This document shows, piece by piece, positions 1-64,000 of a stretch of 64,000 nucleotides of DNA. The notes beneath the pieces are model-generated. The model was not told the origin of the DNA. It made no database searches and saw only the letters and a program-made list of their open reading frames with translations. How positions within the stretch are numbered: the first letter of the stretch is position 1; every line of letters starts with the position of its first letter. Location: contig NZ_JAPKNI010000005.1 of assembly GCF_026343955.1 (NCBI RefSeq), positions 310,001-374,000 of the forward strand, in the 5' to 3' direction. The DNA comes from Kaistia defluvii (lineage in GTDB: Bacteria > Pseudomonadota > Alphaproteobacteria > Rhizobiales > Kaistiaceae). The translations under genes and the position numbers were made by a program.

Positions 1-1
1 G

Positions 2-106
2 CGTCCATGCTGGCTGGGGCACCAGATTCTCCATGCGCGCAACAGCTTGATCAATAGTTTGCACGGCTGTTGTGAATGCCGCTTCTTCTTTAGTCGAGAA
101 AGGCAT
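2..106 (-). CDS. Partial hypothetical protein, N-terminus only (runs off the left edge)
   Basis: Reading leftward from an ATG at 106 there are 35 open codons with no stop before the window ends. A good ribosome-binding sequence (GAGG a few bases upstream of the ATG) supports the start. The visible peptide begins MPFSTKEEAAFTTAVQTID and is hydrophilic, with no recognisable family. Its codon use (CCT, ACT, AAA, ATT, GAT, CAA) is clearly less GC-biased than the rest of the window, which hints at different ancestry. No function can be assigned from this fragment. Confidence 0.42.
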   Translation of the reverse strand, partial: MPFSTKEEAAFTTAVQTIDQAVARMENLVPQPAWT

Positions 107-337
107 GGAACCTCAATGGGGGTCGAATTTCAGGACGCTAACAGGTGCTTCCGCAATCTAGATGTCTGATGTCCACACTGTCTTGCCCAAAAGCAGACCG
201 TCAGCAAACCACCCCTACTCGCCATTCTGGCTCAGAGCGCCACCGGCAACCGTTGAGGAAAAGTGCAATTGGCGAAGACTGCCGGAAATGGAGCGCCAAG
301 CCAGGGGACAGGGCCCAAGCTCCTCGCTTCCCCCAAA
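107..337. other. Intergenic stretch without a supported gene
   Basis: Short open frames exist here, but none has a ribosome-binding site, family motif or plausible length. I see no tRNA cloverleaf, insertion-sequence end or strong hairpin. The right end leads into the Ada-type box and the promoter region of ada. Confidence 0.5.
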
Positions 338-350
338 AATTCAAAAGCAA
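338..350 (+). promoter_or_regulatory. Ada-type operator, AAT-N6-GCAA
   Basis: The sequence AAT, six bases, GCAA matches the A-box/B-box arrangement bound by methylated Ada in the E. coli ada and aidB promoters. It ends 50 bp before the first possible ada start. A TATCTC hexamer at 369-374 could be the -10 element, which would place the box over the -35 region, as expected for an activator. The motif is short, so its location is the main support. Confidence 0.5.
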
Positions 351-400
351 GGGCCGGAGTGCGCGCGGTATCTCCGGGGCCTACCTAGTGGGCATGATCC

Positions 401-1534
401 ATGCGAAGGATGATGCCCATGGCCCACGCCCTGCACCCAGACGCCCCTGCCCCCGCCAGCACCCTCGCGCCCGCTGATGCGCTTGCGCCGGTCGAGCGCG
501 ATCCCCGCTGGCAGGCGGTGGTGGCGCGCGATCGCGCCTTCGATGGCGCGTTCGTTTTCGCGGTCCGCACCACCGGAATCTATTGCCGGCCCTCCTGCCC
601 TTCCCGCCACGCCAGGCCGGAGAATGTCCGCTTCTTCGACGCCTGCGAAGACGCGGAGGCGGCAGGCTTCCGCGCCTGCCGGCGCTGCACGCCCAACGCT
701 GCGTCGCTGGCCGAGCAGCATGCCGAGATCGTGGCCAACGCCTGCCGCATGCTCGAGGCGGCCGAGACGGAACCGTCGCTCGCGAAGCTCGCCGCGACGG
801 TCGGCCTCAGCCCGTTCCATTTCCACCGGATCTTCAAGGCGCAGACCGGGGTGACGCCCAAGGCCTATGCGGCGGCGCACCGCGCCTCGCGGGCGCGAAA
901 CCAGCTGGCGGGCGGCGCCGGCAGCGTCACCGAGGCGATCTATGATGCCGGCTTCCAGTCGAGCGGCCGCTTCTATGCGACGTCTAACGCCGTGCTCGGC
1001 ATGACGCCGACCGCGTTCCGGGCCGGCGGCGCCGACACGCGGATCCACTTTGCGATCGGGCAATGTTCGCTCGGCGCCATCCTGGTCGCGCGCAGCAGCC
1101 GGGGAATCTGCGCCATCACGCTTGGCGACGACCCCGAGGCGCTGGCGCGCGAGCTGCAGGACTGTTTTCCCAAGGCCGAGCTGATCGGCGGCGACGCCGA
1201 ATTCGAGAGGCTGGTGGCGCAGGTGGTCGGCTTCATCGAGGCTCCGAAACTTGGACTCGACCTGCCGCTCGACGTGCGCGGCACGGCCTTCCAGCAGCGG
1301 GTCTGGCAAGCGCTGCGCGAGATTCCGGCCGGCGAGACCGCGAGCTATGCCGATATTGCCCGCCGCATCGGCGCGCCCAAGGCCGTGCGGGCGGTGGCCG
1401 GCGCCTGCGCCGCCAACGCCATCGCGGTGGCGATCCCCTGCCACCGTGTGGTGCGGAACGACGGCGCGCTGTCGGGCTATCGCTGGGGCGTCGAGCGCAA
1501 GCGGGCGCTGCTGGACAAGGAAGCGCGCGGATGA
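401..1534 (+). CDS. ada: Ada: alkylation-response regulator / O6-methylguanine-DNA methyltransferase
   Basis: This 377-residue protein has the full Ada layout. The N-terminal zinc domain carries Cys62, Cys66, Cys93 and Cys96; Cys62 corresponds to the methylphosphotriester acceptor. An AraC-type DNA-binding domain follows at roughly residues 103-207, then a methyltransferase domain with the acceptor motif PCHRV at 346-350. In the family, methyl transfer to the N-terminal cysteine turns the protein into an activator of its own operon, and the C-terminal cysteine repairs O6-methylguanine. The start could be 401, 416 or 419. The stop overlaps the ATG of the next methyltransferase gene (ATGA), so the two are probably one operon. 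Confidence 0.95.
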   Translation: MRRMMPMAHALHPDAPAPASTLAPADALAPVERDPRWQAVVARDRAFDGAFVFAVRTTGIYCRPSCPSRHARPENVRFFDACEDAEAAGFRACRRCTPNAASLAEQHAEIVANACRMLEAAETEPSLAKLAATVGLSPFHFHRIFKAQTGVTPKAYAAAHRASRARNQLAGGAGSVTEAIYDAGFQSSGRFYATSNAVLGMTPTAFRAGGADTRIHFAIGQCSLGAILVARSSRGICAITLGDDPEALARELQDCFPKAELIGGDAEFERLVAQVVGFIEAPKLGLDLPLDVRGTAFQQRVWQALREIPAGETASYADIARRIGAPKAVRAVAGACAANAIAVAIPCHRVVRNDGALSGYRWGVERKRALLDKEARG

Positions 1535-2106
1535 ACGCCGACCCGCGCCCGGCCGGCTTCGGGCCGGAGGCTGCAAGCCGCGGCGCGATCCGCCTGTCGC
1601 TCGAGGCCATCCCGACGCCGATCGGCGACATGCTGCTGGTCGCCGACGAAGAGGATTTTCTGCGCGCGGCGGATTTCGCCGATTGCGAGGATCGGCTGGC
1701 TCGGCTGCTCGATCGCCGGCTGGGTCGGGGCGGCTATGCGCTGACGCGGGAAGCGGTCCCGGCTGGCATCGCCGCGCGCCTGCGGGATTATTTCGCCGGC
1801 GACCTCGCCGCCCTCGATGCAATTGCGGTCCGATCCGACGGCACCCCATTCCAGCAGACGGTCTGGCAGGCGCTGCGCACCATCCCGCCCAGCACCCCGC
1901 TCAACTATGGAGGGCTCGCCGAGCGGCTGGGGCGGCCGCAATCGGCGCGGGCGGTCGGCCATGCCAATGGCGCCAATCCGTTCTGCGTCGTCATCCCCTG
2001 CCACCGGCTCGTCGGGGCCGATGGCGCCCTGACCGGCTACAGCGGCGGGACGGCGCGCAAGCGCTGGCTGCTTGACCACGAGGCCCGGCACATGACGTCA
2101 GCCTGA
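1531..2106 (+). CDS. ogt: Methylated-DNA--[protein]-cysteine S-methyltransferase
   Basis: A 191-residue suicide methyltransferase that repairs O6-alkylguanine. The N-terminal ribonuclease-like part (about 20-100) precedes the helix-turn-helix region (about 105-150, with Arg140 in the RAVG motif as the likely arginine finger). The acceptor motif PCHRL has Cys157. The ATG overlaps the ada stop by 4 bp (ATGA), which decides the start and implies translational coupling. It partly duplicates the C-terminal domain of Ada next door. It is Ogt-sized and lacks zinc and AraC domains. Confidence 0.93.
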   Translation: MNADPRPAGFGPEAASRGAIRLSLEAIPTPIGDMLLVADEEDFLRAADFADCEDRLARLLDRRLGRGGYALTREAVPAGIAARLRDYFAGDLAALDAIAVRSDGTPFQQTVWQALRTIPPSTPLNYGGLAERLGRPQSARAVGHANGANPFCVVIPCHRLVGADGALTGYSGGTARKRWLLDHEARHMTSA

Positions 2107-2595
2107 CGCGCGCGCCGCGATGCCGGCGAGGAAGCTTCGCAGCAAGGGGTCGAGCGCCGCCTGCTCGTCGGGCGACAGCAGCGCGATCAGCCGCTTCTGC
2201 GTCGCGACATGCGCCGTCACCGCCGCTTCGATCGTCGCGAGGCCTCTAGGGGTTAACAGGACGCTAACACTGCGGCGGTCGTCGGGGTTGTGCGAGCGCG
2301 TCACAAGCCTGGCCTTTTCGAGCTGGTCGATGCGGTTGGTCAGCGTGCCCGAAGTGATCATCATGGTCGAAAGCAGGTCGCCCGGCGACAGGCTGTAGGG
2401 CGCGCCGGAGCGGCGCAGCGTCGCCAGCACGTCGAAACTCGCGCCGGTCAGGCCATATTCGGCGAAGGTCTTGTCCATCTCGCGCGTCAGGAAGTGCACG
2501 ATCCGGCCCAGACGACCGATCAGCCCCATCGGCCCGACATCGAGATCGGGTCGTTCACGATTCCATTGCGCCAGGATTTCGTCGACAGCGTCCAT
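2098..2595 (-). CDS. MarR-family transcriptional regulator
   Basis: A 165-residue winged-helix regulator. The recognition region reads GDLLSTMMITSGTLTNRIDQLE and the wing contains the DDRRS motif typical of MarR proteins. I place the start at the ATG at 2595, which has a GAGG-type ribosome-binding sequence, and not at an upstream TTG that would lie inside a palindrome. It diverges from an EamA exporter with two perfect palindromes between them. The usual arrangement is repression of both genes, relieved by a small ligand that the transporter exports. Its 3' end overlaps the end of ogt by 9 bp. Confidence 0.88.
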   Translation of the reverse strand: MDAVDEILAQWNRERPDLDVGPMGLIGRLGRIVHFLTREMDKTFAEYGLTGASFDVLATLRRSGAPYSLSPGDLLSTMMITSGTLTNRIDQLEKARLVTRSHNPDDRRSVSVLLTPRGLATIEAAVTAHVATQKRLIALLSPDEQAALDPLLRSFLAGIAARASG

Positions 2596-2619
2596 GCCGA
2601 CATCCTCACCTCGTCGATA

Positions 2620-2633
2620 TCTTGACGTCAAGA
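2620..2633. promoter_or_regulatory. Palindromic candidate MarR operator 1
   Basis: TCTTGAC followed directly by GTCAAGA is a perfect 14-bp palindrome, 25 bp upstream of the marR-type ATG. It shares the TCTTGA/TCAAGA half-sites with the second palindrome. Confidence 0.6.
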
Positions 2634-2643
2634 CACATCCGGG

Positions 2644-2661
2644 TATCTTGATATCAAGATA
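2644..2661. promoter_or_regulatory. Palindromic candidate MarR operator 2
   Basis: TATCTTGATATCAAGATA is a perfect 18-bp palindrome ending 17 bp before the EamA transporter ATG. Its centre is about 26 bp (2.5 helical turns) from that of operator 1. Sharing half-sites with operator 1 in a divergent MarR intergenic region makes it the likely autorepressor site. Confidence 0.65.
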
Positions 2662-2678
2662 AATCGCCGAGGCGCGCC

Positions 2679-3557
2679 ATGCACCGCAATCTCGACCTCC
2701 TGCTGACGGCGATCGCCCCGGCGATCTGGGGCAGCACCTATCTGGTGACGACGGAGCTTCTCCCTGCCGGCTACCCGCTGACGGTGTCCGTGCTGCGCGC
2801 CCTGCCCGCGGGAATCCTGCTTTTGCTGGCGGTGCGCACGCTGCCGCATGGCGTCTGGTGGGGGCGGGTGCTGGTGCTGGGGGCGCTCAATTTCTCGATC
2901 TTCTGGGCGATGCTGTTCGTCTCGGCCTACCGGCTGCCGGGCGGCGTCGCGGCGACGGTCGGCGCGATCCAGCCGCTGGTGGTGATCCTGCTGGCGCGCG
3001 CCCTGCTCGGTACGGCGGTCCGCGTCGCGGCGATCCTGGCGGCGATCGTCGGCATTGGCGGCGTCGCGCTGCTGATCCTGACGCCGCAGGCGAGCCTCGA
3101 TCCCGTGGGGATCGCGGCCGGCCTCGCCGGGGCCCTCTCCATGGCCTGCGGCACCGTGCTGACGCGGCGCTGGCAACCGCCGGTCTCGCCGCTCGCCTTC
3201 ACCGCCTGGCAACTGACCGCCGGCGGCATCCTGTTGCTGCCCTTCGCCTATTGGCTGGAGCCAGCGCTCCCCCCGCTCACAGGCGCCAACATCGCCGGCT
3301 TCGTCTATCTCGGCCTCATCGGCGCGGCGCTGACCTATACGCTTTGGTTCCGCGGCATTGAGAGGCTCGGACCCGCCACGGTCTCGCCGCTCGGCTTTCT
3401 GAGCCCGCTGACGGCCGTGGTCCTCGGCTGGTGGTGGCTCGACCAGACGCTGAGCGCCGCCCAGTGGCTCGGCATGGTCGCCGTGCTCGGCAGTATCTGG
3501 TTCGGCCAGCGGGCGCAGCAGACGCCGCCAAAGGCCCTCGCCCCGGCCAGGGGCTGA
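2679..3557 (+). CDS. EamA/DMT-family transporter
   Basis: A 292-residue inner-membrane protein with about ten hydrophobic segments and two EamA repeats. The first repeat starts with the typical AIWGSTYLVTTELLP; the second covers about residues 150-280. Members export amino acids, metabolites or drugs. The substrate cannot be read from the sequence. Divergence from a MarR regulator suggests an efflux or detoxification role. The leader between operator 2 and the ATG is very short, so binding there would block transcription efficiently. Confidence 0.88.
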   Translation: MHRNLDLLLTAIAPAIWGSTYLVTTELLPAGYPLTVSVLRALPAGILLLLAVRTLPHGVWWGRVLVLGALNFSIFWAMLFVSAYRLPGGVAATVGAIQPLVVILLARALLGTAVRVAAILAAIVGIGGVALLILTPQASLDPVGIAAGLAGALSMACGTVLTRRWQPPVSPLAFTAWQLTAGGILLLPFAYWLEPALPPLTGANIAGFVYLGLIGAALTYTLWFRGIERLGPATVSPLGFLSPLTAVVLGWWWLDQTLSAAQWLGMVAVLGSIWFGQRAQQTPPKALAPARG

Positions 3558-3614
3558 TTTCGGAAGGGAGGATCGGATCTGGACGAAGGACCAGCGCCGA
3601 CGGATGATCCCCGC

Positions 3615-3980
3615 ATGATCCAGTTGAAGCGAATCTACGAGCCGGCCAGTCCGGAAGATGGCTTCCGGGTGCTCGTCGACCGGCTCTGGCCGCGCGGCGT
3701 CCCCAAGGCGCGCGCCGCGGTCGATCTCTGGGCGCGCGATGTCGCGCCCTCGACCGAACTGCGCCAGTGGTTTCATCACGAGCCGTCCAACTGGGACGAA
3801 TTCGTGCTCCGCTACCGCCAGGAACTGGCCGCCTATCCCGAGGCCGTGTCCGCGCTGCGGGAAAAATGCGCCGGCCGGGTCACCACGCTGCTCTATGGGG
3901 CCAGGGATGAGGCGCGCAATCAGGCGGTCCTGCTGAGGGAACTTCTGGAATCCGGGGATCCGGCGTCTGGCGCAGGCTAG
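3615..3980 (+). CDS. DUF488-family protein (YeaO-like)
   Basis: A small 121-residue protein with family hallmarks: the N-terminal RIYEPASPEDGFRVLVDRLWPRG segment, then a WFHHEP motif and a C-terminal LLYGARDE segment. The family is widespread and its biochemical role is not established. It lies 57 bp after the EamA gene on the same strand and could be co-transcribed with it, but nothing links the two functionally. Confidence 0.85.
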   Translation: MIQLKRIYEPASPEDGFRVLVDRLWPRGVPKARAAVDLWARDVAPSTELRQWFHHEPSNWDEFVLRYRQELAAYPEAVSALREKCAGRVTTLLYGARDEARNQAVLLRELLESGDPASGAG

Positions 3981-4108
3981 TTCGACCATCCCCTATCGAC
4001 AGCCATGACAAAATGGGTTGGTGTCGCACGCGGCGCCGCATTATCGGAACTGCGTCTCTTGCCTCGGCCCTGGCCGCCCATCCACCCCCTCTAGGGACTT
4101 CGAGACCC

Positions 4109-5947
4109 ATGCCGCAGAAGCGGAGGCCGATCTGGTCCAGCAATGTCGCGCTCCTGGCGGCCGCGCTTGGCGGGCTTACAGCCGGACTGCTGCTCTATGT
4201 CATCGGCGGCCGCGGATCGGCATCCTTTGTCTGGGGCTTCGCCACCCTGCCCGTCCTTCTCAGCCTGCTCGTCCAGATCGTCAGTTCGCTGCGCCGGGGC
4301 GATGCCGGACTGGACATCATCGCAGCGCTCTCGATGTCGGCGGCGCTGGTCTTCCGCGAGCCGCTCGCCGCCAATGTCGTGGCGCTGATGTATGCGGGTG
4401 GCCAGTTCCTGGAAAACTATGCCGAACGGCGCGCGCGTTTCGAGATGACGGCCCTGCTCGGCCGGGTCGCGCGGACCGCGATGCTCTACAACACGAACGG
4501 ATTGCGCGAAGTCGACATCGACTCGATCAAGCCCGGCGACCGGCTGCTGATCCGCAAGGGCGAGGTCCTGCCCGTCGATGGCCGCATCGCCTCCGCAAGC
4601 GCCCAGATCGACACCTCGGCCCTGACCGGCGAATCCATGCCGGTCCGGCTTTTGGCCGAGGACGAAGCGCTGAGCGGCATGATGGCGATCGGCTCTTCGT
4701 TCGATCTGATCGCCACCCGGCCGGCGTCGGAGAGCGCCTATGCCGGCATCGTCCGCCTCGTCGAGGCAGCGCAGCAATCCAAGGCGCCGGCCGTGCGGAT
4801 GGCCGATCGCTATGCGCTCTGGTTTCTCGCCCTGACGCTGCTGCTGGCGGGGGGCGCATGGATCTGGACCGGTGATCCGATCCGGGCCCTCGCCGTGCTG
4901 GTGGTGGCGACACCCTGCCCCCTGATCCTGGCCGTTCCGGTCGCGATCATTGCCGGCATCTCGCGCGCCGCCAAGCTGGGCGTGCTGGTCAAGGGCGGCG
5001 ATGCGCTGGAAGCGCTGGGCCGCGCCCGCGTCGCCGTGCTCGACAAGACGGGAACGCTGACGCATGGCCACGCCGAACTGACCGATACCTGGGTCGCGCC
5101 GAGCTTCGATGCCGATGAGGTGCTGCGGCTGGCGGCTTCGCTGGACCAGGCATCCACCCATGTCATGGCGCAGGCCCTGATCGAAGCGGCGCAGGCCCGC
5201 TCGCTTCACCTGTCGACGCCCACCGAGGTCGACGAGACGGCGGGCGCCGGCCTGATCGGAATGGTGGATGGCCATCGCGTGGCCGTCGGTGGCACCGCCT
5301 TCGCAAAGTCCCACATCACGGCCCCGCCGGGCCGGATGGCGCAGCGCTTCCCGAGCAGCACGGCGACGATCGACGTCGTCATCGACGGCGCGCTGGCGGG
5401 CATTCTCGTGCTTGCCGATCCGCTGCGCGCCGACGCGGCATCCGTCATCGATCGACTGCGCAAGGCCGGCATCGACCGCATCGTGCTCGCCACCGGAGAC
5501 CGCGCCGCGGTTGCCCGTCCGATCGTGGACCAGTTGCGTATCGACGAATTGCGCGCTGACCTTACGCCTCAGTCGAAGGTCGACGTCGTGCTGGCCGCGC
5601 GCGCGGCCGGCCCCGTCATGATGGTGGGCGACGGCGTCAACGATGCGCCCGCGCTCGCCGTCGCCGATGTCGGTGTCGCCATGGGCGCGCGCGGCGCGGC
5701 GGCGTCTTCGGAATCCGCCGATGTCGTGCTGCTGGTCGATCGGCTCGACCGCCTCGCCGATGCGATCGGCATCTCGCATCGCTCGGCGAAGATTGCGCTG
5801 CAGAGCGTGGTTGTCGGCCTGGGCCTGTCGATCCTCGCCATGATCGCCGCCGCGCTCGGCTTCCTGGCGCCCCTGCACGGCGCGCTGCTGCAGGAGGCGA
5901 TCGACGTCGCCGTGATCCTGAACGCCTTGCGCGCCCTGCGAGGATAA
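4109..5947 (+). CDS. P1B-like heavy-metal P-type ATPase (atypical motifs)
   Basis: A 612-residue membrane ATPase. The actuator motif TGES is at about 173-176, the membrane metal motif ATPCPLILAVP has Cys270, and the phosphorylation motif DKTGTLTHG has Asp312. A GDGVNDAPAL hinge lies near residue 515. No heavy-metal-associated domain precedes the first helices. The usual Cys-Pro-Cys is Cys-Pro-Leu here, and the usual Ser-x-His-Pro signature of P1B pumps reads STHV (His351-Val352). This points to a divergent subgroup whose ion cannot be assigned. The ATG at 4109 follows family length; an in-frame start at 4013 would add a non-conserved leader. Confidence 0.85.
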   Translation: MPQKRRPIWSSNVALLAAALGGLTAGLLLYVIGGRGSASFVWGFATLPVLLSLLVQIVSSLRRGDAGLDIIAALSMSAALVFREPLAANVVALMYAGGQFLENYAERRARFEMTALLGRVARTAMLYNTNGLREVDIDSIKPGDRLLIRKGEVLPVDGRIASASAQIDTSALTGESMPVRLLAEDEALSGMMAIGSSFDLIATRPASESAYAGIVRLVEAAQQSKAPAVRMADRYALWFLALTLLLAGGAWIWTGDPIRALAVLVVATPCPLILAVPVAIIAGISRAAKLGVLVKGGDALEALGRARVAVLDKTGTLTHGHAELTDTWVAPSFDADEVLRLAASLDQASTHVMAQALIEAAQARSLHLSTPTEVDETAGAGLIGMVDGHRVAVGGTAFAKSHITAPPGRMAQRFPSSTATIDVVIDGALAGILVLADPLRADAASVIDRLRKAGIDRIVLATGDRAAVARPIVDQLRIDELRADLTPQSKVDVVLAARAAGPVMMVGDGVNDAPALAVADVGVAMGARGAAASSESADVVLLVDRLDRLADAIGISHRSAKIALQSVVVGLGLSILAMIAAALGFLAPLHGALLQEAIDVAVILNALRALRG

Positions 5948-5992
5948 TCCCGCAAGCAACGGATCGAGATCATTTTCTCGGGGCCTGGGTTC

Positions 5993-6022
5993 GCCATGCC
6001 GGAGATCTCTCCACGGCATGGC
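5993..6022. terminator. Hairpin after the P-type ATPase gene
   Basis: GCCATGCCG and CGGCATGGC form a perfect 9-bp stem around a 12-base loop, 46 bp after the ATPase stop and before the convergent metE remnant. There is no clear T-run, so termination is probable but not certain. Confidence 0.5.
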
Positions 6023-6062
6023 TGATTGGGCGAAGAGACATTATTCGGCAGCTTTGGCCCAG

Positions 6063-6266
6063 CGCGCGCAACTTTCGCAAGGCGGCGACCATGTTGATCA
6101 GCGCCGGACGGACCTCCTCCCAGCTGCGGGCTTTCAGGCAGCAATCCGGGTTGGCCCAGATCGGCTCCGGCTGGAGCCGTTCGACCGCCCTGTCGAGCAG
6201 GTCGGGCATTCCGGCCAAGGCCGGCACGCGCGGCGAATGGATGTCATAGACGCCCGGGCCCTCATT
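6063..6266 (-). pseudogene. metE: metE remnant: C-terminal end of cobalamin-independent methionine synthase
   Basis: In one minus-strand frame, about 68 residues match the extreme C-terminus of MetE: a GPGVYDIHSP segment, then IWANPDCCLKARSWEEVRPA, then an INMVAALRKLRA tail. The cysteine of NPDC, a zinc ligand in MetE, is kept, but the following Gly is Cys and the Gly before Trp is Ser. The other ~700 residues of MetE are absent: the ArsC-like gene ends only 16 bp upstream. There is no start or ribosome-binding site, so this is a relic of a deletion or rearrangement. Confidence 0.8.
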
Positions 6267-6282
6267 TCCGCAGGAGCTTCGT

Positions 6283-6633
6283 CTACGGGAAGGCCGCCTC
6301 ATAGGCTTCCGGCTTGAAGCCGGCCAGCAGGCGACCATCGCCGAGATCGAGGATCGGACGCTTGATCATCGAGGGCTGCGCCTGCATCAGGCCGATCGCC
6401 TTTTCCGCGTCGAGATCCTGCTTCTCCGCATCATCAAGCTTGCGGAAAGTGGTGCCGGCCCGGTTCAGGACGGTTTCCCAGCCGAGCTCGCCGACCCAAC
6501 GGGCGAGGTGGGCCCGGTCGATCCCTGTCGCCTTGTAGTCATGAAACTCGTAGGAAACACCTTTCGCATCAAGCCACTGCCGGGCTTTCTTCATAGTGTC
6601 GCAGTTCTTGATACCGTAGATGGTGACCGTCAC
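6283..6633 (-). CDS. ArsC/Spx-family reductase (YffB-like)
   Basis: A 116-residue thioredoxin-fold protein starting TVTIYGIKNCDTMKKARQWL, with the single N-terminal cysteine typical of the YffB group and not the CX2C of glutaredoxins. The GTG at 6633 has a good ribosome-binding sequence (GGGAGA) and gives the usual family length. An upstream GTG at 6657 would add eight residues. Members are called arsenate reductases by similarity, but YffB-type proteins have no proven arsenate role and no other arsenic gene is nearby. Confidence 0.85.
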   Translation of the reverse strand: MTVTIYGIKNCDTMKKARQWLDAKGVSYEFHDYKATGIDRAHLARWVGELGWETVLNRAGTTFRKLDDAEKQDLDAEKAIGLMQAQPSMIKRPILDLGDGRLLAGFKPEAYEAAFP

Positions 6634-6840
6634 GCCGTCTCTCCCGCCGATTTCCACGCCGGCGGAGCAGGCCGCCGATTCCTTTGCCGATCATAGCCGG
6701 CGGCGCGGTGTGGGCACATTCCGCCCGCGAACACGCGACAGGAAGCCGCTTCGCCAAGGGCATGCGGCCATGCGCCCTCTCCAGCAACATTGACCTGCCG
6801 CCGACACGCCGAATATAGCTTCGGTTGCATTACCATTAAC

Positions 6841-8382
6841 GTGGATTCACCCTTGATTGTTCAAAGGCTTCCGGCCGCCGGCCTGACCGCCGCTCCGCGC
6901 TCGAGGCCCGCTGGGCAGGGCCGGGGGCCCCGCCTTCGCCCGTCCCTGCCCCGATTGGCGCTGTTGCTCGCGCTGACGACGGCGCTGGGAGGCTGTGTCG
7001 TCGTCGGACCGGACTACCAGAAGCCCAGCCTTTCGCTGCCGACGAAATGGGGAAGTGGCGCCGCCTCCAAGCCGTCCAAGCCGCCGGAACTGTCGCAATG
7101 GTGGCGGCGTCTGGGCGATCCCATGCTCGACGAACTGGTCGACGAGGCTGTCGCCGGCAATCTCGACGTCGCCAGCGCCAAGGCGAACATCCGCGAAGCG
7201 CGCGCCAGCTACCGACAGACGGTCGGCGCCCTGTTTCCTTCCGCCAATGGCTCGGCCGGCGCCGATCGCGGCAAGAGCGGCGGCTATATCTCGAGCCAGG
7301 TCCAGGCAGGTCTCGACGCGAGCTGGGAGCTGGACCTGTTCGGCGGCAACAAGCGCGCGGTCGAGGCGGCGCGCTACGGCATGGAAGCGGCGGAGGAAGA
7401 GCTGCGTGCCACGCTGCTGACGCTGATCGGCGATGTCGCCACCAATTATGTCTCGGCGCGCGGCTACCAGGCGCGGATCGCGCTCGCCAAGCGCACGGCG
7501 GCCTCGCAGCGGGAGACGGCGGCGATCACCCGCAACAAGTTCGAGGCCGGCGGCGCCACGGCCGCCGATGTCGCGACCGCCGAGGGGCAGGCCAGCAGCA
7601 CCGAGGCCGGCATTCCGTCGCTCGAAGCCGCCTATGCCGAAACCGTGCATCGGCTCTCCGTCCTCACCGGTCGCGCGCCGAGCGCGCTCGTCGACCGCAT
7701 GAAGACGCCGAAGCCGGTTCCCGCCCCTCGCCTGCCGATCCCGACCGGCATCCCGGCCGATGTGCTGACGGCCCGACCGGACGTCCGCCTCGCCGAGGCG
7801 CAATATGCCAGCGCCACCGCGAAGATCGGTCAGGCGGAAGCGGCGCGCTATCCCAGCGCCAGCTTGACCGGCAACATCGCCACCCGCGGCGCCAAGCTTG
7901 GCGATCTCGGCAAGGGCTCGTCGATCAGTTGGTCCTTCGGCCCCAGCCTGACCGTGCCGATCTTCAACGCCGGACAGTTGAAGGCCGCCGTCGAGGGGAC
8001 CCAGGCGCAGCGCGACCAGAGCTTCATCGCCTATCAGGCGGCCGTGCTTTCGGCGCTGGAGGACGTGGAGAACGCGATTGTCGCCCTGGCGCAGGAGCGC
8101 ATCCGTTCCGGCAAGCTCGCCTCTGCGGCGCGCTCCTATGGCGAGGCCAACAGCCTCGCCCGCTCGCTGTTCCAGGCCGGTTCCTCGAGCTTCCTCGACG
8201 TGCTGACTGCCGAGCGCTCGCTCTATTCGGCGTCGGACGCGCGGATCGAGAGCCAGGTCGCCATCGCCACGGACTATATCGCTCTCAACAAGGCACTTGG
8301 CGGCGGCTGGGACGGCGCAATCGACAGTTCGCGGCCGGTGATCGTCGACAAGCGGACGGGGCCCCACCTTGCCCGGCCCTGA
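6841..8382 (+). CDS. NodT-type outer-membrane efflux lipoprotein
   Basis: A TolC-like outer-membrane factor (about 513 residues) with two outer-membrane efflux repeats. A hydrophobic stretch ending in the lipobox LGGC lies about 50 residues from the start chosen. After the Cys comes VVVGPDYQKPSL, typical of the NodT/CusC group. The start is uncertain: the GTG at 6841 is my choice, and a TTG at 6790 is also open. Neither has a clear ribosome-binding site. The macA and macB genes follow on the same strand, so this probably supplies the outer-membrane exit for that pump. Confidence 0.9.
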   Translation: MDSPLIVQRLPAAGLTAAPRSRPAGQGRGPRLRPSLPRLALLLALTTALGGCVVVGPDYQKPSLSLPTKWGSGAASKPSKPPELSQWWRRLGDPMLDELVDEAVAGNLDVASAKANIREARASYRQTVGALFPSANGSAGADRGKSGGYISSQVQAGLDASWELDLFGGNKRAVEAARYGMEAAEEELRATLLTLIGDVATNYVSARGYQARIALAKRTAASQRETAAITRNKFEAGGATAADVATAEGQASSTEAGIPSLEAAYAETVHRLSVLTGRAPSALVDRMKTPKPVPAPRLPIPTGIPADVLTARPDVRLAEAQYASATAKIGQAEAARYPSASLTGNIATRGAKLGDLGKGSSISWSFGPSLTVPIFNAGQLKAAVEGTQAQRDQSFIAYQAAVLSALEDVENAIVALAQERIRSGKLASAARSYGEANSLARSLFQAGSSSFLDVLTAERSLYSASDARIESQVAIATDYIALNKALGGGWDGAIDSSRPVIVDKRTGPHLARP

Positions 8383-8493
8383 TCGACGCCAGCCCGCCTC
8401 CCTTCCCGTCCAAGCCACCCGACCGACGTCGTGCGCCGATCGATCGCGCACCCGGCTCCGGGGGCTCCCTCAGCCCGTTCGAAAGCCGCCCGC

Positions 8494-9717
8494 ATGAGCC
8501 CGAAATCCCCGCGCCGCAAGTCCCGCATTCCCCTCCTGGTCATGGCGCTGATCGGGATCGCGGGGGTCGGCTATCTGTTCCGTTCGAGCTTCACGGGTCC
8601 CGAGGCGCCGTCGATGATGACCGCGCTCGTCACCACCGGCGCCGTCGAGGAGACTGTTCTGGCGACCGGCACGCTGAAACCGTCGAAGCTGGTCGCCGTG
8701 GGCGCGCAGGTTTCCGGCCGGGTCACGTCGCTCAAGGTCGCCTTGGGCCAACAGGTCAGGAAGGGCGACCTGATCGCCGAGATCGACTCGGTGACGCAGG
8801 AAAACGCGCTCCGCACCGCCAAAGCCGCGCTTGCCAACATCCGCGCCCAGCGCGTCGAGAAGGAAGCCTCGCTGCTGCTGGCCGAACAGACGCTGGCGCG
8901 GCAGAAAACCATGCTGGCGCAGAAAGCCGTTTCGCAGGCCGATTTCGAGACCGCCGAGGCCAACGTTAAGACGACGCGGGCCCAGATCGAGGCGCTCGAC
9001 GCCAGCATCATCGAGGCGGAAGTCGCGGTTTCGACCGCCGAGGCCAATCTCGGCTACACGCAGATCACCGCGCCGATCGACGGCACCGTGCTTTCCGTCG
9101 TCACGCAGGAAGGCCAGACCGTCAACGCCGCGCAGTCGGCGCCGACCATCGTCATCATGGGCCAGCTCGACGTGATGACGGTGCGAGCCGAGATCTCCGA
9201 GGCGGACATCGTCCGCGTGAAGGCGGGCCAGCCGATCTATTTCACCATCCTGAGCGATCCCGAGCGTCGCTACGAGGCGACCCTGGCCTCGATCGAGCCG
9301 GCGCCGGAATCGATCCGCAACGACAGCAGCTTCAGCACGTCGGCCACCACGAGTTCCTCCTCGGCGACGTCGTCGGCAATCTATTACAACGGCATCTTCA
9401 ACGTCCCGAACGAGGATGGCCGGCTCCGCACCTACATGACGGCGGAGGTGCACATCGTGCTCGGCCGCGCCGACGACGCCCTGATCGTGCCGGCCGTCGC
9501 GCTTGGGCCCCGCAACGCCGATGGCAGCTACACGGTGCGGGTGGTCGAGGGCGACAAGATCTCCCCTCGCAAGGTCGAAATCGGCCTGAACGACAAGGTG
9601 ATCGCCGAGGTCCGCTCCGGCCTGCAGAAGGGCGACAAGGTCGTGACGGGCGAAGGCTCGGCCACGGCGCGCGCCGCCGGCGGACGCCGGCTGGGCGGCT
9701 CGCCCATGGGGTTCTGA
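8494..9717 (+). CDS. macA: MacA-like periplasmic adaptor of a [16 protein letters not shown] pump
   Basis: A 407-residue membrane-fusion protein with one N-terminal membrane anchor (about 14-30). A biotinyl-lipoyl half-motif ([20 protein letters not shown]), a long coiled-coil hairpin (about 100-190), the second lipoyl half ([12 protein letters not shown]) and a beta-barrel domain follow. It links the inner-membrane MacB with the outer-membrane factor. An unusual serine/threonine-rich run lies at about residues 277-297. The ATG at 8494 gives a normal N-terminus; a GTG at 8431 would add 21 residues. macB starts 5 bp after the stop. Confidence 0.92.
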
Positions 9718-9721
9718 GCCG

Positions 9722-11698
9722 ATGCACGCGCCTTCGCTCACGGAGCCGCTGATCACGCTGACCGGTCTCCGGCGGGAGTTCCCCTCCGGCGAGGAGACGA
9801 TCGCCGTGCTGCGCGATGTCGATCTCTCCATCACCGCCGGCGAGATGGTGGCCATCGTCGGCGCCTCGGGCTCCGGCAAGTCGACGCTGATGAACATTCT
9901 CGGCTGCCTCGACCGGCCGACAACCGGCAGCTATCGCATCTCCGGCCGGGAGACCGCCTTGCTGGAGCCGGACGAGCTGGCGGCGCTTCGGCGCGAACAT
10001 TTCGGCTTCATCTTCCAGCGCTATCACCTGCTGGCCGAACTGACCGCGCTCGGCAATGTCGAGATCCCCGCCGTCTATGCCGGCCAATCCCCGCACGACC
10101 GGCAGGTTCGCGCCGCCGCCCTGCTGGGCCGCCTCGGCATGGCCGACCGCACCGACCATCGCCCTGGCCAGCTTTCCGGCGGCCAGCAGCAGCGCGTCTC
10201 GATCGCCCGCGCGCTCATGAACGGCGCCAACGTCATCCTCGCCGACGAGCCGACCGGCGCGCTCGACCGGCATAGCGGCGAGGAAGTTCTGAAGATCCTC
10301 GATGAGCTGCATGCCGAGGGCAAGACGGTCATCATCGTTACGCACGACATGGCGGTCGCCGCCCGCGCAGAGCGTGTCATCGAGATCAGCGACGGCGTCA
10401 TCATCTCGGATACGCGCAAGGGCGAGACACCGCTCGCCGTCGTCGGCGAACCTGGCGCAACGCAGGCGCAGAAGACGGGCCGCCGCTGGACTTCGATCCT
10501 CGACCGCGCCCGCGAGGCGCTGCGCATGGCGCTCTTGTCGATGCGCGCCCACAAGCTGCGCACCTTCCTGACCATGCTCGGCATCATCATCGGTATCGCC
10601 TCGGTGGTGAGCGTGGTGGCGCTCGGCGAAGGCTCGCGCCAGAAGGTGCTCGCCAATATCTCCGGCCTCGGCACCAACACCCTGGAGATCTTCGCGGGCA
10701 AGGATTTCGGCGACATGCGCTCCGGCAAGATCACGACGCTGGTCGTGGCCGATGCCAACGAACTGGCCAAGCAGCCCTATGTCGCTGCGGTGACTCCCAC
10801 GGTCTCCACCGCCAGCTCGGTACGCTTCGGCTCCAAGGAGGCAAGCGCGCTCGTCAACGGCGTCAGCGAGCAGTATTTCGCCGCCAAGGGCACGACACTT
10901 GCGGCCGGCCAGTTCTTCGACGCGGGAAGCGTACGGACGATGGCGCAGGACGTCGTCATCGACGAGAACACCCGCAAGGCGCTGTTTTCCGACTTCGACG
11001 GCAGCCCGGTCGGCCAGGTCATCCTGATCGGCCAGGTGCCGGCGCGCATCGTCGGCGTCGCCAAGCCGCAGCAGGGCGGCTTCGGCTCGAGCCAGAACCT
11101 GTCGCTGTTCCTGCCCTACACCACCGTGCAGGCCCGCTTCCTCGGCAGCCCCTCGCTGCGCAGCATCACGGTCCGCGTCAGCGACGACGTCCCAACCGAC
11201 CTTGCCGAAGCCGCCGTCACGACGTTCCTGACCCAGCGCCACGGCACCAAGGATTTCTTCATCCTCAACACCGATGACATCCGCCAGACCATCACCGCGA
11301 CGACGGCGACTCTGACGCTGCTGGTCGCCTCGATCGCGGTCATTTCGCTGATCGTCGGCGGGATCGGCGTCATGAACATCATGCTGGTCTCGGTATCGGA
11401 ACGCGTCTCGGAGATCGGCGTGCGCATGGCCGTCGGCGCGCGGCAGGGAGACATCCTGCAGCAGTTCCTGATCGAGGCGATCCTCGTCTGCCTGATCGGC
11501 GGCCTGATCGGCATCGGCACGGCGCTCGGCTTCGGCGCCATTTTCAGCGCCTTCAGCTCCAATTTCAGCCTGATCTATTCGACCACCTCGATCGTCGTCG
11601 CCTTCTTCTGCTCCAGCCTGATCGGCGTGGTCTTCGGCTATCTGCCGGCGCGCAACGCTTCCCGGCTCGATCCGGTCGTGGCGCTCGCCAAGGGATAG
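9722..11698 (+). CDS. macB: MacB-like ABC efflux ATPase/permease
   Basis: A 658-residue fused protein. The N-terminal ATPase domain has Walker [10 protein letters not shown] at about 47-55, the signature LSGGQQQR and Walker [12 protein letters not shown]. After a linker, the first membrane helix begins near residue 270 ([19 protein letters not shown]), followed by a periplasmic domain and three C-terminal FtsX-type helices including [20 protein letters not shown]. In the family it exports macrolides, peptides or lipid-like compounds by mechanotransmission with MacA and a TolC-type channel. Both partners are encoded upstream, making a complete pump. Confidence 0.95.
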
Positions 11699-11757
11699 CG
11701 CGCGCAACGGCGCCTTCCTGCGCTGGTACGACACTTGCTTCGATCGAACGTGACCGC

Positions 11758-11779
11758 GCCGCCGGCATCACCCGGCGGC
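11758..11779. terminator. Hairpin between macB and the flavoprotein gene
   Basis: GCCGCCGG and CCGGCGGC form an 8-bp stem around a six-base loop in the 109-bp gap after macB. No T-run follows, so it may be a weak or Rho-assisted terminator. Confidence 0.4.
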
Positions 11780-11807
11780 CGGCGCGTGCGATCACGGAGC
11801 AGCAGGC

Positions 11808-13262
11808 ATGACACAGGACACAAGGGAACTCGACGAACTGGCGCGGCGCGCACGCTTCGAGCTCGATTGCGTGAACTATCCGGCGCGCGAATGGGTAACC
11901 CCGCGCTTCGCCGACGGTCAGCCCGTGCAGGACGTGGTCATCGTCGGCGGCGGACAGAACGGCCTCGCCCTGGCATTTCGCCTCCTGAAGGAGCGGGTCA
12001 CCAATATCCGCGTGCTCGATCGCAACCCGGCCGGCCGCTCGGGACCGTGGAAGACCTACGCCCGCATGCACACCCTGCGCACGCCCAAGACGGTCTCCGG
12101 CCCTGAACTCGGCACGGCCGCCCTCTCCGTCCGTGCCTGGTATGAGGCGAAATACGGTAAGGAAGCCTGGGCCAGTCTCGGCAAGATCCCGCGCGGCGAC
12201 TGGCACGATTATCTCGAATGGATGCGGCACACGGTCGGCATCCCGACGACCCACGACGCGGAAGTCGTCGACATCGCGCCCCGCGAGGACGGCTACCTCG
12301 CGGTCGCCACCCGCGTTGGCGGCGTGGTCGAGACGATCCTGGCCCGCAACGTCGTCCTGGCGACGGGCATAGAAGGCGCGGGGCGCTGGGCCGTCCCCGC
12401 CCTCATCGAAAAGGCTCTGCCGCGCGAGCGCTATGCCCATACCGCCGAGGCGATCGACTTCGCGGCTCTCCGGGGCAAACGCGTCGCCGTGCTGGGTGCC
12501 GGCGCCTCGGCTTTCGACAATGCCGCGACCGCGCTGGAGCATGGCGCGGCCTCGGTCGACCTGTTCGCGCGTCGCCGCGTCCTACCCCGGATCAATCCGA
12601 ACCGCTGGATCGAATTTGCCGGTTTCATGCGCCATTTCGGCGATCTGGACGATGCGCATAAATGGTCGTTCATGCGGCACTTCCTCGGCATGAACCAGCC
12701 GCCGCCGCAGGACACCTTCGAGCGCTGCGCCCGCTTCGATCAATTCGACCTGCACCTCGGCAGCCCGTTCGAGAGCGTCGATTTCGACGGCCACGCGATC
12801 CGGCTGAAGACGCCGCGCGGCGCGTTTGAGTGCGACTTCCTGATCGTGGGGACAGGCTTCGTCATCGACCTGGCCAATCGGCCGGAAACCGCCGGCTTCG
12901 CCGACAAGATCGCGCTCTGGTCCGATCGATTCCAGCCCGCGCCCGGCCAGGAAGACAAGACGCTGGCCGGCTACCCCTATCTCTCCGGCAGCTTCCAGTT
13001 CACCGAGAAGGTGCCCGGCAGCGCACCATGGCTGAAGCACATCTACAGCCACACCTTCGGCGCCATGGCGAGCCTGGGCGGCGCGGCCGGCATCTCGCAG
13101 CTGAAGTTTAGCACCGACCGGATCGCGCTCGGCATCACGCGCCAGCTCTTTCTCGACGACGCCGAAACCTACCTGCCCAGCCTGCAGGCCTATGACGCGG
13201 TCGAGCTCGACATTTCGGCCTTCGAGGCCGCCCGCGCCGCGCGCCAGGCAAAGGTCGCCTGA
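11808..13262 (+). CDS. FAD/NAD(P)-dependent oxidoreductase (flavin monooxygenase-like)
   Basis: A 484-residue flavoprotein with two dinucleotide-binding motifs. The first, VVIVGGGQNGLALAFRLL (about 43-60), probably binds FAD; the second, VAVLGAGASAFDNAATALE (from about 227), probably binds NADPH. This matches the layout of class-B-type flavin monooxygenases and lysine/ornithine hydroxylase-like proteins. The exact substrate is unknown. It stands alone between the mac operon and the convergent ABC-F gene. The ATG at 11808 follows a purine-rich GGAGCAGCAGGC leader. Confidence 0.8.
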   Translation: MTQDTRELDELARRARFELDCVNYPAREWVTPRFADGQPVQDVVIVGGGQNGLALAFRLLKERVTNIRVLDRNPAGRSGPWKTYARMHTLRTPKTVSGPELGTAALSVRAWYEAKYGKEAWASLGKIPRGDWHDYLEWMRHTVGIPTTHDAEVVDIAPREDGYLAVATRVGGVVETILARNVVLATGIEGAGRWAVPALIEKALPRERYAHTAEAIDFAALRGKRVAVLGAGASAFDNAATALEHGAASVDLFARRRVLPRINPNRWIEFAGFMRHFGDLDDAHKWSFMRHFLGMNQPPPQDTFERCARFDQFDLHLGSPFESVDFDGHAIRLKTPRGAFECDFLIVGTGFVIDLANRPETAGFADKIALWSDRFQPAPGQEDKTLAGYPYLSGSFQFTEKVPGSAPWLKHIYSHTFGAMASLGGAAGISQLKFSTDRIALGITRQLFLDDAETYLPSLQAYDAVELDISAFEAARAARQAKVA

Positions 13263-13282
13263 GCGCTGCCGACCCGGAAGGG

Positions 13283-14911
13283 CTAGCCGCCGGGATGCAG
13301 TCCCGGCGCCTCGCTGCCGGTGCTGGCGACATATTCGCTATAGCCGCCGCCATACTGGTGGACGCCATCCGGCGTCAGTTCGAGCACGCGATTGGACAAC
13401 GCGGCCAGAAAATGGCGATCATGCGAGACGAAGATCATCGTGCCCTCGAATTCCGAGAGCGCCGCGATCAGCATTTCCTTGGTCGCCATGTCGAGATGGT
13501 TGGTCGGCTCGTCGAGCACGAGGAAGTTCGGCGGATCGAAGAGCATCTTGGCCATCACCAGACGCGCCTTCTCGCCGCCCGAAAGCACGCGGCAACGCTT
13601 GTCGATATCGTCGCCGGAGAAGCCGAAGCAGCCCGCAAGCGCCCTGAGCGAGCCCTGCCCCGCCTGCGGGAACGAGCCTTCGAGCGACTCGAACACCGTC
13701 TCGTCGCCATCCAGCAGTTCCATCGAGTGCTGGGCGAAATAGCCCATCTTGACGCTGCCGCCGATCGTCACCGTTCCCTGGTCCGGATCGGACGTGCCGG
13801 TGACGAGCTTCAGCAGCGTCGACTTGCCCGCGCCATTGACGCCCAGGATGCACCAACGCTCCTTGCGCTGGACCTGGAAATCGAGGCCGGCATAGATCGA
13901 CTGGCTGCCATAGCCCTTGTGCACGTTCTTCAGGCTGACGACGTCGTCGCCCGAGCGCGGCGCGGGGCGGAACTCGAACTGCACCGACTGGCGGCGGCGC
14001 GGCGGCTCGATCCGGTCGATCTTTTCGAGCTTCTTCACCCGGCTCTGCACCTGCGCGGCGTGCGACGCGCGCGCCTTGAAGCGCTCGATGAACTTGATCT
14101 CCTTCTGGAGCATCGCCTGCTGGCGCTCGAACTGCGCCTGACGCTGCTTTTCGCCCAGGGCGCGCTGCTGCTCGTAGAAATCATAGTTGCCGGAATAGGT
14201 GGTGAGCGAACCGCCGTCGATCTCGACCACCTTGTTGACGATGCGATTCATGAACTCGCGGTCATGCGAGGTCATCAGCAGCACGCCGTCATAGTCCCTC
14301 AGGAATTCCTCCAGCCAGATCAGGCTTTCGAGATCCAGATGGTTGCTCGGCTCGTCGAGGAACATGCCGTCCGGGCGCATCAGCAGGATGCGGGCAAGCG
14401 CCACGCGCATCTTCCAGCCGCCGGAAAGGGCCCCGACATCGCCATCCATCCGCTCCTCGCTGAAGCGCAGGCCCGCCAGCACCTCGCGCGCCCGTCCCTC
14501 CAGCGCATAGCCGTCCAATTCCTCGAAACGGCCCTGCACGTCGCCATAGCGGGCAACGATGGCATCCATCTCGTCCATCCGATCGGGGTCGGCCATGGCG
14601 GCTTCGAGCTCGGCCATCTCGGCCGCCAGTTCGCTGACCGGTCCGGCGCCGTCCATCACTGCCGATACCGCGCTGCGGCCTGACATCTCGCCGACATCCT
14701 GGCTGAAATAGCCGATGGTCACGCCGGGATCGATCGAGACCTGCCCGTCATCGGGCTTTTCCTCGCCGGTCATCATCCGGAACAAGGTGGTTTTGCCCGC
14801 GCCGTTGGGGCCGACCAGACCGACCTTCTCGCCCTTCAAAAGGCTCATCGAGGCGTCGATGAACAGGATCTGGTGGCCGTTCTGCTTGCTGATGTTATCG
14901 AGACGAATCAT
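13283..14911 (-). CDS. ABC-F family ATPase
   Basis: A 542-residue soluble protein with two ATPase domains and no membrane segments. The first has GPNGAGKTT, an ALSGGWKMR signature and FLDEPSNHLD; the second has GVNGAGKST, VLSGGEKAR and VLDEPTNHLD. A charged linker (about 230-300) separates them. ABC-F proteins act on the ribosome, tuning elongation or protecting it from drugs. The sequence does not decide between a housekeeping (EttA/Uup/YbiT-like) and a resistance role. The ATG at 14911 (MIRLDNISKQ) is chosen because it begins the first domain; upstream codons are not conserved-looking. Confidence 0.92.
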   Translation of the reverse strand: MIRLDNISKQNGHQILFIDASMSLLKGEKVGLVGPNGAGKTTLFRMMTGEEKPDDGQVSIDPGVTIGYFSQDVGEMSGRSAVSAVMDGAGPVSELAAEMAELEAAMADPDRMDEMDAIVARYGDVQGRFEELDGYALEGRAREVLAGLRFSEERMDGDVGALSGGWKMRVALARILLMRPDGMFLDEPSNHLDLESLIWLEEFLRDYDGVLLMTSHDREFMNRIVNKVVEIDGGSLTTYSGNYDFYEQQRALGEKQRQAQFERQQAMLQKEIKFIERFKARASHAAQVQSRVKKLEKIDRIEPPRRRQSVQFEFRPAPRSGDDVVSLKNVHKGYGSQSIYAGLDFQVQRKERWCILGVNGAGKSTLLKLVTGTSDPDQGTVTIGGSVKMGYFAQHSMELLDGDETVFESLEGSFPQAGQGSLRALAGCFGFSGDDIDKRCRVLSGGEKARLVMAKMLFDPPNFLVLDEPTNHLDMATKEMLIAALSEFEGTMIFVSHDRHFLAALSNRVLELTPDGVHQYGGGYSEYVASTGSEAPGLHPGG

Positions 14912-15009
14912 GGGCCCGTGGCGATCTGGGAGAGTTGGAAGCGGCCTTATATCCATTTGCGGGGAGCGGCCAAACCCTTGCGGCGCCAGCGCAGCCGAGC
15001 AGGACAAGG

Positions 15010-15035
15010 GCCGGCGTCCCTTTTGCGACGCCGGC
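15010..15035 (-). terminator. Hairpin downstream of the MFS gene
   Basis: GCCGGCGTC and GACGCCGGC form a perfect 9-bp stem with an eight-base loop just after the MFS stop. It probably separates the MFS transcript from the ABC-F gene on the same strand. Confidence 0.55.
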
Positions 15036-15044
15036 ACTCCTGAT

Positions 15045-16526
15045 TCAGACGATCGGGTCAGCTCTCCTGGGCATCCGGCGCAGCGCACGAACCGCCACGA
15101 CGATGCAGAGCACGGGCGCGAGCGCGAAGATCACACCGAGCCAGAGCGCCGCATTCGACGCGCCAGCCATGGCGCCGGGCTCCGCGATACCGGCGAAGTT
15201 GGCGACCATGCCGGCGCAGGCCGTACCGAATGCGATGGAGAACAGCTGTACCGTCGTCACGCCGCCGGCCGCGAGGCCCTGCTCGCTGTCGGGAACAGAG
15301 CCATAAACCCGTGTCACAAGACTGGGCCAGGCAAGCCCGATGCCGAAGCCGATCAGCAACAGGCTGAGGCAGATCGGCATGAGATGGGCAGGGTCGCCGC
15401 CGCTTCGGACGGGCATGAACCAGGCGAACAGCGCCAGGCCCGTCGCGACCAGAACCGGCCCGGTGACGACCAGCCGGTCGCCATGGCTCTCCTGCCAGCG
15501 CGAACTCAGCAGAGATGCCGCCGTCCAGCCGAGCGCCATCAGGGCGGCGAGATAGCCGGCCCAGATCGGTGACTGGCCATGCAGCTCGCGCAGCAGATAG
15601 GGCACGAAGACTTCCGGTTGCATACCCAGCATCAGCAGAGCGATGGTGAGGTAGAGGGCGCCGGGCGCGGTTGCGATATCGAACGCGCCACGAGGCAGCA
15701 GCCGGACGCCGCCCCGCCCCTCCGCGACCGCGATCAGTGCGATCATGGCGAGCCCGGCGCCGAGGCCGGCCAGGTTCCAAACCAGCGCCGGCGAGAGACT
15801 GCCGGCCGACACCGCCAGCACGGCGCCCGTCAGCAGAACAAGCTGCGGCAGCGGCACCGGCGAGCGGTCGCCGCGATCCCGGCTTGTCGCCGGAAGCGTT
15901 ACATAGGCGACGGCAGCAAAGGCCGCCGTAACCGGAATCAGCGACCAGAACGCAGCCCGCCAGGCGCCATATTCGGCAAAGATGCCCCCTACGGCCGGAC
16001 CAATCAGCGTGGCGATGCCGAACATCGCCGAGATCAGGCCAATGGCGCGGCCCCAGAGCCGCTCCGGCAGGACAAGACGCGTCAATCCATAGGCCAGCGC
16101 ATAAAGAAAGCCGCCGCCCAGCCCCTGCACGCTCCGCCCGATCAGCATGACCGGCATGGCGGGAGACAGCGAGCAGATCAGCGTACCGCCGGCGAAGAGC
16201 ATCGATGCGACGAGATAGGCGGCGCGCGGACCGGCGCTTCCCAGCAACCTGGCGGTCAACGCCGCACCCAGGATCGAAGCGACGACAAACAGCGTCGTCG
16301 CCCAGGCATAGAAATCGAGGCCGCCAATATCGAGGATCACCGAGGGCATCACGGTCGTCGCGATGTACATGTTCACCGCATGCAGCGTGACGCCGCCCGA
16401 AAGCGCGATCGCATAGACGGCGTTCTTGCCGGTCAGCAATTCGCCCCAGCCCGCGGGGGAAGTCGGCGGCGCACTCGCCACCAGCCCGCCAGCGGTCCGC
16501 GCTGGCACATCGAGATCAAAATTCAT
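15045..16526 (-). CDS. MFS transporter under a SoxR-type promoter
   Basis: A 493-residue membrane protein with at least 12 hydrophobic segments. The cytosolic loop LTARLLGSAGPRAAYL resembles motif A, and a later PSVILDI/GLGGGFLYALAYG region is typical of drug:H+ antiporters. The start ATG at 16526 has a GGAG ribosome-binding sequence. Its promoter has TTGACC and TATAAG separated by 19 bp, with a sox box in the spacer, immediately after soxR. In many bacteria SoxR controls export of redox-cycling compounds, so this is the probable SoxR target exporter. Confidence 0.9.
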   Translation of the reverse strand: MNFDLDVPARTAGGLVASAPPTSPAGWGELLTGKNAVYAIALSGGVTLHAVNMYIATTVMPSVILDIGGLDFYAWATTLFVVASILGAALTARLLGSAGPRAAYLVASMLFAGGTLICSLSPAMPVMLIGRSVQGLGGGFLYALAYGLTRLVLPERLWGRAIGLISAMFGIATLIGPAVGGIFAEYGAWRAAFWSLIPVTAAFAAVAYVTLPATSRDRGDRSPVPLPQLVLLTGAVLAVSAGSLSPALVWNLAGLGAGLAMIALIAVAEGRGGVRLLPRGAFDIATAPGALYLTIALLMLGMQPEVFVPYLLRELHGQSPIWAGYLAALMALGWTAASLLSSRWQESHGDRLVVTGPVLVATGLALFAWFMPVRSGGDPAHLMPICLSLLLIGFGIGLAWPSLVTRVYGSVPDSEQGLAAGGVTTVQLFSIAFGTACAGMVANFAGIAEPGAMAGASNAALWLGVIFALAPVLCIVVAVRALRRMPRRADPIV

Positions 16527-16569
16527 GTCGGCACTCCATTGGGCGACGAGTCGTCGCCAGCCGACACGG

Positions 16570-16600
16570 CTTATAGAACCTCAACCATTCTTGAGGTCAA
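16570..16600 (-). promoter_or_regulatory. SoxR-type promoter of the MFS gene with 19-bp spacer and sox box
   Basis: On the minus strand TTGACC (16600-16595) and TATAAG (16575-16570) are 19 bp apart, the overlong spacing used by MerR-family activators. Inside lies the inverted repeat ACCTCAA-N6-TTGAGGT (16578-16597), nearly the E. coli soxS operator half-sites CCTCAA/TTGAGG. The site overlaps the last codons of soxR. Confidence 0.85.
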
Positions 16601-17081
16601 GGGCCGGTTCCGCATCGCTTGTCGGCTCGGTAGGCAACAGGCGGCGCGGGCCGGAACCACGCTGACCCAGTTCATCATCGGGATTGCGCAGCGGGCAATC
16701 TTCCAGCGACAGGCAACCGCAACCGATGCAGCTGGTGAGCTGGTCGCGAAGCTGGATCAGGCCGGTGATCCGCGCCTCCAGCATGTCCTTCCAAGTCTCG
16801 GTGAAATGACGCCAGTCGCGCGCATTGGGCGTGTGGTCGTGCGGCAGGTCTCGCAATGCCTCGCGAATGGTTGCCAGCGGGATGCCGGTGCGCTGGGCGA
16901 TACGGATGATGGCGATCCGGCGCAGCACGGAGCGATGATAGCGGCGCTGGTTGCCCTGAGTCCGCTCCCCGGCGATCAGCCCCTTGGCCTCGTAGAAATG
17001 CACCGTCGAAACAGCGACGCCGCTGCGCTTGGCGACGTCGCCAACGGCCAGCATGACCTTGATATCCTTGCCACTCATCAT
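16581..17081 (-). CDS. soxR: SoxR redox-sensing MerR-family activator
   Basis: A MerR-type regulator with the helix-turn-helix VGDVAKRSGVAVSTVHFYEAKGLI and the complete SoxR iron-sulfur signature CIGCGCLSLEDC, giving four cysteines spaced C-X2-C-X-C-X5-C. In the family, oxidation of the [2Fe-2S] cluster by redox-cycling agents activates promoters with long spacers. The start is unsettled: ATGs at 17090, 17081, 17078 and 17054 are open. A second sox box covers the 17090 ATG, which argues for 17081 or for 17054 (MLAVGDVAKRS, with an upstream AAGG). The MFS gene follows, driven by its own sox box. Confidence 0.95.
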   Translation of the reverse strand: MMSGKDIKVMLAVGDVAKRSGVAVSTVHFYEAKGLIAGERTQGNQRRYHRSVLRRIAIIRIAQRTGIPLATIREALRDLPHDHTPNARDWRHFTETWKDMLEARITGLIQLRDQLTSCIGCGCLSLEDCPLRNPDDELGQRGSGPRRLLPTEPTSDAEPALDLKNG

Positions 17082-17083
17082 GA

Positions 17084-17103
17084 ACCTCATTTTTAGTTGA
17101 GGT
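17084..17103. promoter_or_regulatory. Second sox box at the soxR start
   Basis: ACCTCAT-N6-TTGAGGT matches the MFS-promoter sox box in 13 of 14 arm positions. It lies over the first possible soxR start codon, so SoxR probably regulates itself. A weak -35-like TAGACC and -10-like CATGAT flank it on the minus strand. Confidence 0.65.
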
Positions 17104-17161
17104 CTATCCCAGTCCCTCCAGTGCGCATAGCCGCCTTCATTGCCCGCCTCCGTGCCAGATC

Positions 17162-17175
17162 TGAAATATATTTCA
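17162..17175. promoter_or_regulatory. Palindrome upstream of the sugar/polyol operon promoter (candidate SorC operator)
   Basis: TGAAATATATTTCA is a perfect 14-bp palindrome in an AT-rich island, followed two bases later by the 8-bp palindrome TTCATGAA (17177-17184). It sits just upstream of the -35 element. A SorC-family regulator encoded in the operon is the natural candidate to bind here. Confidence 0.5.
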
Positions 17176-17189
17176 TTTCATGAAGGATA

Positions 17190-17217
17190 TTGACGACATT
17201 CGGCTTGCTGCTATGAT
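17190..17217 (+). promoter_or_regulatory. Predicted sigma70-type promoter of the sugar/polyol operon
   Basis: TTGACG (17190-17195) and TATGAT (17212-17217) are separated by 16 bp and match the consensus well. This leaves a leader of about 100 bases before the solute-binding protein gene. Confidence 0.65.
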
Positions 17218-17321
17218 CCCGGCGTCGGCTTCGGGAGGAAGTTCCGGCAGTCCAATCAAGAAATCGAGCGCCTTGGCGTTCGCCATAATCTTTGTGGATG
17301 GCTTCGGCCAAGGGAGGGAAC

Positions 17322-18353
17322 TTGCGCAAATTTCTGAAAACGCTCGCCTTTGCGGCGACTGCTTCGACTTGTCTGGCCTCCAGCCAGTCGTTTGCCGAAA
17401 CAACTAACCCGTTCAAGTGCGAGCCGGGTGAAGAATACGTCATGAACGTCATGGTCTCGGGCGTCGAATACTGGTTCCCGGTCTATGAAATGTTCAAGCA
17501 GGCCGGCCAGCAGTTCGGCTGCAAGACGCGCTACACCGGCACGCCAGACTATGACGTCAACAAGCAGATCGCGACCTTCGACCAGGCGCTGGCGCAGAAG
17601 CCGGCCGGAATCCTGGTCCACCCGATGAACTCCGACCCGTTCATCGAGCCGATCAACCGTGCGATCGAGCAGGGCACCGCCGTCGTCACCTTCGCGGCGG
17701 ATTCGCCGAATTCGAAGCGCGTCTCGTTCATCACCTCGGACAACCTGGCCGAAGGCACCTATGCAGCCGACGCCGTCGCCAAGGCGATGGACGGCAAGGG
17801 CGAATACGCCGTGCTGGAGAATCCCGGCCAGGACAATCACGACAAGCGCATCAGCGCCTTCATCGCCCGCATGGAAGCCAAGTGGCCGGACATGAAGCTG
17901 GTCGGCCGCGCCGCCTCGAACCAGGATCCGACCAAGGCCTATCAGGCGGTCCTGAGCCTGGCGCAGGCGCATCCAGACCTCGGCGCGGTGTTCATGCCGG
18001 AGGCCAATTCGGCCATCGGCGCCGCCCAGGCGGCCAAGGAAGGCGGCGGCAAGATCAAGGTGATGCTGGCCGACGTCAACGCCAAGATCCTCGACATGAT
18101 CAAGGCCGGCGAGATCTACGGATCGGTCAATCCCAACCAGGGCATGCAGGGCTATATGGGCTTCCTGCTGCTCTGGATGGCCAAGCATCCCGAACTGATC
18201 GACCCGATGAACGACACCAAGCGTTCGGGCGCCAACGGCATGGCCGTGCCCTTCGTCGACAATGGTTTCTCGATCGTCACGGCCGAGAACGCCGACGACT
18301 TCTACTGGGACAAGTACCTGCAGCGCCGCGGCACCAAGGGCATCGAGGAATAG
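17322..18353 (+). CDS. CUT2-type sugar ABC transporter solute-binding protein
   Basis: A 343-residue periplasmic binding protein of the ribose/xylose-binding type (peripla_BP_4 fold). The leader [20 protein letters not shown] with an SFA-type cleavage site is a Sec signal peptide. The start is a TTG at 17322 with a very strong ribosome-binding sequence, AGGGAGGGAA, directly upstream; earlier in-frame codons lack one. It is the first gene of a ten-gene operon. The ligand is unknown but should be a monosaccharide or polyol. The intergenic hairpin after it probably keeps this product more abundant than the transporter subunits. Confidence 0.92.
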
Positions 18354-18397
18354 CTCGACGCCCCGATCGCGCGGCGATCCGCCGAGGCGAAGCTGCC

Positions 18398-18420
18398 GGA
18401 AGGGGGCACAGCCCCCTTCC
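18398..18420 (+). terminator. Intergenic hairpin after the solute-binding protein gene
   Basis: GGAAGGGGGC and GCCCCCTTCC form a perfect 10-bp stem with a three-base loop, between the binding-protein gene and the ATPase gene. Inside an operon such a structure normally stabilises the upstream mRNA or causes partial termination. Confidence 0.7.
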
Positions 18421-18447
18421 CCTTTCCGATCATCGCAGGAGCATGGC

Positions 18448-19974
18448 GTGACCCAGGCGCCCATTCTTGAAATTCGCGGCGTGTCCAAGGCCTTTGGCCC
18501 GGTCAAGGCGCTGAGCGACGTCCGCTTCGAGCTTCGCCGTGGCGAGATCCATGCGCTCTGCGGCGAGAACGGCGCCGGCAAGTCGACGCTGATGAACATC
18601 CTCGCCGGCGTCTTGCAGCCGAGCGACGGCGAGATCTGGCTGGACGGCCAGCGCGTCGCCATCCCCTCGCCCGCCGCGGCCCAGCGTCTCGGCATCGGCC
18701 TGGTGCATCAGGAGATCGCCCTTTGCCCCGACGCGACGGTGGCGGAGAACATCTACATGGCGGCGATCAACGCCCGCCGTTCGCCCCTGATGAATTTCCA
18801 GAAGCTCTATGTCGAGGCACAGAAGGTCATGGACCGGCTGGCCCCGATCCCGGTCCGCACCAAGGTGGCCGACCTCTCCATTTCCAACCAGCAGCTCGTC
18901 GAGATCGCCAAGGCCCTGACGCTCGACTGCAAGGTGCTGATGCTCGACGAGCCGACCGCCGCCCTCACAGAAAGCGAGGCGCAGCGCCTGTTTTCGATCG
19001 TGCGCGGACTGCAGCAGCGCGGCATTTCGGTGATCTATATCAGCCACCGCATGGCGGAGATCTTCTCGCTTTGCGACCGGGTCACGGTGTTTCGCGACGG
19101 CCAGTATGTCGCGACAGACCCCATTGCCGACGTTTCCCCGGATGACGTCGTGCGCAAGATGGTCGGCCGCGAGATCACCCAGCTCTATCCCGACAAGCTG
19201 GCCGAGGCGCCGGGACGGGTGCTGCTCTCGGTCAAGGGCCTCTCCGACAGTGACTGTTTCAAGCAGGTCGATCTCGAGCTTCGCGCCGGTGAAATCCTCG
19301 GCATGGGCGGCCTGATCGGCGCCGGCCGCAGCGAGATCGCGCAGACCATCTGCGGATTGCGACCGGCGACCGCCGGCACGGTCGAGATCGACGGCAAACC
19401 GCAGCGCATCCGCAACTACAGCGACACGGTCCGGTCCGGGCTGGTCTACCTGTCCGAGGACAGAAAGGGCTCCGGCGTGTTCCTCGACATGCCGATCGCG
19501 GCCAATATCTCGGCGCTGGATTTGAACAAGGTGACATCGCTCGGCCTGCTCAACCGCAAGGCAGAGGACCGCCAGGCGGGCGAACTGACGAAGCGCCTCG
19601 GTGTGCGCATGTCCGGCATCGGCGCCGCCGTCTCGACGCTAAGCGGCGGCAACCAGCAGAAGGTCGCGATCGCCAAGCAGCTCTCGGTCAACCCGCGCGT
19701 GATCCTGATGGACGAGCCGACCCGCGGCATCGATGTCGGCGCCAAGGTCGAGATCCACCGCCTGCTGCGCCAACTCGCCGCCCGGGGCGTCGGCATCGTC
19801 GTCATCTCCTCGGAACTGCCGGAACTGATCGGCCTCTGCGACCGGGTGATCGTCGTGCACGAGGGCCGCATCGCCGGCGAACTCGGCGCCGACGCGCTCG
19901 GCGAGGAAGCGATCATGCGGCTCGCCTCCGGCGTCAAGAATTCCTCAACACAGCAGGCCGCCCATGTCGCCTAG
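18448..19974 (+). CDS. Sugar ABC transporter ATP-binding protein (two ATPase domains)
   Basis: A 508-residue RbsA/XylG-type protein. The first domain has GENGAGKST and [14 protein letters not shown]. The second has a degenerate Walker A region (GLIGAGRSE) but a full signature [15 protein letters not shown] and [12 protein letters not shown], the normal asymmetry in this family. It energises import of the sugar delivered by the upstream binding protein. The GTG at 18448, preceded by AGGAG, starts exactly at the conserved [17 protein letters not shown] segment. It overlaps the permease gene by 11 bp. Confidence 0.93.
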
Positions 19975-20971
19975 GGAACACACCCCCATGCAAGCCGAAC
20001 TCAACGCCGCCGGCGCCCGGCGCATCGACTTCGCCCGCCTCGCCTCGATGCGCGAGGCCGGGTTGATCGTCATCATCCTTCTGCTCTGCGTCGCCATGAG
20101 CTTCGCCTCGCCCCACTTCCTCACCTGGGGCAACCTTCGCGCCATGATGATGAGCTTCTCGATCGAGGGCATCGTCGTCGTCGGCATGACGATCCTCCTG
20201 ATCGTTGGCGGCATCGACCTCTCGGTCGGCTCGGTGGTCTGCTTCTCCATGGTGATTTCCGGTGCGCTGTTCCTGGCCGGGCTCGATCCCTGGACGGCGA
20301 GCCTGGCCGGTATCGCCGCCAGCGCGCTGATCGGCGCCATCATGGGCTTCTTCGTCACGGTGGTCGGGCTCAACCATTTCATCACGTCACTCGCGGCGAT
20401 GGTGATCGTGCGCGGCCTCTGCCTGATCATCACCAAGGGAACGCCGCTGTCGCTGTTCTCGCTGCCGCCCTCGTTCAAGGCGATCGGCCAGGGCAGCTTT
20501 CACAACATCCCCTATGTGATCCTGATCTTCCTCGTCGTCGTCGCCGTCTTCGACTTCCTGCTGCGTCGCGCCACCGCCTTCCGCAAGGTCTTCTATACCG
20601 GCTCCAACCAGAAGGCGGCGCAGTTCTCCGGCATCAATACCAACCAGGTGAAGTTCTGGGTGACGGTGCTGTGCTCCGCCCTGGCCGGCTTCGCGGGCGT
20701 CATCTACATGGCCCGTTTCGGGGCCGCCACGCCGACCTTCGGCGCGGGCATGGAACTGAACATCATCGCCGCGGCGGTGATCGGCGGCGCCTCGCTCAAT
20801 GGCGGCTCCGGCACCATCTTCGGGGCGATCCTCGGCATGGCGCTGCTTTCGGTCGTCACCAGCTCGCTCATCCTGCTCGACGTCTCCGTCTATTGGCAGG
20901 AGATGATCAAGGGTTGCATTCTGCTCGCTGCCGTCTCCATCGACCACTTCCTGCATCGCAGGAAGTCCTGA
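19964..20971 (+). CDS. Sugar ABC transporter permease
   Basis: A 335-residue RbsC-type inner-membrane permease with about nine or ten hydrophobic segments. Typical family stretches are [18 protein letters not shown] and [19 protein letters not shown]. It probably works as a homodimer with the two-domain ATPase. Start codons at 19964 (overlapping the ATPase gene) and 19988 are both possible. Confidence 0.92.
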
Positions 20972-20996
20972 GCCTCCAGCGCACCGAAGCAAGATC

Positions 20997-21977
20997 ATGG
21001 CCCCCATCACTCCACGCGACGACCTCCAGGCTGCCCGGCAGATGCACCAGGCCCTCGTCCTGCACTACATCGAGGGCAAGACCCAGGCGGAGATCGCCCG
21101 GGAACTCGGCCTTTCGCACGCGACGGTCAACCGGCTGATCAAGCGCGGCCACCAGCTTGGCCTCGTCGAGATCAAGATCAAGTCGCCGATCGACCATCTC
21201 GTCGAGATCGAGGCGCGACTGGTCGAACTTGGCGGCATCGAGCGCGCGGTGGTGGTGCCCTCCGTCTCCGACAATCCGCGCACGGCCCTGCAGCGGGTCG
21301 GCGAGGCGGCGGCGCGGCTGCTGCTCGACACGATCAAGGATGGCGACACCATTTCGATTTCGGGCGGCAAGGGCGTCAGCGCCCTGGTGGCGGGGCTGCA
21401 GCCAAGCCGCCGCTACGATGTCGAGGTCATCCCGGCGACCGGGCTCGTCCAGGGCAAGCACTATACCGACGTCAACCATGTCGCCTCGCTGATGGCCGAC
21501 AAGCTCGGCGGCCGCGCCTACCAGATCCACGCGCCGCTCTTCGCGGACTCGCCGGAACAGCGTGAGATGCTGATGAGCGTGCGCTCCGTCGGCGACGTGT
21601 TCCGCCGGGCGCGCGAGGCGGATGTGGCGGTGATCGGCATTGGCTCGATCCTCAGCGATGACTCCAGCTATTACGACCTGCATCCCTTCTCCGTCGCCGA
21701 TCGCCGCGCCATCGAGGAATCGGGCGCGACGGGCGAACTGCTCGCCCATCTCATCGGTCGCGACGGCCAGCTGTGCGACTACACGCCGAACCGCTCGCTG
21801 GTGTCGCTGACCCTCGACGAATTCGCCACCATTCCCCGCTCGATCGGCATCGCCAGCGGCGCCAGCAAGATCGCGCCGGTGCTGAGCGCCATGCGCGGCA
21901 ATCACCTCGACACCATCGTCACGGACGAAACGACCGGGCTCCAGATCCTGGACCTCGCCCAGAAGGAAGCAGCATGA
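20997..21977 (+). CDS. SorC/DeoR-type sugar-binding transcriptional regulator (EryD/LsrR-like)
   Basis: A 326-residue regulator with an N-terminal helix-turn-helix (EGKTQAEIARELGLSHATVNRLI, about 23-45) and a C-terminal SorC sugar-phosphate-binding domain. The latter shows conserved ISGGKGVSALV and GIGSILSDDSSYY-type segments. LsrR and EryD from this family respond to phosphorylated pathway intermediates. It sits inside the operon, so it probably autoregulates from the promoter at 17190, perhaps through the palindrome at 17162. Its stop overlaps the next ATG (ATGA). Confidence 0.9.
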   Translation: MAPITPRDDLQAARQMHQALVLHYIEGKTQAEIARELGLSHATVNRLIKRGHQLGLVEIKIKSPIDHLVEIEARLVELGGIERAVVVPSVSDNPRTALQRVGEAAARLLLDTIKDGDTISISGGKGVSALVAGLQPSRRYDVEVIPATGLVQGKHYTDVNHVASLMADKLGGRAYQIHAPLFADSPEQREMLMSVRSVGDVFRRAREADVAVIGIGSILSDDSSYYDLHPFSVADRRAIEESGATGELLAHLIGRDGQLCDYTPNRSLVSLTLDEFATIPRSIGIASGASKIAPVLSAMRGNHLDTIVTDETTGLQILDLAQKEAA

Positions 21978-22969
21978 GCCCGCAGCCAATCCAGCGCCCC
22001 ATCGGCAAGTCCGGCATCTCCGCCTCGGCTGTCGGCCTCGGCACCTGGGCCATTGGCGGCTGGATGTGGGGCGGCACGGATGACGCCGCCTCGATCCGCG
22101 CCATCGAAGCCTCGATCGAGGCCGGCATCAGCCTGATCGACACGGCGCCGGCCTACGGCCTCGGCCGCAGCGAGGAGATCGTCGGCAAGGCGATCCGCGG
22201 CAAGCGAGACAAGGTGGTGATATCAACCAAATGCGGGCTCAACTGGCACTCCGGCAAGGGCAACCCTTTCTTCGACCAGGACGGCATCCCGGTCCACCGC
22301 TATCTCGGCGCTGATGGCATCGCCTATGAGGTGGAGCAGAGCCTGAAGCGGCTCGGGACCGACCATATCGACCTCTACATCACGCACTGGCAGGACCCGA
22401 CCACGCCGATCGCCGAGACGATGGCCGCGCTGCAGAAGCTGAAGGCGCAGGGCAAGATCCGCGCGATCGGCGCTTCCAATCTGAGCCTCGACGATTTGAA
22501 CCAATACGTCGCCGCCGGAGGGCTCGACGCGATCCAGGAGCGCTATTCGGCTTTGGACCGCGAGATCGAGAGTACCCTCCTCCCGATCGCCATGCGCAAC
22601 GATATCGCAACGCTCAGCTATTCGTCGCTGGCGCTCGGCCTGCTGACCGGATCGATCGATCCCTCGCGCGAATTCACCGGCGACGACCAGCGCCTCGGCA
22701 ATCCGCGCTTCTCTCCGGCCAACCGAGAGAAGATCGCGCGGCTGAAGACGGCCATCGCCCCGATCATCGCGAAGCACGGCGCGTCCATGGCGCAGATCAT
22801 GATCGCCTGGACGCTGGCCCAGCCCGGCATCACCTTCGCGCTTTGCGGCGCGCGCAATCCCGAGCAGGCGATCGAGAATGCGCGGGCCGGCGAAATCCGC
22901 CTCGATGCCGAGGATCTCGCCACCCTCGATGCGGCGCTTGCGACGCATCTCGTGGCCATGGATGCGTGA
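21974..22969 (+). CDS. Aldo/keto reductase
   Basis: A 331-residue NAD(P)H-dependent (beta/alpha)8 barrel. The catalytic set is visible: Asp and Tyr in SLIDTAPAYGLGRSEE, Lys in VISTKCGL and His in YITHWQDP. Cofactor-binding CGARNPEQAIENARA lies near the C-terminus. In this operon it probably interconverts a sugar or aldose with its polyol, or handles the aldehyde released by the aldolase. The ATG overlaps the regulator stop by 4 bp, which fixes the start. Confidence 0.9.
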   Translation: MSPQPIQRPIGKSGISASAVGLGTWAIGGWMWGGTDDAASIRAIEASIEAGISLIDTAPAYGLGRSEEIVGKAIRGKRDKVVISTKCGLNWHSGKGNPFFDQDGIPVHRYLGADGIAYEVEQSLKRLGTDHIDLYITHWQDPTTPIAETMAALQKLKAQGKIRAIGASNLSLDDLNQYVAAGGLDAIQERYSALDREIESTLLPIAMRNDIATLSYSSLALGLLTGSIDPSREFTGDDQRLGNPRFSPANREKIARLKTAIAPIIAKHGASMAQIMIAWTLAQPGITFALCGARNPEQAIENARAGEIRLDAEDLATLDAALATHLVAMDA

Positions 22970-22988
22970 GCGAGAAAGCAGAAACCCG

Positions 22989-24707
22989 ATGAACCGCACC
23001 GAAACCCTTGCCGCCCTGCGCGGTCGGCCGGATGTTGCCGTGCTCGTCATCGGCGGCGGCATTAACGGCATCAGCGTTTTCCGCGAACTCGCGCTGCAGG
23101 GCGTCGATGTCGTGCTGGCGGAAAAGGGCGACTATTGCAGCGGCGCCAGCGCCGCCCTCTCGCGCATGGTGCATGGCGGCCTGCGCTATCTGGAAAATGG
23201 CGAGTTCAAGCTGGTGCGCGAGTCGCTCGTCGAGCGCGACCGGCTGCTGCAGAACGCGCCGCACTACGTGGCGCCACTGCCGACGACCGTGCCGATCTTC
23301 GACATCTTCTCCGGCATCGCAAATGGAGCGGTCCGCTTTCTCGGCCTGACCCGCCGGCCGAGCCGCCGCGGCGCCTTCGTCATCAAGGCCGGTCTGACGC
23401 TCTATGACCGCTTCACCGCGTCGCGACGGCTGATGCCGGCACACCGGTTTCGCGGCCGGGCCGAGACCTTGAAAACCTGGCCAGCGATCAATCCGACGAT
23501 CCGCAGTTCCGCCACCTATTACGACGCATGGGTCAGCCGGCCGGAACGGCTCGGGCTGGAGATGTTGCTCGACACGTTTGCGGCCGCTCCCTCGGCCCGT
23601 GCCCTAAACTATGCGACGATAGCGTCCAACGCCTCCGGCCTCGTGCTCACCGATACGCGCACCGGAGAAAGCCTGCCGATCCGGCCGAAGCTCGTGATCA
23701 ACGCGACCGGCGGCTGGATCGACCTGACCAACCAGGCGATCGGCGCCCCGGCGCCGCGCATGATGGGCGGCACCAAAGGTTCGCACCTGATCGTCGACAA
23801 CCCGGCGCTCTATCAGGCGTTGGATGGCCACATGGTCTATTACGAGAACGAGGACGGACGCATCTGCATCCTGTTCCCCTATCTCGGCAAGGTGCTGATC
23901 GGCTCGACTGACATCCGCGTCGACGATCCCGACACCGTTCGCTGCGAGGATGACGAGCGCCGCTACATCCTGCAGTCGCTTTCCTTCGTCTTCCCGTCGA
24001 TCCCGGTTGCCGACGACGAGATCGTCTTCCAGTTCTCCGGTGTCCGCCCCCTGCCCGCCAGCAAGGACAGCTTCACCGGCCGCATCCCGCGCGACCATTT
24101 CTGCGAGTTCGTCGAGGCGACCGACGCACTGCCAGCGACACTCTGCATGATCGGCGGCAAGTGGACCACCTTCCGCTCTTTCGGCGCCTTGGCGGCCGAC
24201 ATGGCGCTCGAGCGGCTCGGTCTTTCCCGCAAGATCGGAACCGAGACCCTCGCCATCGGCGGCGGCCGTGCCTTTCCGGCGAACCCGGCCGCATGGATCG
24301 CCGGGCTTGCGCGCGAGCACGGGCTCAGCCCCGATTACGCGCAACACCTCTTCGAGCGTTATGGCACGTCTGCCGAAGCGCTAGCTGCTGACATCGCCAA
24401 GGATCCCGTCGAGATGCTGCCGGGCTCGGACTATTCGGCCAGAGAGATCGCCGCAATCGTCGAGCGCGAGCAGGTCGAAACCCTCGCCGATCTGTTTCTC
24501 CGCCGCACCACCATCGCCATATCGGGCGGCCTCACGCCCGCTCTCATCGACGCCGGGCTCGCCATCCTCGCCGGTCAAAAGGGCTGGGATGCGGAACGGT
24601 CCGCCGGCGAGCGCGCCGCCTTCCTCGGGCTGCTCGCCAGCCAGCACGGCGTCCATTTTCCCGATTGCGCCCACACGAACGACAAAAGGAGCGCCCTATG
24701 CGCCTGA
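22989..24707 (+). CDS. FAD-dependent glycerol-3-phosphate dehydrogenase family protein (GlpD/EryB-like)
   Basis: A 572-residue flavoprotein. FAD binds at VLVIGGGINGISVFRELALQ near the N-terminus, followed by the family motif MVHGGLRYLENGEFKLVRE and a FPYLGKVLIGSTD segment. The C-terminal helical domain of GlpD follows. Members oxidise glycerol-3-phosphate or erythritol phosphate and pass electrons to quinone. With a kinase and an aldolase beside it, oxidation of a phosphorylated polyol to a ketose phosphate is the likely role; plain glycerol use is less likely because glpF/glpK context is absent. It overlaps the aldolase gene by 10 bp. Confidence 0.85.
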   Translation: MNRTETLAALRGRPDVAVLVIGGGINGISVFRELALQGVDVVLAEKGDYCSGASAALSRMVHGGLRYLENGEFKLVRESLVERDRLLQNAPHYVAPLPTTVPIFDIFSGIANGAVRFLGLTRRPSRRGAFVIKAGLTLYDRFTASRRLMPAHRFRGRAETLKTWPAINPTIRSSATYYDAWVSRPERLGLEMLLDTFAAAPSARALNYATIASNASGLVLTDTRTGESLPIRPKLVINATGGWIDLTNQAIGAPAPRMMGGTKGSHLIVDNPALYQALDGHMVYYENEDGRICILFPYLGKVLIGSTDIRVDDPDTVRCEDDERRYILQSLSFVFPSIPVADDEIVFQFSGVRPLPASKDSFTGRIPRDHFCEFVEATDALPATLCMIGGKWTTFRSFGALAADMALERLGLSRKIGTETLAIGGGRAFPANPAAWIAGLAREHGLSPDYAQHLFERYGTSAEALAADIAKDPVEMLPGSDYSAREIAAIVEREQVETLADLFLRRTTIAISGGLTPALIDAGLAILAGQKGWDAERSAGERAAFLGLLASQHGVHFPDCAHTNDKRSALCA

Positions 24708-25540
24708 ACCAGAAAGCCCGCATGAACCGCCTCTTCGGCGGCGGGCGTTGTCTCGACGTCGCCATCGATCACGGCGTCTGCAACGAGCCGAGTTTCCTCG
24801 CCGGTCTCGAAGACATGGAGGGTGTCGTCGCCCAGCTTGTCGCGGCCGGGCCCGACGCGATCCAGATGAACTACGGCCAGGCCGACCTGCTGCAGTCCGT
24901 TCCCGGCAAGGACAAGCCGGCGCTGGTGATGCGCATCGACATGGGCAATCCCTACAATCGTATCCGCCACCGCGCGATGTGGGCGGTGCTGCAGAACGAA
25001 ACCGACCCGCTGATCGGCGCGATCGAGATGGACGCCGCCTGCGCCGTGGTCAACCTGTTCATGCTGCCCGACGAGCCCGACCTGTTCCGGCAATGCGTCC
25101 AGAACATCGCCCGTGTCCGCGCCGATTGCGACAGATACGGCATGCCACTGATGATCGAACCGCTCGCCATGCTGCCGGTCGACCAGAATGGCGGCTACAT
25201 GGTCGATGGCGATGCCGAGAAGATCGTGACGCTGACGCGCCTCGCCCGCGAGATGGGCGCCGACATCGTCAAAGCGGATCCCACCACCAACCCCGAGGAC
25301 TTCCACCGCGTCGTCGAGGCGGCGCGTTGCCCGGTGCTGGTGCGCGGTGGTGGCAGGGAGGACCTGCGCGCCGTGTTCGACAAGTCGGCAGCCCTGATGG
25401 CGCAGGGCGCGCTCGGCATGGTCTATGGCCGCAACATCTATCAGCATGCCAATCCGCGGGCGGTGGTGCGTGGCCTGATGGCGATCATCCACGACGACGC
25501 GGACGGCGCGACGGCCTGGGAACTCTATCAGAACGCATAG
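24698..25540 (+). CDS. DeoC/LacD/LsrF-family class I aldolase
   Basis: A 280-residue (beta/alpha)8 protein. Early AIDHG (about 22-26), Lys192 in GADIVKADPTTN as the likely Schiff-base lysine, and phosphate-binding VRGGGRED (about 215-222) plus YGRNIYQH (about 243-250) are typical. LacD splits tagatose-1,6-bisphosphate and LsrF handles phosphorylated autoinducer-2. Here the product of the GlpD-like enzyme is the probable substrate, with a triose phosphate or dihydroxyacetone phosphate as one product. AGGAG precedes the ATG at 24698. Confidence 0.85.
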   Translation: MRLNQKARMNRLFGGGRCLDVAIDHGVCNEPSFLAGLEDMEGVVAQLVAAGPDAIQMNYGQADLLQSVPGKDKPALVMRIDMGNPYNRIRHRAMWAVLQNETDPLIGAIEMDAACAVVNLFMLPDEPDLFRQCVQNIARVRADCDRYGMPLMIEPLAMLPVDQNGGYMVDGDAEKIVTLTRLAREMGADIVKADPTTNPEDFHRVVEAARCPVLVRGGGREDLRAVFDKSAALMAQGALGMVYGRNIYQHANPRAVVRGLMAIIHDDADGATAWELYQNA

Positions 25541-25566
25541 AGGCTTCGGTTTCGGGAGGGGAACCC

Positions 25567-27084
25567 ATGGGCGAATACATTCTCGGACTTGATGCCGGCA
25601 ATACCGTCATCAAGGCGATCATCTTCGACAAGACCGGCCGCGAACTGGCGCTCGCGGCGCGGGATGGCCACTCCTCCATGCCGAAGCCCGGCCATGTCGA
25701 GCGCGACCTGAACGAGCTTTGGCGCAATGCCGTCGCGGTCATCCGCCAGTGCACCGAGCAGGCGGGCATCGACGCCGGCGAGATCATCGCCATCGGCTGC
25801 GCCGGGCATGGCAACGGCCTCTATGCGCTCGACCACGACGGTGTTCCCCTGATCGGCATCCAGTCGCTCGACACCCGCGCCGTCGGCGTCGTGGCGGACT
25901 GGGCGAAGCAGGATGTCGGCGTCCGCGCCTATGCGCACTGCCTGCAAATGCCCTGGGCGGCGCAGACCCCGACCCTGCTCACCTGGCTGAAGCGCCATGC
26001 GCCGGACCTGTTCGCCAGGGTCGGGACGGTCTTCCTGTGCAAGGATTTCGTCGTCAACCGCCTGACCGGAGCGCGCTCGACCGATACGTCCGACATGTCG
26101 GGCTGCGGCCTGCTGCGGATGCCGGACAGGCGCTACGAGGCGGAACTGATGGCCGCCTATGGGCTGGAAGACTGCATGAGACTGCTGCCGCCTGTGCTGG
26201 AATCAGCCGAGATCGCCGGCCGGATCACGGATGACGTTGCCGCCCTCACCGGCCTCCGCGCCGGCACGCCCGTCGTCGCCGGGCTGTTCGACGTGGTGGC
26301 GAGCGCCGTCGGTTCGGGCGTGACCCATACCGGCGCCGCCTCGGTCATTGCCGGGACCTGGAGCATCAACCAGGTGATCACGGACGAGCCGATCCGCGAC
26401 CCGTCGATCTTCATGGTCTCGACCTTCGATCCGGTCCGCTATCTGGCGATCGAGGCGAGCGCGACCTCGGCCGCCAATCTCGAATGGATCGTGCGCGAAT
26501 TCCTCGATCACGGAGGGGCGGCGGGCGACACGTCGCCCTTCGAGCTTTGCAGCGAGATGGTCGCCTCCATCGATCCGGATGGCGATGTGCCGATCTACCA
26601 CCCGTTCCTCTATGGCTCCCAGCAGAGCGGCAGCGCCCGCGCCGGTTTCTATGGCATTGCCGGCTGGCACACCCGCGCCCACCTGCTGCGCGCGCTGTTC
26701 GAAGGCGTCGCCTTCGAACACAGGCGGCATGTCGAAAGGCTGCGCGGCGCGGGCGCGCGGATCGATGAAGTCGTTCTCTCCGGCGGCGGCTCCCGCAGCC
26801 CGGTCTGGCCGCAGATCTTCGCCGATGTGCTGGGCGTTCCCGTCACGGTAGCGCGCAGCCGCGAGACCGGCGCCCTGGGCGCGGCGATCGCCGCAGGTGT
26901 GGGAACCGGCGCCTTTGCCGACTTTGGCGAGGGCGCGGCCGCCATGACAGCCGCCGCCCGCAACTACCTGCCCGACAACGCTATTTCTCCGGCTTACGAA
27001 CGACGCTATAGCGTCTATGGTGAGATCAATCAGGCGATGACACCGATTTGGCAGCGCGTCGCCGCTGGGCAGGCGCAGAATTGA
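25567..27084 (+). CDS. FGGY-family carbohydrate kinase
   Basis: A 505-residue actin-like kinase. The N-terminal ATP/phosphate loop is [19 protein letters not shown] catalytic-type Asp lies in [16 protein letters not shown], and the C-terminal adenosine motif is [20 protein letters not shown]. The family includes xylulokinase, EryA, LsrK and L-xylulose kinase types. Its substrate is most simply the imported sugar or polyol. The start at 25567 follows GGGAGGGGAAC. The stop overlaps the GMC gene start (TTGA). Confidence 0.9.
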
Positions 27085-28697
27085 CAGAACCGTCTTCTTC
27101 CCTTGGTGAATACGACTATGTGATCGTCGGCGCGGGTTCGGCGGGCTGCGTGCTCGCCAACCGGCTCTCCGCCGATCCGCGCAACCGGGTGCTCCTGCTC
27201 GAAGCCGGCGGCAGCGACCGCTACCACTGGGTCAACATCCCGATCGGCTATCTCTTCTGCATGGGCAATCCGCGCACCGACTGGATGATGAAGACGGAGC
27301 CGGAACCGGGCCTCAATGGCCGCAGCCTGAACTATCCCCGCGGAAAAGTTCTCGGCGGCTGCTCCTCGATCAACGGCATGATCTACATGCGCGGCCAGGC
27401 GGCCGACTATGACGGCTGGCGGCAGGCGGGAAATGCCGGCTGGGGCTGGGACGACGTGCTGCCCTACTTCCTGAAATCGGAAGCCCATCATGGCGGCGAA
27501 AATGCGCTGCATGGCGGAAGCGGCGAGTGGCGGGTGGAGAAGCAACGCCTGTCCTGGCCGATCCTCGACGCGTTTCGCGACGCGGCCGAGGAACTCGGCA
27601 TCCCGCGCACCGACGATTTCAACACCGGCACCAATGAAGGCTCGGGCTATTTCGAGGTGAACCAGAAGAACGGCGTGCGCTGGAACACGTCGAAGGCCTT
27701 CCTGCGCGGTATCGAGAACCGGCAGAACCTGCGCGTCATAACCGGAGCCGAGACCGAACGGCTGACCTTTGACGGCGGTCGCGTCACCGGGCTCGTCTTC
27801 CGCAAGGACGGGCGTCTACATCAGGTGAAGGCAGGCCAGACGATCCTCGCCGCCGGCGCGATCAACTCGCCCAAGATCCTGGAACTCTCCGGCGTCGGCC
27901 GGCCGGATCTGCTCTCCGACCTCGGCATCCCGGTCCGGCACGCGCTCAACGGCGTCGGCGAGAACCTGCAGGACCATCTCCAGATCCGCACCGTGTTCAA
28001 GGTGAGCGGCGCGGCAACGCTCAACCAGCGCTACCACAACCTCGCCACACGCGCCGCGATGGGCCTCGAATATGCGCTGAGGCGCAGCGGACCGCTGTCG
28101 ATGGCACCGAGCCAGCTTGGCATCTTCGCCAAAAGCGACCCTCGCCTGGAGACACCGGATCTCGAATATCACGTCCAGCCGCTGAGCACGGATCGGCTCG
28201 GCGAGCCGCTGCACAAGTTCCCGGCCGTAACGGTCTCCGTCTGCAATCTGCGCCCCGAAAGCTGCGGCACGGTGCATATGGCATCGTCCGACCCGCGCGA
28301 GGCTGCGAAGATCCGGCCGAACTATCTCTCGACGGAAAGGGATCGACAGGTCGCCGTGGCCTCGATCGAGCATGCGCGACGCCTGATGCGAACCCGCGCC
28401 ATCGCCGGCTTCGCGCCGCAGGAAATGCTGCCGGGGCCCGAATTCGTCGAGGAAAGCGATCTGGTGCGCAAGGTCGGCGACATCGCGACGACGATCTTCC
28501 ATCCGGTCGGCACCTGCAGGATGGGCCGGGATGACATGGCCGTGGTCGACGACCGGCTTCGGGTGCATGGTCTCGACGGCCTGCGCGTCGTCGACGCCTC
28601 GATCATGCCGAACATCGTCTCCGGCAACACCAATTCGCCGGTGATCATGATCGCCGAAAAGGCCGCCGAAATGATCCGGCAGGATTCCCAGCGTTAA
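27081..28697 (+). CDS. GMC-family oxidoreductase (choline dehydrogenase-like)
   Basis: A 538-residue flavoprotein with the GMC FAD motif [18 protein letters not shown] at the N-terminus, the signature [21 protein letters not shown] near residue 80, and the C-terminal HPVGTCRMG and [14 protein letters not shown] segments that contain the catalytic His. It would oxidise an alcohol. As last gene of the sugar/polyol operon it may feed the pathway by oxidising a polyol. The start is inferred to be TTG at 27081, overlapping the kinase stop; no ATG exists before conserved sequence begins. Confidence 0.88.
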
Positions 28698-28703
28698 GGC
28701 GAC

Positions 28704-28736
28704 AGCGCGGCCCGACCTCCTCGGTCGGGTCGCGCT
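28704..28736. terminator. Bidirectional terminator-like hairpin between convergent operons
   Basis: AGCGCGGCCCGACC and GGTCGGGTCGCGCT form a 14-bp stem with one G-T pair and a five-base loop. It fills the 45-bp gap between the plus-strand GMC gene and the minus-strand pcaF, as expected for a shared terminator. Confidence 0.75.
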
Positions 28737-28742
28737 GGCTGA

Positions 28743-29945
<1,203 letters not shown>

Positions 29946-29946
29946 C

Positions 29947-30618
29947 TCAAAGCTCCGGAACAATCAGATCGGCGACAGGGCTGGCTACGTGCAATTCAGC
30001 GCCGGTCACGGCCTGCAATTCGTCAAGGGACAAGACCGCTAGCTTCTCGCGCAGGACGAAGCGCCCTCCCTCGATGTCGATCACAGCCAGAGAGGTGTAG
30101 ACCCGGGTGACGCAGCCGACGCCGGTCAGCGGCAGCGAGCAGCGCTGGAGCAGCTTCGGCTTGCCGTCCTTGGTGACGTGGTCGGTGATCACGGCCACGC
30201 GCTTGGCGCCATGCACCAGATCCATCGCCCCGCCCACCGCTGGCACGCCCTTCGGCCCCGTCGACCAGTTGGCGAGATCGCCGTTTTCCGCAACTTCATA
30301 GGCGCCGAGGATCGCCACATCGAGATGGCCGCCGCGCACCATGGCGAAGCTGTCGGCATGGTGAAAGAACGCCGAGCCCGGCTTGAGAGTGACGGCCCGC
30401 TTACCGGCATTGATCAGGTCCCAGTCTTCCTCGCCGCTGGGCGGCGCCTCGCCGAAGTTGAGGATGCCGTTCTCGGTGTGGAAGATCGCCTCGCGGCCAG
30501 GCGGCTGGTACTGCGCCACCTTCTCCGGAAAGCCGATGCCGAGATTGACATAGGCGCCGTCGTGAATGTCCTGCGCGGCGCGCCAGGCAATCTGGTTGTT
30601 GGTGAGCTTCGCGGCCAT
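29947..30618 (-). CDS. pcaJ: 3-oxoadipate CoA-transferase, beta subunit
   Basis: A 223-residue subunit with the catalytic glutamate motif HTENGILNFG (Glu49), the beta-subunit hallmark of class I CoA-transferases. It moves CoA from succinyl-CoA to 3-oxoadipate together with PcaI, encoded immediately upstream with one base between. An ATG at 30618 is preferred over an upstream TTG. Confidence 0.94.
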   Translation of the reverse strand: MAAKLTNNQIAWRAAQDIHDGAYVNLGIGFPEKVAQYQPPGREAIFHTENGILNFGEAPPSGEEDWDLINAGKRAVTLKPGSAFFHHADSFAMVRGGHLDVAILGAYEVAENGDLANWSTGPKGVPAVGGAMDLVHGAKRVAVITDHVTKDGKPKLLQRCSLPLTGVGCVTRVYTSLAVIDIEGGRFVLREKLAVLSLDELQAVTGAELHVASPVADLIVPEL

Positions 30619-30619
30619 G

Positions 30620-31351
30620 TCAGGCAACTCCCGGATAGACGGCGTTCGCGCGATTCAGGTCTTCTTCCTGCTGCGGATCCGCGACCTCGACGACCTTCTG
30701 GACGAAGATGCCGGGCGTGATGACAACCTCCGGCTCGATGCCGCCGGCCGGAACGACGCGCCTTGCCTGCACGACGGTTTCGGCGGCGGCCATGCACATC
30801 AGCGGATTGAAGTTCCGCGCGGCGGCGCGGTAGGTGAGATTGCCCTGGGTGTCGGCGGTCTCGGCCTTCACCAGCGCCACATCGGCCTTCAGCCAGCGCT
30901 CCTGCACATAGGGCCGCCCGTCGAACTCCGCGACCGGCTTGCCCCTGGCGAGATCGGTGCCATAGGAGGTGGGCGTATAGAAGGCCGGAATGCCGGCGCC
31001 GCCGGCGCGGATGCGCTCGGCCAGCGTGCCCTGCGGCACCAGCTCCAGTTCGATTTTGCCCGCCAGATAGAGGTCGGTGAACACCACCGGATCGGCCGAT
31101 CGCGGGAAGGAGCAGACGAGCTTCTTCACCATCCCCGCCTCGATCAGGGCGGCGAGGCCGACATGGCCGTTGCCGGCATTGTTGTTGATGATCGTCAGGC
31201 CCGTCGGGTGCCCCGTCGCAAGGAAGCGATCGATCAGCGCATGGATCAGCTCGATCGGCGAGCCGGCCCCGCCGAAGCCGCCGATCATCACGGTCATACC
31301 ATCCTCGATTCCCGCCACGGCGGTGGCGAGGTCTGCGACTGTCTTATCCAT
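30620..31351 (-). CDS. pcaI: 3-oxoadipate CoA-transferase, alpha subunit
   Basis: A 243-residue alpha subunit with the glycine-rich CoA-binding region MIGGFGGAGSPIELIHALID near the N-terminus and conserved ELVPQGTLAERIRAGGAGIPAF. It forms the heteromer with PcaJ. A 65-bp gap to the flavin reductase gene upstream contains an 8-bp hairpin (31364-31371 with 31383-31390). Confidence 0.94.
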   Translation of the reverse strand: MDKTVADLATAVAGIEDGMTVMIGGFGGAGSPIELIHALIDRFLATGHPTGLTIINNNAGNGHVGLAALIEAGMVKKLVCSFPRSADPVVFTDLYLAGKIELELVPQGTLAERIRAGGAGIPAFYTPTSYGTDLARGKPVAEFDGRPYVQERWLKADVALVKAETADTQGNLTYRAAARNFNPLMCMAAAETVVQARRVVPAGGIEPEVVITPGIFVQKVVEVADPQQEEDLNRANAVYPGVA

Positions 31352-31416
31352 CAGAAGTCCTCATGCGCCGGAACGGCAACCGCCGGCGCAAACAAAGGGA
31401 TCATGAGTTCGGCCGC

Positions 31417-31965
31417 CTACAGGAAGCGGGAGGAATCCACGAGGTCGAACATGCCGCCGCCGAGTTCCTTGTGCAGGCGGTGCCAGCGGCGGTCGAGATA
31501 GACCAGCGAATGGTCCTCCGGTGCGGTGTCCTCGGGATGCGCCTCGCCCTCCAGCAGCTCGGCGGCCACCAGCGTGGCGCCCTCGATCGGCAGGACGCCG
31601 AGCCGGCGGGCGCGGAACCAGGTGGTAACGCCGGTATAGCGCGGCTCTCCGGTCGGAAGTCGCTCCCAAGGTCCGCCGGCTGGAAACCGATCGGCCCCGC
31701 TCGAGGCGCAGAGCTGCGCCAGATCGATATCGGTGTAGCGCAGCAGGTGGATCACCATCGTCTCCGCCCGCAGCAGCGGTTCCGAAGAACCGGATTTCAT
31801 CGAAAGCGAGAAGGCGACGACAGGCGGCGCGGCGCTGACCGAGATCAGCGACGACACGGTCATGGCGACGGGGCGGTCGCCGGGATCGGCCGTGATCACG
31901 GCGACGCCGGCCGGATGTCGGCGAAACGCCTCGCGGAACGCTTGGGTCATCGGGTGCAGGCTCAT
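31417..31965 (-). CDS. Flavin reductase component of a two-component monooxygenase
   Basis: A 182-residue flavin-reductase-like (split-barrel) protein with the family segments FRRHPAGVAVITAD and AMTVSSLISVSAAPPVVAFSL. Such proteins reduce FMN or FAD with NAD(P)H and hand it to a partner oxygenase. The partner is probably the acyl-CoA-dehydrogenase-like monooxygenase encoded just upstream. The pair resembles the GraA/GraD resorcinol hydroxylase arrangement described in Rhizobium. Confidence 0.87.
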   Translation of the reverse strand: MSLHPMTQAFREAFRRHPAGVAVITADPGDRPVAMTVSSLISVSAAPPVVAFSLSMKSGSSEPLLRAETMVIHLLRYTDIDLAQLCASSGADRFPAGGPWERLPTGEPRYTGVTTWFRARRLGVLPIEGATLVAAELLEGEAHPEDTAPEDHSLVYLDRRWHRLHKELGGGMFDLVDSSRFL

Positions 31966-31997
31966 CGACGGCTCTTTCTCGCAGCATGGGATAGGGA

Positions 31998-32020
31998 GCC
32001 GGGCGGTCGAACCGCCCGGC
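31998..32020 (-). terminator. Intergenic hairpin between monooxygenase and flavin reductase genes
   Basis: GCCGGGCGGT and ACCGCCCGGC form a perfect 10-bp stem with a three-base loop, directly downstream of the monooxygenase stop. It may stabilise the monooxygenase message relative to the reductase. Confidence 0.65.
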
Positions 32021-32028
32021 CCTGCGAA

Positions 32029-33249
32029 CTACTTCTTTTCGATCAGGTCGTAGAACTGCCAGACCCGATCGGTCCAGCTTCCGCCGATATTGCGGCCGGC
32101 CGAGGTCACGACCGACGGGGCGATCGTGAAATGGTTGGCCGCCACCATCATCTCGCGGAAGGTTCGCTGGATGACGCCGGCGCGCAGCGATGCGCCGCCG
32201 CCCGCCCGATAGGCGAAATTGCAGACATCGACGCCGACTTCGTGGATTTCCGACTTGGCCAGATGGACCAGGCTGATCTGCCGGGTCGAGACGCTCTCGC
32301 CGGCCTCGACCGTCGCCTCGATGTCGCGCCAGACCTCGAAGACGAAGGCGCGGGCGGCGCGATAGCGGGCCTCGGCACGGCCGTAATCGTACCAGAACTT
32401 CTCGCTCTCGCCGATCAGCCCTGCCCGGCCCGACTTGGCGCGGGCGAACTTGGCGATCTCGTCCAGCATCCGCCTTCCGGTGCCGAGCGCCCAGCCGGTA
32501 TGGCCGATGGCCGCGAGGCCGACGACGCCCAGGCTGAAGAACTCCTTCTGGCGCAGCGGCGGCGCGGTCAGGATCGGGAACAGCAGGTCGTCGGCGATGA
32601 ACACGTCCTCGGCCGCGTAGTCGATGCTGCCGGTGCCACCCAGACCCAGGACGTCCCAGTTGCCGAGTTGCTTGTGCTCGGAGATCGGGGCATGGGCGCA
32701 CATGACGATGACATTGCCGTTCTCGTCCTTGGCGGGCTTTCCGGTGCCGTCATCGACGAAGCAGGCGCTGTGCGAATAGGTGGCATGGCTGAAGCCGCTG
32801 CCATAGCTCCACTTGCCGGTCAGCCGATACCCGCCCTCGACCTTCTTCAACATGCCCAGCGGCGCGCCCTGCCCCGAGAAGCGGTTGTCGGTGCCGGGCG
32901 CGAACAGGCGCTCGACCGCGCTGTCCGGCAGGAAGGCCGCCGACATCGCGCCGATGCAGCAATGCACCATCGAGACCCAGCCGGCGGAACCCGAATGCCA
33001 GGTGATGGCCTCCAGCAGTTCGAGGCCCTGCGTCGGCGGCAACTGCGCGCCTCCCAGGCTTTCGGCGGCAAAGATATGGGACATGCGAAGCGGCTTCAGC
33101 GCCTCGAAGGTCTCCTGGGTCAGTTCGCCGTTCTTCTCGTCGGCGTCGGCATTGGCCTCCAGGATCGGACCAATTTCCGCGATCTTCTTCAAGAGGTCGC
33201 GATAATCGACGGTCGTGCCCCAGGAACTGTGCTTGATGGGCTTGTTCAT
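32029..33249 (-). CDS. Flavin-dependent monooxygenase, acyl-CoA-dehydrogenase fold (resorcinol hydroxylase-like)
   Basis: A 406-residue protein of the acyl-CoA dehydrogenase superfamily in the two-component oxygenase group (HsaA, HpaB-like class D, GraA). The segments WHSGSAGWVSMVHCCIGAMS and GKWSYGSGFSHATYS are typical. Flavin-binding rather than acyl-CoA use is inferred from the adjoining reductase. In this block, hydroxylation of a dihydroxybenzene to hydroxyquinol is the likely reaction. The ATG at 33249 (MNKPIKHSSW) follows a GGAGG-type ribosome-binding site. Confidence 0.83.
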   Translation of the reverse strand: MNKPIKHSSWGTTVDYRDLLKKIAEIGPILEANADADEKNGELTQETFEALKPLRMSHIFAAESLGGAQLPPTQGLELLEAITWHSGSAGWVSMVHCCIGAMSAAFLPDSAVERLFAPGTDNRFSGQGAPLGMLKKVEGGYRLTGKWSYGSGFSHATYSHSACFVDDGTGKPAKDENGNVIVMCAHAPISEHKQLGNWDVLGLGGTGSIDYAAEDVFIADDLLFPILTAPPLRQKEFFSLGVVGLAAIGHTGWALGTGRRMLDEIAKFARAKSGRAGLIGESEKFWYDYGRAEARYRAARAFVFEVWRDIEATVEAGESVSTRQISLVHLAKSEIHEVGVDVCNFAYRAGGGASLRAGVIQRTFREMMVAANHFTIAPSVVTSAGRNIGGSWTDRVWQFYDLIEKK

Positions 33250-33276
33250 GAATCTTTCCTCCACTTTGAATTCGAT

Positions 33277-34065
33277 TTAGCCGGCGAGGAAATCGCCGAT
33301 CTGCGTCACGGTCCCGGGCTTCTCCTGCAGGACGAAGTGACCGGCGTCCTCCACCAGGATCAGGCGCGCGTCGGGCAGAGCCTCGACGAAGAGCGGAGCC
33401 TGGCTTGCTGGCAGCAGGCGATCCTGCTCGCCCCAGACGACCAGCGCCGGATTGTTGATCCGCCCCAGGAAGCGGCGAAGGTTCGGGTGCCCCATGCCGA
33501 AGGGCGCGAGCAGCCGGCCAAGCGTCTCGCCCTCGCGAGCCCGGTCGGCGCCGAAAGCTTCCGCGAAGGCGGCGTCCGAGCCGTCCGGGAAGTAACGCAG
33601 CGCCACCGACACGTCGTGCGCCAGATAGCCAGGCAGGTCCTGCGGCGCGAGCGCGCCGAGATTCGTGGCGGGATGCTCGGGATCGTTGAGACCGGCGGGC
33701 GCGACCAGCACGACTCTGTCGAAGCGCTCGCGCGCCACGCCAGCGAGTTCGGTCGCCATCCAGCCGCCCATGGAGAAGCCGACGAGATGCGGCTTTTCCG
33801 CAAGATCCATTGCGTCGAGCAGGTCGAGATAGTGGACGACCATGTCGGACATGCCGCTCACATGCGGCGCAGCGTCCGAATAGCCGAAGCCCGGATGGCT
33901 GGCGCAAAGCACGCGGAAGCGGTCGGCAAGCCCTTCCGCGAAATCAAAGCCTTCCAGCGTCGAGGCGCCGTGCAGGAACAGCACCGGCTTACCCTGGCCG
34001 ATGGCCTTCACCACCGTCCTCGTGCCGCCGACATCATATTCGAGCGTTTCAAATTCTACGGCCAT
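33277..34065 (-). CDS. Alpha/beta hydrolase (MhpC/BphD-like)
   Basis: A 262-residue hydrolase with the oxyanion segment VLFLHGAS, nucleophile Ser98 in GFSMGG, Asp in WGEQDRLLP and His in EDAGHFVLQEKPG. The sequence resembles C-C bond hydrolases of aromatic ring-cleavage pathways, but ester hydrolysis is equally possible. It lies in the pcaIJF operon between an alcohol dehydrogenase and the monooxygenase. The ATG at 34065 follows AGGGGAGGAG. Confidence 0.85.
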   Translation of the reverse strand: MAVEFETLEYDVGGTRTVVKAIGQGKPVLFLHGASTLEGFDFAEGLADRFRVLCASHPGFGYSDAAPHVSGMSDMVVHYLDLLDAMDLAEKPHLVGFSMGGWMATELAGVARERFDRVVLVAPAGLNDPEHPATNLGALAPQDLPGYLAHDVSVALRYFPDGSDAAFAEAFGADRAREGETLGRLLAPFGMGHPNLRRFLGRINNPALVVWGEQDRLLPASQAPLFVEALPDARLILVEDAGHFVLQEKPGTVTQIGDFLAG

Positions 34066-34078
34066 GGATACTCCTCCC

Positions 34079-35095
34079 CTAAACAAGTTCCGGCTGAATC
34101 AGCACCTTGCATTGCGTGGTGCGGCGCCGAAGGCTCTCGAAGATCTGCGGAACCGGCGACAGATCGATGCGGTCGGTGATCAGCGCCTGCGGTGCGAACG
34201 GTCCGCCGCGCAGCGCGTCGAGCGCGACCCTGAATTCGTTGCTCTGGTGAAAGAACACCGAGAAAAGCAGGTTCACTTCCTTGCTGAGCGCCACGAACGG
34301 ATCCCATTCGTCGCCGCCGATGCAGAGGCCGACGCCCACCACCGTGCCCTGCAGCCGCACCGCCGCGACGGCAGCACCGAGCAGGCCCCGTTTGCCAACG
34401 CATTCGAAGACGATGTCCGGCGCGCCGCCGCATGCATCTGCAAGATTTTCGGATAGTTTGTCGCCCGAGAGGACAAAGTCCGTCGCGCCCAACGTCAGCG
34501 CCCGTTCGCGCTGGTGGTCGTGGATGTCAGCCACGACGACGCGCGACGCGCCCATCCGCCGTGCCCAGAAGGCAACGAGCAGCCCGATCGGGCCGGCGCC
34601 CAGAATGGCGACCCGGTCGCCGGGCTTCATGCCCGAACGCACGATGCAATGCAGCGCCACCGACAGCGGCTCGGCCAGCGCGCCATCCTCGAGCGGCACG
34701 TCATCCGGCAGGATGTGGCACTGGCGCGCCGCGACGGTCGCATATTCGGCATAGCCGCCGCCGATCAGCACCATCTCCGCGCAACGGGCGGGATCACCGC
34801 GCCGGCAGGCCTCGCAATGACCGCAGCCGCGCATCGGCACGACCGCGACCCGGTCGCCGATACGGAGATGGCTGACCTCCGATCCCAGGGCGACGATATC
34901 GCCGGCGAATTCATGGCCCAGCACGAAGCCCGCGCCGATGCCGAAGGGCACCGGATCCTCGGTGATGTGCAGGTCGCTGCCGCAGATGCCGCAGGCGGCG
35001 ACGCGCAGAACGACCTCGTCCGGGCCCGGGGTCGGATCGGGCACCGCGCCGATGCGCAGCGGCGCGCCGACCGTATCGAAGATGGCTGCTTTCAT
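34079..35095 (-). CDS. Zinc-dependent alcohol dehydrogenase (MDR family)
   Basis: A 338-residue medium-chain dehydrogenase. Catalytic zinc ligands are Cys38, His61 and Glu62; structural zinc cysteines are 91, 94, 97 and 105; the NAD(H) motif is ILGAGPIGLL. It oxidises an alcohol or diol, perhaps a side chain of the aromatic substrate. It follows the first Liv cassette by 9 bp. Confidence 0.9.
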   Translation of the reverse strand: MKAAIFDTVGAPLRIGAVPDPTPGPDEVVLRVAACGICGSDLHITEDPVPFGIGAGFVLGHEFAGDIVALGSEVSHLRIGDRVAVVPMRGCGHCEACRRGDPARCAEMVLIGGGYAEYATVAARQCHILPDDVPLEDGALAEPLSVALHCIVRSGMKPGDRVAILGAGPIGLLVAFWARRMGASRVVVADIHDHQRERALTLGATDFVLSGDKLSENLADACGGAPDIVFECVGKRGLLGAAVAAVRLQGTVVGVGLCIGGDEWDPFVALSKEVNLLFSVFFHQSNEFRVALDALRGGPFAPQALITDRIDLSPVPQIFESLRRRTTQCKVLIQPELV

Positions 35096-35104
35096 AGGAT
35101 CCCC

Positions 35105-36133
35105 CTATGGCCGGTTTGGATCGACGAGCTTTCGCCGGATCGGGAACCACGGCGCATCCCATCGTTTCGAGATCAGGCCCCAGATGCCGGTGCGGGCATA
35201 AAGCGCGACCAACAGGGTCATCAGGCCGAGGACGACGAAGTAGGTGGCGCCATAGGCCCCAAACCAGCGGTCGGCGATGAAGAAGATCAGCGCGCCGATC
35301 AGCACGCCCTCGATCGAGCCGATGCCGCCGACCATGACGATGAAGATCGCGACATTCGCCCACATCGGGTCGAAGGCCGAGCCGGGCGTGATGCGCAGTT
35401 GCGCCATGAAGTAGATCGCGCCGGCGAGACCGCAGCCGACCGCCGAGGCGACGTAGATGAGGAAGCGAAGCTTGGCGACATTGACGCCCTGGCTGGCGGC
35501 GGCGACCGGGTTGTCGCGCATGGCGATCAGTGCGAGGCCGTAGCGCGAGCGCAGCAGCCAATAGCTTCCTCCGACGGTAAGCAGGAGCATGCCGGCGCAG
35601 AGCCACGACATGGCGACATTCCGCTCGAAGGCCGAATAGTCCTTCATCACGCGCAGCGACATGCCGGCGCCGGCATTGACGATCGGCAGGTTGGAGCAGA
35701 CCAGCCGGAATACCTCGGCCACGACCCACGTGCCGATCGAGAAATACGGCCCGTCGAGGCGGTGCAGCAGCAGGTAGAGCGGCACGGCGAGCACCGCCGG
35801 CACCAGCAGCGACAGGAACACCGCCAGGAAAGGATTGATGCCAAAGGTCTGCGCCAGCACGAACAGCGCGTAGCCCGCCGCTCCCATGAAGGCTTGCTGG
35901 CCGACAGAGACCAGCCCGGCATAGCCGGCGAGCAGGTTCCACATCTGCGCGACGGCGATGTAGCAGCAGAGCACCAGGATCGAGCGGATCGTGCCGGTGG
36001 AGGCCCACCAGGGCATCACGGCCACGGCGACGATGCCAGCCAGCGCCAGCGTCATGGCGATCCGGCCGGACGGGGTCTGGCGCTGGACCTGCACCTCGGG
36101 CACGGCAGTTGCGGCGTAGGAAACTGCGCTCAT
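35105..36133 (-). CDS. Liv-type ABC permease (LivM), cassette 1
   Basis: A 342-residue LivM-family permease with about ten hydrophobic segments and the typical NLLAGYAGLVSVGQQAFMGAAGYA motif. The segment FIVMVGGIGSIEGVLIGAL is also characteristic. Liv importers often take aromatic acids, not only branched-chain amino acids, and the context favours an aromatic ligand. The ATG overlaps the LivH stop (ATGA). Confidence 0.92.
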   Translation of the reverse strand: MSAVSYAATAVPEVQVQRQTPSGRIAMTLALAGIVAVAVMPWWASTGTIRSILVLCCYIAVAQMWNLLAGYAGLVSVGQQAFMGAAGYALFVLAQTFGINPFLAVFLSLLVPAVLAVPLYLLLHRLDGPYFSIGTWVVAEVFRLVCSNLPIVNAGAGMSLRVMKDYSAFERNVAMSWLCAGMLLLTVGGSYWLLRSRYGLALIAMRDNPVAAASQGVNVAKLRFLIYVASAVGCGLAGAIYFMAQLRITPGSAFDPMWANVAIFIVMVGGIGSIEGVLIGALIFFIADRWFGAYGATYFVVLGLMTLLVALYARTGIWGLISKRWDAPWFPIRRKLVDPNRP

Positions 36134-36993
36134 GTCGTTGCCTTTCCGAACAGGCCCTGCGGGCGCGTCGCCAGCACGAACAGGAAGACCAGATGCCCGG
36201 CGAGCACGCCGAAGCCAGGATCGATGCGAAAGCCGATCGCCTGGGCGATTCCGAGGACCATCGAGCCGAGGAAGGCGCCCCATACGGCGCCCATGCCGCC
36301 GATGATCACCGCCTCGAAGGCATAGATCAGCTGCGCGGGGCCATCGGCCGGCGCCACGGTCGAGCGCAGCGACTGGAACACGGCGGCAAAGCCCAGAATG
36401 CCGACCGCAACCGCGGTAGCCAGAGCATAGACGGCGCGCGGGTTGATGCCGGTCATCGACGCCGCCTCGACATCGGCGGAAGCCGCCCGAAGCGCCCGGC
36501 CGAAGCGCGTATGCTTCAGGACGATATCGAGGCCCCAGGTCAGGGCGGTGGCGACCGCCAGCACGATCAGCGGCAGAACGCCGACATAGACGCCCGCGAT
36601 CTCGATCGACTGGCTCTCGATGCCATGGCCGGGCAGCGACCGGCTGTTGGCCGACCAGATCTGCAGCATCAGGTTCTGCAGCGCGATCGACAGGCCGAAG
36701 GTCGCGATCAGCGAGGGCAGCGGGTCGCTGCCGACGACGCGGTTCAGCACCGCCTTCTGCAGCACCCAGCCCATCAGCACGGCGAGCGGCACCAGGATGA
36801 TCAGCACCGAAACGGGCGCCAAGCCCCAGGCGGTCGCCATCGAGATGCCGATCAACGACAGCAGGATGACAAGGTCGCCATGGCTGATGTTAACGATCCG
36901 CATCACGCCGAACATCAGCGCCATGCCGAGCGCATATTGGGCGTACATGCCGCCCAGCAGGATCCCCTGCACCAATGCGTCAAACCACTCCAT
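36130..36993 (-). CDS. Liv-type ABC permease (LivH), cassette 1
   Basis: A 287-residue LivH-family permease, starting MEWFDALVQGILLGGMYAQYALG and containing MRIVNISHGDLVIL, the family marker. It pairs with the LivM protein encoded just downstream. The ATG at 36993 is preferred over a TTG at 37005, and its coding region overlaps the LivF gene end. Confidence 0.92.
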   Translation of the reverse strand: MEWFDALVQGILLGGMYAQYALGMALMFGVMRIVNISHGDLVILLSLIGISMATAWGLAPVSVLIILVPLAVLMGWVLQKAVLNRVVGSDPLPSLIATFGLSIALQNLMLQIWSANSRSLPGHGIESQSIEIAGVYVGVLPLIVLAVATALTWGLDIVLKHTRFGRALRAASADVEAASMTGINPRAVYALATAVAVGILGFAAVFQSLRSTVAPADGPAQLIYAFEAVIIGGMGAVWGAFLGSMVLGIAQAIGFRIDPGFGVLAGHLVFLFVLATRPQGLFGKATT

Positions 36994-37708
36994 GGCTCGC
37001 TCCAAAATAGGCTTTACCGATCTGTTCGCGCGTGACGTCGCCGGATTTGCCGGTCAGGGTCACGCGCCCCTCCAGCATGCAGTAGAGGCGGTCGGAGGCG
37101 GACTGGGCCAAGCCCACATCCTGCTCGACCACGATCATCGCCGTGCCGGCGGCGCGGATCTCGGGCAGCGCCGCGTAGATCTCGCGGATCACCTTCGGCG
37201 CGAGGCCGAGGCTAATCTCGTCGCAGAGCAGCACGCGCGGCTGGCAGAGCAGCGCGCGACCGATGGCAACCATCTGCTGCTGGCCGCCCGACAGGCTCTG
37301 GACCTGCGACCGCGCCTTCTCGGCGAGGATCGGAAACAGCTTGTGCAGGCGCGACAGCGTCCAGCCGCCCTTGGCGCCGATGCGTGCGGCCTGGTCGATG
37401 GCGACGCGCAGATTGTCTTCCACCGACATGCCGGTGAAGAGCCGCCGGCCTTCCGGCACGATGGCGATGCCCTTCTGCACCATGCGGTCGGTCGCCGTAC
37501 CGCCGACAGGCTCGCCGTCCAGCCGCACCATCTCCTTCGCGACCGGCAGCAGACCCATGATCGAGCGCAGGAAGGTGGACTTGCCGGCGCCATTGGCGCC
37601 GATCAGCGCCACCGCCTCTCCTGGATGCAATTCGGTATCGACGCCGTATAGCGCCTGGAAATCCCCATAGCGGGCGATCAGCCCATGGGTGGAAAGAACG
37701 GCGGTCAT
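36980..37708 (-). CDS. Liv-type ABC ATPase (LivF), cassette 1
   Basis: A 242-residue ATPase with GANGAGKST, the LivF-type EGRRLFTGMSVEDNL, signature SLSGGQQQMVAIGRAL and LLCDEISLGLAPKVI. It forms a heterodimer with LivG. It overlaps the LivG stop at its start and the LivH start at its end. Confidence 0.93.
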   Translation of the reverse strand: MTAVLSTHGLIARYGDFQALYGVDTELHPGEAVALIGANGAGKSTFLRSIMGLLPVAKEMVRLDGEPVGGTATDRMVQKGIAIVPEGRRLFTGMSVEDNLRVAIDQAARIGAKGGWTLSRLHKLFPILAEKARSQVQSLSGGQQQMVAIGRALLCQPRVLLCDEISLGLAPKVIREIYAALPEIRAAGTAMIVVEQDVGLAQSASDRLYCMLEGRVTLTGKSGDVTREQIGKAYFGASHGVV

Positions 37709-38436
37709 GCCTCGATCCCCATATAGACACGCTGGACCTCGGGCAGTGCGATCACTTCGGCGGGCAGTCCTTCCGCGATCTTCTCGCCGAAGTTCAGCAC
37801 CAGCAGCCGGTCGGCCACCGCCATCAGCGCGTGCAGCACATGCTCGATCCACACGATGGTGATGCCGCGATCCCGGATGCGGCGGACCAGCGCCACCAGC
37901 GCCTTCGATTCATCGTCGGTGAGCCCACCGGCGATCTCGTCCAGCAGCAGCAGCTTGGGATCGGAGGCGAGCGCGCGAGCCAGCTCCAGCCGCTTGCGAT
38001 CGAGCAGCGTCAGCGCCCCGGCCGAGACGTTGGCTTTGTCGTAAAGCTCGCATTCGCGCAGAACGTCGGCGCAGAAGGCATAGCTCTGCTTCTCCGACCG
38101 GCCGCCGCCGAAAGCGGCGGCGACCAGCAGGTTCTCGAAGGTGGTCATGCCGGAGTAAGGTCGCGGGATCTGGTAGGTCCGCCCGATCCCCATCTGGCAG
38201 CGCTTGAAGGGCGGCTCGCCGCGAAGCGCGGTCTCGCCGAGGTGGATCTCGCCGCCCGACACCTTCAGATCGCCGCTGATCATGTTGAACAGCGTCGTCT
38301 TGCCGGCGCCGTTCGGGCCGAGGATGCCGAGCACCTCGCCCCGACGCACATCGAAACTCACCTCATGCAGGACGCGGGCGGCGCCGAAGGACTTCGACAC
38401 ACCGCGCGCTTTCAGCAGGATTTCCCTGTCCATCAT
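37705..38436 (-). CDS. Liv-type ABC ATPase (LivG), cassette 1
   Basis: A 243-residue ATPase with GPNGAGKTTLFNMISG, the LivG-type GIGRTYQIPRPYSGMTTFENL and LLLLDEIAGGLTDDES. Possible starts are ATGs at 38457, 38436 and 38433; 38436/38433 has GGGG upstream and begins the conserved MDREILLKARGVSKSFG. Confidence 0.92.
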   Translation of the reverse strand: MMDREILLKARGVSKSFGAARVLHEVSFDVRRGEVLGILGPNGAGKTTLFNMISGDLKVSGGEIHLGETALRGEPPFKRCQMGIGRTYQIPRPYSGMTTFENLLVAAAFGGGRSEKQSYAFCADVLRECELYDKANVSAGALTLLDRKRLELARALASDPKLLLLDEIAGGLTDDESKALVALVRRIRDRGITIVWIEHVLHALMAVADRLLVLNFGEKIAEGLPAEVIALPEVQRVYMGIEA

Positions 38437-38458
38437 TGTCCCCGCGTCCTGTCTCATG

Positions 38459-39766
38459 TCACCAGACGATCGACTGGATCTTCTGCTGCGGCGCGAAGAG
38501 CTGATTGACAGTATTGTCGACGATCTTCAGGTCGTAGGGCCACTTTTCGCCCTTCACCCACTGGCCGCCGAAGATCGGCGTCTTGCAGATGTTCTTGTGC
38601 GGCGAACCGTCGAACTTGATGTGGCCGACCAGCGTCTGCAGGTCGGTCGCTGCCATCGCGTCACGGTTGGCCTCGCGGTCGAGCGGGTTGGACGAGCGCT
38701 TGAGGATATCGATCGCGACTTCGAGCAGGGCGTGCGAATAGCCGAGCGGCTGCGTCCACTGGCGCTTGGTATCCGCCTCCCACTGGGTGGCGATGTCCTG
38801 GCTTACCTGACCCGTCAGCGACGACTTGAACGGGAAGGCCGGCGTCCACCAGACCTCAGAGGACATGCCGTTGCCGAGCGGTCCCATCGCCTCCACGCCG
38901 CCCGGGAACAGCAGCGCCGCCGCCACCGTGACCGCCTTCGGCTTGAAACCCTGCTGGTTGCACTGGGTGACGAAGGTCTTCAGATCGTCGGGGTAGGTGA
39001 TGCCGCCGATGATCTCGCAGTTGTTCTTCTTGAACTCGGCGATCTGGGCCGAGAAATCATTGGTCCGCGGCTGGAAATAACCCGGGACCACGACCTCGTA
39101 GCCGGCCTTGCGGGTCGGCGCCGGCAGACCGTACTCCTCGTTGCCCCAGGTCTCGCCATCGATGTTCTGCGGGAACAGCATGCCGACCTTCTTGTTGGTC
39201 TCGAGCTGGTTCCAGAGACCGACGAAGGTGTTCAGAGCCTCGTCGAGGCCCCAGAAGAAGTGGTTGGTCCACTCGAAGGTCTGCTTGCCGCCGCCGCGCG
39301 GGAAGACGACCGCCTGCCAGGGCGCGCCGGACGAGATGCAGGGCGTCTCGTAGAGTTCGGCCTGCTCGGCCGCCGGCAGGATGGTGTCGGTGGTCGAAGC
39401 CGGGACGAGCAGGTGGATCTCGTCATTGAGGATCAGGTTGCCGGCGATCTCGGCCGCCTTGTTCGGATTGGACTGGCTGTCGCGGTCGAGAATCTCGATC
39501 GCGTAGGTGTCGCCATTGGCGGCCTGCAGCTGCCCACCGAGCAGCGCGCGGATCTTCTGCAGCGTATAGCCATCCGTCTCGCCGAACAGAGCGAGAGGGC
39601 CGGTCGTCGGGCTCAGATAGCCGAGTTTGATCGTGCCGGCTGTGGCGGCGCGCGCATAGCCCGGCAGGGCCAGCGTGCTGGCCGCGACGCTGGCGCCGAG
39701 GCCCTTCAGAATGGTCCGGCGGCTCGGCCGGATCCCGGATTTCACCAGCTTGTTGTAGTAGGTCAT
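38459..39766 (-). CDS. Liv-type ABC solute-binding protein, cassette 1
   Basis: A 435-residue type I periplasmic binding protein. A long leader with RPSRRTILKGLGASVAAS looks like a twin-arginine signal, ending near GYARA. The mature part begins TIKLGYLSPTTGPLALFGETD. It shares long similar stretches with the cassette 2 protein (SSEVWWTPAFPFKSSLTGQ; CKTPIFGGQW), so the two are paralogues that may bind related aromatic ligands. LivG follows almost without a gap, unlike in cassette 2. Confidence 0.92.
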   Translation of the reverse strand: MTYYNKLVKSGIRPSRRTILKGLGASVAASTLALPGYARAATAGTIKLGYLSPTTGPLALFGETDGYTLQKIRALLGGQLQAANGDTYAIEILDRDSQSNPNKAAEIAGNLILNDEIHLLVPASTTDTILPAAEQAELYETPCISSGAPWQAVVFPRGGGKQTFEWTNHFFWGLDEALNTFVGLWNQLETNKKVGMLFPQNIDGETWGNEEYGLPAPTRKAGYEVVVPGYFQPRTNDFSAQIAEFKKNNCEIIGGITYPDDLKTFVTQCNQQGFKPKAVTVAAALLFPGGVEAMGPLGNGMSSEVWWTPAFPFKSSLTGQVSQDIATQWEADTKRQWTQPLGYSHALLEVAIDILKRSSNPLDREANRDAMAATDLQTLVGHIKFDGSPHKNICKTPIFGGQWVKGEKWPYDLKIVDNTVNQLFAPQQKIQSIVW

Positions 39767-39838
39767 TGTCGTTCCCTCCCGTTGATAAGGTGTCTCCGGC
39801 CCCGCCCTCCTCGACGAAGCCGGCCTCAGGTCGAAGCG

Positions 39839-40657
39839 TCAGGTCATGCGCGTCAGAGACCCGCCGTCGATGACGATCAGCGAGCCGGTGAAGAACGAAC
39901 CGGCAGGCGACGCCAGCAACAGCGCCAGGCCCTTGATGTCCTCGATGTCGCCGATGCGCCCGATCAGCGACTGGCTCTCGAAGGCGGCGCGGTCGGCCTT
40001 GTTGCGCAGCCTTCCGCCGGCGATGTTGGTGATGAACGGGCCCGGCAGGATCGCGTTGACCCGAATGCCATAGGCGCCGAGTTCCATGGCCATGTGGCGC
40101 ACGAAGTGGTTCACCGCCGCCTTGGCCGGCATGTAGGACGTGCCGACGATGCTCTCGTTGATCATGGAGGCGATCGACGACGTGACGATGATCTCGCCGC
40201 CGCCATTCGGCTTCATGTGGCGGACGGCGTTTTTCACCGTCGTGTAGACGGAGTTCAAATTGAGCTCGATGCCGCGATCCCACTGCTCGTCGGGAATGTT
40301 CTCGATCGCCCCGCCCGGAAAGCGCTCTCCCGTCACCGTATTGAAGCCCGGACCCGGATCGATGCCCGCATTGGCGAAGACCGTATCGATGCGGCCCTGC
40401 TTGGCCACCACCGCGTCGAAGGCCGCGGCCATCGCCGGACGATCGCTCACATCCACCATCTGGGACCAGACGTCCCAACCCCTGGCCGTCATGTCCGAGA
40501 CGAGCCGCTCCGTGCCCTCCGCGTCGATATCGAAGATGCAGACCTTGGCGCCATGCTCGGCCATGATCTCGGCATAGGCCCGGCCGATGCCGCTGGCGCC
40601 GCCGGTGACGATCACCGACTTTCCCCTGACATCGAACATTTTCTCCAGCGCGGCCAT
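39839..40657 (-). CDS. SDR-family oxidoreductase
   Basis: A 272-residue short-chain dehydrogenase with the cofactor motif VTGGASGIGRAYAE (about 18-31), NAG at 96-98, Ser160/161 and the catalytic Tyr175/Lys179 pair in SYMPAKAA. It reduces or oxidises a keto/hydroxy group, substrate unknown. It lies between the intradiol dioxygenase gene and the first Liv cassette, so a side-chain or ring-diol step is plausible. Confidence 0.9.
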   Translation of the reverse strand: MAALEKMFDVRGKSVIVTGGASGIGRAYAEIMAEHGAKVCIFDIDAEGTERLVSDMTARGWDVWSQMVDVSDRPAMAAAFDAVVAKQGRIDTVFANAGIDPGPGFNTVTGERFPGGAIENIPDEQWDRGIELNLNSVYTTVKNAVRHMKPNGGGEIIVTSSIASMINESIVGTSYMPAKAAVNHFVRHMAMELGAYGIRVNAILPGPFITNIAGGRLRNKADRAAFESQSLIGRIGDIEDIKGLALLLASPAGSFFTGSLIVIDGGSLTRMT

Positions 40658-40692
40658 CAGTTTACTCCCGTTTGTTCCATAGAGACCTGAGC

Positions 40693-40714
40693 GCAGACGC
40701 CGCCCGGCGTCTGC
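40693..40714 (-). terminator. Intergenic hairpin after the intradiol dioxygenase gene
   Basis: GCAGACGCC and GGCGTCTGC form a perfect 9-bp stem with a four-base loop in the 62-bp gap before the SDR gene. It lacks a T-run and may act as an mRNA stabiliser or partial terminator. Confidence 0.6.
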
Positions 40715-40719
40715 CGCGA

Positions 40720-41607
40720 TCAGTCCTTCTTGCGCGACAGCACGAAGTCGAATTCCACGTCGTAGAACGGCGCCTCGATGCCAACCTCGGCGACGGCCTC
40801 CGCATCCTCGACCTTGCGGAACTCGGCCAGCAGGCTTTCCTTCACGCCGAAGACGGCGTCGGAATTGATGTAGGGATCGTCGGGATCGAAGATGTGCGTA
40901 GTCAGCGCATCGAACCCGTCGGCCTCGACGATGTAGTGGAGATGCGCTGGCCGGTAGGGATGGCGCCCCAGCGCGCCCAGCAGTTTGCCGACAGGGCCGT
41001 CATCCGGGATCGGGTAGTATTTCGGCTTCACGCCGCGGAACCAGTAGCGCCCGCCGGCATCGGTGCGGAACACGCCGCGCAGGTTGAACTCGGGCTGGAT
41101 GCCCTGTTGCTGCACATCGTAGAAGCCCTCGTCATTCGCCTGCCAGACGTCGATCTTGGCGCCGGCGATCGGCTTGCCCTCAGTATCGAGGATGCGGCCA
41201 TGCACGAACATCGGCTCGCCCTTCTGGTCGAGGCAGATGTTGGAGCCCATCGGCAGTTCCGGCGCGTCGGCGACATGGAACGGGCCCAGAACCGTGGATT
41301 CCGAGGCGCCGGAAGGCTTCCGGTTGTTGATCGCATCAACCAGCATCGACACGCCAAGCACGTCCGACAGCAGGATGTATTCCTGGCGCCAGTCGTTGCA
41401 GATCTGGCCTGTCTGGGTCAGGAACATAATGGCGGCGAACCATTCCTCCTGGGTTGGTTCGATCTCCTTGACCGCCTCATGCAGCTTGCGGGTGATGACC
41501 TCCATCACCTGCTTCAGGCGTTCGTCCTTGGCGTTGCGGTTGCGCGCCACGACGACCTCGGCGGAGTCGGCTTCGGTGAAGTAGCCGTATTCGTGTTCGT
41601 CAATCAT
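40720..41607 (-). CDS. Intradiol ring-cleavage dioxygenase 1 (hydroxyquinol 1,2-dioxygenase-like)
   Basis: A 295-residue Fe(III) dioxygenase. The four iron ligands are present: Tyr163 (GFYDV), Tyr198 (PKYYPIPDDGPVG), His222 and His224 (RPAHLHYIV). An N-terminal helical domain (about 1-100) serves for dimerisation. The family cleaves catechols or hydroxyquinol between the two hydroxyls. With maleylacetate reductase in the block, hydroxyquinol to maleylacetate is favoured; catechol is less likely because catB and catC are absent. A related second copy lies at 50764. Confidence 0.9.
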   Translation of the reverse strand: MIDEHEYGYFTEADSAEVVVARNRNAKDERLKQVMEVITRKLHEAVKEIEPTQEEWFAAIMFLTQTGQICNDWRQEYILLSDVLGVSMLVDAINNRKPSGASESTVLGPFHVADAPELPMGSNICLDQKGEPMFVHGRILDTEGKPIAGAKIDVWQANDEGFYDVQQQGIQPEFNLRGVFRTDAGGRYWFRGVKPKYYPIPDDGPVGKLLGALGRHPYRPAHLHYIVEADGFDALTTHIFDPDDPYINSDAVFGVKESLLAEFRKVEDAEAVAEVGIEAPFYDVEFDFVLSRKKD

Positions 41608-41615
41608 GGGATTCC

Positions 41616-43370
41616 TCAGCGCGCGAGAACGGATGTGAGTACGCGGCGCAGCTCGGCCGCAGGGTCAGCGGCAGGTGCTTCCGAGCGCCAGGCGACGTGG
41701 TGGTCGGGGCGGACAAGCAGACAGCCGGCATCGCGGATTTCGCTCGCACGGGCCCAGTCGCCGGTGTGGTCCTCGACCGCCCGGCGCGGGCCGATCACAT
41801 GGGTGCGGATCGGTAGGCCGAATTCCGCGCCGACCTCTTCGGCAGCCTTCACCCAGGCCTCGCCGCCAATGCCGGTCAGGATCGTGAACTCGCCATGGCC
41901 GCAGAGATCGAGCGTCGAGACCTTGCGGCCGGAGCGCTCGAACACCCAGACATGCGGTAGCCGCGCGCCGGGCCAGGTCGTCGGCGCATAGTGAAGTTCG
42001 CGGTCTTTCTCGAAGGCCGGCTGAGGCTGGCCGTCCGTCACCACGGCATCCGAGGCATAGCGCTGGTTCATCTCCACGCCATGCGCATCGAACTCGTATT
42101 TCTTGAAGGCGATCGCCTGACGAAGCGCTTCGCGCTGTGCTTCCGCTGCGGCGGTCGCGTCGCAGCGCGCCTCCATGTTCTTCTGGATCTTGACGTGGTC
42201 GACGCCGCCATCCATGCCGAGCGCCGCGAAGATCGGCCCGAATTCGCCGATCGACTGGTTGGCGCGGGTCACGATCTGGCGCGCGATCGGCGCCCGTTCG
42301 ACCGTATAGCTGTCGAGAAGGCCGAGACCCGCCTGCCCCTTGACGACCTTGGCGAGCTTCCAGGCGAGGTTGAAGCCGTCCTGGATCGAGGTATTGGAGC
42401 CGAGCCCGTTCGAGGGCGGATGCCGGTGCGCGGCATCGCCCATGATGAAGACGCGGCCCTTCTGCATCTCGGTCGCGAAGCAGTTGTTCACGGTCCAGGT
42501 GTTGGCGCCGAGCAGCTCGATCTCGAGCTCGGGATCGCCGACCAACTGCCGCGCGACGTCGGTCGCGAGTTCCGGCGTCACGACCGGCGGCGGCTGGTTG
42601 ATGTCGTAGCCCCAGACGATGAGCCACTCGTTCCACGGCCGCACCATGCGGACCAGCCCCATGCCGATGCCGCCGACATCCGCGCCAGGCTGCATGACCC
42701 AGTAGAGGACGCTCGGCCGGTGCGCGACATACTTGGAAAGATCGGCGCGGAACAGGATGTTCATCGAGCCGCCGACGCCCATCTTGCCCTCGAACGGCAG
42801 GCCCAGATGGTCGGCGACCAGCGAATTGCCGCCATCCGCGCCGACAAGGAACTTCGAGCGGACGGTGAAGTCCTTGCCCGTCAGCCGGTCGCGGCAGGTT
42901 GTGGTCACGCCGTCCGCGTCCTGGACGTGGCTCACATATTCCGTGCTCATACGCGCCTGCGTGCCGCGCGAGCAGGCCGTCTTGAACAGGATCGGCTCCA
43001 TGAAGGTCTGTGGCAGGTCGTTCATCAGCGACGGCGACGACATGAGATGCTCGGCCTTGGAGATCGGGTGCATGCCCCAGCTCTTCATGCGGCCGATCTC
43101 CTCCCCGGCCAGACTTTCGCAGAAGACGTTCTCGCCCATCAGTTCCTGCGGCGACGCGTGCATCACCGCCTCTGCCTCGACCTCGGCGCCGAGGTCGCGC
43201 AGCACCTCCATCGTGCGCTGGTTGGTGATGTGGGCGCGCGGCGTGTTGGACAACCAGCGGTAGCGGTTCACCACCATGTTGGCGATGCCATAGCTGGACA
43301 GCAGCGCCGCCGTGGCCGAGCCCGCCGGACCCGTCCCCACGATCAGCACGTCGGTTTCGATATCGACCAT
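41616..43370 (-). CDS. FAD-dependent phenol-type monooxygenase (TfdB/PheA family)
   Basis: A 584-residue single-component aromatic hydroxylase. FAD motif VLIVGTGPAGSATAALLSSYG, the DG motif in KFLVGADGGNSLVADHLGL and the GD motif MGDAAHRHPPSNGLGSNTSI are all intact, and the C-terminal thioredoxin-like domain is present. 2,4-dichlorophenol 6-monooxygenase is the nearest named type. Here it probably turns a dihydroxybenzene into hydroxyquinol, the substrate of the dioxygenase encoded 8 bp downstream. The ATG overlaps the LivM stop of cassette 2. Confidence 0.9.
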   Translation of the reverse strand: MVDIETDVLIVGTGPAGSATAALLSSYGIANMVVNRYRWLSNTPRAHITNQRTMEVLRDLGAEVEAEAVMHASPQELMGENVFCESLAGEEIGRMKSWGMHPISKAEHLMSSPSLMNDLPQTFMEPILFKTACSRGTQARMSTEYVSHVQDADGVTTTCRDRLTGKDFTVRSKFLVGADGGNSLVADHLGLPFEGKMGVGGSMNILFRADLSKYVAHRPSVLYWVMQPGADVGGIGMGLVRMVRPWNEWLIVWGYDINQPPPVVTPELATDVARQLVGDPELEIELLGANTWTVNNCFATEMQKGRVFIMGDAAHRHPPSNGLGSNTSIQDGFNLAWKLAKVVKGQAGLGLLDSYTVERAPIARQIVTRANQSIGEFGPIFAALGMDGGVDHVKIQKNMEARCDATAAAEAQREALRQAIAFKKYEFDAHGVEMNQRYASDAVVTDGQPQPAFEKDRELHYAPTTWPGARLPHVWVFERSGRKVSTLDLCGHGEFTILTGIGGEAWVKAAEEVGAEFGLPIRTHVIGPRRAVEDHTGDWARASEIRDAGCLLVRPDHHVAWRSEAPAADPAAELRRVLTSVLAR

Positions 43371-44419
43371 CAAATTCCTCCCTCGATCTTCGGCCCGACC
43401 AGCTTGCGGCGGACGGGAAACAGATGCAGGCCGCTGCGGGCCGAGATCAGCCCCCACAGGCCCTTCGGCGCAAACAGCATCACGGCGATGGCGATCAGGC
43501 CGAGCGTCATCAGGTACCAGCTGCCGTAGTCGGCGAGTGCCGAACGCAGCAGGAAGAAGACGATCACGCCGAGGATCGGCCCCTCGATCGTGCCGATGCC
43601 GCCGATGACGACGATGAAAATGACGTAGGCGGTCCAGTCGGTGACCGCGAAGGCGGCGTCCGGCGAGATCCGCGCCGTCTGCAGGAAGATGAGCGCCCCG
43701 GTAAGACCGGTCGCGGCGGCGGCAATCAGGAAGACCGCCCATTTGATCCGGCCCGCATCGACGCCGACCGACCGCGCCGCCTCGACATTGTCGCGCACGG
43801 CGGAAAGCGCCAGGCCAAGCCGGCTGCGCAAAAGCCAGTAGATCCCGCCGGTCACGGCGACGACGAGCACCAACGCCAGCCAGTAGGCGAGGATGTCGCG
43901 TGCGGCCGCCTCGCGCACGCTGAACAGCGCGCGGATCAGGTCCGTGCCGAGGATGTTGCTGGTCGCCTCGCGCGGCAGAGAGGTGCCGGTGCCGCCGCCG
44001 AGCGTCTTCCACTGCGCCACCAGAAGGCGCGTCACTTCGGCGATCACCCAGGTGCCTATGGCGAAATAGGCACCCTGCAGGCGGAAGGCGAAGTACGCGG
44101 TCGGAATGGCCAGCATCAGCGCGGCAAGTCCGCCGAGCGGTATTGCCCAGACCGGATTCCAGCCGAGAAGGATGACGCCGGCGAACATCGCATAGGCGCC
44201 GATGCCCACAAAGGCCTGCTGGCCGACCGAGACCAGGCCGCCATAGCCGGCGAGCAGGTTCCAGAGCTGCGCCAGTGTCAGCATGGTCAGGATGAAGAAC
44301 AGATCCTGGATGACGCTGCGCGAGGCGAACGCCGGCAGCGCCAATCCCACGATGACGAGGACGAGCATGGCGATCGCTGTGACGATCCCGGCCCGGGTGC
44401 GGGTGGTCAGGCTGTACAT
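43370..44419 (-). CDS. Liv-type ABC permease (LivM), cassette 2
   Basis: A 349-residue permease with NLLAGYGGLVSVGQQAFVGIGAYA and VVIGGIGTIEGPILGVIVFF, closely parallel to the cassette 1 LivM. The start at 44419 (MYSLTTRTRAGIV) is 8 bp after the LivH stop. One base is shared with the monooxygenase start downstream. Confidence 0.92.
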   Translation of the reverse strand: MYSLTTRTRAGIVTAIAMLVLVIVGLALPAFASRSVIQDLFFILTMLTLAQLWNLLAGYGGLVSVGQQAFVGIGAYAMFAGVILLGWNPVWAIPLGGLAALMLAIPTAYFAFRLQGAYFAIGTWVIAEVTRLLVAQWKTLGGGTGTSLPREATSNILGTDLIRALFSVREAAARDILAYWLALVLVVAVTGGIYWLLRSRLGLALSAVRDNVEAARSVGVDAGRIKWAVFLIAAAATGLTGALIFLQTARISPDAAFAVTDWTAYVIFIVVIGGIGTIEGPILGVIVFFLLRSALADYGSWYLMTLGLIAIAVMLFAPKGLWGLISARSGLHLFPVRRKLVGPKIEGGI

Positions 44420-44427
44420 GCCGCCCC

Positions 44428-45291
44428 TCAATCCACGGCGCGCGGGAACAGGCCGCGCGGCTTCAGCAGCATCACGATCAGGAAGGCGACGTGGCCGGCC
44501 AGGATCTGCCATTCCGGGTTCACGGCCGCGCCAAAGGTCTGCGCGACGCCGATGATCACGCCGCCGGCCAGCGTGCCCCACAGGCTGCCGAGCCCACCGA
44601 TGATCACCGCCTCGAAGGCATAGATCAGCCGCGCCGGTCCGATCGCGGGGTCGAAATTCGACCGCATGCCGAGATAGAGGGCGGCAATCGTCACCACGAC
44701 CATGGCCAGGCCGGTGGCAATGGCGAAGATCCGCTTCGGCTCGATCCCCATCAACCCCGCCGTCACGGCATCGTCCGAAGTGGCGCGAAACGCGCGGCCG
44801 AGGGCGGTGTGATAGAAAAGGCCGTTCAGCGCGACGATCACCACGATGGCCGATGCGAAGGTGAGAAGCGGCATCACACCGACGGTGACCAGGCCGAGAT
44901 CGAGCGAAGCGCCCTCCAGCGCGCCTGCCGGAATGCGGCGACTGTCGGCGGAGAAGGCTTCGAGCAGGCCGTTCTGCAACGCGACCGAGAGACCGAAGGT
45001 GACGAGCAGCGGCGGCAGGATATCCTTGCCGAGCACGCGGTTGAGCACGACGGTCTGCAGCAGCCAGCCGAGGCCGAACATCAGCGGCATGGCGACCAGC
45101 GCCGCGATCCAGGGCGAAAGGCCGAGCAGGGTGACGCCGAGCAGCACCAGGTAGGCGGCGAAGACGATCAGGTCGCCGTGCGCCAGATTGACCAGCCGCA
45201 TGATGCCGAAGACCAGGCTCAACCCGGCCGCGAACAGCGCATAGAGGCCGCCCAGAAGAATGCCCTGCACGAGGGTGTCGAGCCAGATCAT
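44428..45291 (-). CDS. Liv-type ABC permease (LivH), cassette 2
   Basis: A 287-residue permease beginning MIWLDTLVQGILLGGLYALF with the marker MRLVNLAHGDLIVF. It has exactly the same length as its cassette 1 counterpart. It overlaps the LivF stop by 4 bp. Confidence 0.92.
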   Translation of the reverse strand: MIWLDTLVQGILLGGLYALFAAGLSLVFGIMRLVNLAHGDLIVFAAYLVLLGVTLLGLSPWIAALVAMPLMFGLGWLLQTVVLNRVLGKDILPPLLVTFGLSVALQNGLLEAFSADSRRIPAGALEGASLDLGLVTVGVMPLLTFASAIVVIVALNGLFYHTALGRAFRATSDDAVTAGLMGIEPKRIFAIATGLAMVVVTIAALYLGMRSNFDPAIGPARLIYAFEAVIIGGLGSLWGTLAGGVIIGVAQTFGAAVNPEWQILAGHVAFLIVMLLKPRGLFPRAVD

Positions 45292-45992
45292 GCCGCCTCC
45301 CCGAAATAGGCGGCATGGATCTGCTGACGCGTGACGTCGCCGGCATTGGCCACGAGCGTGACGCGGCCTTCCATCATGCAATAGACGCGGTCGGCGACGG
45401 CGAGCGCCTTGCCGATATCCTGCTCGACCACGACGATCGCGGCGCCGCCGGCGCGGATCCTCGGCAACGCCGCGTAGATGTCGCGGATCACGACCGGCGC
45501 GAGGCCGAGGCTGATCTCGTCGCAGAGCAGCAGTTCCGGGTTCGACATCAGCGCCCGGCCGATCGCCACCATCTGCTGCTGCCCGCCGGAAAGCGCGGTT
45601 CCCGGATTGCGGCGCCGCTCGCGCAGGATCGGGAAGAGATCGTAGATCGCATCCAGATTCCACGGACCCGGCGCCCTGCGCACCTGCCCGCCGATCAGGA
45701 GGTTTTCCTCCACGGTGAGCGAGGGGAACAGGCGGCGGCCCTCGGGCACCATGGCGATGCCGCGCTGCATGATTTCTGCAGAGGACAGTGCGCCGATCGA
45801 CTCGCCCCGATGCAATACCATTTGGGCATCGTTGCGCAGGATGCCGGTGATCGAGCGCATCAGCGTCGACTTGCCCGCGCCATTGGCGCCGATAATCGCC
45901 ACGCATTCGCCCGGAGCTATGGCGATGTCGACGCCAAAAAGCGCCCGGAACTGGCCGTAGTTGGCGGTAAGGCCGCGGGTTTCGAGCAGCAT
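45288..45992 (-). CDS. Liv-type ABC ATPase (LivF), cassette 2
   Basis: A 234-residue ATPase with GANGAGKST, EGRRLFPSLTVEENL, ALSGGQQQMVAIGRAL and LLCDEISLGLAPVVI. It partners LivG. The ATG at 45992 overlaps the LivG stop, as in cassette 1. Confidence 0.93.
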   Translation of the reverse strand: MLLETRGLTANYGQFRALFGVDIAIAPGECVAIIGANGAGKSTLMRSITGILRNDAQMVLHRGESIGALSSAEIMQRGIAMVPEGRRLFPSLTVEENLLIGGQVRRAPGPWNLDAIYDLFPILRERRRNPGTALSGGQQQMVAIGRALMSNPELLLCDEISLGLAPVVIRDIYAALPRIRAGGAAIVVVEQDIGKALAVADRVYCMMEGRVTLVANAGDVTRQQIHAAYFGEAA

Positions 45993-46717
45993 CAGACCTC
46001 GAGCCCCAGATAGATCTCGCGCACTTCCTTCGAAGCCATGATTTCGTCGGGCGCGCCGATGCCGATCACCCGGCCGAAATCCAGCACCAGCAGCCGCTGC
46101 ACCACGGAGGTCAGCGCATGCAGGACATGCTCGATCCAGATGATCGTGGTGCCGCGTGCGTGAATCTCGCGGATCGTCTCGACCAGCGCCTTGCATTCGC
46201 CCTCGGTCAGGCCGCCGGCGATCTCGTCGAGAAGCAGAAGCTCCGGCCCGGTCGCGAGCGCGCGGGCAAGCTCCAGGCGCTTGCGGTCGAGCAGGCTCAG
46301 CGAACCGGCGACGACGTTTGCCTTCTTCAGAAGCTCGGTGTCCTCGAGGATGCGCGCGCAGGCATCGACCATGTCGGCCTCGCGCCCGCCCCGACCGAAG
46401 GCGGCGGCGGTCAGCAGGTTCTCGAACACGGTCAGCCCCTCGAAGGGCTGCGGAATCTGGAAGCTGCGCCCGACGCCCATGCGAACGCGCTCCATCGGGG
46501 GAGCACGCGTGATGTCACGACCGAGGAATTCGATACGGCCCTCATTCGCCAGCACATTGCCGGTGATCAGGTTGAACAGCGTCGACTTGCCGGCCCCGTT
46601 CGGCCCGATAATGCCCAAAGCTTCGCCGCGCGGCGCCGAGACGGTCACGGCATCCGTGACCTTCAGCGCCCCGAACGACTTCGAGACATTTTCAAGCCTG
46701 AGTATCATTGCTGCCAT
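45992..46717 (-). CDS. Liv-type ABC ATPase (LivG), cassette 2
   Basis: A 241-residue ATPase with [38 protein letters not shown] and LLLLDEIAGGLTEGEC. Starts at 46717 (MAAMILRLENV) and 46708 are both open; the first is chosen. A strong hairpin separates it from the binding-protein gene upstream. Confidence 0.92.
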   Translation of the reverse strand: MAAMILRLENVSKSFGALKVTDAVTVSAPRGEALGIIGPNGAGKSTLFNLITGNVLANEGRIEFLGRDITRAPPMERVRMGVGRSFQIPQPFEGLTVFENLLTAAAFGRGGREADMVDACARILEDTELLKKANVVAGSLSLLDRKRLELARALATGPELLLLDEIAGGLTEGECKALVETIREIHARGTTIIWIEHVLHALTSVVQRLLVLDFGRVIGIGAPDEIMASKEVREIYLGLEV

Positions 46718-46749
46718 CCTTGGGGGCACCTTGGGAGCCGGATGGATCG

Positions 46750-46772
46750 GGGGCGGCGGCAGGCGCCGCCCC
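46750..46772 (-). terminator. Intergenic hairpin after the cassette 2 solute-binding protein gene
   Basis: GGGGCGGCG and CGCCGCCCC form a perfect 9-bp stem with a five-base loop, between the binding protein and LivG genes. Like the one at 18398 it probably allows higher binding-protein expression. Confidence 0.68.
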
Positions 46773-46781
46773 GTTTCCGGA

Positions 46782-48056
46782 TCAGGCCAGGGCTTCCATC
46801 TTGCCGGCGGTCGGGATCTCGGGCGCGTTGGCATTCTCGACGATCACCAGATCGAAGCCGCCACCGTCCTTCTTCCGCCACTGCCCGCCGACCAGCGGCG
46901 TCTTGCAGACGTTCTTCGCCGCGAAGGGCGGCACGCCGACGCCGTTCCACGCCACCTTGCCGACGACGGTCGACATGTCGGTGGCCGCGATCGCGGCGGC
47001 GACTGCGTCGGCATCGGCTGGATCCGACACACGGCCCATGACATTCGCGGCCACTTCGAACAGCGAATGGGAGAAGCCGATCGGCTGCGTCCACGGACGG
47101 TTGGTCTTGGCGGTGAAATCCGCCGCCAGTTCCGCCGAACTCTGGCCGGTGAGCGACGACTTGAACGGATGCGAGGCCGACCACCAGACTTCCGAGGAAA
47201 GGTTGTGGCCCGCGTCTCCCAGCGTCTCGACGGATTGCGGGAACAGGATCGCCTTGGCGACCGTCACGGCCTTCGGCTTGAAGCCCTGCTGCCGGGCCTG
47301 GTTCCAGAAGGTGGTGAAATCGGGCGGGATCACGACGCCGGTGACGATCTCGGCATTGGCAGCCTTGAACGCGTTGACCTGCGCGGTGAAGTCGTCCGAG
47401 AGGTTCTGGTACCGGCCGGGATCGGTCAGGCTGAAGCCGGCCGCTTCCAGGCCGGGCTTCAGGCCGTTCTTCGGGTCGCCCCAGGCATTGCCGTCGGCAT
47501 CGTTCGGGAACAGGCCGCCCACCTTGCCATTGGTGTCGAGCTGCTTCCACATGCCGGTGTAGACGGCGATGATGTCTTCCAGCCCCCAGAAATAGTGGAA
47601 GGCGAAATCGAACGGCTTCCACGAGGACGGGTCGCCCGGATTGCCCTGCTGGCCGATGAACCAGGGCTGCCACGGCGCTGTGGTCGAGATGACGGGCATC
47701 CCTTCCGCTTCGCAGGTGGTGGCGACCGGATTGGTGTTTTCCGGCGTCGAGCCGACGAGCATCAGGTTGATTTCGTCGTCGACGATCAGGCTTTTCGCCA
47801 CCTCCGCCGCCCGGTTCGGGTTCGACTGGCTGTCCTTGACGATGACCTCGAAATTCTTGCCAGCGTCGGAATCCAAAAATGCCTTTATGTTATACGCATC
47901 GCTCTCGGCGAAACCGGCCAGCGGGCCGGTTTGCGGCGAGACATAGCCCAGTCGGATCTTGGCACCCTGCGCGATGGCAGGCGCGGCAAGGCCCGAAGTG
48001 GCAAGGGTGAAACCCGTCGCCGCCGAGGCTTTCAGTAAGCTCCGTCTCGAAATCAT
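46782..48056 (-). CDS. Liv-type ABC solute-binding protein, cassette 2
   Basis: A 424-residue type I binding protein with a twin-arginine-like leader ISRRSLLKASAATGFTLA and a likely cleavage after APAIA. The mature part starts AKIRLGYVSPQTGPLAGF. Paralogous to the cassette 1 protein across its length (SSEVWWSASHPFKSSLTGQ; CKTPLVGGQW). The position right after maleylacetate reductase suggests a hydroxyaromatic ligand. Confidence 0.92.
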   Translation of the reverse strand: MISRRSLLKASAATGFTLATSGLAAPAIAQGAKIRLGYVSPQTGPLAGFAESDAYNIKAFLDSDAGKNFEVIVKDSQSNPNRAAEVAKSLIVDDEINLMLVGSTPENTNPVATTCEAEGMPVISTTAPWQPWFIGQQGNPGDPSSWKPFDFAFHYFWGLEDIIAVYTGMWKQLDTNGKVGGLFPNDADGNAWGDPKNGLKPGLEAAGFSLTDPGRYQNLSDDFTAQVNAFKAANAEIVTGVVIPPDFTTFWNQARQQGFKPKAVTVAKAILFPQSVETLGDAGHNLSSEVWWSASHPFKSSLTGQSSAELAADFTAKTNRPWTQPIGFSHSLFEVAANVMGRVSDPADADAVAAAIAATDMSTVVGKVAWNGVGVPPFAAKNVCKTPLVGGQWRKKDGGGFDLVIVENANAPEIPTAGKMEALA

Positions 48057-48082
48057 GTGTTTCTCCTCCCTCTTGCTTCTTC

Positions 48083-49147
48083 TCAGCCCCCCGGACGGCG
48101 TCCCTCAAACGCCGCCTGGAGGAGTTCCCGTATCGATCCCGGGTCTATTGGCCTCGGGTTCGCGTAGGCATTCTTGACGGCGATCGCCGTGGCGCGGTCG
48201 AGATCGGATTCCTGGATGCCGATCGCCTGGAGGCTGAGCGGCGAGCCGACCGACTGCGCGAAATCCCAGAGCCCGCCGCCGGCCGAGCCGCCGCCGAAAG
48301 CGTCGGCGATCGGATGCAACAGCTCGGGCACCGCCTGTTCGTTGAAGGCGGTGGTGTAAGGCAGCAGGATGGCGTGGGTCTCGGCATGCGGCGTGTCGAA
48401 CGAGCCGCCGAAGACATGGGCCAGCTTGTGGTGCAGCGCCATGGAGACGCTGCCGAGCGCGGTCGAACAGCACCAGGCCGCATAGAGCGCCTGCGCCCGC
48501 GCCGCCTTGTCCCGCGGCTCGCCGCTCAGGCGCGGAATACCATCGCGAAACGCAATCATGGCGTCCCGGCACATCAGTTCGATCACCGGATTGCGGTCCG
48601 GCGCATAAAACGCCTCCATCGCGTGGGCGATAGCGTTCATGGCCGAAGTGACGGTGAGGCCGACCGGCAGGCTCAGCGTCAGGTCGACATCGTAGATTAC
48701 CGTTTCGGGACGGATGTCCGGCGAGCGGCGCGTAGTCTTTTCGCCCGAAGCCGTTTCGCCCAGGATGTCGGTCATCTCCGAGCCGGCATAGGTGGTCGGG
48801 ATCACGACCTGGTCGGCGCCGGTACGCACCGCGATCGCCTTGCCGAGGCCGGTGGTCGATCCGCCGCCCAGGCTGACGACGGCCGTGGCGTCGCTGGCGC
48901 GGAATGCCTCCAGCGCCGTCTCGGTCACCTCGACCGGCGTGTGCATGACAGCCCCCGCAAAGATCCCGCCGGCGAGTCCGCCCAGGCTTTCCGCCAGCTT
49001 TTCGGCATCCGCCTTCTGGTGCGGCGTCGACAGCACCATCACCTTGTCATGGCCGAGCCGGCGGACTTCCTCGGCCACGCGCGACAGCGTACCGGCGCCG
49101 AACACAACCCGCGTCGTCAGTCCGGGAAAGACAAACTGGTCCATCAT
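48083..49147 (-). CDS. Maleylacetate reductase
   Basis: A 354-residue protein of the iron-containing/group III alcohol dehydrogenase fold with GGGSTTGLGKAIA, PTTYAGSEMTDILGET and NAIAHAMEAFYAPDRNP, all characteristic of maleylacetate reductases. It reduces maleylacetate to 3-oxoadipate with NADH, joining ring cleavage to PcaIJ and PcaF. It overlaps the upstream hydrolase gene by 4 bp, so they are translated together. Confidence 0.93.
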   Translation of the reverse strand: MMDQFVFPGLTTRVVFGAGTLSRVAEEVRRLGHDKVMVLSTPHQKADAEKLAESLGGLAGGIFAGAVMHTPVEVTETALEAFRASDATAVVSLGGGSTTGLGKAIAVRTGADQVVIPTTYAGSEMTDILGETASGEKTTRRSPDIRPETVIYDVDLTLSLPVGLTVTSAMNAIAHAMEAFYAPDRNPVIELMCRDAMIAFRDGIPRLSGEPRDKAARAQALYAAWCCSTALGSVSMALHHKLAHVFGGSFDTPHAETHAILLPYTTAFNEQAVPELLHPIADAFGGGSAGGGLWDFAQSVGSPLSLQAIGIQESDLDRATAIAVKNAYANPRPIDPGSIRELLQAAFEGRRPGG

Positions 49148-49803
49148 CGCGCCGCCTCCATGCGTGGGTTCCGGCCGGCGACCAGATCCGCAAGGATCGA
49201 TCCCAGCATGGCGATCTCGGCATCCGAGACTTCATGGCCGCGACGCGGGAACAGGTCCGCGCGAAGGCTCGCGCCCTTGCTGCCGAGGGTCTGTGCCGCG
49301 TCGGCAAAGGCCGATACGGGGATCCAGGGATCGGCATCGCCGCCCGTCAGATAGACCGGAACGCCAGCGGGAACGGCCTCGGCGCGTGCATCCGACGGCA
49401 CGCCGACGCGCGATCCGGTGAGGGCGGCCAGCGCCTGGGGCGGCGGCAATCCGGCACAGAGATATTCAATGGCGAGACAGGCCCCTTGCGAAAAGCCCGC
49501 CAGAAGCAACGGCAATCCGGGCAGTTCGCCGCGCGCGGCAGCCACAGCCGCCGCGAGGTGATCCAGGGCGGTCGCAAGCTGTGCGCGGGCGACCGGCGTC
49601 AGCGGGTCGACGGCCCGCGCATCCCACCACGCGCCCATCGGGGCGCGCGGCAGGACGAAGGCCACGGCCGGCGCGGAAAGCCGCGCCAGCACATGGGACT
49701 GCATCTCTTCCGGCGACTGGCCACGGCCGTGGACGAAGACGCAGATCGCCTTCGCCTCCGGGGCCCGGGAGCCAAGCCTGAGCGGACCGCCGTCGTGGAT
49801 CAT
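49144..49803 (-). CDS. Phospholipase/carboxylesterase-type alpha/beta hydrolase (MhqD-like)
   Basis: A 219-residue hydrolase with CVFVHGRGQSPEEM near the N-terminus and the triad Ser105 (GFSQGA), an Asp at 156/158 (GGDADPW) and His190 (RRGHEV). It overlaps the LinE/MhqO-like dioxygenase gene by 4 bp. In Bacillus an MhqD hydrolase and MhqO dioxygenase pair is induced by hydroquinone and quinones. The same pairing here suggests hydrolysis of a ring-cleavage product or ester. Confidence 0.87.
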   Translation of the reverse strand: MIHDGGPLRLGSRAPEAKAICVFVHGRGQSPEEMQSHVLARLSAPAVAFVLPRAPMGAWWDARAVDPLTPVARAQLATALDHLAAAVAAARGELPGLPLLLAGFSQGACLAIEYLCAGLPPPQALAALTGSRVGVPSDARAEAVPAGVPVYLTGGDADPWIPVSAFADAAQTLGSKGASLRADLFPRRGHEVSDAEIAMLGSILADLVAGRNPRMEAAR

Positions 49804-50759
49804 ACGAACTCCGCCTGCTCCAGGCCTTCGCGCAGTTCGGCTTCGCGGTCCTTGAACCAGGGCGGGAAGACGAGCGTCTTGCCGATCGCGCCCGGGGGCT
49901 CGTCCTTGGCCCAGCCTTCCGGCGTGGTCCAGGCAAGTTCGAACAGGGCGCCGCCGGGCGAGCGGACATAGCAGGACTTGAAGTAGTTGCGGTCCTTCTG
50001 CTCGGAGATATCGGTGAAGCCGAGACCTTCGATATGGGCGCGCAGCTTCAGCTGGTTCTCTTCATTGCCGGTGTTGAGCGCGAGATGGTGGATGGTGCCG
50101 CCGGCCAGCGTCCAGGTTCCCTGCGCACTGTCCCGGTCGACGATGACCTCGACGCGCTGGATGACACCGGACTCATCGGGCACGCGGTAGACGAGGCCCT
50201 CATGGTTGTCGGCCTCCTTTTCCAGCGGCAGGGCGATGGTCAGGAAATCGTCCATGGCGGTGCGGTCCATCACGGCGACGACGCTGCCATAGATGCCCTT
50301 GATGCCGTGATCCTTGCCGATGCCTTGCGCGGCATTGGTGATCGGCGCGCGTGGGTCGCTATCGCTTTCCACCAGTTCATGCGGGATGCCGCACGGATGG
50401 GCGAAGGCGACGCGCGTTGCGCCGAAGCGGGTGATCTTGGCTGCCTCGATGCCACGGGTGTTCAGCCGATCGACCCAGAAATCGGCTGCGCCGACAGGGA
50501 TCGACTGCAGGATGGCGCGCGACTGGTTGGTGCCGCGACGGCCATAGACGGCAGGCTTGCGGAACGGGAAGGTGGTGATGATCGTCGAGGCGTCCCCATT
50601 CGGCGAGCCGTAATAGAGGTGGTAGACCGGGATCACGCCGTCGAACAAAACGGTGCGCTTCACCGAATGCAGGCCGAGCGCCTTGGTGTAGAAATCAAAG
50701 TCCTCCTGCGCGCTGTCGGTCGACATGGTCAGGTGGTGGTAGCCGCTTACACGGGCCAT
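49800..50759 (-). CDS. VOC-family ring-cleaving dioxygenase (LinE/MhqO-like)
   Basis: A 319-residue extradiol-type dioxygenase with two vicinal-oxygen-chelate halves. Likely Fe(II) ligands are His8 or His9 (GYHHLTM), His224 or His225 (GTIHHLAL) and Glu274 (FELAWTTPEGW). The LinE-like opening VKRTVLFDGVIPVYHLYYG points to hydroquinone 1,2-cleavage rather than catechol 2,3-cleavage. Its product would also flow to maleylacetate. The ATG at 50759 follows GGAGG; upstream codons are not conserved. Confidence 0.88.
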   Translation of the reverse strand: MARVSGYHHLTMSTDSAQEDFDFYTKALGLHSVKRTVLFDGVIPVYHLYYGSPNGDASTIITTFPFRKPAVYGRRGTNQSRAILQSIPVGAADFWVDRLNTRGIEAAKITRFGATRVAFAHPCGIPHELVESDSDPRAPITNAAQGIGKDHGIKGIYGSVVAVMDRTAMDDFLTIALPLEKEADNHEGLVYRVPDESGVIQRVEVIVDRDSAQGTWTLAGGTIHHLALNTGNEENQLKLRAHIEGLGFTDISEQKDRNYFKSCYVRSPGGALFELAWTTPEGWAKDEPPGAIGKTLVFPPWFKDREAELREGLEQAEFV

Positions 50760-50763
50760 CGGT

Positions 50764-51672
50764 TCATCTCCTCCCAGAGGTTCCGGTTTTGCCCTGCCGT
50801 TGCGGGCAGAGCACAAGATTGAGGTCGAGAGCGCACTTCCGCTTTCCTCCCGCAGGGGGCAGCGCGCGGAACTCGGCCATAAGTTCGGGCTTGACCCCGA
50901 AAATCGCATCCCGGCCGATCGCGGGATCGGATTGGTCGAAGATGTGAGTGGTCAGCGTCTCGAAGCCGTCAGCCGAAACGCGGAAATGAATGTGCGCCGG
51001 TCTTTCCAGGCCGAGGCCGAGCGCCGACATCAGCTGACCGACCGGACCATCGGCCGGCAGCGTGTAGCCCTTCGGCTTGACAGTGCGGAAATGGAAGCGC
51101 CCCTGGGCATCGGTGCGGAATCGGCCGCGAAGGTTGAATTCCGGCTGCCGGTCCGGCTCCTGGTTCTCGTAGCGCCCTTCGGAATTGGCCTGCCAGACCT
51201 CGACCGTAGCGCCGCCCAAGCCATTGCCGTCGAGGTCGAGCACCTTGCCGGCAACGTCCAGCGGCTCGCCCTTGCCGTCGCGCGAGATATTGGCGCCGAG
51301 CGCTGTCTCGGGCACGTCGGATCTGTAGAACGGCCCGGCGACGGTGTTGGGCGTCGCGCCGGCGGGACGCGGATTGTTCTGGTCCTCGATCAGGGACGAA
51401 ACGCCGAGGACATCGGCAAACAAGACCCATTCCTGCCGCCGCGCATCGGCGTAGTGGCCGACCTCGGTCAGGAAGTCGATGGCAAGCCGGAATTCATCGC
51501 CGGACGGGCGGAGCTCGGCGATCAGGGCATGCAACCCGCCCACCGTGGCCTGCGCCGCCGCCGCCAGACGGGACTGACCGATGGCCGTCAGGCGCCGCGA
51601 AAATTCCTTCGCCTGCGCCGACACTTCGTCGGCAGAATCATCCTCGTGCGGACCGTCGTGCTGGCCGTGCAT
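50764..51672 (-). CDS. Intradiol ring-cleavage dioxygenase 2 (hydroxyquinol 1,2-dioxygenase)
   Basis: A 302-residue Fe(III) dioxygenase with Tyr168 (EGRYEN), Tyr203 (PKGYTLPADGPVG), His227 and His229 (RPAHIHFRV) as ligands. The QPEFNLRGRFRTDAQGRFHF region is shared with the first copy. It is the first gene of the block, facing LysR. A His/Asp-rich N-terminus (MHGQHDGPHEDD) precedes the helical domain. ATG 51672 has an upstream AGGGAGG; a GTG at 51723 would add 17 residues but lacks a ribosome-binding site. Confidence 0.91.
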   Translation of the reverse strand: MHGQHDGPHEDDSADEVSAQAKEFSRRLTAIGQSRLAAAAQATVGGLHALIAELRPSGDEFRLAIDFLTEVGHYADARRQEWVLFADVLGVSSLIEDQNNPRPAGATPNTVAGPFYRSDVPETALGANISRDGKGEPLDVAGKVLDLDGNGLGGATVEVWQANSEGRYENQEPDRQPEFNLRGRFRTDAQGRFHFRTVKPKGYTLPADGPVGQLMSALGLGLERPAHIHFRVSADGFETLTTHIFDQSDPAIGRDAIFGVKPELMAEFRALPPAGGKRKCALDLNLVLCPQRQGKTGTSGRR

Positions 51673-51752
51673 TCCGCCGGGGCCTCCCTTCCCCTTGCTG
51701 AATGGGATAGCACGGCCCGACACGACGCTTGATGAGTTCTAGCGTCCTTTGT

Positions 51753-51767
51753 ATAGCACTTTGCTAT
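51753..51767. promoter_or_regulatory. LysR-type T-N11-A site at the lysR start
   Basis: ATAGC-N5-GCTAT is an inverted repeat containing the TAGCACTTTGCTA (T-N11-A) form bound by LysR regulators. It overlaps the regulator ATG at 51766, which predicts autorepression. A half-site ATAGCAC recurs at 51707-51713, toward the dioxygenase promoter. Confidence 0.68.
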
Positions 51768-52716
51768 GAGACTGAACGAGCGCCACCTGATGCAGCTCGC
51801 CGCCGTGCTCGATGCCGGCGGCGTATCGGAAGGAGCCGCCATGCTGGGCCTGACCCAGCCTGCGGTGAGCCGTTCGCTTGCCATGCTGGAGGCGCGGGTC
51901 GGCGAGCCGCTCTTTCTCAAGGGGCGGCGCCCCCTGCAGGCGACACCGCTCGGCTCGCAGCTGGCCGCCCAGGGACGCACGATCATTACCGCCTCGCGCA
52001 AGGCGTCGGATGCGGTGCAGGGATTCGTGAAGGGCACCAAGGGCGTGGTGCGCGTCGGCGGCGTGCCGTTCTTCATGGATGCGATGATCAGCCGGATGAT
52101 CGGCGAGTTCCAGAACCTGGAGCCGGAGGTCACGGTCCAGCAGAGCTATCTCAACCTGCCGGAGATGGTCGCGGCCCTCGAAGCCCATCAGATCGACCTC
52201 GGCATCGTGCCGATCGGCGTACTCGATCTCGGCCCCGGTTTCGAATTCACCGAAATCCTGCCGGGACGCAACATCGTCGCCTGCCGTCCCGACCATCCGC
52301 TGCTGCGCAATCGCCGCCTGCAGGCGCATGACCTGACCAGCTTTCCCTGGGTGGCCCCCCTGCCCGGCTCGCCGCTGATGTCGGATCTGCAGATGATCCT
52401 GATGAGCATCGGCATGTCGGATCTCAACATCCGCTATTCCGGCGGTTCGCTGATGAGCGTCATCAACTTCCTGGCCGAGACCGACGCGCTCGCCGTGCTG
52501 CCCTTCTCCGTGGTGTTCGCCCAGCGCAAGGAAAACCGCGTCACGGTGCTGCCCTATGAGATCCCGCAGCCCAACCGCTCGCTCGGCATCCTGCGGCGGG
52601 TCGGCGGACCGCGCTCGCCGGCGGCGGAGCGCTTCGCCGGCCATGTCACGACCGCGTTTGAAAACCTGAAGCACATCATCAAGCGCCACGAAAACGCGGT
52701 CGTCTGGGGCCGTTAG
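51766..52716 (+). CDS. LysR-family transcriptional regulator
   Basis: A 316-residue regulator with an N-terminal helix-turn-helix (GGVSEGAAMLGLTQPAVSRSLAMLE) and an inducer-binding domain. It diverges from the intradiol dioxygenase 2 gene with 93 bp between starts, the standard arrangement for activators of ring-cleavage operons. The inducer is probably a pathway intermediate. The site at 51753-51767 overlapping its start suggests autorepression with activation of the opposite operon. Confidence 0.92.
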   Translation: MRLNERHLMQLAAVLDAGGVSEGAAMLGLTQPAVSRSLAMLEARVGEPLFLKGRRPLQATPLGSQLAAQGRTIITASRKASDAVQGFVKGTKGVVRVGGVPFFMDAMISRMIGEFQNLEPEVTVQQSYLNLPEMVAALEAHQIDLGIVPIGVLDLGPGFEFTEILPGRNIVACRPDHPLLRNRRLQAHDLTSFPWVAPLPGSPLMSDLQMILMSIGMSDLNIRYSGGSLMSVINFLAETDALAVLPFSVVFAQRKENRVTVLPYEIPQPNRSLGILRRVGGPRSPAAERFAGHVTTAFENLKHIIKRHENAVVWGR

Positions 52717-52854
52717 CCGGCTGCCGGCGCTCGACCGGATAACCAGGCTTTGCGGCGACCTTCGAACGCTGCGATGATCTCCCGGCTTCGCTCACCCGCT
52801 ACGGTAGCCGCCAGGGTACGTCCGATCCGGGGCGAAGGCAGCAACGGAGGTCTC

Positions 52855-52914
52855 ATGACCATCGAAACCAGGGCGGCGCTTGTCCGTCACGCTCTCAAGA
52901 CGCGGGTGTTCTGA
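52855..52914 (+). CDS. Possible 19-codon leader ORF coupled to the aldo/keto reductase
   Basis: An ATG preceded by GGAGG opens a 19-codon frame (MTIETRAALVRHALKTRVF) whose TGA overlaps the ATG of the next gene (TGATG). The downstream gene has no ribosome-binding site of its own, so its translation may depend on this frame. The peptide has no recognised family, and the spacing to GGAGG is slightly short. Confidence 0.38.
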   Translation: MTIETRAALVRHALKTRVF

Positions 52915-53747
52915 TGCGCTTTCGATCGTTTGGCCCCACGCCGTCCCAGGTGGCGATCATCGGCCAGGGAAGCTGGTATCTCGACGCCGGCGACCGGGCT
53001 TCGGCCGTCACGGCCCTACAGCGCGGCATCGACGCCGGCATGACGCATATCGACACCGCCGAAATGTATGGCGACGCGGAACTCGTCATCGGCGACGCCA
53101 TCCGGGGCCGGCGCGACGGGCTGTTCCTGGTGTCGAAGGTCCTGCCGCAGAACGCCTCGCGCGCTGGCGTCATCGCCGCCTGCGAACGGTCCTTGAAGCG
53201 GCTCGGCGTCGAGCAACTCGACGGCTACCTCCTGCACTGGCGCGGGCGCTATCCGCTGGAAGCGACGTTCGAAGCCTTCGAGGAACTGGTCAGCGCGGGC
53301 AAGATCGCAACCTGGGGCGTCAGCAATTTCGACGTGTCGGATCTCGAAGACGCCATGGCGGCGTCCGGCCCCGGACGGATCGCCTGCAACCAGGTTCTGT
53401 ACCATCTGGGGGAACGCGCGATCGAACACGCCGTGCTACCCTGGTGCGAGGAGAATGGCGTTGCCGTCGTCGCCTACAGCCCGTTCGGCCATGGCGACTT
53501 TCCCAGCGAAGGCTCGGCCGGCGGCCGTGTCCTGGCCGACGTCGCCGAGGCCCACAATGCCACCGCCCGCCAGATCGCCCTCGCCTGGCTGGCGCAGCGC
53601 AGCTTCGTCATACCCAAGGCTTCGACGGCCCGGCACGCGGAAGACAATGCGCGCGCCGGCGACATCGAACTCACCCTGGATCAGGCGCGCCAGATCGACC
53701 AGGCCTTTCCAAGGGGGCGGAAGCCCTCCAGCCTGCCGATGCTCTGA
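52914..53747 (+). CDS. Aldo/keto reductase
   Basis: A 277-residue NAD(P)H-dependent barrel protein with Asp and Tyr in HIDTAEMYGDAELV, Lys in LFLVSKVLP, His in YLLHWRGRYP and the cofactor segment FVIPKASTARHAEDNARA. It is smaller than the copy at 21974 and belongs to a different subgroup (2,5-diketo-gluconate reductase-like). Its substrate is unknown. It stands alone, convergent with the amidohydrolase gene. Confidence 0.9.
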   Translation: MRFRSFGPTPSQVAIIGQGSWYLDAGDRASAVTALQRGIDAGMTHIDTAEMYGDAELVIGDAIRGRRDGLFLVSKVLPQNASRAGVIAACERSLKRLGVEQLDGYLLHWRGRYPLEATFEAFEELVSAGKIATWGVSNFDVSDLEDAMAASGPGRIACNQVLYHLGERAIEHAVLPWCEENGVAVVAYSPFGHGDFPSEGSAGGRVLADVAEAHNATARQIALAWLAQRSFVIPKASTARHAEDNARAGDIELTLDQARQIDQAFPRGRKPSSLPML

Positions 53748-53800
53748 TCCCGCCCGGATGGCGAGGGCAGCAATCGTTCGAGGGACGCTCGGCCGAGGGC

Positions 53801-55321
53801 CTAATGCCGGCCTTCGCCCGGGCCCCTGACGTAGCGGTTCATGGCGATGTCTCTCGACGTCGCCCGGCGGTGGATCTCGGCCATGGTCGAATGAAACGCC
53901 GCGTTGCGCTGCTCGAGCCTGGCGTGCTCGGCCAGGTGCGCCGGCACAAGCTCGCGGATCTCGGCCAGGATGGCGGCCTCGTCAATCGAGCGCATGCGGC
54001 CCTGATGCACGACGATCTCGCCGGCGACCATGACCGTCTCGATGGACGAGCCGTTCTCCGCATAAACCAGCTGCCGCGCCACGTCGTTGAGCGGGGTAAA
54101 GCTGAGCGTCGTCAGGTCGAGGATCAGCAAGTCGGCCGCCTTGCCGACTTCGAGCGACCCCGTGACATCTTCGAGCATCGCGCTGCGCGCTCCGCCGAGC
54201 GTCGCCATTTTGAGAATCGCGTCGGCCTCGATCCATTGCGAGTAATCGGGGCCGGAGACGCTGTGGATCAGCCCCGCCACGCGCATGACGTCGAAGATGC
54301 GGGCGGTGTCGTTGGAGGAAACGCCGTCGGTCCCAAGACCGATGGTCACGCCCGCATCCATCAGCTGGCGAATGGGCGCAATCCCCGCGCCAAGCTTCTG
54401 ATTGGAGATGGCATTATGGGCCACCGAACAGCGGGCGGCGCCCATCCGCTCGATATCCCGGTCGCTGACCCAGACGGAGTGCGCAATCGTCGTGTTGCGC
54501 GACAGGACACCCAGCTCGTCCATATAGGCGATCAGGCTTTTGCCATAAAGCTCATGCCCGGTGACGGCCTGGGTCTTCGTCTCCAGCACATGCGTATGCA
54601 GTGGCACGCCCATTTCCACCGCCAGCGCATGGCAGGCCTGAAGCAGGTCCGCCGTGCAGCGCTGCGGCGCAGAGGGCGCCAGCATGAACTGGATGCGCCC
54701 GGCCCTGCCATGCAGCGTGGAGAAGGCGGAGCGGCAATAGTCCATATAGGCGTCGGCCGACATGGGCGGCCCAAAATCGAGCTGCACCTGCAATTCGGGC
54801 GGCATGACCTCCCGTGCGTAAGGCAGCGCGTCGAGCGTATGGATATTCATCGCCGCGCTCGACACATTGGCCCGGATGCCGGCGTCTTCATAGGCTTTGA
54901 AGACGGCCGATAGCCGGGACAGATCATGCGCCGGGGGGTCGAAGAAATCGTCGCAAAGGGTTGTCACGCCATTGCGCAGCGACTCCATCGCGAGAAGCAG
55001 GCTGCGCAGGTAGAGCAGCCGCTCGTCGATGACCGGCCCCATCAGGAGCGGATAGGCGTAGAGCAGCCATATTTCCAGCGGCATCCCTTCATAGCGCCCG
55101 CGAAAGAAGGTCTCGCTGGAATGGGTATGCGCGTTGACGAGGCCGGGCATGACCAGCCGGTTCGTGCCGTCGATGACGGTCGCGTCGGGAGCGGCCGCGA
55201 GGTCCTGGCCGATGGCTGCGATCCGCCCATCCTCGATCCGGAGGTCGCCCTGGATCGGGCGGCTACCGTGCTGCGGGCACAGGGTCAGGACAGTCGCGTT
55301 TCTGATTATCGTCTGCTTCAA
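53801..55321 (-). CDS. Amidohydrolase-superfamily deaminase (TRZ/ATZ, SsnA-like)
   Basis: A 506-residue metal-dependent hydrolase with metal ligands His65 and His67 (NAHTHSSE), later His in PLHTHVLETK and IAHSVWVS, and Asp in LGTDGVSSND. The family includes S-adenosylhomocysteine/methylthioadenosine deaminase, guanine deaminase and triazine hydrolases. The adjoining nucleoside-type importer favours an amino-nucleobase or related heterocycle. It is the last gene of the operon starting at 62839. Confidence 0.88.
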   Translation of the reverse strand: MKQTIIRNATVLTLCPQHGSRPIQGDLRIEDGRIAAIGQDLAAAPDATVIDGTNRLVMPGLVNAHTHSSETFFRGRYEGMPLEIWLLYAYPLLMGPVIDERLLYLRSLLLAMESLRNGVTTLCDDFFDPPAHDLSRLSAVFKAYEDAGIRANVSSAAMNIHTLDALPYAREVMPPELQVQLDFGPPMSADAYMDYCRSAFSTLHGRAGRIQFMLAPSAPQRCTADLLQACHALAVEMGVPLHTHVLETKTQAVTGHELYGKSLIAYMDELGVLSRNTTIAHSVWVSDRDIERMGAARCSVAHNAISNQKLGAGIAPIRQLMDAGVTIGLGTDGVSSNDTARIFDVMRVAGLIHSVSGPDYSQWIEADAILKMATLGGARSAMLEDVTGSLEVGKAADLLILDLTTLSFTPLNDVARQLVYAENGSSIETVMVAGEIVVHQGRMRSIDEAAILAEIRELVPAHLAEHARLEQRNAAFHSTMAEIHRRATSRDIAMNRYVRGPGEGRH

Positions 55322-55359
55322 GATGATCGATCCGTCCTGACGGCTATGCGGTGTGGCTT

Positions 55360-56253
55360 TTACGGGTCACGCAGCTCGCCGAAGCCGCTGGCGGCCTTCG
55401 TGCCACCCCGCAGCTGCGTGCTGAGCCAGATGCCGATGACCGTGGCGATGTAGGGAAGTGCGAGCAGGAGATCATGCGGGACACGATCGCCGAAGGCGAG
55501 CTGGGCCCGGATGCCGAGCGCGCCGACGACGGCAAAGAACAGGGCCGCCAGACTGGAGCCGATGGGATGACCGGCGCCGAAGATGACGGCGGCGAACCCC
55601 ATGAAGCCACGACCGGCCGTCATGTTCTGGGCAAAGATCTGGAGACTGCCGGCTGCCAGTTCCGCCCCGGCGAGCGCGCACAGGACGCCGCCGATCATCA
55701 GGGCCACCAGCCGCATGGCGGCCGGATTGACACCGACGCTGCGCGCCGCGAAGGGATGCTCGCCAGCCGCCGCCAGACGGAGTCCGAAGCGGGTCCGCCG
55801 CAGGACGACCCACATGGCGAGCACGACAAAGGGCATGAGCAAGACCAGGATCGAAAGCGAGCCGTAAGCGCCGAACGCCGGACCCAAGCGCGGCAGACCG
55901 AACGGCGCACTGACGGCGGCCTGCGTCCCGAAGATCGACTGCACGGCGAGAGCCGTTCCGCCAAGGCCCAATCCCGTGAGCCCCAGGCCCGCGATGATCT
56001 GGTTGGCCTTGAGCTTCTCGACCACGAACCAGAAGAGCACGGATCCGACGATACAGACGACCATCGCAATCAGCAGCGCGAGCCAGATCGATTGCGTCAG
56101 CACGATGCCAAGGATGGTGGCGCAGGCGCCCGTGATCATCAGTCCCTCAAGCCCGAGGTGCCAGATGCCGGTTCGCTGCGCGATGACGCCGGCAAGGGTG
56201 ACATAGATCAGCGGCGTGCCGGAACGCAGGATCGCGATTACGAAGTCTTCCAT
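55360..56253 (-). CDS. Nucleoside/BMP-type ABC permease 2
   Basis: A 297-residue permease with about eight or nine hydrophobic segments and the family motifs GTPLIYVTLAGVIAQRTGIWHLGLEGLM and FMGFAAVIFGAGHPIG. It pairs with permease 1 in the BmpA-associated importer family. The ATG at 56253 overlaps the end of the upstream gene by 16 bp. Confidence 0.9.
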   Translation of the reverse strand: MEDFVIAILRSGTPLIYVTLAGVIAQRTGIWHLGLEGLMITGACATILGIVLTQSIWLALLIAMVVCIVGSVLFWFVVEKLKANQIIAGLGLTGLGLGGTALAVQSIFGTQAAVSAPFGLPRLGPAFGAYGSLSILVLLMPFVVLAMWVVLRRTRFGLRLAAAGEHPFAARSVGVNPAAMRLVALMIGGVLCALAGAELAAGSLQIFAQNMTAGRGFMGFAAVIFGAGHPIGSSLAALFFAVVGALGIRAQLAFGDRVPHDLLLALPYIATVIGIWLSTQLRGGTKAASGFGELRDP

Positions 56254-57284
56254 ACCCGTCCTCCGAGTTTCGCTATCCGGTCGACGACCTTGGATTTTGC
56301 GGTGATGAAAAGGGCGATAGCCGCGTTGATGATGTCGATGGCCGAGGAAGGCAGGCCCGCCATGATGGGAAGATAGAGAGCCGCCGAGGCGAGGCCGCCA
56401 AAGAACAGGGCGACGAAAGCCGTTCCGACGACGGAGAAATTGGCCACGAGCGCGATCAAGATTGCGGTGAACCCATGCCCCGGCAGGAAGCCGCCGGTTA
56501 TGCGACCATTGGGGCCCATGAACTCGATCGTGCCGGCAAGACCGGCCAGCGCGCCGCTCAGGAGGAAACTCGCCAGTCCGATGCGCCAGGTCCGGGCGCC
56601 TTGCCACTGCACCATGGTCGGGTTGCGACCGGCGAGGCCAGAGAGCACACCGAACGCGGTTCGATTGACCAGAAACCACATTGCAATGCCGACGATGACT
56701 GCGATCGCGATGATGGTCGGCGACAGTCCCAGCGAATTGCTGATCCGGTAGGCGCTTGCCAGGGGGCGACTCGAGGCCTGCTGTCCGGTTCCCGAGGGGT
56801 CCTTGAGCGGGCCGGCGGTGACGTAGAGCAGGAACAGGCCGGCAATGAAATTGCCCATCAGTGTGGTGATGACTTCGTCGGCGCCGGACTTCAGCCGGAG
56901 CAGGCCGGGCCAGAGAGCCCAGAGCGCGCCGCCCGTCATTCCGGCAAGGAAGCAGGCCGGGATGAGGATCGCAGCCGGGGCGCCATTCAGCCATTCGGCC
57001 ATGAAGGCGGCGGCAATGGCGCCCATGTAGAATTGACCTTGCGCGCCGATGTTGAAGAAGCCCGCGCGAAACGACACGGCAACGCCAACGGCCGTGATGA
57101 AGAGCGGCAAGCCCCACCGCAAAGCCTGCTGCAGCGCGCCGGGCCTCAGGAAAGCCCCTTCGGCGATCGAATGGAACATGAGCCCCGTCGAATAGCCGGC
57201 CGCCTGGAAGATGACGCCGCAAAGCGCGAGCCCGATCAGAATGAAGATCAGCGCGCGGAAGACGGAAACGAGCCGGTCAATCAT
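56238..57284 (-). CDS. Nucleoside/BMP-type ABC permease 1
   Basis: A 348-residue permease with RAGFFNIGAQGQFYMGAIAAAF and GADEVITTLMGNFIAG, hallmarks of this importer family. The start is the ATG at 57284, which shares bases with the ATPase stop. In the family it carries nucleosides or nucleobases. Confidence 0.9.
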   Translation of the reverse strand: MIDRLVSVFRALIFILIGLALCGVIFQAAGYSTGLMFHSIAEGAFLRPGALQQALRWGLPLFITAVGVAVSFRAGFFNIGAQGQFYMGAIAAAFMAEWLNGAPAAILIPACFLAGMTGGALWALWPGLLRLKSGADEVITTLMGNFIAGLFLLYVTAGPLKDPSGTGQQASSRPLASAYRISNSLGLSPTIIAIAVIVGIAMWFLVNRTAFGVLSGLAGRNPTMVQWQGARTWRIGLASFLLSGALAGLAGTIEFMGPNGRITGGFLPGHGFTAILIALVANFSVVGTAFVALFFGGLASAALYLPIMAGLPSSAIDIINAAIALFITAKSKVVDRIAKLGGRVWKTS

Positions 57285-58843
57285 CAATGGACTCCTGTCA
57301 TGGCAGCCCCGACCGCCGCGAGATCGTAGGGTGGCCGGAATTCGGCGACGATGCGTCCCGAGAGCATGACGATCACGCGGTCGGCGATGTCGAAGATCTC
57401 ATCGAGATCCGACGAGATGAACATCAGGCCGCAACCGCGCGCCCGTGCCTTGCGCATGGCATCCCAGACGAAGGAGGTCGCCCCGATGTCGAGGCCGCGG
57501 GTCGGCTGTGCGGCGAGAATGAGCCGCGCATCCGGGTCCATTTCGCGAGACAGGATAACCTTCTGCGCGTTGCCGCCGGACAGCGAGCCCGCCCGCTGGC
57601 CCACTTCCGAATAGCGGACGTCCCATTCCTTGAGGGCCACGTCGCATTGCTTCCGGATGGCGGCCGGGCTGATCGTGGACAGCAACGACATCTGCAGGAG
57701 GCCGCGTGCGGCCCAGTTTTCCCAGAGCGAACTGGTCAGGCTCAGACCTTCCACGTTGCGCTCGAACGGGATGATGCGCAGGCCGGCCGCTCGCCTCGTC
57801 GCCAGCGGTGCGCGGGTGAGATCCGTCTCGTCGATGGCGATGGTGCCGTCGACGACATCGGCCATGGCAGCGATGGCGCGAACCAGCGTCCGCTGCCCGT
57901 TGCCCTCCACACCCGCCACACCGATGATTTCACCCGAGCGGATGTCGAGATCGATGCGATCGAGCGCCGGACCTTCCGGGTCAGGCCGGGTGGAAACCTG
58001 GCGCATGCGCAGGATCGGGGCACGTTCCTGAACCGCCACATCCTCTTGCGCATGCGTGACGATGGCCGTGCCGGTCAACGCGGCCTTGTCGTCCGCATTG
58101 AGGCTCTTGGCGGCCGCAGCGCCGATGATCAACTCGGCCAGTCGGCCGGCATCGATCCCGTCGCACGGCAGCGGCCCATCCACGAGCTTGCCGCCACGCA
58201 GAACCGTGACCGTATCGGCGATCGCCAGAACTTCCCGGATCTTGTGCAGGATGAGAATGACGGTGACGCCACGCGCCTTGAGGCGTCGCACGCGCTCGAA
58301 AAGCTTGTCCGCGCCTTCCGGCGACAGCACGGCGGTGGGTTCATCCAGGATCAGGAGCTTGGCGTCGGATACGAGGGCGCGGGCGATCTCCACGCCCTGC
58401 TGGGTTTCCACCGGCAGGTCGCGGATCCTCTGCCTGGCTTTGACTTTCACATCCAGCGCGTCGAGATGCGGTTGCCAGCGCTTTTCCAGGCTGCCCTTGG
58501 AGAAGAGCCCTCCCCCTTCCGCGCCGAATTGCATGGCCTCGGCGACGGTGAAGGAAGGCGGAAGCGCGAAGCTCTGATGCACGAGTTCGACGCCCGCACG
58601 GCGGGCGTCCTTGACGTTGCCGCCCGGCAAGGGGCGACCGTCGATCTTCAGCTCGCCGGATGCCGGTCGAACGAGGCCAGCCAGAACCCTGGCAAAGGTA
58701 GTCTTGCCAGCGCCATTCTGGCCGACGACGGCGTGGATCTTGCCACGCTCGAAGACGGCTCCGACTTCGGAGAGCGCCACGATGGAACCGTAGCGAACGG
58801 TCACATCGCGGCATTCAAATATGGAGGGGCTGGCCTCGTTCAT
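57284..58843 (-). CDS. Nucleoside/BMP-type ABC ATPase (two domains)
   Basis: A 519-residue protein with two ATPase halves: GQNGAGKTT with LILDEPTAVLSPEGA in the first, and GVEGNGQRT with SLSGGNAQKVILSREM in the second. The second Walker A is degenerate, as usual for the family. It powers import with the two permeases. The gene order binding protein, ATPase, permease, permease matches the known nupABCQ/YufNOPQ arrangement. Confidence 0.92.
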   Translation of the reverse strand: MNEASPSIFECRDVTVRYGSIVALSEVGAVFERGKIHAVVGQNGAGKTTFARVLAGLVRPASGELKIDGRPLPGGNVKDARRAGVELVHQSFALPPSFTVAEAMQFGAEGGGLFSKGSLEKRWQPHLDALDVKVKARQRIRDLPVETQQGVEIARALVSDAKLLILDEPTAVLSPEGADKLFERVRRLKARGVTVILILHKIREVLAIADTVTVLRGGKLVDGPLPCDGIDAGRLAELIIGAAAAKSLNADDKAALTGTAIVTHAQEDVAVQERAPILRMRQVSTRPDPEGPALDRIDLDIRSGEIIGVAGVEGNGQRTLVRAIAAMADVVDGTIAIDETDLTRAPLATRRAAGLRIIPFERNVEGLSLTSSLWENWAARGLLQMSLLSTISPAAIRKQCDVALKEWDVRYSEVGQRAGSLSGGNAQKVILSREMDPDARLILAAQPTRGLDIGATSFVWDAMRKARARGCGLMFISSDLDEIFDIADRVIVMLSGRIVAEFRPPYDLAAVGAAMTGVH

Positions 58844-58864
58844 AACAGCGGCATCCAGTCGGAG

Positions 58865-59935
58865 TCAGAGCGTTGTGTTGAACGGAACCTTCAGGGATCC
58901 ATCCAGGATCGCTGCGCGCGCCGCGGCGATTTCCGGCAGGACTTCCTTTGCCTTGGCGACCAGATCGGCCGGCCCCTGTTCCGCGAACAGCGGCGAGGGG
59001 ATGAAGTCGATCACACCGGTGCCGAGGCCCGTATGCTCATGCGTGCCGCCGGCGAAATTGTTGCCGACCGCCTTGGTGACTTCGTTATAGAGCGAATTGC
59101 CGAAGTCGAGGCCGACGATCGAAATCACGTTCTTCGGGCCCTGCGGGAACTGGGCGGGATCGAGCACGCTGACCATACGGCCCTCGCCTTCCTTCGCCGC
59201 GGCGATGATGCCGAAATCGGTTGCCGCCGCGTCGGTCTGGATGAAATCGATGCCGCTTGAATACATCTGCGTCGCGATTTCCTGGCCCTTGGCCGGATCC
59301 TGGAAGGAGCCCGCGAAGGCGACGGCCACGGATGCATCCGGGCGCACCGACAGGGCGCCTGCCTTGAAGGCATTGAAGTCGGCGTTGATCGGGGGAATGG
59401 ACACGCCGCCGATGAAGCCCAGCTTGCCGGACTTGCTCAGGCGCGCCGCGAAGATGCCGGACAGATAGCAGCCGAGATAATAGTCGTAGGAAACGGTCAC
59501 GACATTCGGGATCGCCGGCTCGAAGGGGTCGGCGAAGAGCTGGATCCACTTGGTATTGGGATACTCGGGCGCCAGCGCCTTGAAGGGCTCCGCGACCTCG
59601 TTGAACGTCGAGACGATCACGGAAGCGCCCGCATCGCCCAGGGTGCGGAAGATGGTCTCGTAGGTCGCCGGGTCCTGCGCATAGACGGCGCGGGACTGAA
59701 AGCCCTGCTCGTCGGCAAGCTGCTTGAGCTTGGCGATCATCGAATCCACGGCGCTGGCGTCGCCCGCCGCCTGCGTATGCACGAGCGCGACCAGGCCGCC
59801 AGCGGCATAGGACGCGGCCGTGAGCAGGCCGTTGGTCATGCCGAAGGCTGCCAAGCCTGCCGTCGTCTTCAGAAAGGTCCTGCGGCCGATGGCATGGCGC
59901 AGCAGATTGATTTCATTGGAATCTTTGTTGGTCAT
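58865..59935 (-). CDS. BMP-family ABC solute-binding protein
   Basis: A 356-residue lipoprotein-like or periplasmic BMP/Med-family protein. The leader contains RRTFLKTTAGLAAFGMTNG, a twin-arginine-like signal. Mature stretches GVSIPPINADFNAFKAGA and FIQTDAAATDFGII are typical. The family binds purine nucleosides or related compounds; the true ligand is unknown. The ATG at 59935 lies after a strong intergenic hairpin. Confidence 0.9.
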   Translation of the reverse strand: MTNKDSNEINLLRHAIGRRTFLKTTAGLAAFGMTNGLLTAASYAAGGLVALVHTQAAGDASAVDSMIAKLKQLADEQGFQSRAVYAQDPATYETIFRTLGDAGASVIVSTFNEVAEPFKALAPEYPNTKWIQLFADPFEPAIPNVVTVSYDYYLGCYLSGIFAARLSKSGKLGFIGGVSIPPINADFNAFKAGALSVRPDASVAVAFAGSFQDPAKGQEIATQMYSSGIDFIQTDAAATDFGIIAAAKEGEGRMVSVLDPAQFPQGPKNVISIVGLDFGNSLYNEVTKAVGNNFAGGTHEHTGLGTGVIDFIPSPLFAEQGPADLVAKAKEVLPEIAAARAAILDGSLKVPFNTTL

Positions 59936-60010
59936 GTTCCCATTTCCTGGCTCTGGAAGTTCGGTATGCGATTTTTTGTTGGAGCGGTTCGTGCGCCGCC
60001 CTTCTGCTTT

Positions 60011-60032
60011 GCGGGTGCCTGTGGGCACCCGC
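60011..60032 (-). terminator. Intergenic hairpin between the NIPSNAP gene and the BMP binding protein
   Basis: GCGGGTGCC and GGCACCCGC form a perfect 9-bp stem with a four-base loop, directly after the NIPSNAP stop on the minus strand. It may be an attenuator or mRNA stabiliser in the operon. Confidence 0.6.
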
Positions 60033-60037
60033 ATGCC

Positions 60038-60358
60038 TTATGCGCCGGGCGAAAACGGTGCCGGGTTCATGATCATCACATCCTGCGTCTGGATGGCGTC
60101 GAGCGCCCAGACGCCGGCGATGAATGCCTGCCATTCGGGGTCGGCATACATGGCGGCGCGCCGCGCTTCGCGGTCGGCGAGACTGTCGTAGCGCCACATC
60201 AGGACCGTGGTGTGCAGATGCCCGATCTCGCTGACGAAGAGGCCGAGAAACGTGTTGAGGTGCCGCTTCTGGATCGGCAGACCCTCCGCTTCATACTTCT
60301 TGAGCCAGCCATCGACGGTGCCGGGCTTGAAGGTATAGGTGCGGTGCTCGACGATCAC
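60038..60358 (-). CDS. NIPSNAP-family protein
   Basis: A 106-residue alpha+beta protein with the typical opening VEHRTYTFKPGTVDGWLKKY and the core FVSEIGHLHTTVLMWRYDSLADRE. The family is small and of mixed, poorly known function, often near oxidoreductases. It starts with GTG, overlapping the GMC gene stop (GTGA). Confidence 0.87.
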   Translation of the reverse strand: MIVEHRTYTFKPGTVDGWLKKYEAEGLPIQKRHLNTFLGLFVSEIGHLHTTVLMWRYDSLADREARRAAMYADPEWQAFIAGVWALDAIQTQDVMIMNPAPFSPGA

Positions 60359-61986
60359 TGGTGGGCCTCCTTGAGAATGAATTCAGCGGCGCGCTCCCCG
60401 ATCATGATCGCCGGAGCATTGGTGTTACCGCTGGAGATGATGGGCATGATGGAAGCGTCTGCCACGCGCAGGCCTTCCACGCCGTGAACTTTCAGCTGCG
60501 CATCGACGACGGCCATCGGATCGGTGCCCATCTTGCAGGTGCCGACGGGATGGAACGTTGTCATGGCATTGGCGCGCAGCCATTGGGTCAGTTCGGCATC
60601 GGTCTCGACAGCCGGGCCGGGAGCAAGCTCCTTGCCGCGATACTTGTCGAACGCCTTCTGCTGGATCACCTCCCGCGTCATGCGGATGGCGTTGATCATC
60701 GTGCGGATGTCGAACTCGGTTTGCAGGTAGTTGGCGTTGATGCGCGGGCGATCCATCGGATCGGCCGAGCGCAAACGGATCTCGCCGCGGCTTTCCGGAT
60801 TGACCGGCCCCACCCGCAAGGAGAAGCCGTGATTGGCCTCGACGCGCTCCTTCTTGAACGGGTTCGGAAAGTGGAGGTTGGCGGTCTTTTCCAGCGCCGG
60901 CATGAAGTGAAGCTGGATGTCGGGCGCCGCAAGATCGTCGCGCGACTTGACGAAGGCGCCGGCCTCGTACGGGAAGGTCGTGGTGATGCCCTCGCCGAAC
61001 AGCATGCCCTGGATGACCGACCAGGTCAGCTTGTCGGCGCGCAGATCGGAATAGAGCGTCACCGGCTCGCGGCATTCATACGCCATGACGCAATCGACAT
61101 GGTCCTGAAGGTTCTTGCCGACACCCGGCAGGTCCTTCACGACCTTGATGTTGTGCTCGGCCAGTTCGTCGGCGGGGCCGATGCCCGAGAGCATGAGAAT
61201 CTGCGGCGAGTTGACGACACCGGCGGAGAGAATGACCTCCCGATCCGCATGCACCCTGGTGATATTGCCCTTCCGGCTGAACTCGACGCCGATGGCGCGG
61301 CCATTTTCGATCAGGATGCGCCGGGTGTGGGCGCGGGTGATGATCGTCAGGTTCGGCCGCTTCTTGGCCGGGCGCAGAAAGGCATAGGCGGCCGAGCAGC
61401 GCTTGCCCTTGGTGATGGTGAAGTCGTAGCGGCCGAAACCTTCCTGGTCTTCGCCGTTGAAATCGTCGCTCAGCGGATAGCCAGCCTGCCCACCGGCCTC
61501 GTTGAAGACGTCGAGCAGCCCGTTCCAGCCGCGGGCGCGGCAGACGGTCAGTTCGCCTTCGGTGTTGTGATACGCATCCTTGCGCTGCACATGGGTTTCG
61601 GAGCGCAGGAAGGCCGGAAGCACCTCGTCATACGACCATCCCTTCGCGCCCATTTGCGCCCAGCGATCATAGTCGTGCCGGTTGCCGCGCACATAGATCA
61701 TGCCGTTGATGGTCGAGGTGCCCCCCAGCACCTTTCCCCGCGGCCAGTACAGCGAGCGATCGTTGAGATGCGGTTCGGGCTCGGTGTGATAGTGCCAGTT
61801 GTAGATGCCGGAATGAAACAGCTTGCCCATCAGCATGGGCAGCCGAAACAGCGGATTGAGATCTCGTCCGCCAGCTTCCAGCAACAGCACCTTGTTGGCC
61901 GGATCCGCCGAAAGCCGGTTGGCAAGAACACAGCCCGCCGAACCGGCACCGATGATGATGTAATCGAATGTCTTCGTTGCGGCCAT
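60355..61986 (-). CDS. GMC-family oxidoreductase (choline dehydrogenase-like)
   Basis: A 543-residue flavoprotein with [18 protein letters not shown], the signature [20 protein letters not shown] and HPVGTCKMGTDPMAV near the C-terminus, followed by GNTNAPAIMIGERA. It oxidises an alcohol with FAD. It is a second GMC enzyme in the window, related to the one at 27081 but in a different operon. It could act on a hydroxymethyl or sugar part of the imported compound; this is inference. Confidence 0.9.
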   Translation of the reverse strand: MAATKTFDYIIIGAGSAGCVLANRLSADPANKVLLLEAGGRDLNPLFRLPMLMGKLFHSGIYNWHYHTEPEPHLNDRSLYWPRGKVLGGTSTINGMIYVRGNRHDYDRWAQMGAKGWSYDEVLPAFLRSETHVQRKDAYHNTEGELTVCRARGWNGLLDVFNEAGGQAGYPLSDDFNGEDQEGFGRYDFTITKGKRCSAAYAFLRPAKKRPNLTIITRAHTRRILIENGRAIGVEFSRKGNITRVHADREVILSAGVVNSPQILMLSGIGPADELAEHNIKVVKDLPGVGKNLQDHVDCVMAYECREPVTLYSDLRADKLTWSVIQGMLFGEGITTTFPYEAGAFVKSRDDLAAPDIQLHFMPALEKTANLHFPNPFKKERVEANHGFSLRVGPVNPESRGEIRLRSADPMDRPRINANYLQTEFDIRTMINAIRMTREVIQQKAFDKYRGKELAPGPAVETDAELTQWLRANAMTTFHPVGTCKMGTDPMAVVDAQLKVHGVEGLRVADASIMPIISSGNTNAPAIMIGERAAEFILKEAHQ

Positions 61987-61987
61987 G

Positions 61988-62839
61988 TTACCAAGCGATG
62001 GGTCGAGCACCCATCTCCTCCAGAAAATCGTTGCAGAGAACCAGCGGATTGGGGCGGCGAAGCACGTCGTCGGCGTGCGCCGGATGGTCGCGCAGAATGC
62101 AGCGCACATGTCCGCCAGCGGCTTCGTCGATGCCCGCTAGCGCCAGCGCCTGCGCGGCCGCGTCGCCGAACCCCAGAAACACAAGCGGCTTTTCGCGCGC
62201 GGCGAGGACCCGCAGGGTTTCGACGATCAAGGGCCGCCAGAGAACCAGGTGACCCTGCGATTGATGCACGTCGATATCGACCTTGAAGCGCGTCAGCGTC
62301 AGCGAAGCATTGAGCAGCAAGGCGCCTTCACAAACCCAGCGATCGGCAATATCGGACGGCGCTTCGAGCGGGACCGCCCCGCTCTCTATGGCCGCCAGCG
62401 TCTTCGGCCAGTCGCCGAAATCGCGCGCATAGGACGGATCCCCCGTGCGCGCGGCGACGATCAACTGCGTATAGGCGCGAATGCTCTTGGAGAACATCTT
62501 GTCGAGTTCACTCCAGCCCGCGAGGTTTCCCGCCTCGAAGGCCCGCCCGGTCGCAAAGCCCGGCTCCGGATAGGGATCCTGGCCGAGCACGACGCACGTC
62601 ACGTCGTCCGGAGAAATCCCGTCGAACGCGCGCAGGCAATGTGTGCCGACCGGCATTCCCGGGAAGTGCTTTCCACGGCGGACAGGAAAGATCGGCTCCC
62701 AGACTTCGAGCTCCAGCTCGGGCGTCATCCCCTCGAAATCGAGCGCGACATGTCCGAGCAGAGCACGCCATGGCGAATCCAGATCGGCGCGCCAATCCGC
62801 CAGAAACTCCTGCATCGCAGCCCGTAGCGGCATTGCCAT
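61988..62839 (-). CDS. Uracil-DNA glycosylase-like protein
   Basis: A 283-residue family-1-like UDG fold. Motif GQDPYP at about 86-91 gives catalytic Asp88; the uracil-specificity region LLLNASLT is at about 175-182. The C-terminal loop has His252-Pro253 but RDHPAHADDVLRR replaces the usual HPSPLS. The GQDPYH final His is Pro. Altered loops leave the real substrate open. It is the first gene of a transporter/deaminase operon, two bases from the GMC gene. The ATG at 62839 follows GGGGAGG. Confidence 0.75.
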   Translation of the reverse strand: MAMPLRAAMQEFLADWRADLDSPWRALLGHVALDFEGMTPELELEVWEPIFPVRRGKHFPGMPVGTHCLRAFDGISPDDVTCVVLGQDPYPEPGFATGRAFEAGNLAGWSELDKMFSKSIRAYTQLIVAARTGDPSYARDFGDWPKTLAAIESGAVPLEAPSDIADRWVCEGALLLNASLTLTRFKVDIDVHQSQGHLVLWRPLIVETLRVLAAREKPLVFLGFGDAAAQALALAGIDEAAGGHVRCILRDHPAHADDVLRRPNPLVLCNDFLEEMGARPIAW

Positions 62840-62884
62840 TCGCACCCTCCCCAAGGCGGCGGTCGACAGGTCGCTTTCAGGAAC

Positions 62885-62900
62885 CTGACCGTTTTGTCAG
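62885..62900. promoter_or_regulatory. RutR-like operator 1 (over the predicted transcription start)
   Basis: CTGACCGTTTTGTCAG is an inverted repeat of CTGAC around six bases. It shares TGACC-T-TTGTCA with operator 2, 33 bp away centre to centre (about three helical turns). Confidence 0.65.
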
Positions 62901-62902
62901 CT

Positions 62903-62933
62903 TTTTATGAAAAGAAGTTGACCATATTGTCAA
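62903..62933 (-). promoter_or_regulatory. Predicted promoter of the UDG-like/GMC/ABC/amidohydrolase operon
   Basis: On the minus strand TTGACA (62933-62928) is followed after 17-18 bp by TCATAA/CATAAA (about 62910-62904). The -35 lies inside operator 2 and operator 1 covers the likely start, so a repressor bound here would shut the promoter. Confidence 0.6.
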
Positions 62934-62941
62934 CTTCTTTT
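62910..62941. promoter_or_regulatory. RutR-like operator 2 (13-bp arms)
   Basis: Arms of 13 bp flank CATATT; the core TTGACCATATTGTCAA differs from the E. coli RutR consensus TTGACCANNTGGTCAA at one position. The arms are AT-rich, and the divergent setting argues for an operator rather than a terminator. Confidence 0.72.
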
Positions 62942-63060
62942 TTATTGGTGCTTCGATTCCCAAGGTCCCCTACGGTTGAAGGGTTGGACCGGGGATGGTT
63001 ATGCGCGAAGTTCCGGGCGATCGATCCGGGAAAAGATGTTTAGAGACAACGGGATACCCA

Positions 63061-63732
63061 ATGGCTGAGCCCAGCAGATCGGTTGAAATGGAGCCTGCGA
63101 TCCCGGAGGTTTCCGACGAGCCGATCCGAGCGCGGAACGTGCTGAAGATCCTCACGGCCGCGGTGGAGATTTTCTCCCGCAAGGGCCTCGATGGCGCGCG
63201 GATCGTGGAAATCGCCAAGGCTTCAGGCCTGCCAAAGGGCAATGTCTATTATTATTTCTCGTCCAAGGAAGAGATCTACAATGCCGCGATCGACCAGCTG
63301 ATCCATAGCTGGGACGATGCATTCCGGCACATCTCGGCGGATCGTGATCCTGCCGAGGCGATCGAAGCCTATGTTCGCGCAAAGCTCGATCACGCCTGGG
63401 CCAACGCGGCCGAGACCCGGCTCTTTGCCAATGAGATCCTGCAAGGCGCGGAGCATCTGTCCCTGGACGCACGCGAACACATGCGGCGGGTCACGGCGGA
63501 AAAGGCGGGCGTGATCGATGCCTGGGCCGCCGCGGGCAAGATCGTGCCGGTCGATGCGCGGCATCTGTTCATCCTGCTCTGGTCGGCGACCCAGTTCTAT
63601 GTCGAGTTCGAGGCTCTGGCCTGCGATGCGCTGGATGTCAGTGAGCTCTCGGAAGCCGACCGCGCGAAAGCCGCCAAGACGATCACCGAGACCATCCTGC
63701 GCGGCCTCCTGGCGAACCACCCCACCGCCTAG
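63061..63732 (+). CDS. RutR-like TetR-family transcriptional regulator
   Basis: A 223-residue repressor-type protein with a TetR helix-turn-helix (SGLPKGNVYYYFSSKEEIYNAAI) and a C-terminal region that aligns with RutR (LFANEILQGAEHL; ARHLFILLWSATQFYVEFE). In E. coli, RutR senses uracil and thymine. The operators next door match its consensus, so control of the divergent operon by a pyrimidine-like or related ligand is likely. The ATG at 63061 (MAEPSRS) is preferred over 62995. Confidence 0.9.
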   Translation: MAEPSRSVEMEPAIPEVSDEPIRARNVLKILTAAVEIFSRKGLDGARIVEIAKASGLPKGNVYYYFSSKEEIYNAAIDQLIHSWDDAFRHISADRDPAEAIEAYVRAKLDHAWANAAETRLFANEILQGAEHLSLDAREHMRRVTAEKAGVIDAWAAAGKIVPVDARHLFILLWSATQFYVEFEALACDALDVSELSEADRAKAAKTITETILRGLLANHPTA

Positions 63733-64000
63733 GGGCCAACGCCGCCCCGATGGCTTCGCGTGGGACTCGATTGCGACGTCGTGGAAATGGTTCTGGCGGA
63801 TCGAGCCGGCTACGAGACCGCCGATTGGTCACCATGCGCCGATGGCTCGAGACGAATCCCGACGATGATCCGGCACCAGACGTTCCTGCCAGGCTGTCCT
63901 CGGAACCGGACGAGATGGCCAGGGACGAGTCTCGACAGCTCAAGCCGCCTTCCTACCGATAAACAGACCGCTTTCCTTGCCCACCTCAAGAACCCCATTT
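63733..64000. other. Downstream stretch without a supported gene
   Basis: Only short open frames lie here and none shows a family motif. Two short copies of a MARDESR-encoding segment are present (63842 and 63915, different frames). I see no tRNA or obvious terminator. Confidence 0.5.

Follow-up and report, generated by a model that had tools for sequence, protein, structure and literature searches.

Positions 17322-28697 of a 64,000-nucleotide stretch of Kaistia defluvii DNA (the window) carry genes that recall both the erythritol and the autoinducer-2 (AI-2) degradation pathways, raising the question of whether the locus is a hybrid of the two or an operon with a route of its own.

Gene content and control region

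Nine co-directional genes, from the start codon of the first at 17322 to the stop codon of the last at 28697, were found to encode a CUT2 importer, a SorC-type regulator, an aldo/keto reductase (AKR), a GlpD-like flavoenzyme, a class I aldolase, an FGGY kinase and a GMC oxidoreductase. The gene set, order, strand and ends given in a preliminary description of this DNA were all borne out. The genes overlap at three junctions: SorC/AKR (21974), GlpD/aldolase (24698) and kinase/GMC (27081).

17322-18353, plus strand: CUT2 sugar/polyol-binding protein (SBP); TTG start; Pfam Peripla_BP_4; fold nearest AraP (6sw4), CbpA (7x0g) and 3g1w
18448-19974, plus strand: CUT2 ABC ATPase; GTG start; ABC_tran in two stretches
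19988-20971, plus strand: CUT2 permease; BPD_transp_2
20997-21977, plus strand: SorC/DeoR-type sugar-binding transcriptional regulator; Sugar-bind PF04198; NCBIfam DeoR and LsrR matches below cut-off
21974-22969, plus strand: aldo/keto reductase, YdjG-like; PF00248; NF049922 at 279.5 bits, below the cut-off of 550
22989-24707, plus strand: GlpD-like FAD dehydrogenase with DAO_C domain, group A; PF01266 and PF16901; clade SH-aLRT 100
24698-25540, plus strand: DhnA/LsrF-superfamily class I aldolase with Schiff-base Lys192; PF01791, 189 bits; TIM-barrel model
25567-27084, plus strand: FGGY kinase, LyxK-like, group A; PF00370 and PF02782; clade SH-aLRT 99
27081-28697, plus strand: GMC flavin oxidoreductase (choline-dehydrogenase-like); TTG start overlapping the kinase stop; PF00732 and PF05199

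A curated NCBIfam cut-off was reached by none of the matches listed for the nine proteins (for the ATPase, the best 25 of 192). A thiolase step had been described as absent; a thiolase gene does adjoin the operon in convergent orientation (28743-29963), and it corresponds to PcaF of a beta-ketoadipate cluster.

The upstream region and the intergenic gaps contain the following elements.

17162-17175, no strand assigned: operator box 1, the perfect palindrome TGAAATATATTTCA, its sole match in the window
17181-17195, plus strand: second, degenerate operator box TGAAGGATATTGACG, which overlaps with the -35 element and is kept at fixed spacing in relatives
17190-17217, plus strand: sigma-70-like promoter TTGACG-16-TATGAT, the single promoter-like site in 17060-28800
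18398-18420, plus strand: RNA hairpin in the gap between the SBP and ATPase genes (z -3.1; equally stable in 0 of 200 shuffles)
28703-28737, no strand assigned: strong hairpin without a T run in the gap between the GMC gene and convergent pcaF (-35.1 kcal/mol, z -5.0)

Shuffles of the window gave a mean of 0.03 matches to TGAAATATATTTCA with up to two mismatches allowed. Upstream of the related operons described below, the palindrome was present exactly in 49 of 79 and with at most two mismatches in 69 of 79, while none of 200 shuffled 14-mers used as a control was found in these regions; the second box followed 5 bp from the first, at fixed spacing, in 65 of the 79. A genome-wide search of 11 genomes located the exact site once per genome, at the operon, in seven. 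Two of the remaining four had one-mismatch sites only, namely G071 (a single site, on another contig than the operon) and G051 (five sites, including one ahead of the operon), and in G015 and G205 no site was found even with one mismatch allowed. The promoter site draws its weight from the adjacent conserved operator, since shuffles of the region give a mean of 1.4 promoter-like sites. The regulator contains the SorC sugar-binding domain, and a conserved palindrome lies at the promoter, as expected of a SorC-regulated operon; from position and conservation, TGAAATATATTTCA is probably bound by this protein. The regulator was about equidistant from EryD (119 bits) and LsrR (113 bits) by blastp. 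In the SBP/ATPase gap, the best 40-nt fold was below -14 kcal/mol in 79/79 relatives as against 39/79 coding controls (medians -25.3 and -14.0 kcal/mol).

Conservation of the operon and its neighbors

A genome scan found at least 536 relatives, of which 80 were kept for likeness. Within this kept set, the GlpD-aldolase-kinase core was present in 80/80 and the SBP-ABC-permease-SorC-AKR block in 79/80, the exception (L041) lying at a contig end. An intact GMC ortholog was found in 62 of the 80 relatives and none in the other 18. Among flanking genes within 4.5 kb of the nine, the most frequent cluster occurred at only 15/80 loci and the next at 8/80. The gene layout is not due to chance, and the operon is a real, self-contained nine-gene unit common to many soil and root-nodule bacteria. 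Hosts among the relatives listed include Kaistia, Mesorhizobium, Aminobacter, Rhizobium, Sinorhizobium/Ensifer, Shinella, Phyllobacterium, Brucella/Ochrobactrum and Devosia, with S. meliloti 1021 (pSymB) and R. johnstonii 3841 (pRL12) among the strains. In four loci (L123, L125, L126 and L132), the importer is replaced and the enzyme core retained.

The aldolase and the dehydrogenase were observed to be coupled. In a survey of 297 genomes of the order, the operon aldolase clade occurred in 22, and a group A dehydrogenase beside it in exactly these 22; moreover, 19 sister kinase and GlpD loci (13 of group B, 6 of group C) showed no match to any of five aldolase queries. The class II aldolase gene RL_RS33900, beside RL_RS33905 and RL_RS33910 in R. 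johnstonii, was considered as part of a parallel kinase-GlpD-aldolase module and dropped because it is not a conserved neighbor in these 19 loci. One genome, G636 (loci L147 and L237), retains the importer, AKR and aldolase with a divergent kinase (29%) and a divergent GlpD-like gene (42% to that of Kaistia, 46% to RL_RS33905), and SorC was not found there. In this genome the gene set is thus maintained without the clade pairing.

The operon proteins carry generic names only in those annotated plasmid records that were consulted, pRL12 included. The suggestion that the operon may be undescribed is consistent with a search of the open-licence literature, made partly by guessed locus tags, in which no description was found; this does not amount to proof. 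In the S. meliloti literature, SMb20504 is described as a periplasmic sugar-binding protein (PMC12542648), SMb20505 as TfxG (PMC4053727) and SMb20495 as a TPR protein (PMC5498481). On this basis SMb20504 would be the SBP gene of the operon in S. meliloti, with SMb20505 and SMb20495 as the two neighbors, and the operon would correspond to SMb20496-SMb20504.

Kinase, dehydrogenase and aldolase

The kinase contains FGGY_N and FGGY_C domains and shares with LyxK in alignment the motif GLFDVV, the catalytic Asp motif of FGGY kinases. By blastp it scored highest with R. johnstonii RL_RS33910 (331 bits, 40% identity), with lower scores for E. coli LyxK (317 bits, 36%), LsrK (176 bits, 28%) and R. johnstonii EryA (160 bits, 28%); identity to FucK, GlpK and RhaB was 26, 23 and 21%, respectively, LyxK being the closest among seven E. 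coli FGGY kinases compared. In the tree it formed a clade of its own (SH-aLRT 99) outside EryA, which is itself a long branch. LyxK, an L-xylulose kinase, acts on a ketose, and hence the operon kinase might too; the operon context of LyxK is entirely different, and the substrate of the Kaistia kinase probably differs from that of LyxK.

The dehydrogenase, with DAO and DAO_C domains, was likewise nearest to R. johnstonii RL_RS33905 (447 bits, 44%), well ahead of GlpD (161 bits) and EryB (155 bits, 31%). Of the non-orthologous proteins in the reference set, the uncharacterized RL_RS33910/RL_RS33905 pair thus scored highest. Group A dehydrogenases form one clade (SH-aLRT 100), with GlpD and EryB on the other side of a branch of support 100. 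The residues H50, R54, Y55, H233, R317, R332 and K354, presumably the active-site and phosphate-contact residues of E. coli GlpD, have the counterparts H62, R66, Y67, H266, R353, R368 and K391, which are kept in 79/79 orthologs and imply a phosphorylated substrate. The labels EryA-, EryB- and EryD-like given earlier therefore had to be corrected, as the kinase is nearer to LyxK than to EryA, the dehydrogenase falls outside GlpD/EryB and the regulator is about as close to LsrR as to EryD.

The aldolase shows the features of DhnA-type class I aldolases (PF01791): the family profile, a TIM barrel, a Schiff-base lysine and a phosphate-site motif. Its K192 aligns with the Schiff-base lysine of LsrF, the residue that is alanine in 4p2v. 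K192, D24-H25, E154, RGG 216-218 and YGRN 243-246 were invariant in 13 aligned rows down to 42% identity. Among solved structures, ADH synthase in complex with DHAP or fructose-1,6-bisphosphate came closest to the model, the two structure models being of middling quality (mean pLDDT 80.8 and 74.1). Similar to MJ0400, LsrF and archaeal FBP aldolase, the enzyme has the same fold, the lysine and the GG...GRN motif; it differs in its low identity to them (about 20-29%), in E154 within an 'IEPL' stretch, and in an RHRxMW loop that sets operon aldolase clades 1-2 apart from the known DhnA/ADH-synthase/LsrF aldolases. With 29% identity and 78 bits to LsrF (blastp), the label LsrF-type was not borne out. 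The tyrosine of the MJ0400 'MMYPRG' stretch, which has a role in the reaction, had no clear counterpart in the alignment, so the reaction type is judged indirectly: family, fold neighbors and gene context suggest a ketose-1-phosphate aldolase that releases DHAP.

Proposed route and alternatives

The preferred reading, with a probability of about 0.6, is that of a substrate-inducible, self-contained sugar-alcohol operon acting by kinase, GlpD-like oxidation and aldolase cleavage under SorC control. The CUT2 importer would take in a polyol, and the LyxK-like kinase would phosphorylate a terminal hydroxyl to give a polyol-1-phosphate. The GlpD-like flavoprotein would then oxidize, in the fashion of GlpD, the carbon adjoining the phosphate-bearing carbon, yielding a ketose-1-phosphate and passing electrons to the respiratory chain. 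The aldolase would form a Schiff base with this product and cleave it to DHAP and a short aldehyde, which the AKR and, where present, the GMC enzyme may reduce or oxidize; alternatively these two may prepare the substrate. The SorC-type protein is predicted to sit on the tandem TGAAATATATTTCA operator, where it would repress the single promoter until released by a phosphorylated intermediate. A sequence of kinase, dehydrogenase and retro-aldol cleavage on an unusual polyol or sugar had been proposed from the outset, and the GlpD-site residues, K192, the folds and the genes around distant aldolases make it, with a polyol, the best reading. At four of the five distant aldolase loci (42-54% identity) with neighbors scanned, a ketose-forming enzyme and/or sugar kinase (D-lyxose-isomerase-like, mannitol-dehydrogenase-like or PfkB) lay nearby; the fifth, L142, counts against the reading, as the three neighbors scanned there (HAD, amine-oxidase, MFS) included no ketose-forming enzyme. 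The SBP is nearest in fold to arabinose-binding protein, and a substrate read from this structure was dropped, as a match at 31% identity is not decisive; the swapped importer of clade 2 was dropped as a clue because its SBP matches no named SBP well. C5/C6 or deoxy/branched polyols fit the route better than C4 polyols. The stereochemistry of GlpD would favor a polyol whose carbon to be oxidized has the D-configuration, making D-arabitol and mannitol less likely.

The L-fucose and L-rhamnose routes (FucK/FucA, RhaB/RhaD) also use an FGGY kinase followed by cleavage to DHAP and an aldehyde. The Kaistia operon differs from them in lacking an isomerase, in its class I DhnA aldolase in place of a class II enzyme, and in the GlpD-like step. 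In a related scheme, a ketose would be imported or first formed by the AKR or GMC enzyme, phosphorylated at C1 by the LyxK/FucK-like kinase and cleaved by the aldolase, with the GlpD-like enzyme acting on a phosphate formed on a side branch or later in the route, for example glycerol-3-phosphate. The proximity of the kinase to the ketose kinase LyxK agrees with this scheme, as do three of the five distant aldolase loci scanned, in which a PfkB kinase gene is accompanied by one for an isomerase or a polyol dehydrogenase. Against it, the GlpD-like enzyme belongs to a clade of its own that is tied to the aldolase clade in 22/22 genomes of the order survey, and the Kaistia genome contains elsewhere a GlpD/EryB-type gene (51% to EryB) and a separate GlpK (54%). 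The ketose scheme is therefore considered unlikely.

The same GlpK and GlpD/EryB-type gene speak against a plain operon for glycerol or glycerol-3-phosphate. Such an operon would account for the GlpD-like enzyme and the FGGY kinase, and the group C relative L215 adjoins BPD_transp_1 and ABC/TOBE transporter genes of the type that adjoin glycerol loci; the aldolase would nevertheless serve no purpose in it and the kinase is only 23% identical to GlpK, leaving this reading with hardly any credibility.

Rhizobiales ery loci resemble the operon in the CUT2 importer, the SorC-type regulator and an FGGY kinase followed by GlpD-type oxidation of a polyol phosphate, and 11 of the 13 sister group B kinase/GlpD pairs lie within erythritol loci. 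A threitol- or erythritol-type tetritol could accordingly be envisaged as substrate, the aldolase splitting tetrulose-1-phosphate into DHAP and formaldehyde. In contrast to ery loci, though, the aldolase replaces the isomerases: neither the window nor any of the 80 related loci gave a tblastn match (E<=1e-8) to EryC, TpiB, RpiB or LsrG, in keeping with the absence of EryC reported before. EryA and EryB are distant and in separate clades, the 13 group B loci matched none of the five aldolase types queried, and formaldehyde would be an awkward product. The tetritol route is hence regarded as improbable.

The lsr operon shares the CUT2 importer, SorC regulator, FGGY kinase and LsrF-superfamily aldolase; it differs in LsrG, absent here, and the Kaistia operon has GlpD-like, AKR and GMC enzymes in addition. 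The operon might on these grounds degrade AI-2 or a similar compound, or supply the LsrF step that the genome's own lsr operon lacks: a separate lsr locus with matches to LsrG, K, R, A, C, D and B was found in which LsrF is missing, and the operon aldolase is the sole LsrF match in the genome (E<=1e-5). An AI-2 operon was rejected because that locus has its own LsrK homolog (53%) and LsrK had no match at E<=1e-90 in 6/6 other operon genomes tested. GlpD and AKR are not known to have a role in AI-2 metabolism, which also counts against it, and the chance that either form is correct is very small. AI-2, erythritol and glycerol readings are thus all disfavored. A hybrid of ery and lsr was rejected on best-match scores and trees, as the kinase and the dehydrogenase each fall into a separate clade and the lsr genes, GlpK and the GlpD/EryB-type gene reside elsewhere in the genome. 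The earlier view that the operon fits neither pathway exactly stood up, with EryA/EryB types, EryC/TpiB/RpiB and LsrK/LsrF/LsrG all wanting.

A more specific form of the polyol reading is offered tentatively, at a little under even odds: a polyol of plant or rhizosphere origin, new as a bacterial carbon source, may be degraded by an undescribed route in which it is first phosphorylated by the kinase, next oxidized by the GlpD-type enzyme to a ketose-1-phosphate and finally split into DHAP and an aldehyde by a DhnA-class aldolase of a new clade, dispensing with isomerases and pentose-phosphate enzymes. If true, the route would give one aldolase clade a defined function, account for genes that at present bear the names 'class I fructose-bisphosphate aldolase' or 'glycerol-3-phosphate dehydrogenase/oxidase', and point to an unrecognized carbon source in the rhizosphere.

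Gene content and surroundings of the operon

Nine co-directional genes with three overlapping junctions occupy positions 17322–28697. Pfam and NCBIfam profiles placed them, in order, as a CUT2 binding protein (SBP), ATPase and permease, a SorC-type regulator, an aldo/keto reductase (AKR), a GlpD-like flavoenzyme, a DeoC/LacD-superfamily aldolase, an FGGY kinase and a GMC oxidoreductase. Gene calls and profiles thereby bore out the gene families of the preliminary description, and none of the matches listed for the nine genes (for the ATPase, the best 25 of 192) reached a curated NCBIfam cut-off. The genome is 4.9 Mb in size; judged by the aldolase, Kaistia terrae (96%) is its closest named relative. 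The flanking genes are unrelated to the operon:

15045–17090, minus strand: SoxR gene and MFS gene, upstream of and divergent from the operon
28743–33264, minus strand: pcaF, pcaJ and pcaI-type genes, an ORF and an HsaA-like gene, downstream and convergent

The SoxR gene scored above its curated NCBIfam cut-off, and the MFS gene weakly resembles DHA2 efflux pumps, below the cut-off. The downstream cluster probably comprises aromatic-degradation genes; its HsaA-like monooxygenase gene (32029–33264, minus strand) fell below the NCBIfam cut-off, and the ORF at 31417–31965 (minus strand) had no NCBIfam match at E ≤ 1e-20.

Conservation and probable local regulation

The preliminary description had proposed looking for the same gene set in other genomes. 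In a scan that retained the best 80 of 536 relatives listed, the GlpD–aldolase–kinase core was present in 80/80 and the SBP–ABC–permease–SorC–AKR set in 79/80, the exception lying at a contig end. With a 90%-length filter, intact orthologs were counted in 79/80 for each of SBP, ATPase, permease, AKR and the GlpD-like enzyme, in 80/80 for the aldolase, in 78/80 for SorC and the kinase, and in 62/80 for GMC. The commonest cluster of extra genes within 4.5 kb occurred at 15/80 loci (four genera) and the next at 8/80. Relatives include RL_RS36690–36730 on pRL12 of R. johnstonii 3841 and a locus around 518.5 kb on pSymB of S. meliloti 1021, probably SMb20496/97–SMb20504 judging from gene names in papers; SMb20504 is tabulated in a study of PhaR (PMC12542648). 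Searches of one open-licence library found no description of the operon, and the literature passages retrieved assigned it no substrate.

A more distant clade (aldolase identity 70–77%) kept the enzyme core with a replaced importer, namely a CUT2 system with two permeases and a different SBP at three loci (L123, L125, L132) and an SBP of the same kind plus a permease at a fourth (L126). One additional gene lies between kinase and GMC in L123, L126 and L132; it is a zinc-type dehydrogenase by Pfam in L132, and the other two inserts are similar by sequence. Outside the order, one locus (L146) is complete except for GMC; at L147/L237 the importer, AKR and aldolase are present, the kinase and GlpD-like gene are divergent, and SorC had no match.

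A perfect palindrome, TGAAATATATTTCA, is present at 17162–17175, and 5 bp beyond it a degenerate second box overlaps the promoter (TTGACG-16-TATGAT). The palindrome was found exactly in 49 of 79 upstream regions of relatives and with ≤2 mismatches in 69; none of 200 shuffled words occurred in these regions. A genome-wide search of 11 genomes, allowing one mismatch, yielded a single, exact site in seven (the window's own and six others), about 7.5 kb upstream of the aldolase, i.e., at the operon head. Genome G051 had one-mismatch sites at five positions, including one ahead of the operon, G071 had one on a different contig from the operon, and G015 and G205 had none with ≤1 mismatch; the control pattern gave 0 across the same genomes. 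The near-clade regulator thus seems to act at a single operon, a sign that the pathway consists of these nine genes; the farther clade may use a different operator. A strong hairpin separates the SBP and ATPase genes, with a median of -25.3 kcal/mol in 79 relatives vs. -14.0 in coding controls and folds below -14 kcal/mol in 79/79 vs. 39/79.

Comparison with erythritol, glycerol and AI-2 systems

The Ery and Lsr labels used earlier did not survive comparison, as the kinase is nearer to LyxK (36%, 317 bits) than to LsrK (28%, 176 bits) or EryA (28%, 160 bits), and the enzymes form clades of their own in the trees. The kinase shares 40% (331 bits) with RL_RS33910 of R. johnstonii and 23% (86 bits) with GlpK, and the GlpD-like enzyme shares 44% (447 bits) with RL_RS33905, 29% (161 bits) with GlpD and 31% (155 bits) with EryB; EryB and GlpD are 48% identical. 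In a quick kinase tree with several long branches flagged, the window's clade (group A, SH-aLRT 99) adjoined sister groups B and C, with LyxK, then EryA, outside them. The GlpD-like tree supported groups A (100), B (97), C (90) and GlpD/EryB (100). Group B kinases come mostly from erythritol loci, with ery genes (EryA–D or EryEFG) at 11/13; of the other two, L208 had a TpiB match alone and L212 weak matches alone. Group C loci have other contexts (L215 with BPD_transp_1 and ABC/TOBE, L217 with GntR/UTRA). A second kinase and GlpD-like pair, seen at L151 and L158 (R. johnstonii pRL12, RL_RS33905/33910) and at L202–L214, with ery genes alongside at 11/13 loci examined, possibly serves another tetritol such as L-threitol.

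Neither the window nor any of the 80 loci had a match to EryC, TpiB, RpiB or LsrG, in agreement with the reported absence of an EryC-type isomerase step. Elsewhere the genome carries GlpK (54%), a GlpD/EryB-type gene and a separate lsr locus (G000:C15:22000-41000; L234, 7810–15491) with LsrG (48%), K (53%), R (44%), A (50%), C (52%), D (56%) and B (76%). LsrF had no match at this locus; at E ≤ 1e-5 the operon aldolase was the genome's sole match to LsrF, so it may have a side role. Against this, LsrK had no match at E ≤ 1e-90 in 6/6 other operon genomes tested. In S. meliloti (L121, about 30090–32827), about 10 kb past the operon end, lie relatives (77–83%) of RL_RS33885/33890/33895, which are Lsr-like permeases and an isomerase/epimerase; this is possibly the psicose locus SupABCD named in PMC4961836.

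Predicted chemistry of the pathway

Active-site and phosphate-contact residues, defined by their positions and roles in E. coli GlpD, were conserved in 79/79 GlpD-like orthologs; hence the dehydrogenase substrate is most likely a phosphorylated polyol. Its oxidation would most likely place a ketone adjacent to the phosphate-bearing carbon, giving a ketose-1-phosphate, the classic substrate of DHAP aldolases. Conserved features of the aldolase, across 13 rows with identity down to 42%, are the Schiff-base lysine K192, D24-H25, E154, RGG and YGRN. Its profile search matched ADH synthase MJ0400, LsrF and archaeal FBP aldolase, and the closest structures to its model (pLDDT 80.8) were those of ADH synthase bound to DHAP or fructose-1,6-bisphosphate.

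An aldolase match was present in 29 of 297 genomes surveyed in the order, with identity ≥70% in 22, and in these same 22 a group A dehydrogenase adjoins it (assigned by position and identity for all, by tree for a sample). The survey's other 22 dehydrogenase rows are located elsewhere; 19 of those loci were fetched, at 12–18 kb apiece and in some cases reaching a contig end, and they had no match to any of five aldolase types (window aldolase, class II FBA, FbaB, YihT, LsrF). Together these observations tie the aldolase to the oxidation step.

Nine distant aldolase copies (42–54% identity) were found, and neighbors were scanned for five: D-lyxose-isomerase-like and PfkB genes at L138 and L148, mannitol-dehydrogenase-like and PfkB genes at L139, a D-lyxose-isomerase-like gene at L141, and HAD, amine-oxidase and MFS genes at L142, where the three neighbors scanned included no ketose-forming enzyme. 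The first four perhaps represent other unnamed ketose-phosphate routes. GFO/IDH/MocA genes were also listed among their neighbor types.

The conserved GlpD residues, aldolase motifs and coupling make the earlier proposal of kinase, dehydrogenase and retro-aldol cleavage the best reading of the operon, which is real, conserved, self-contained and catabolic.
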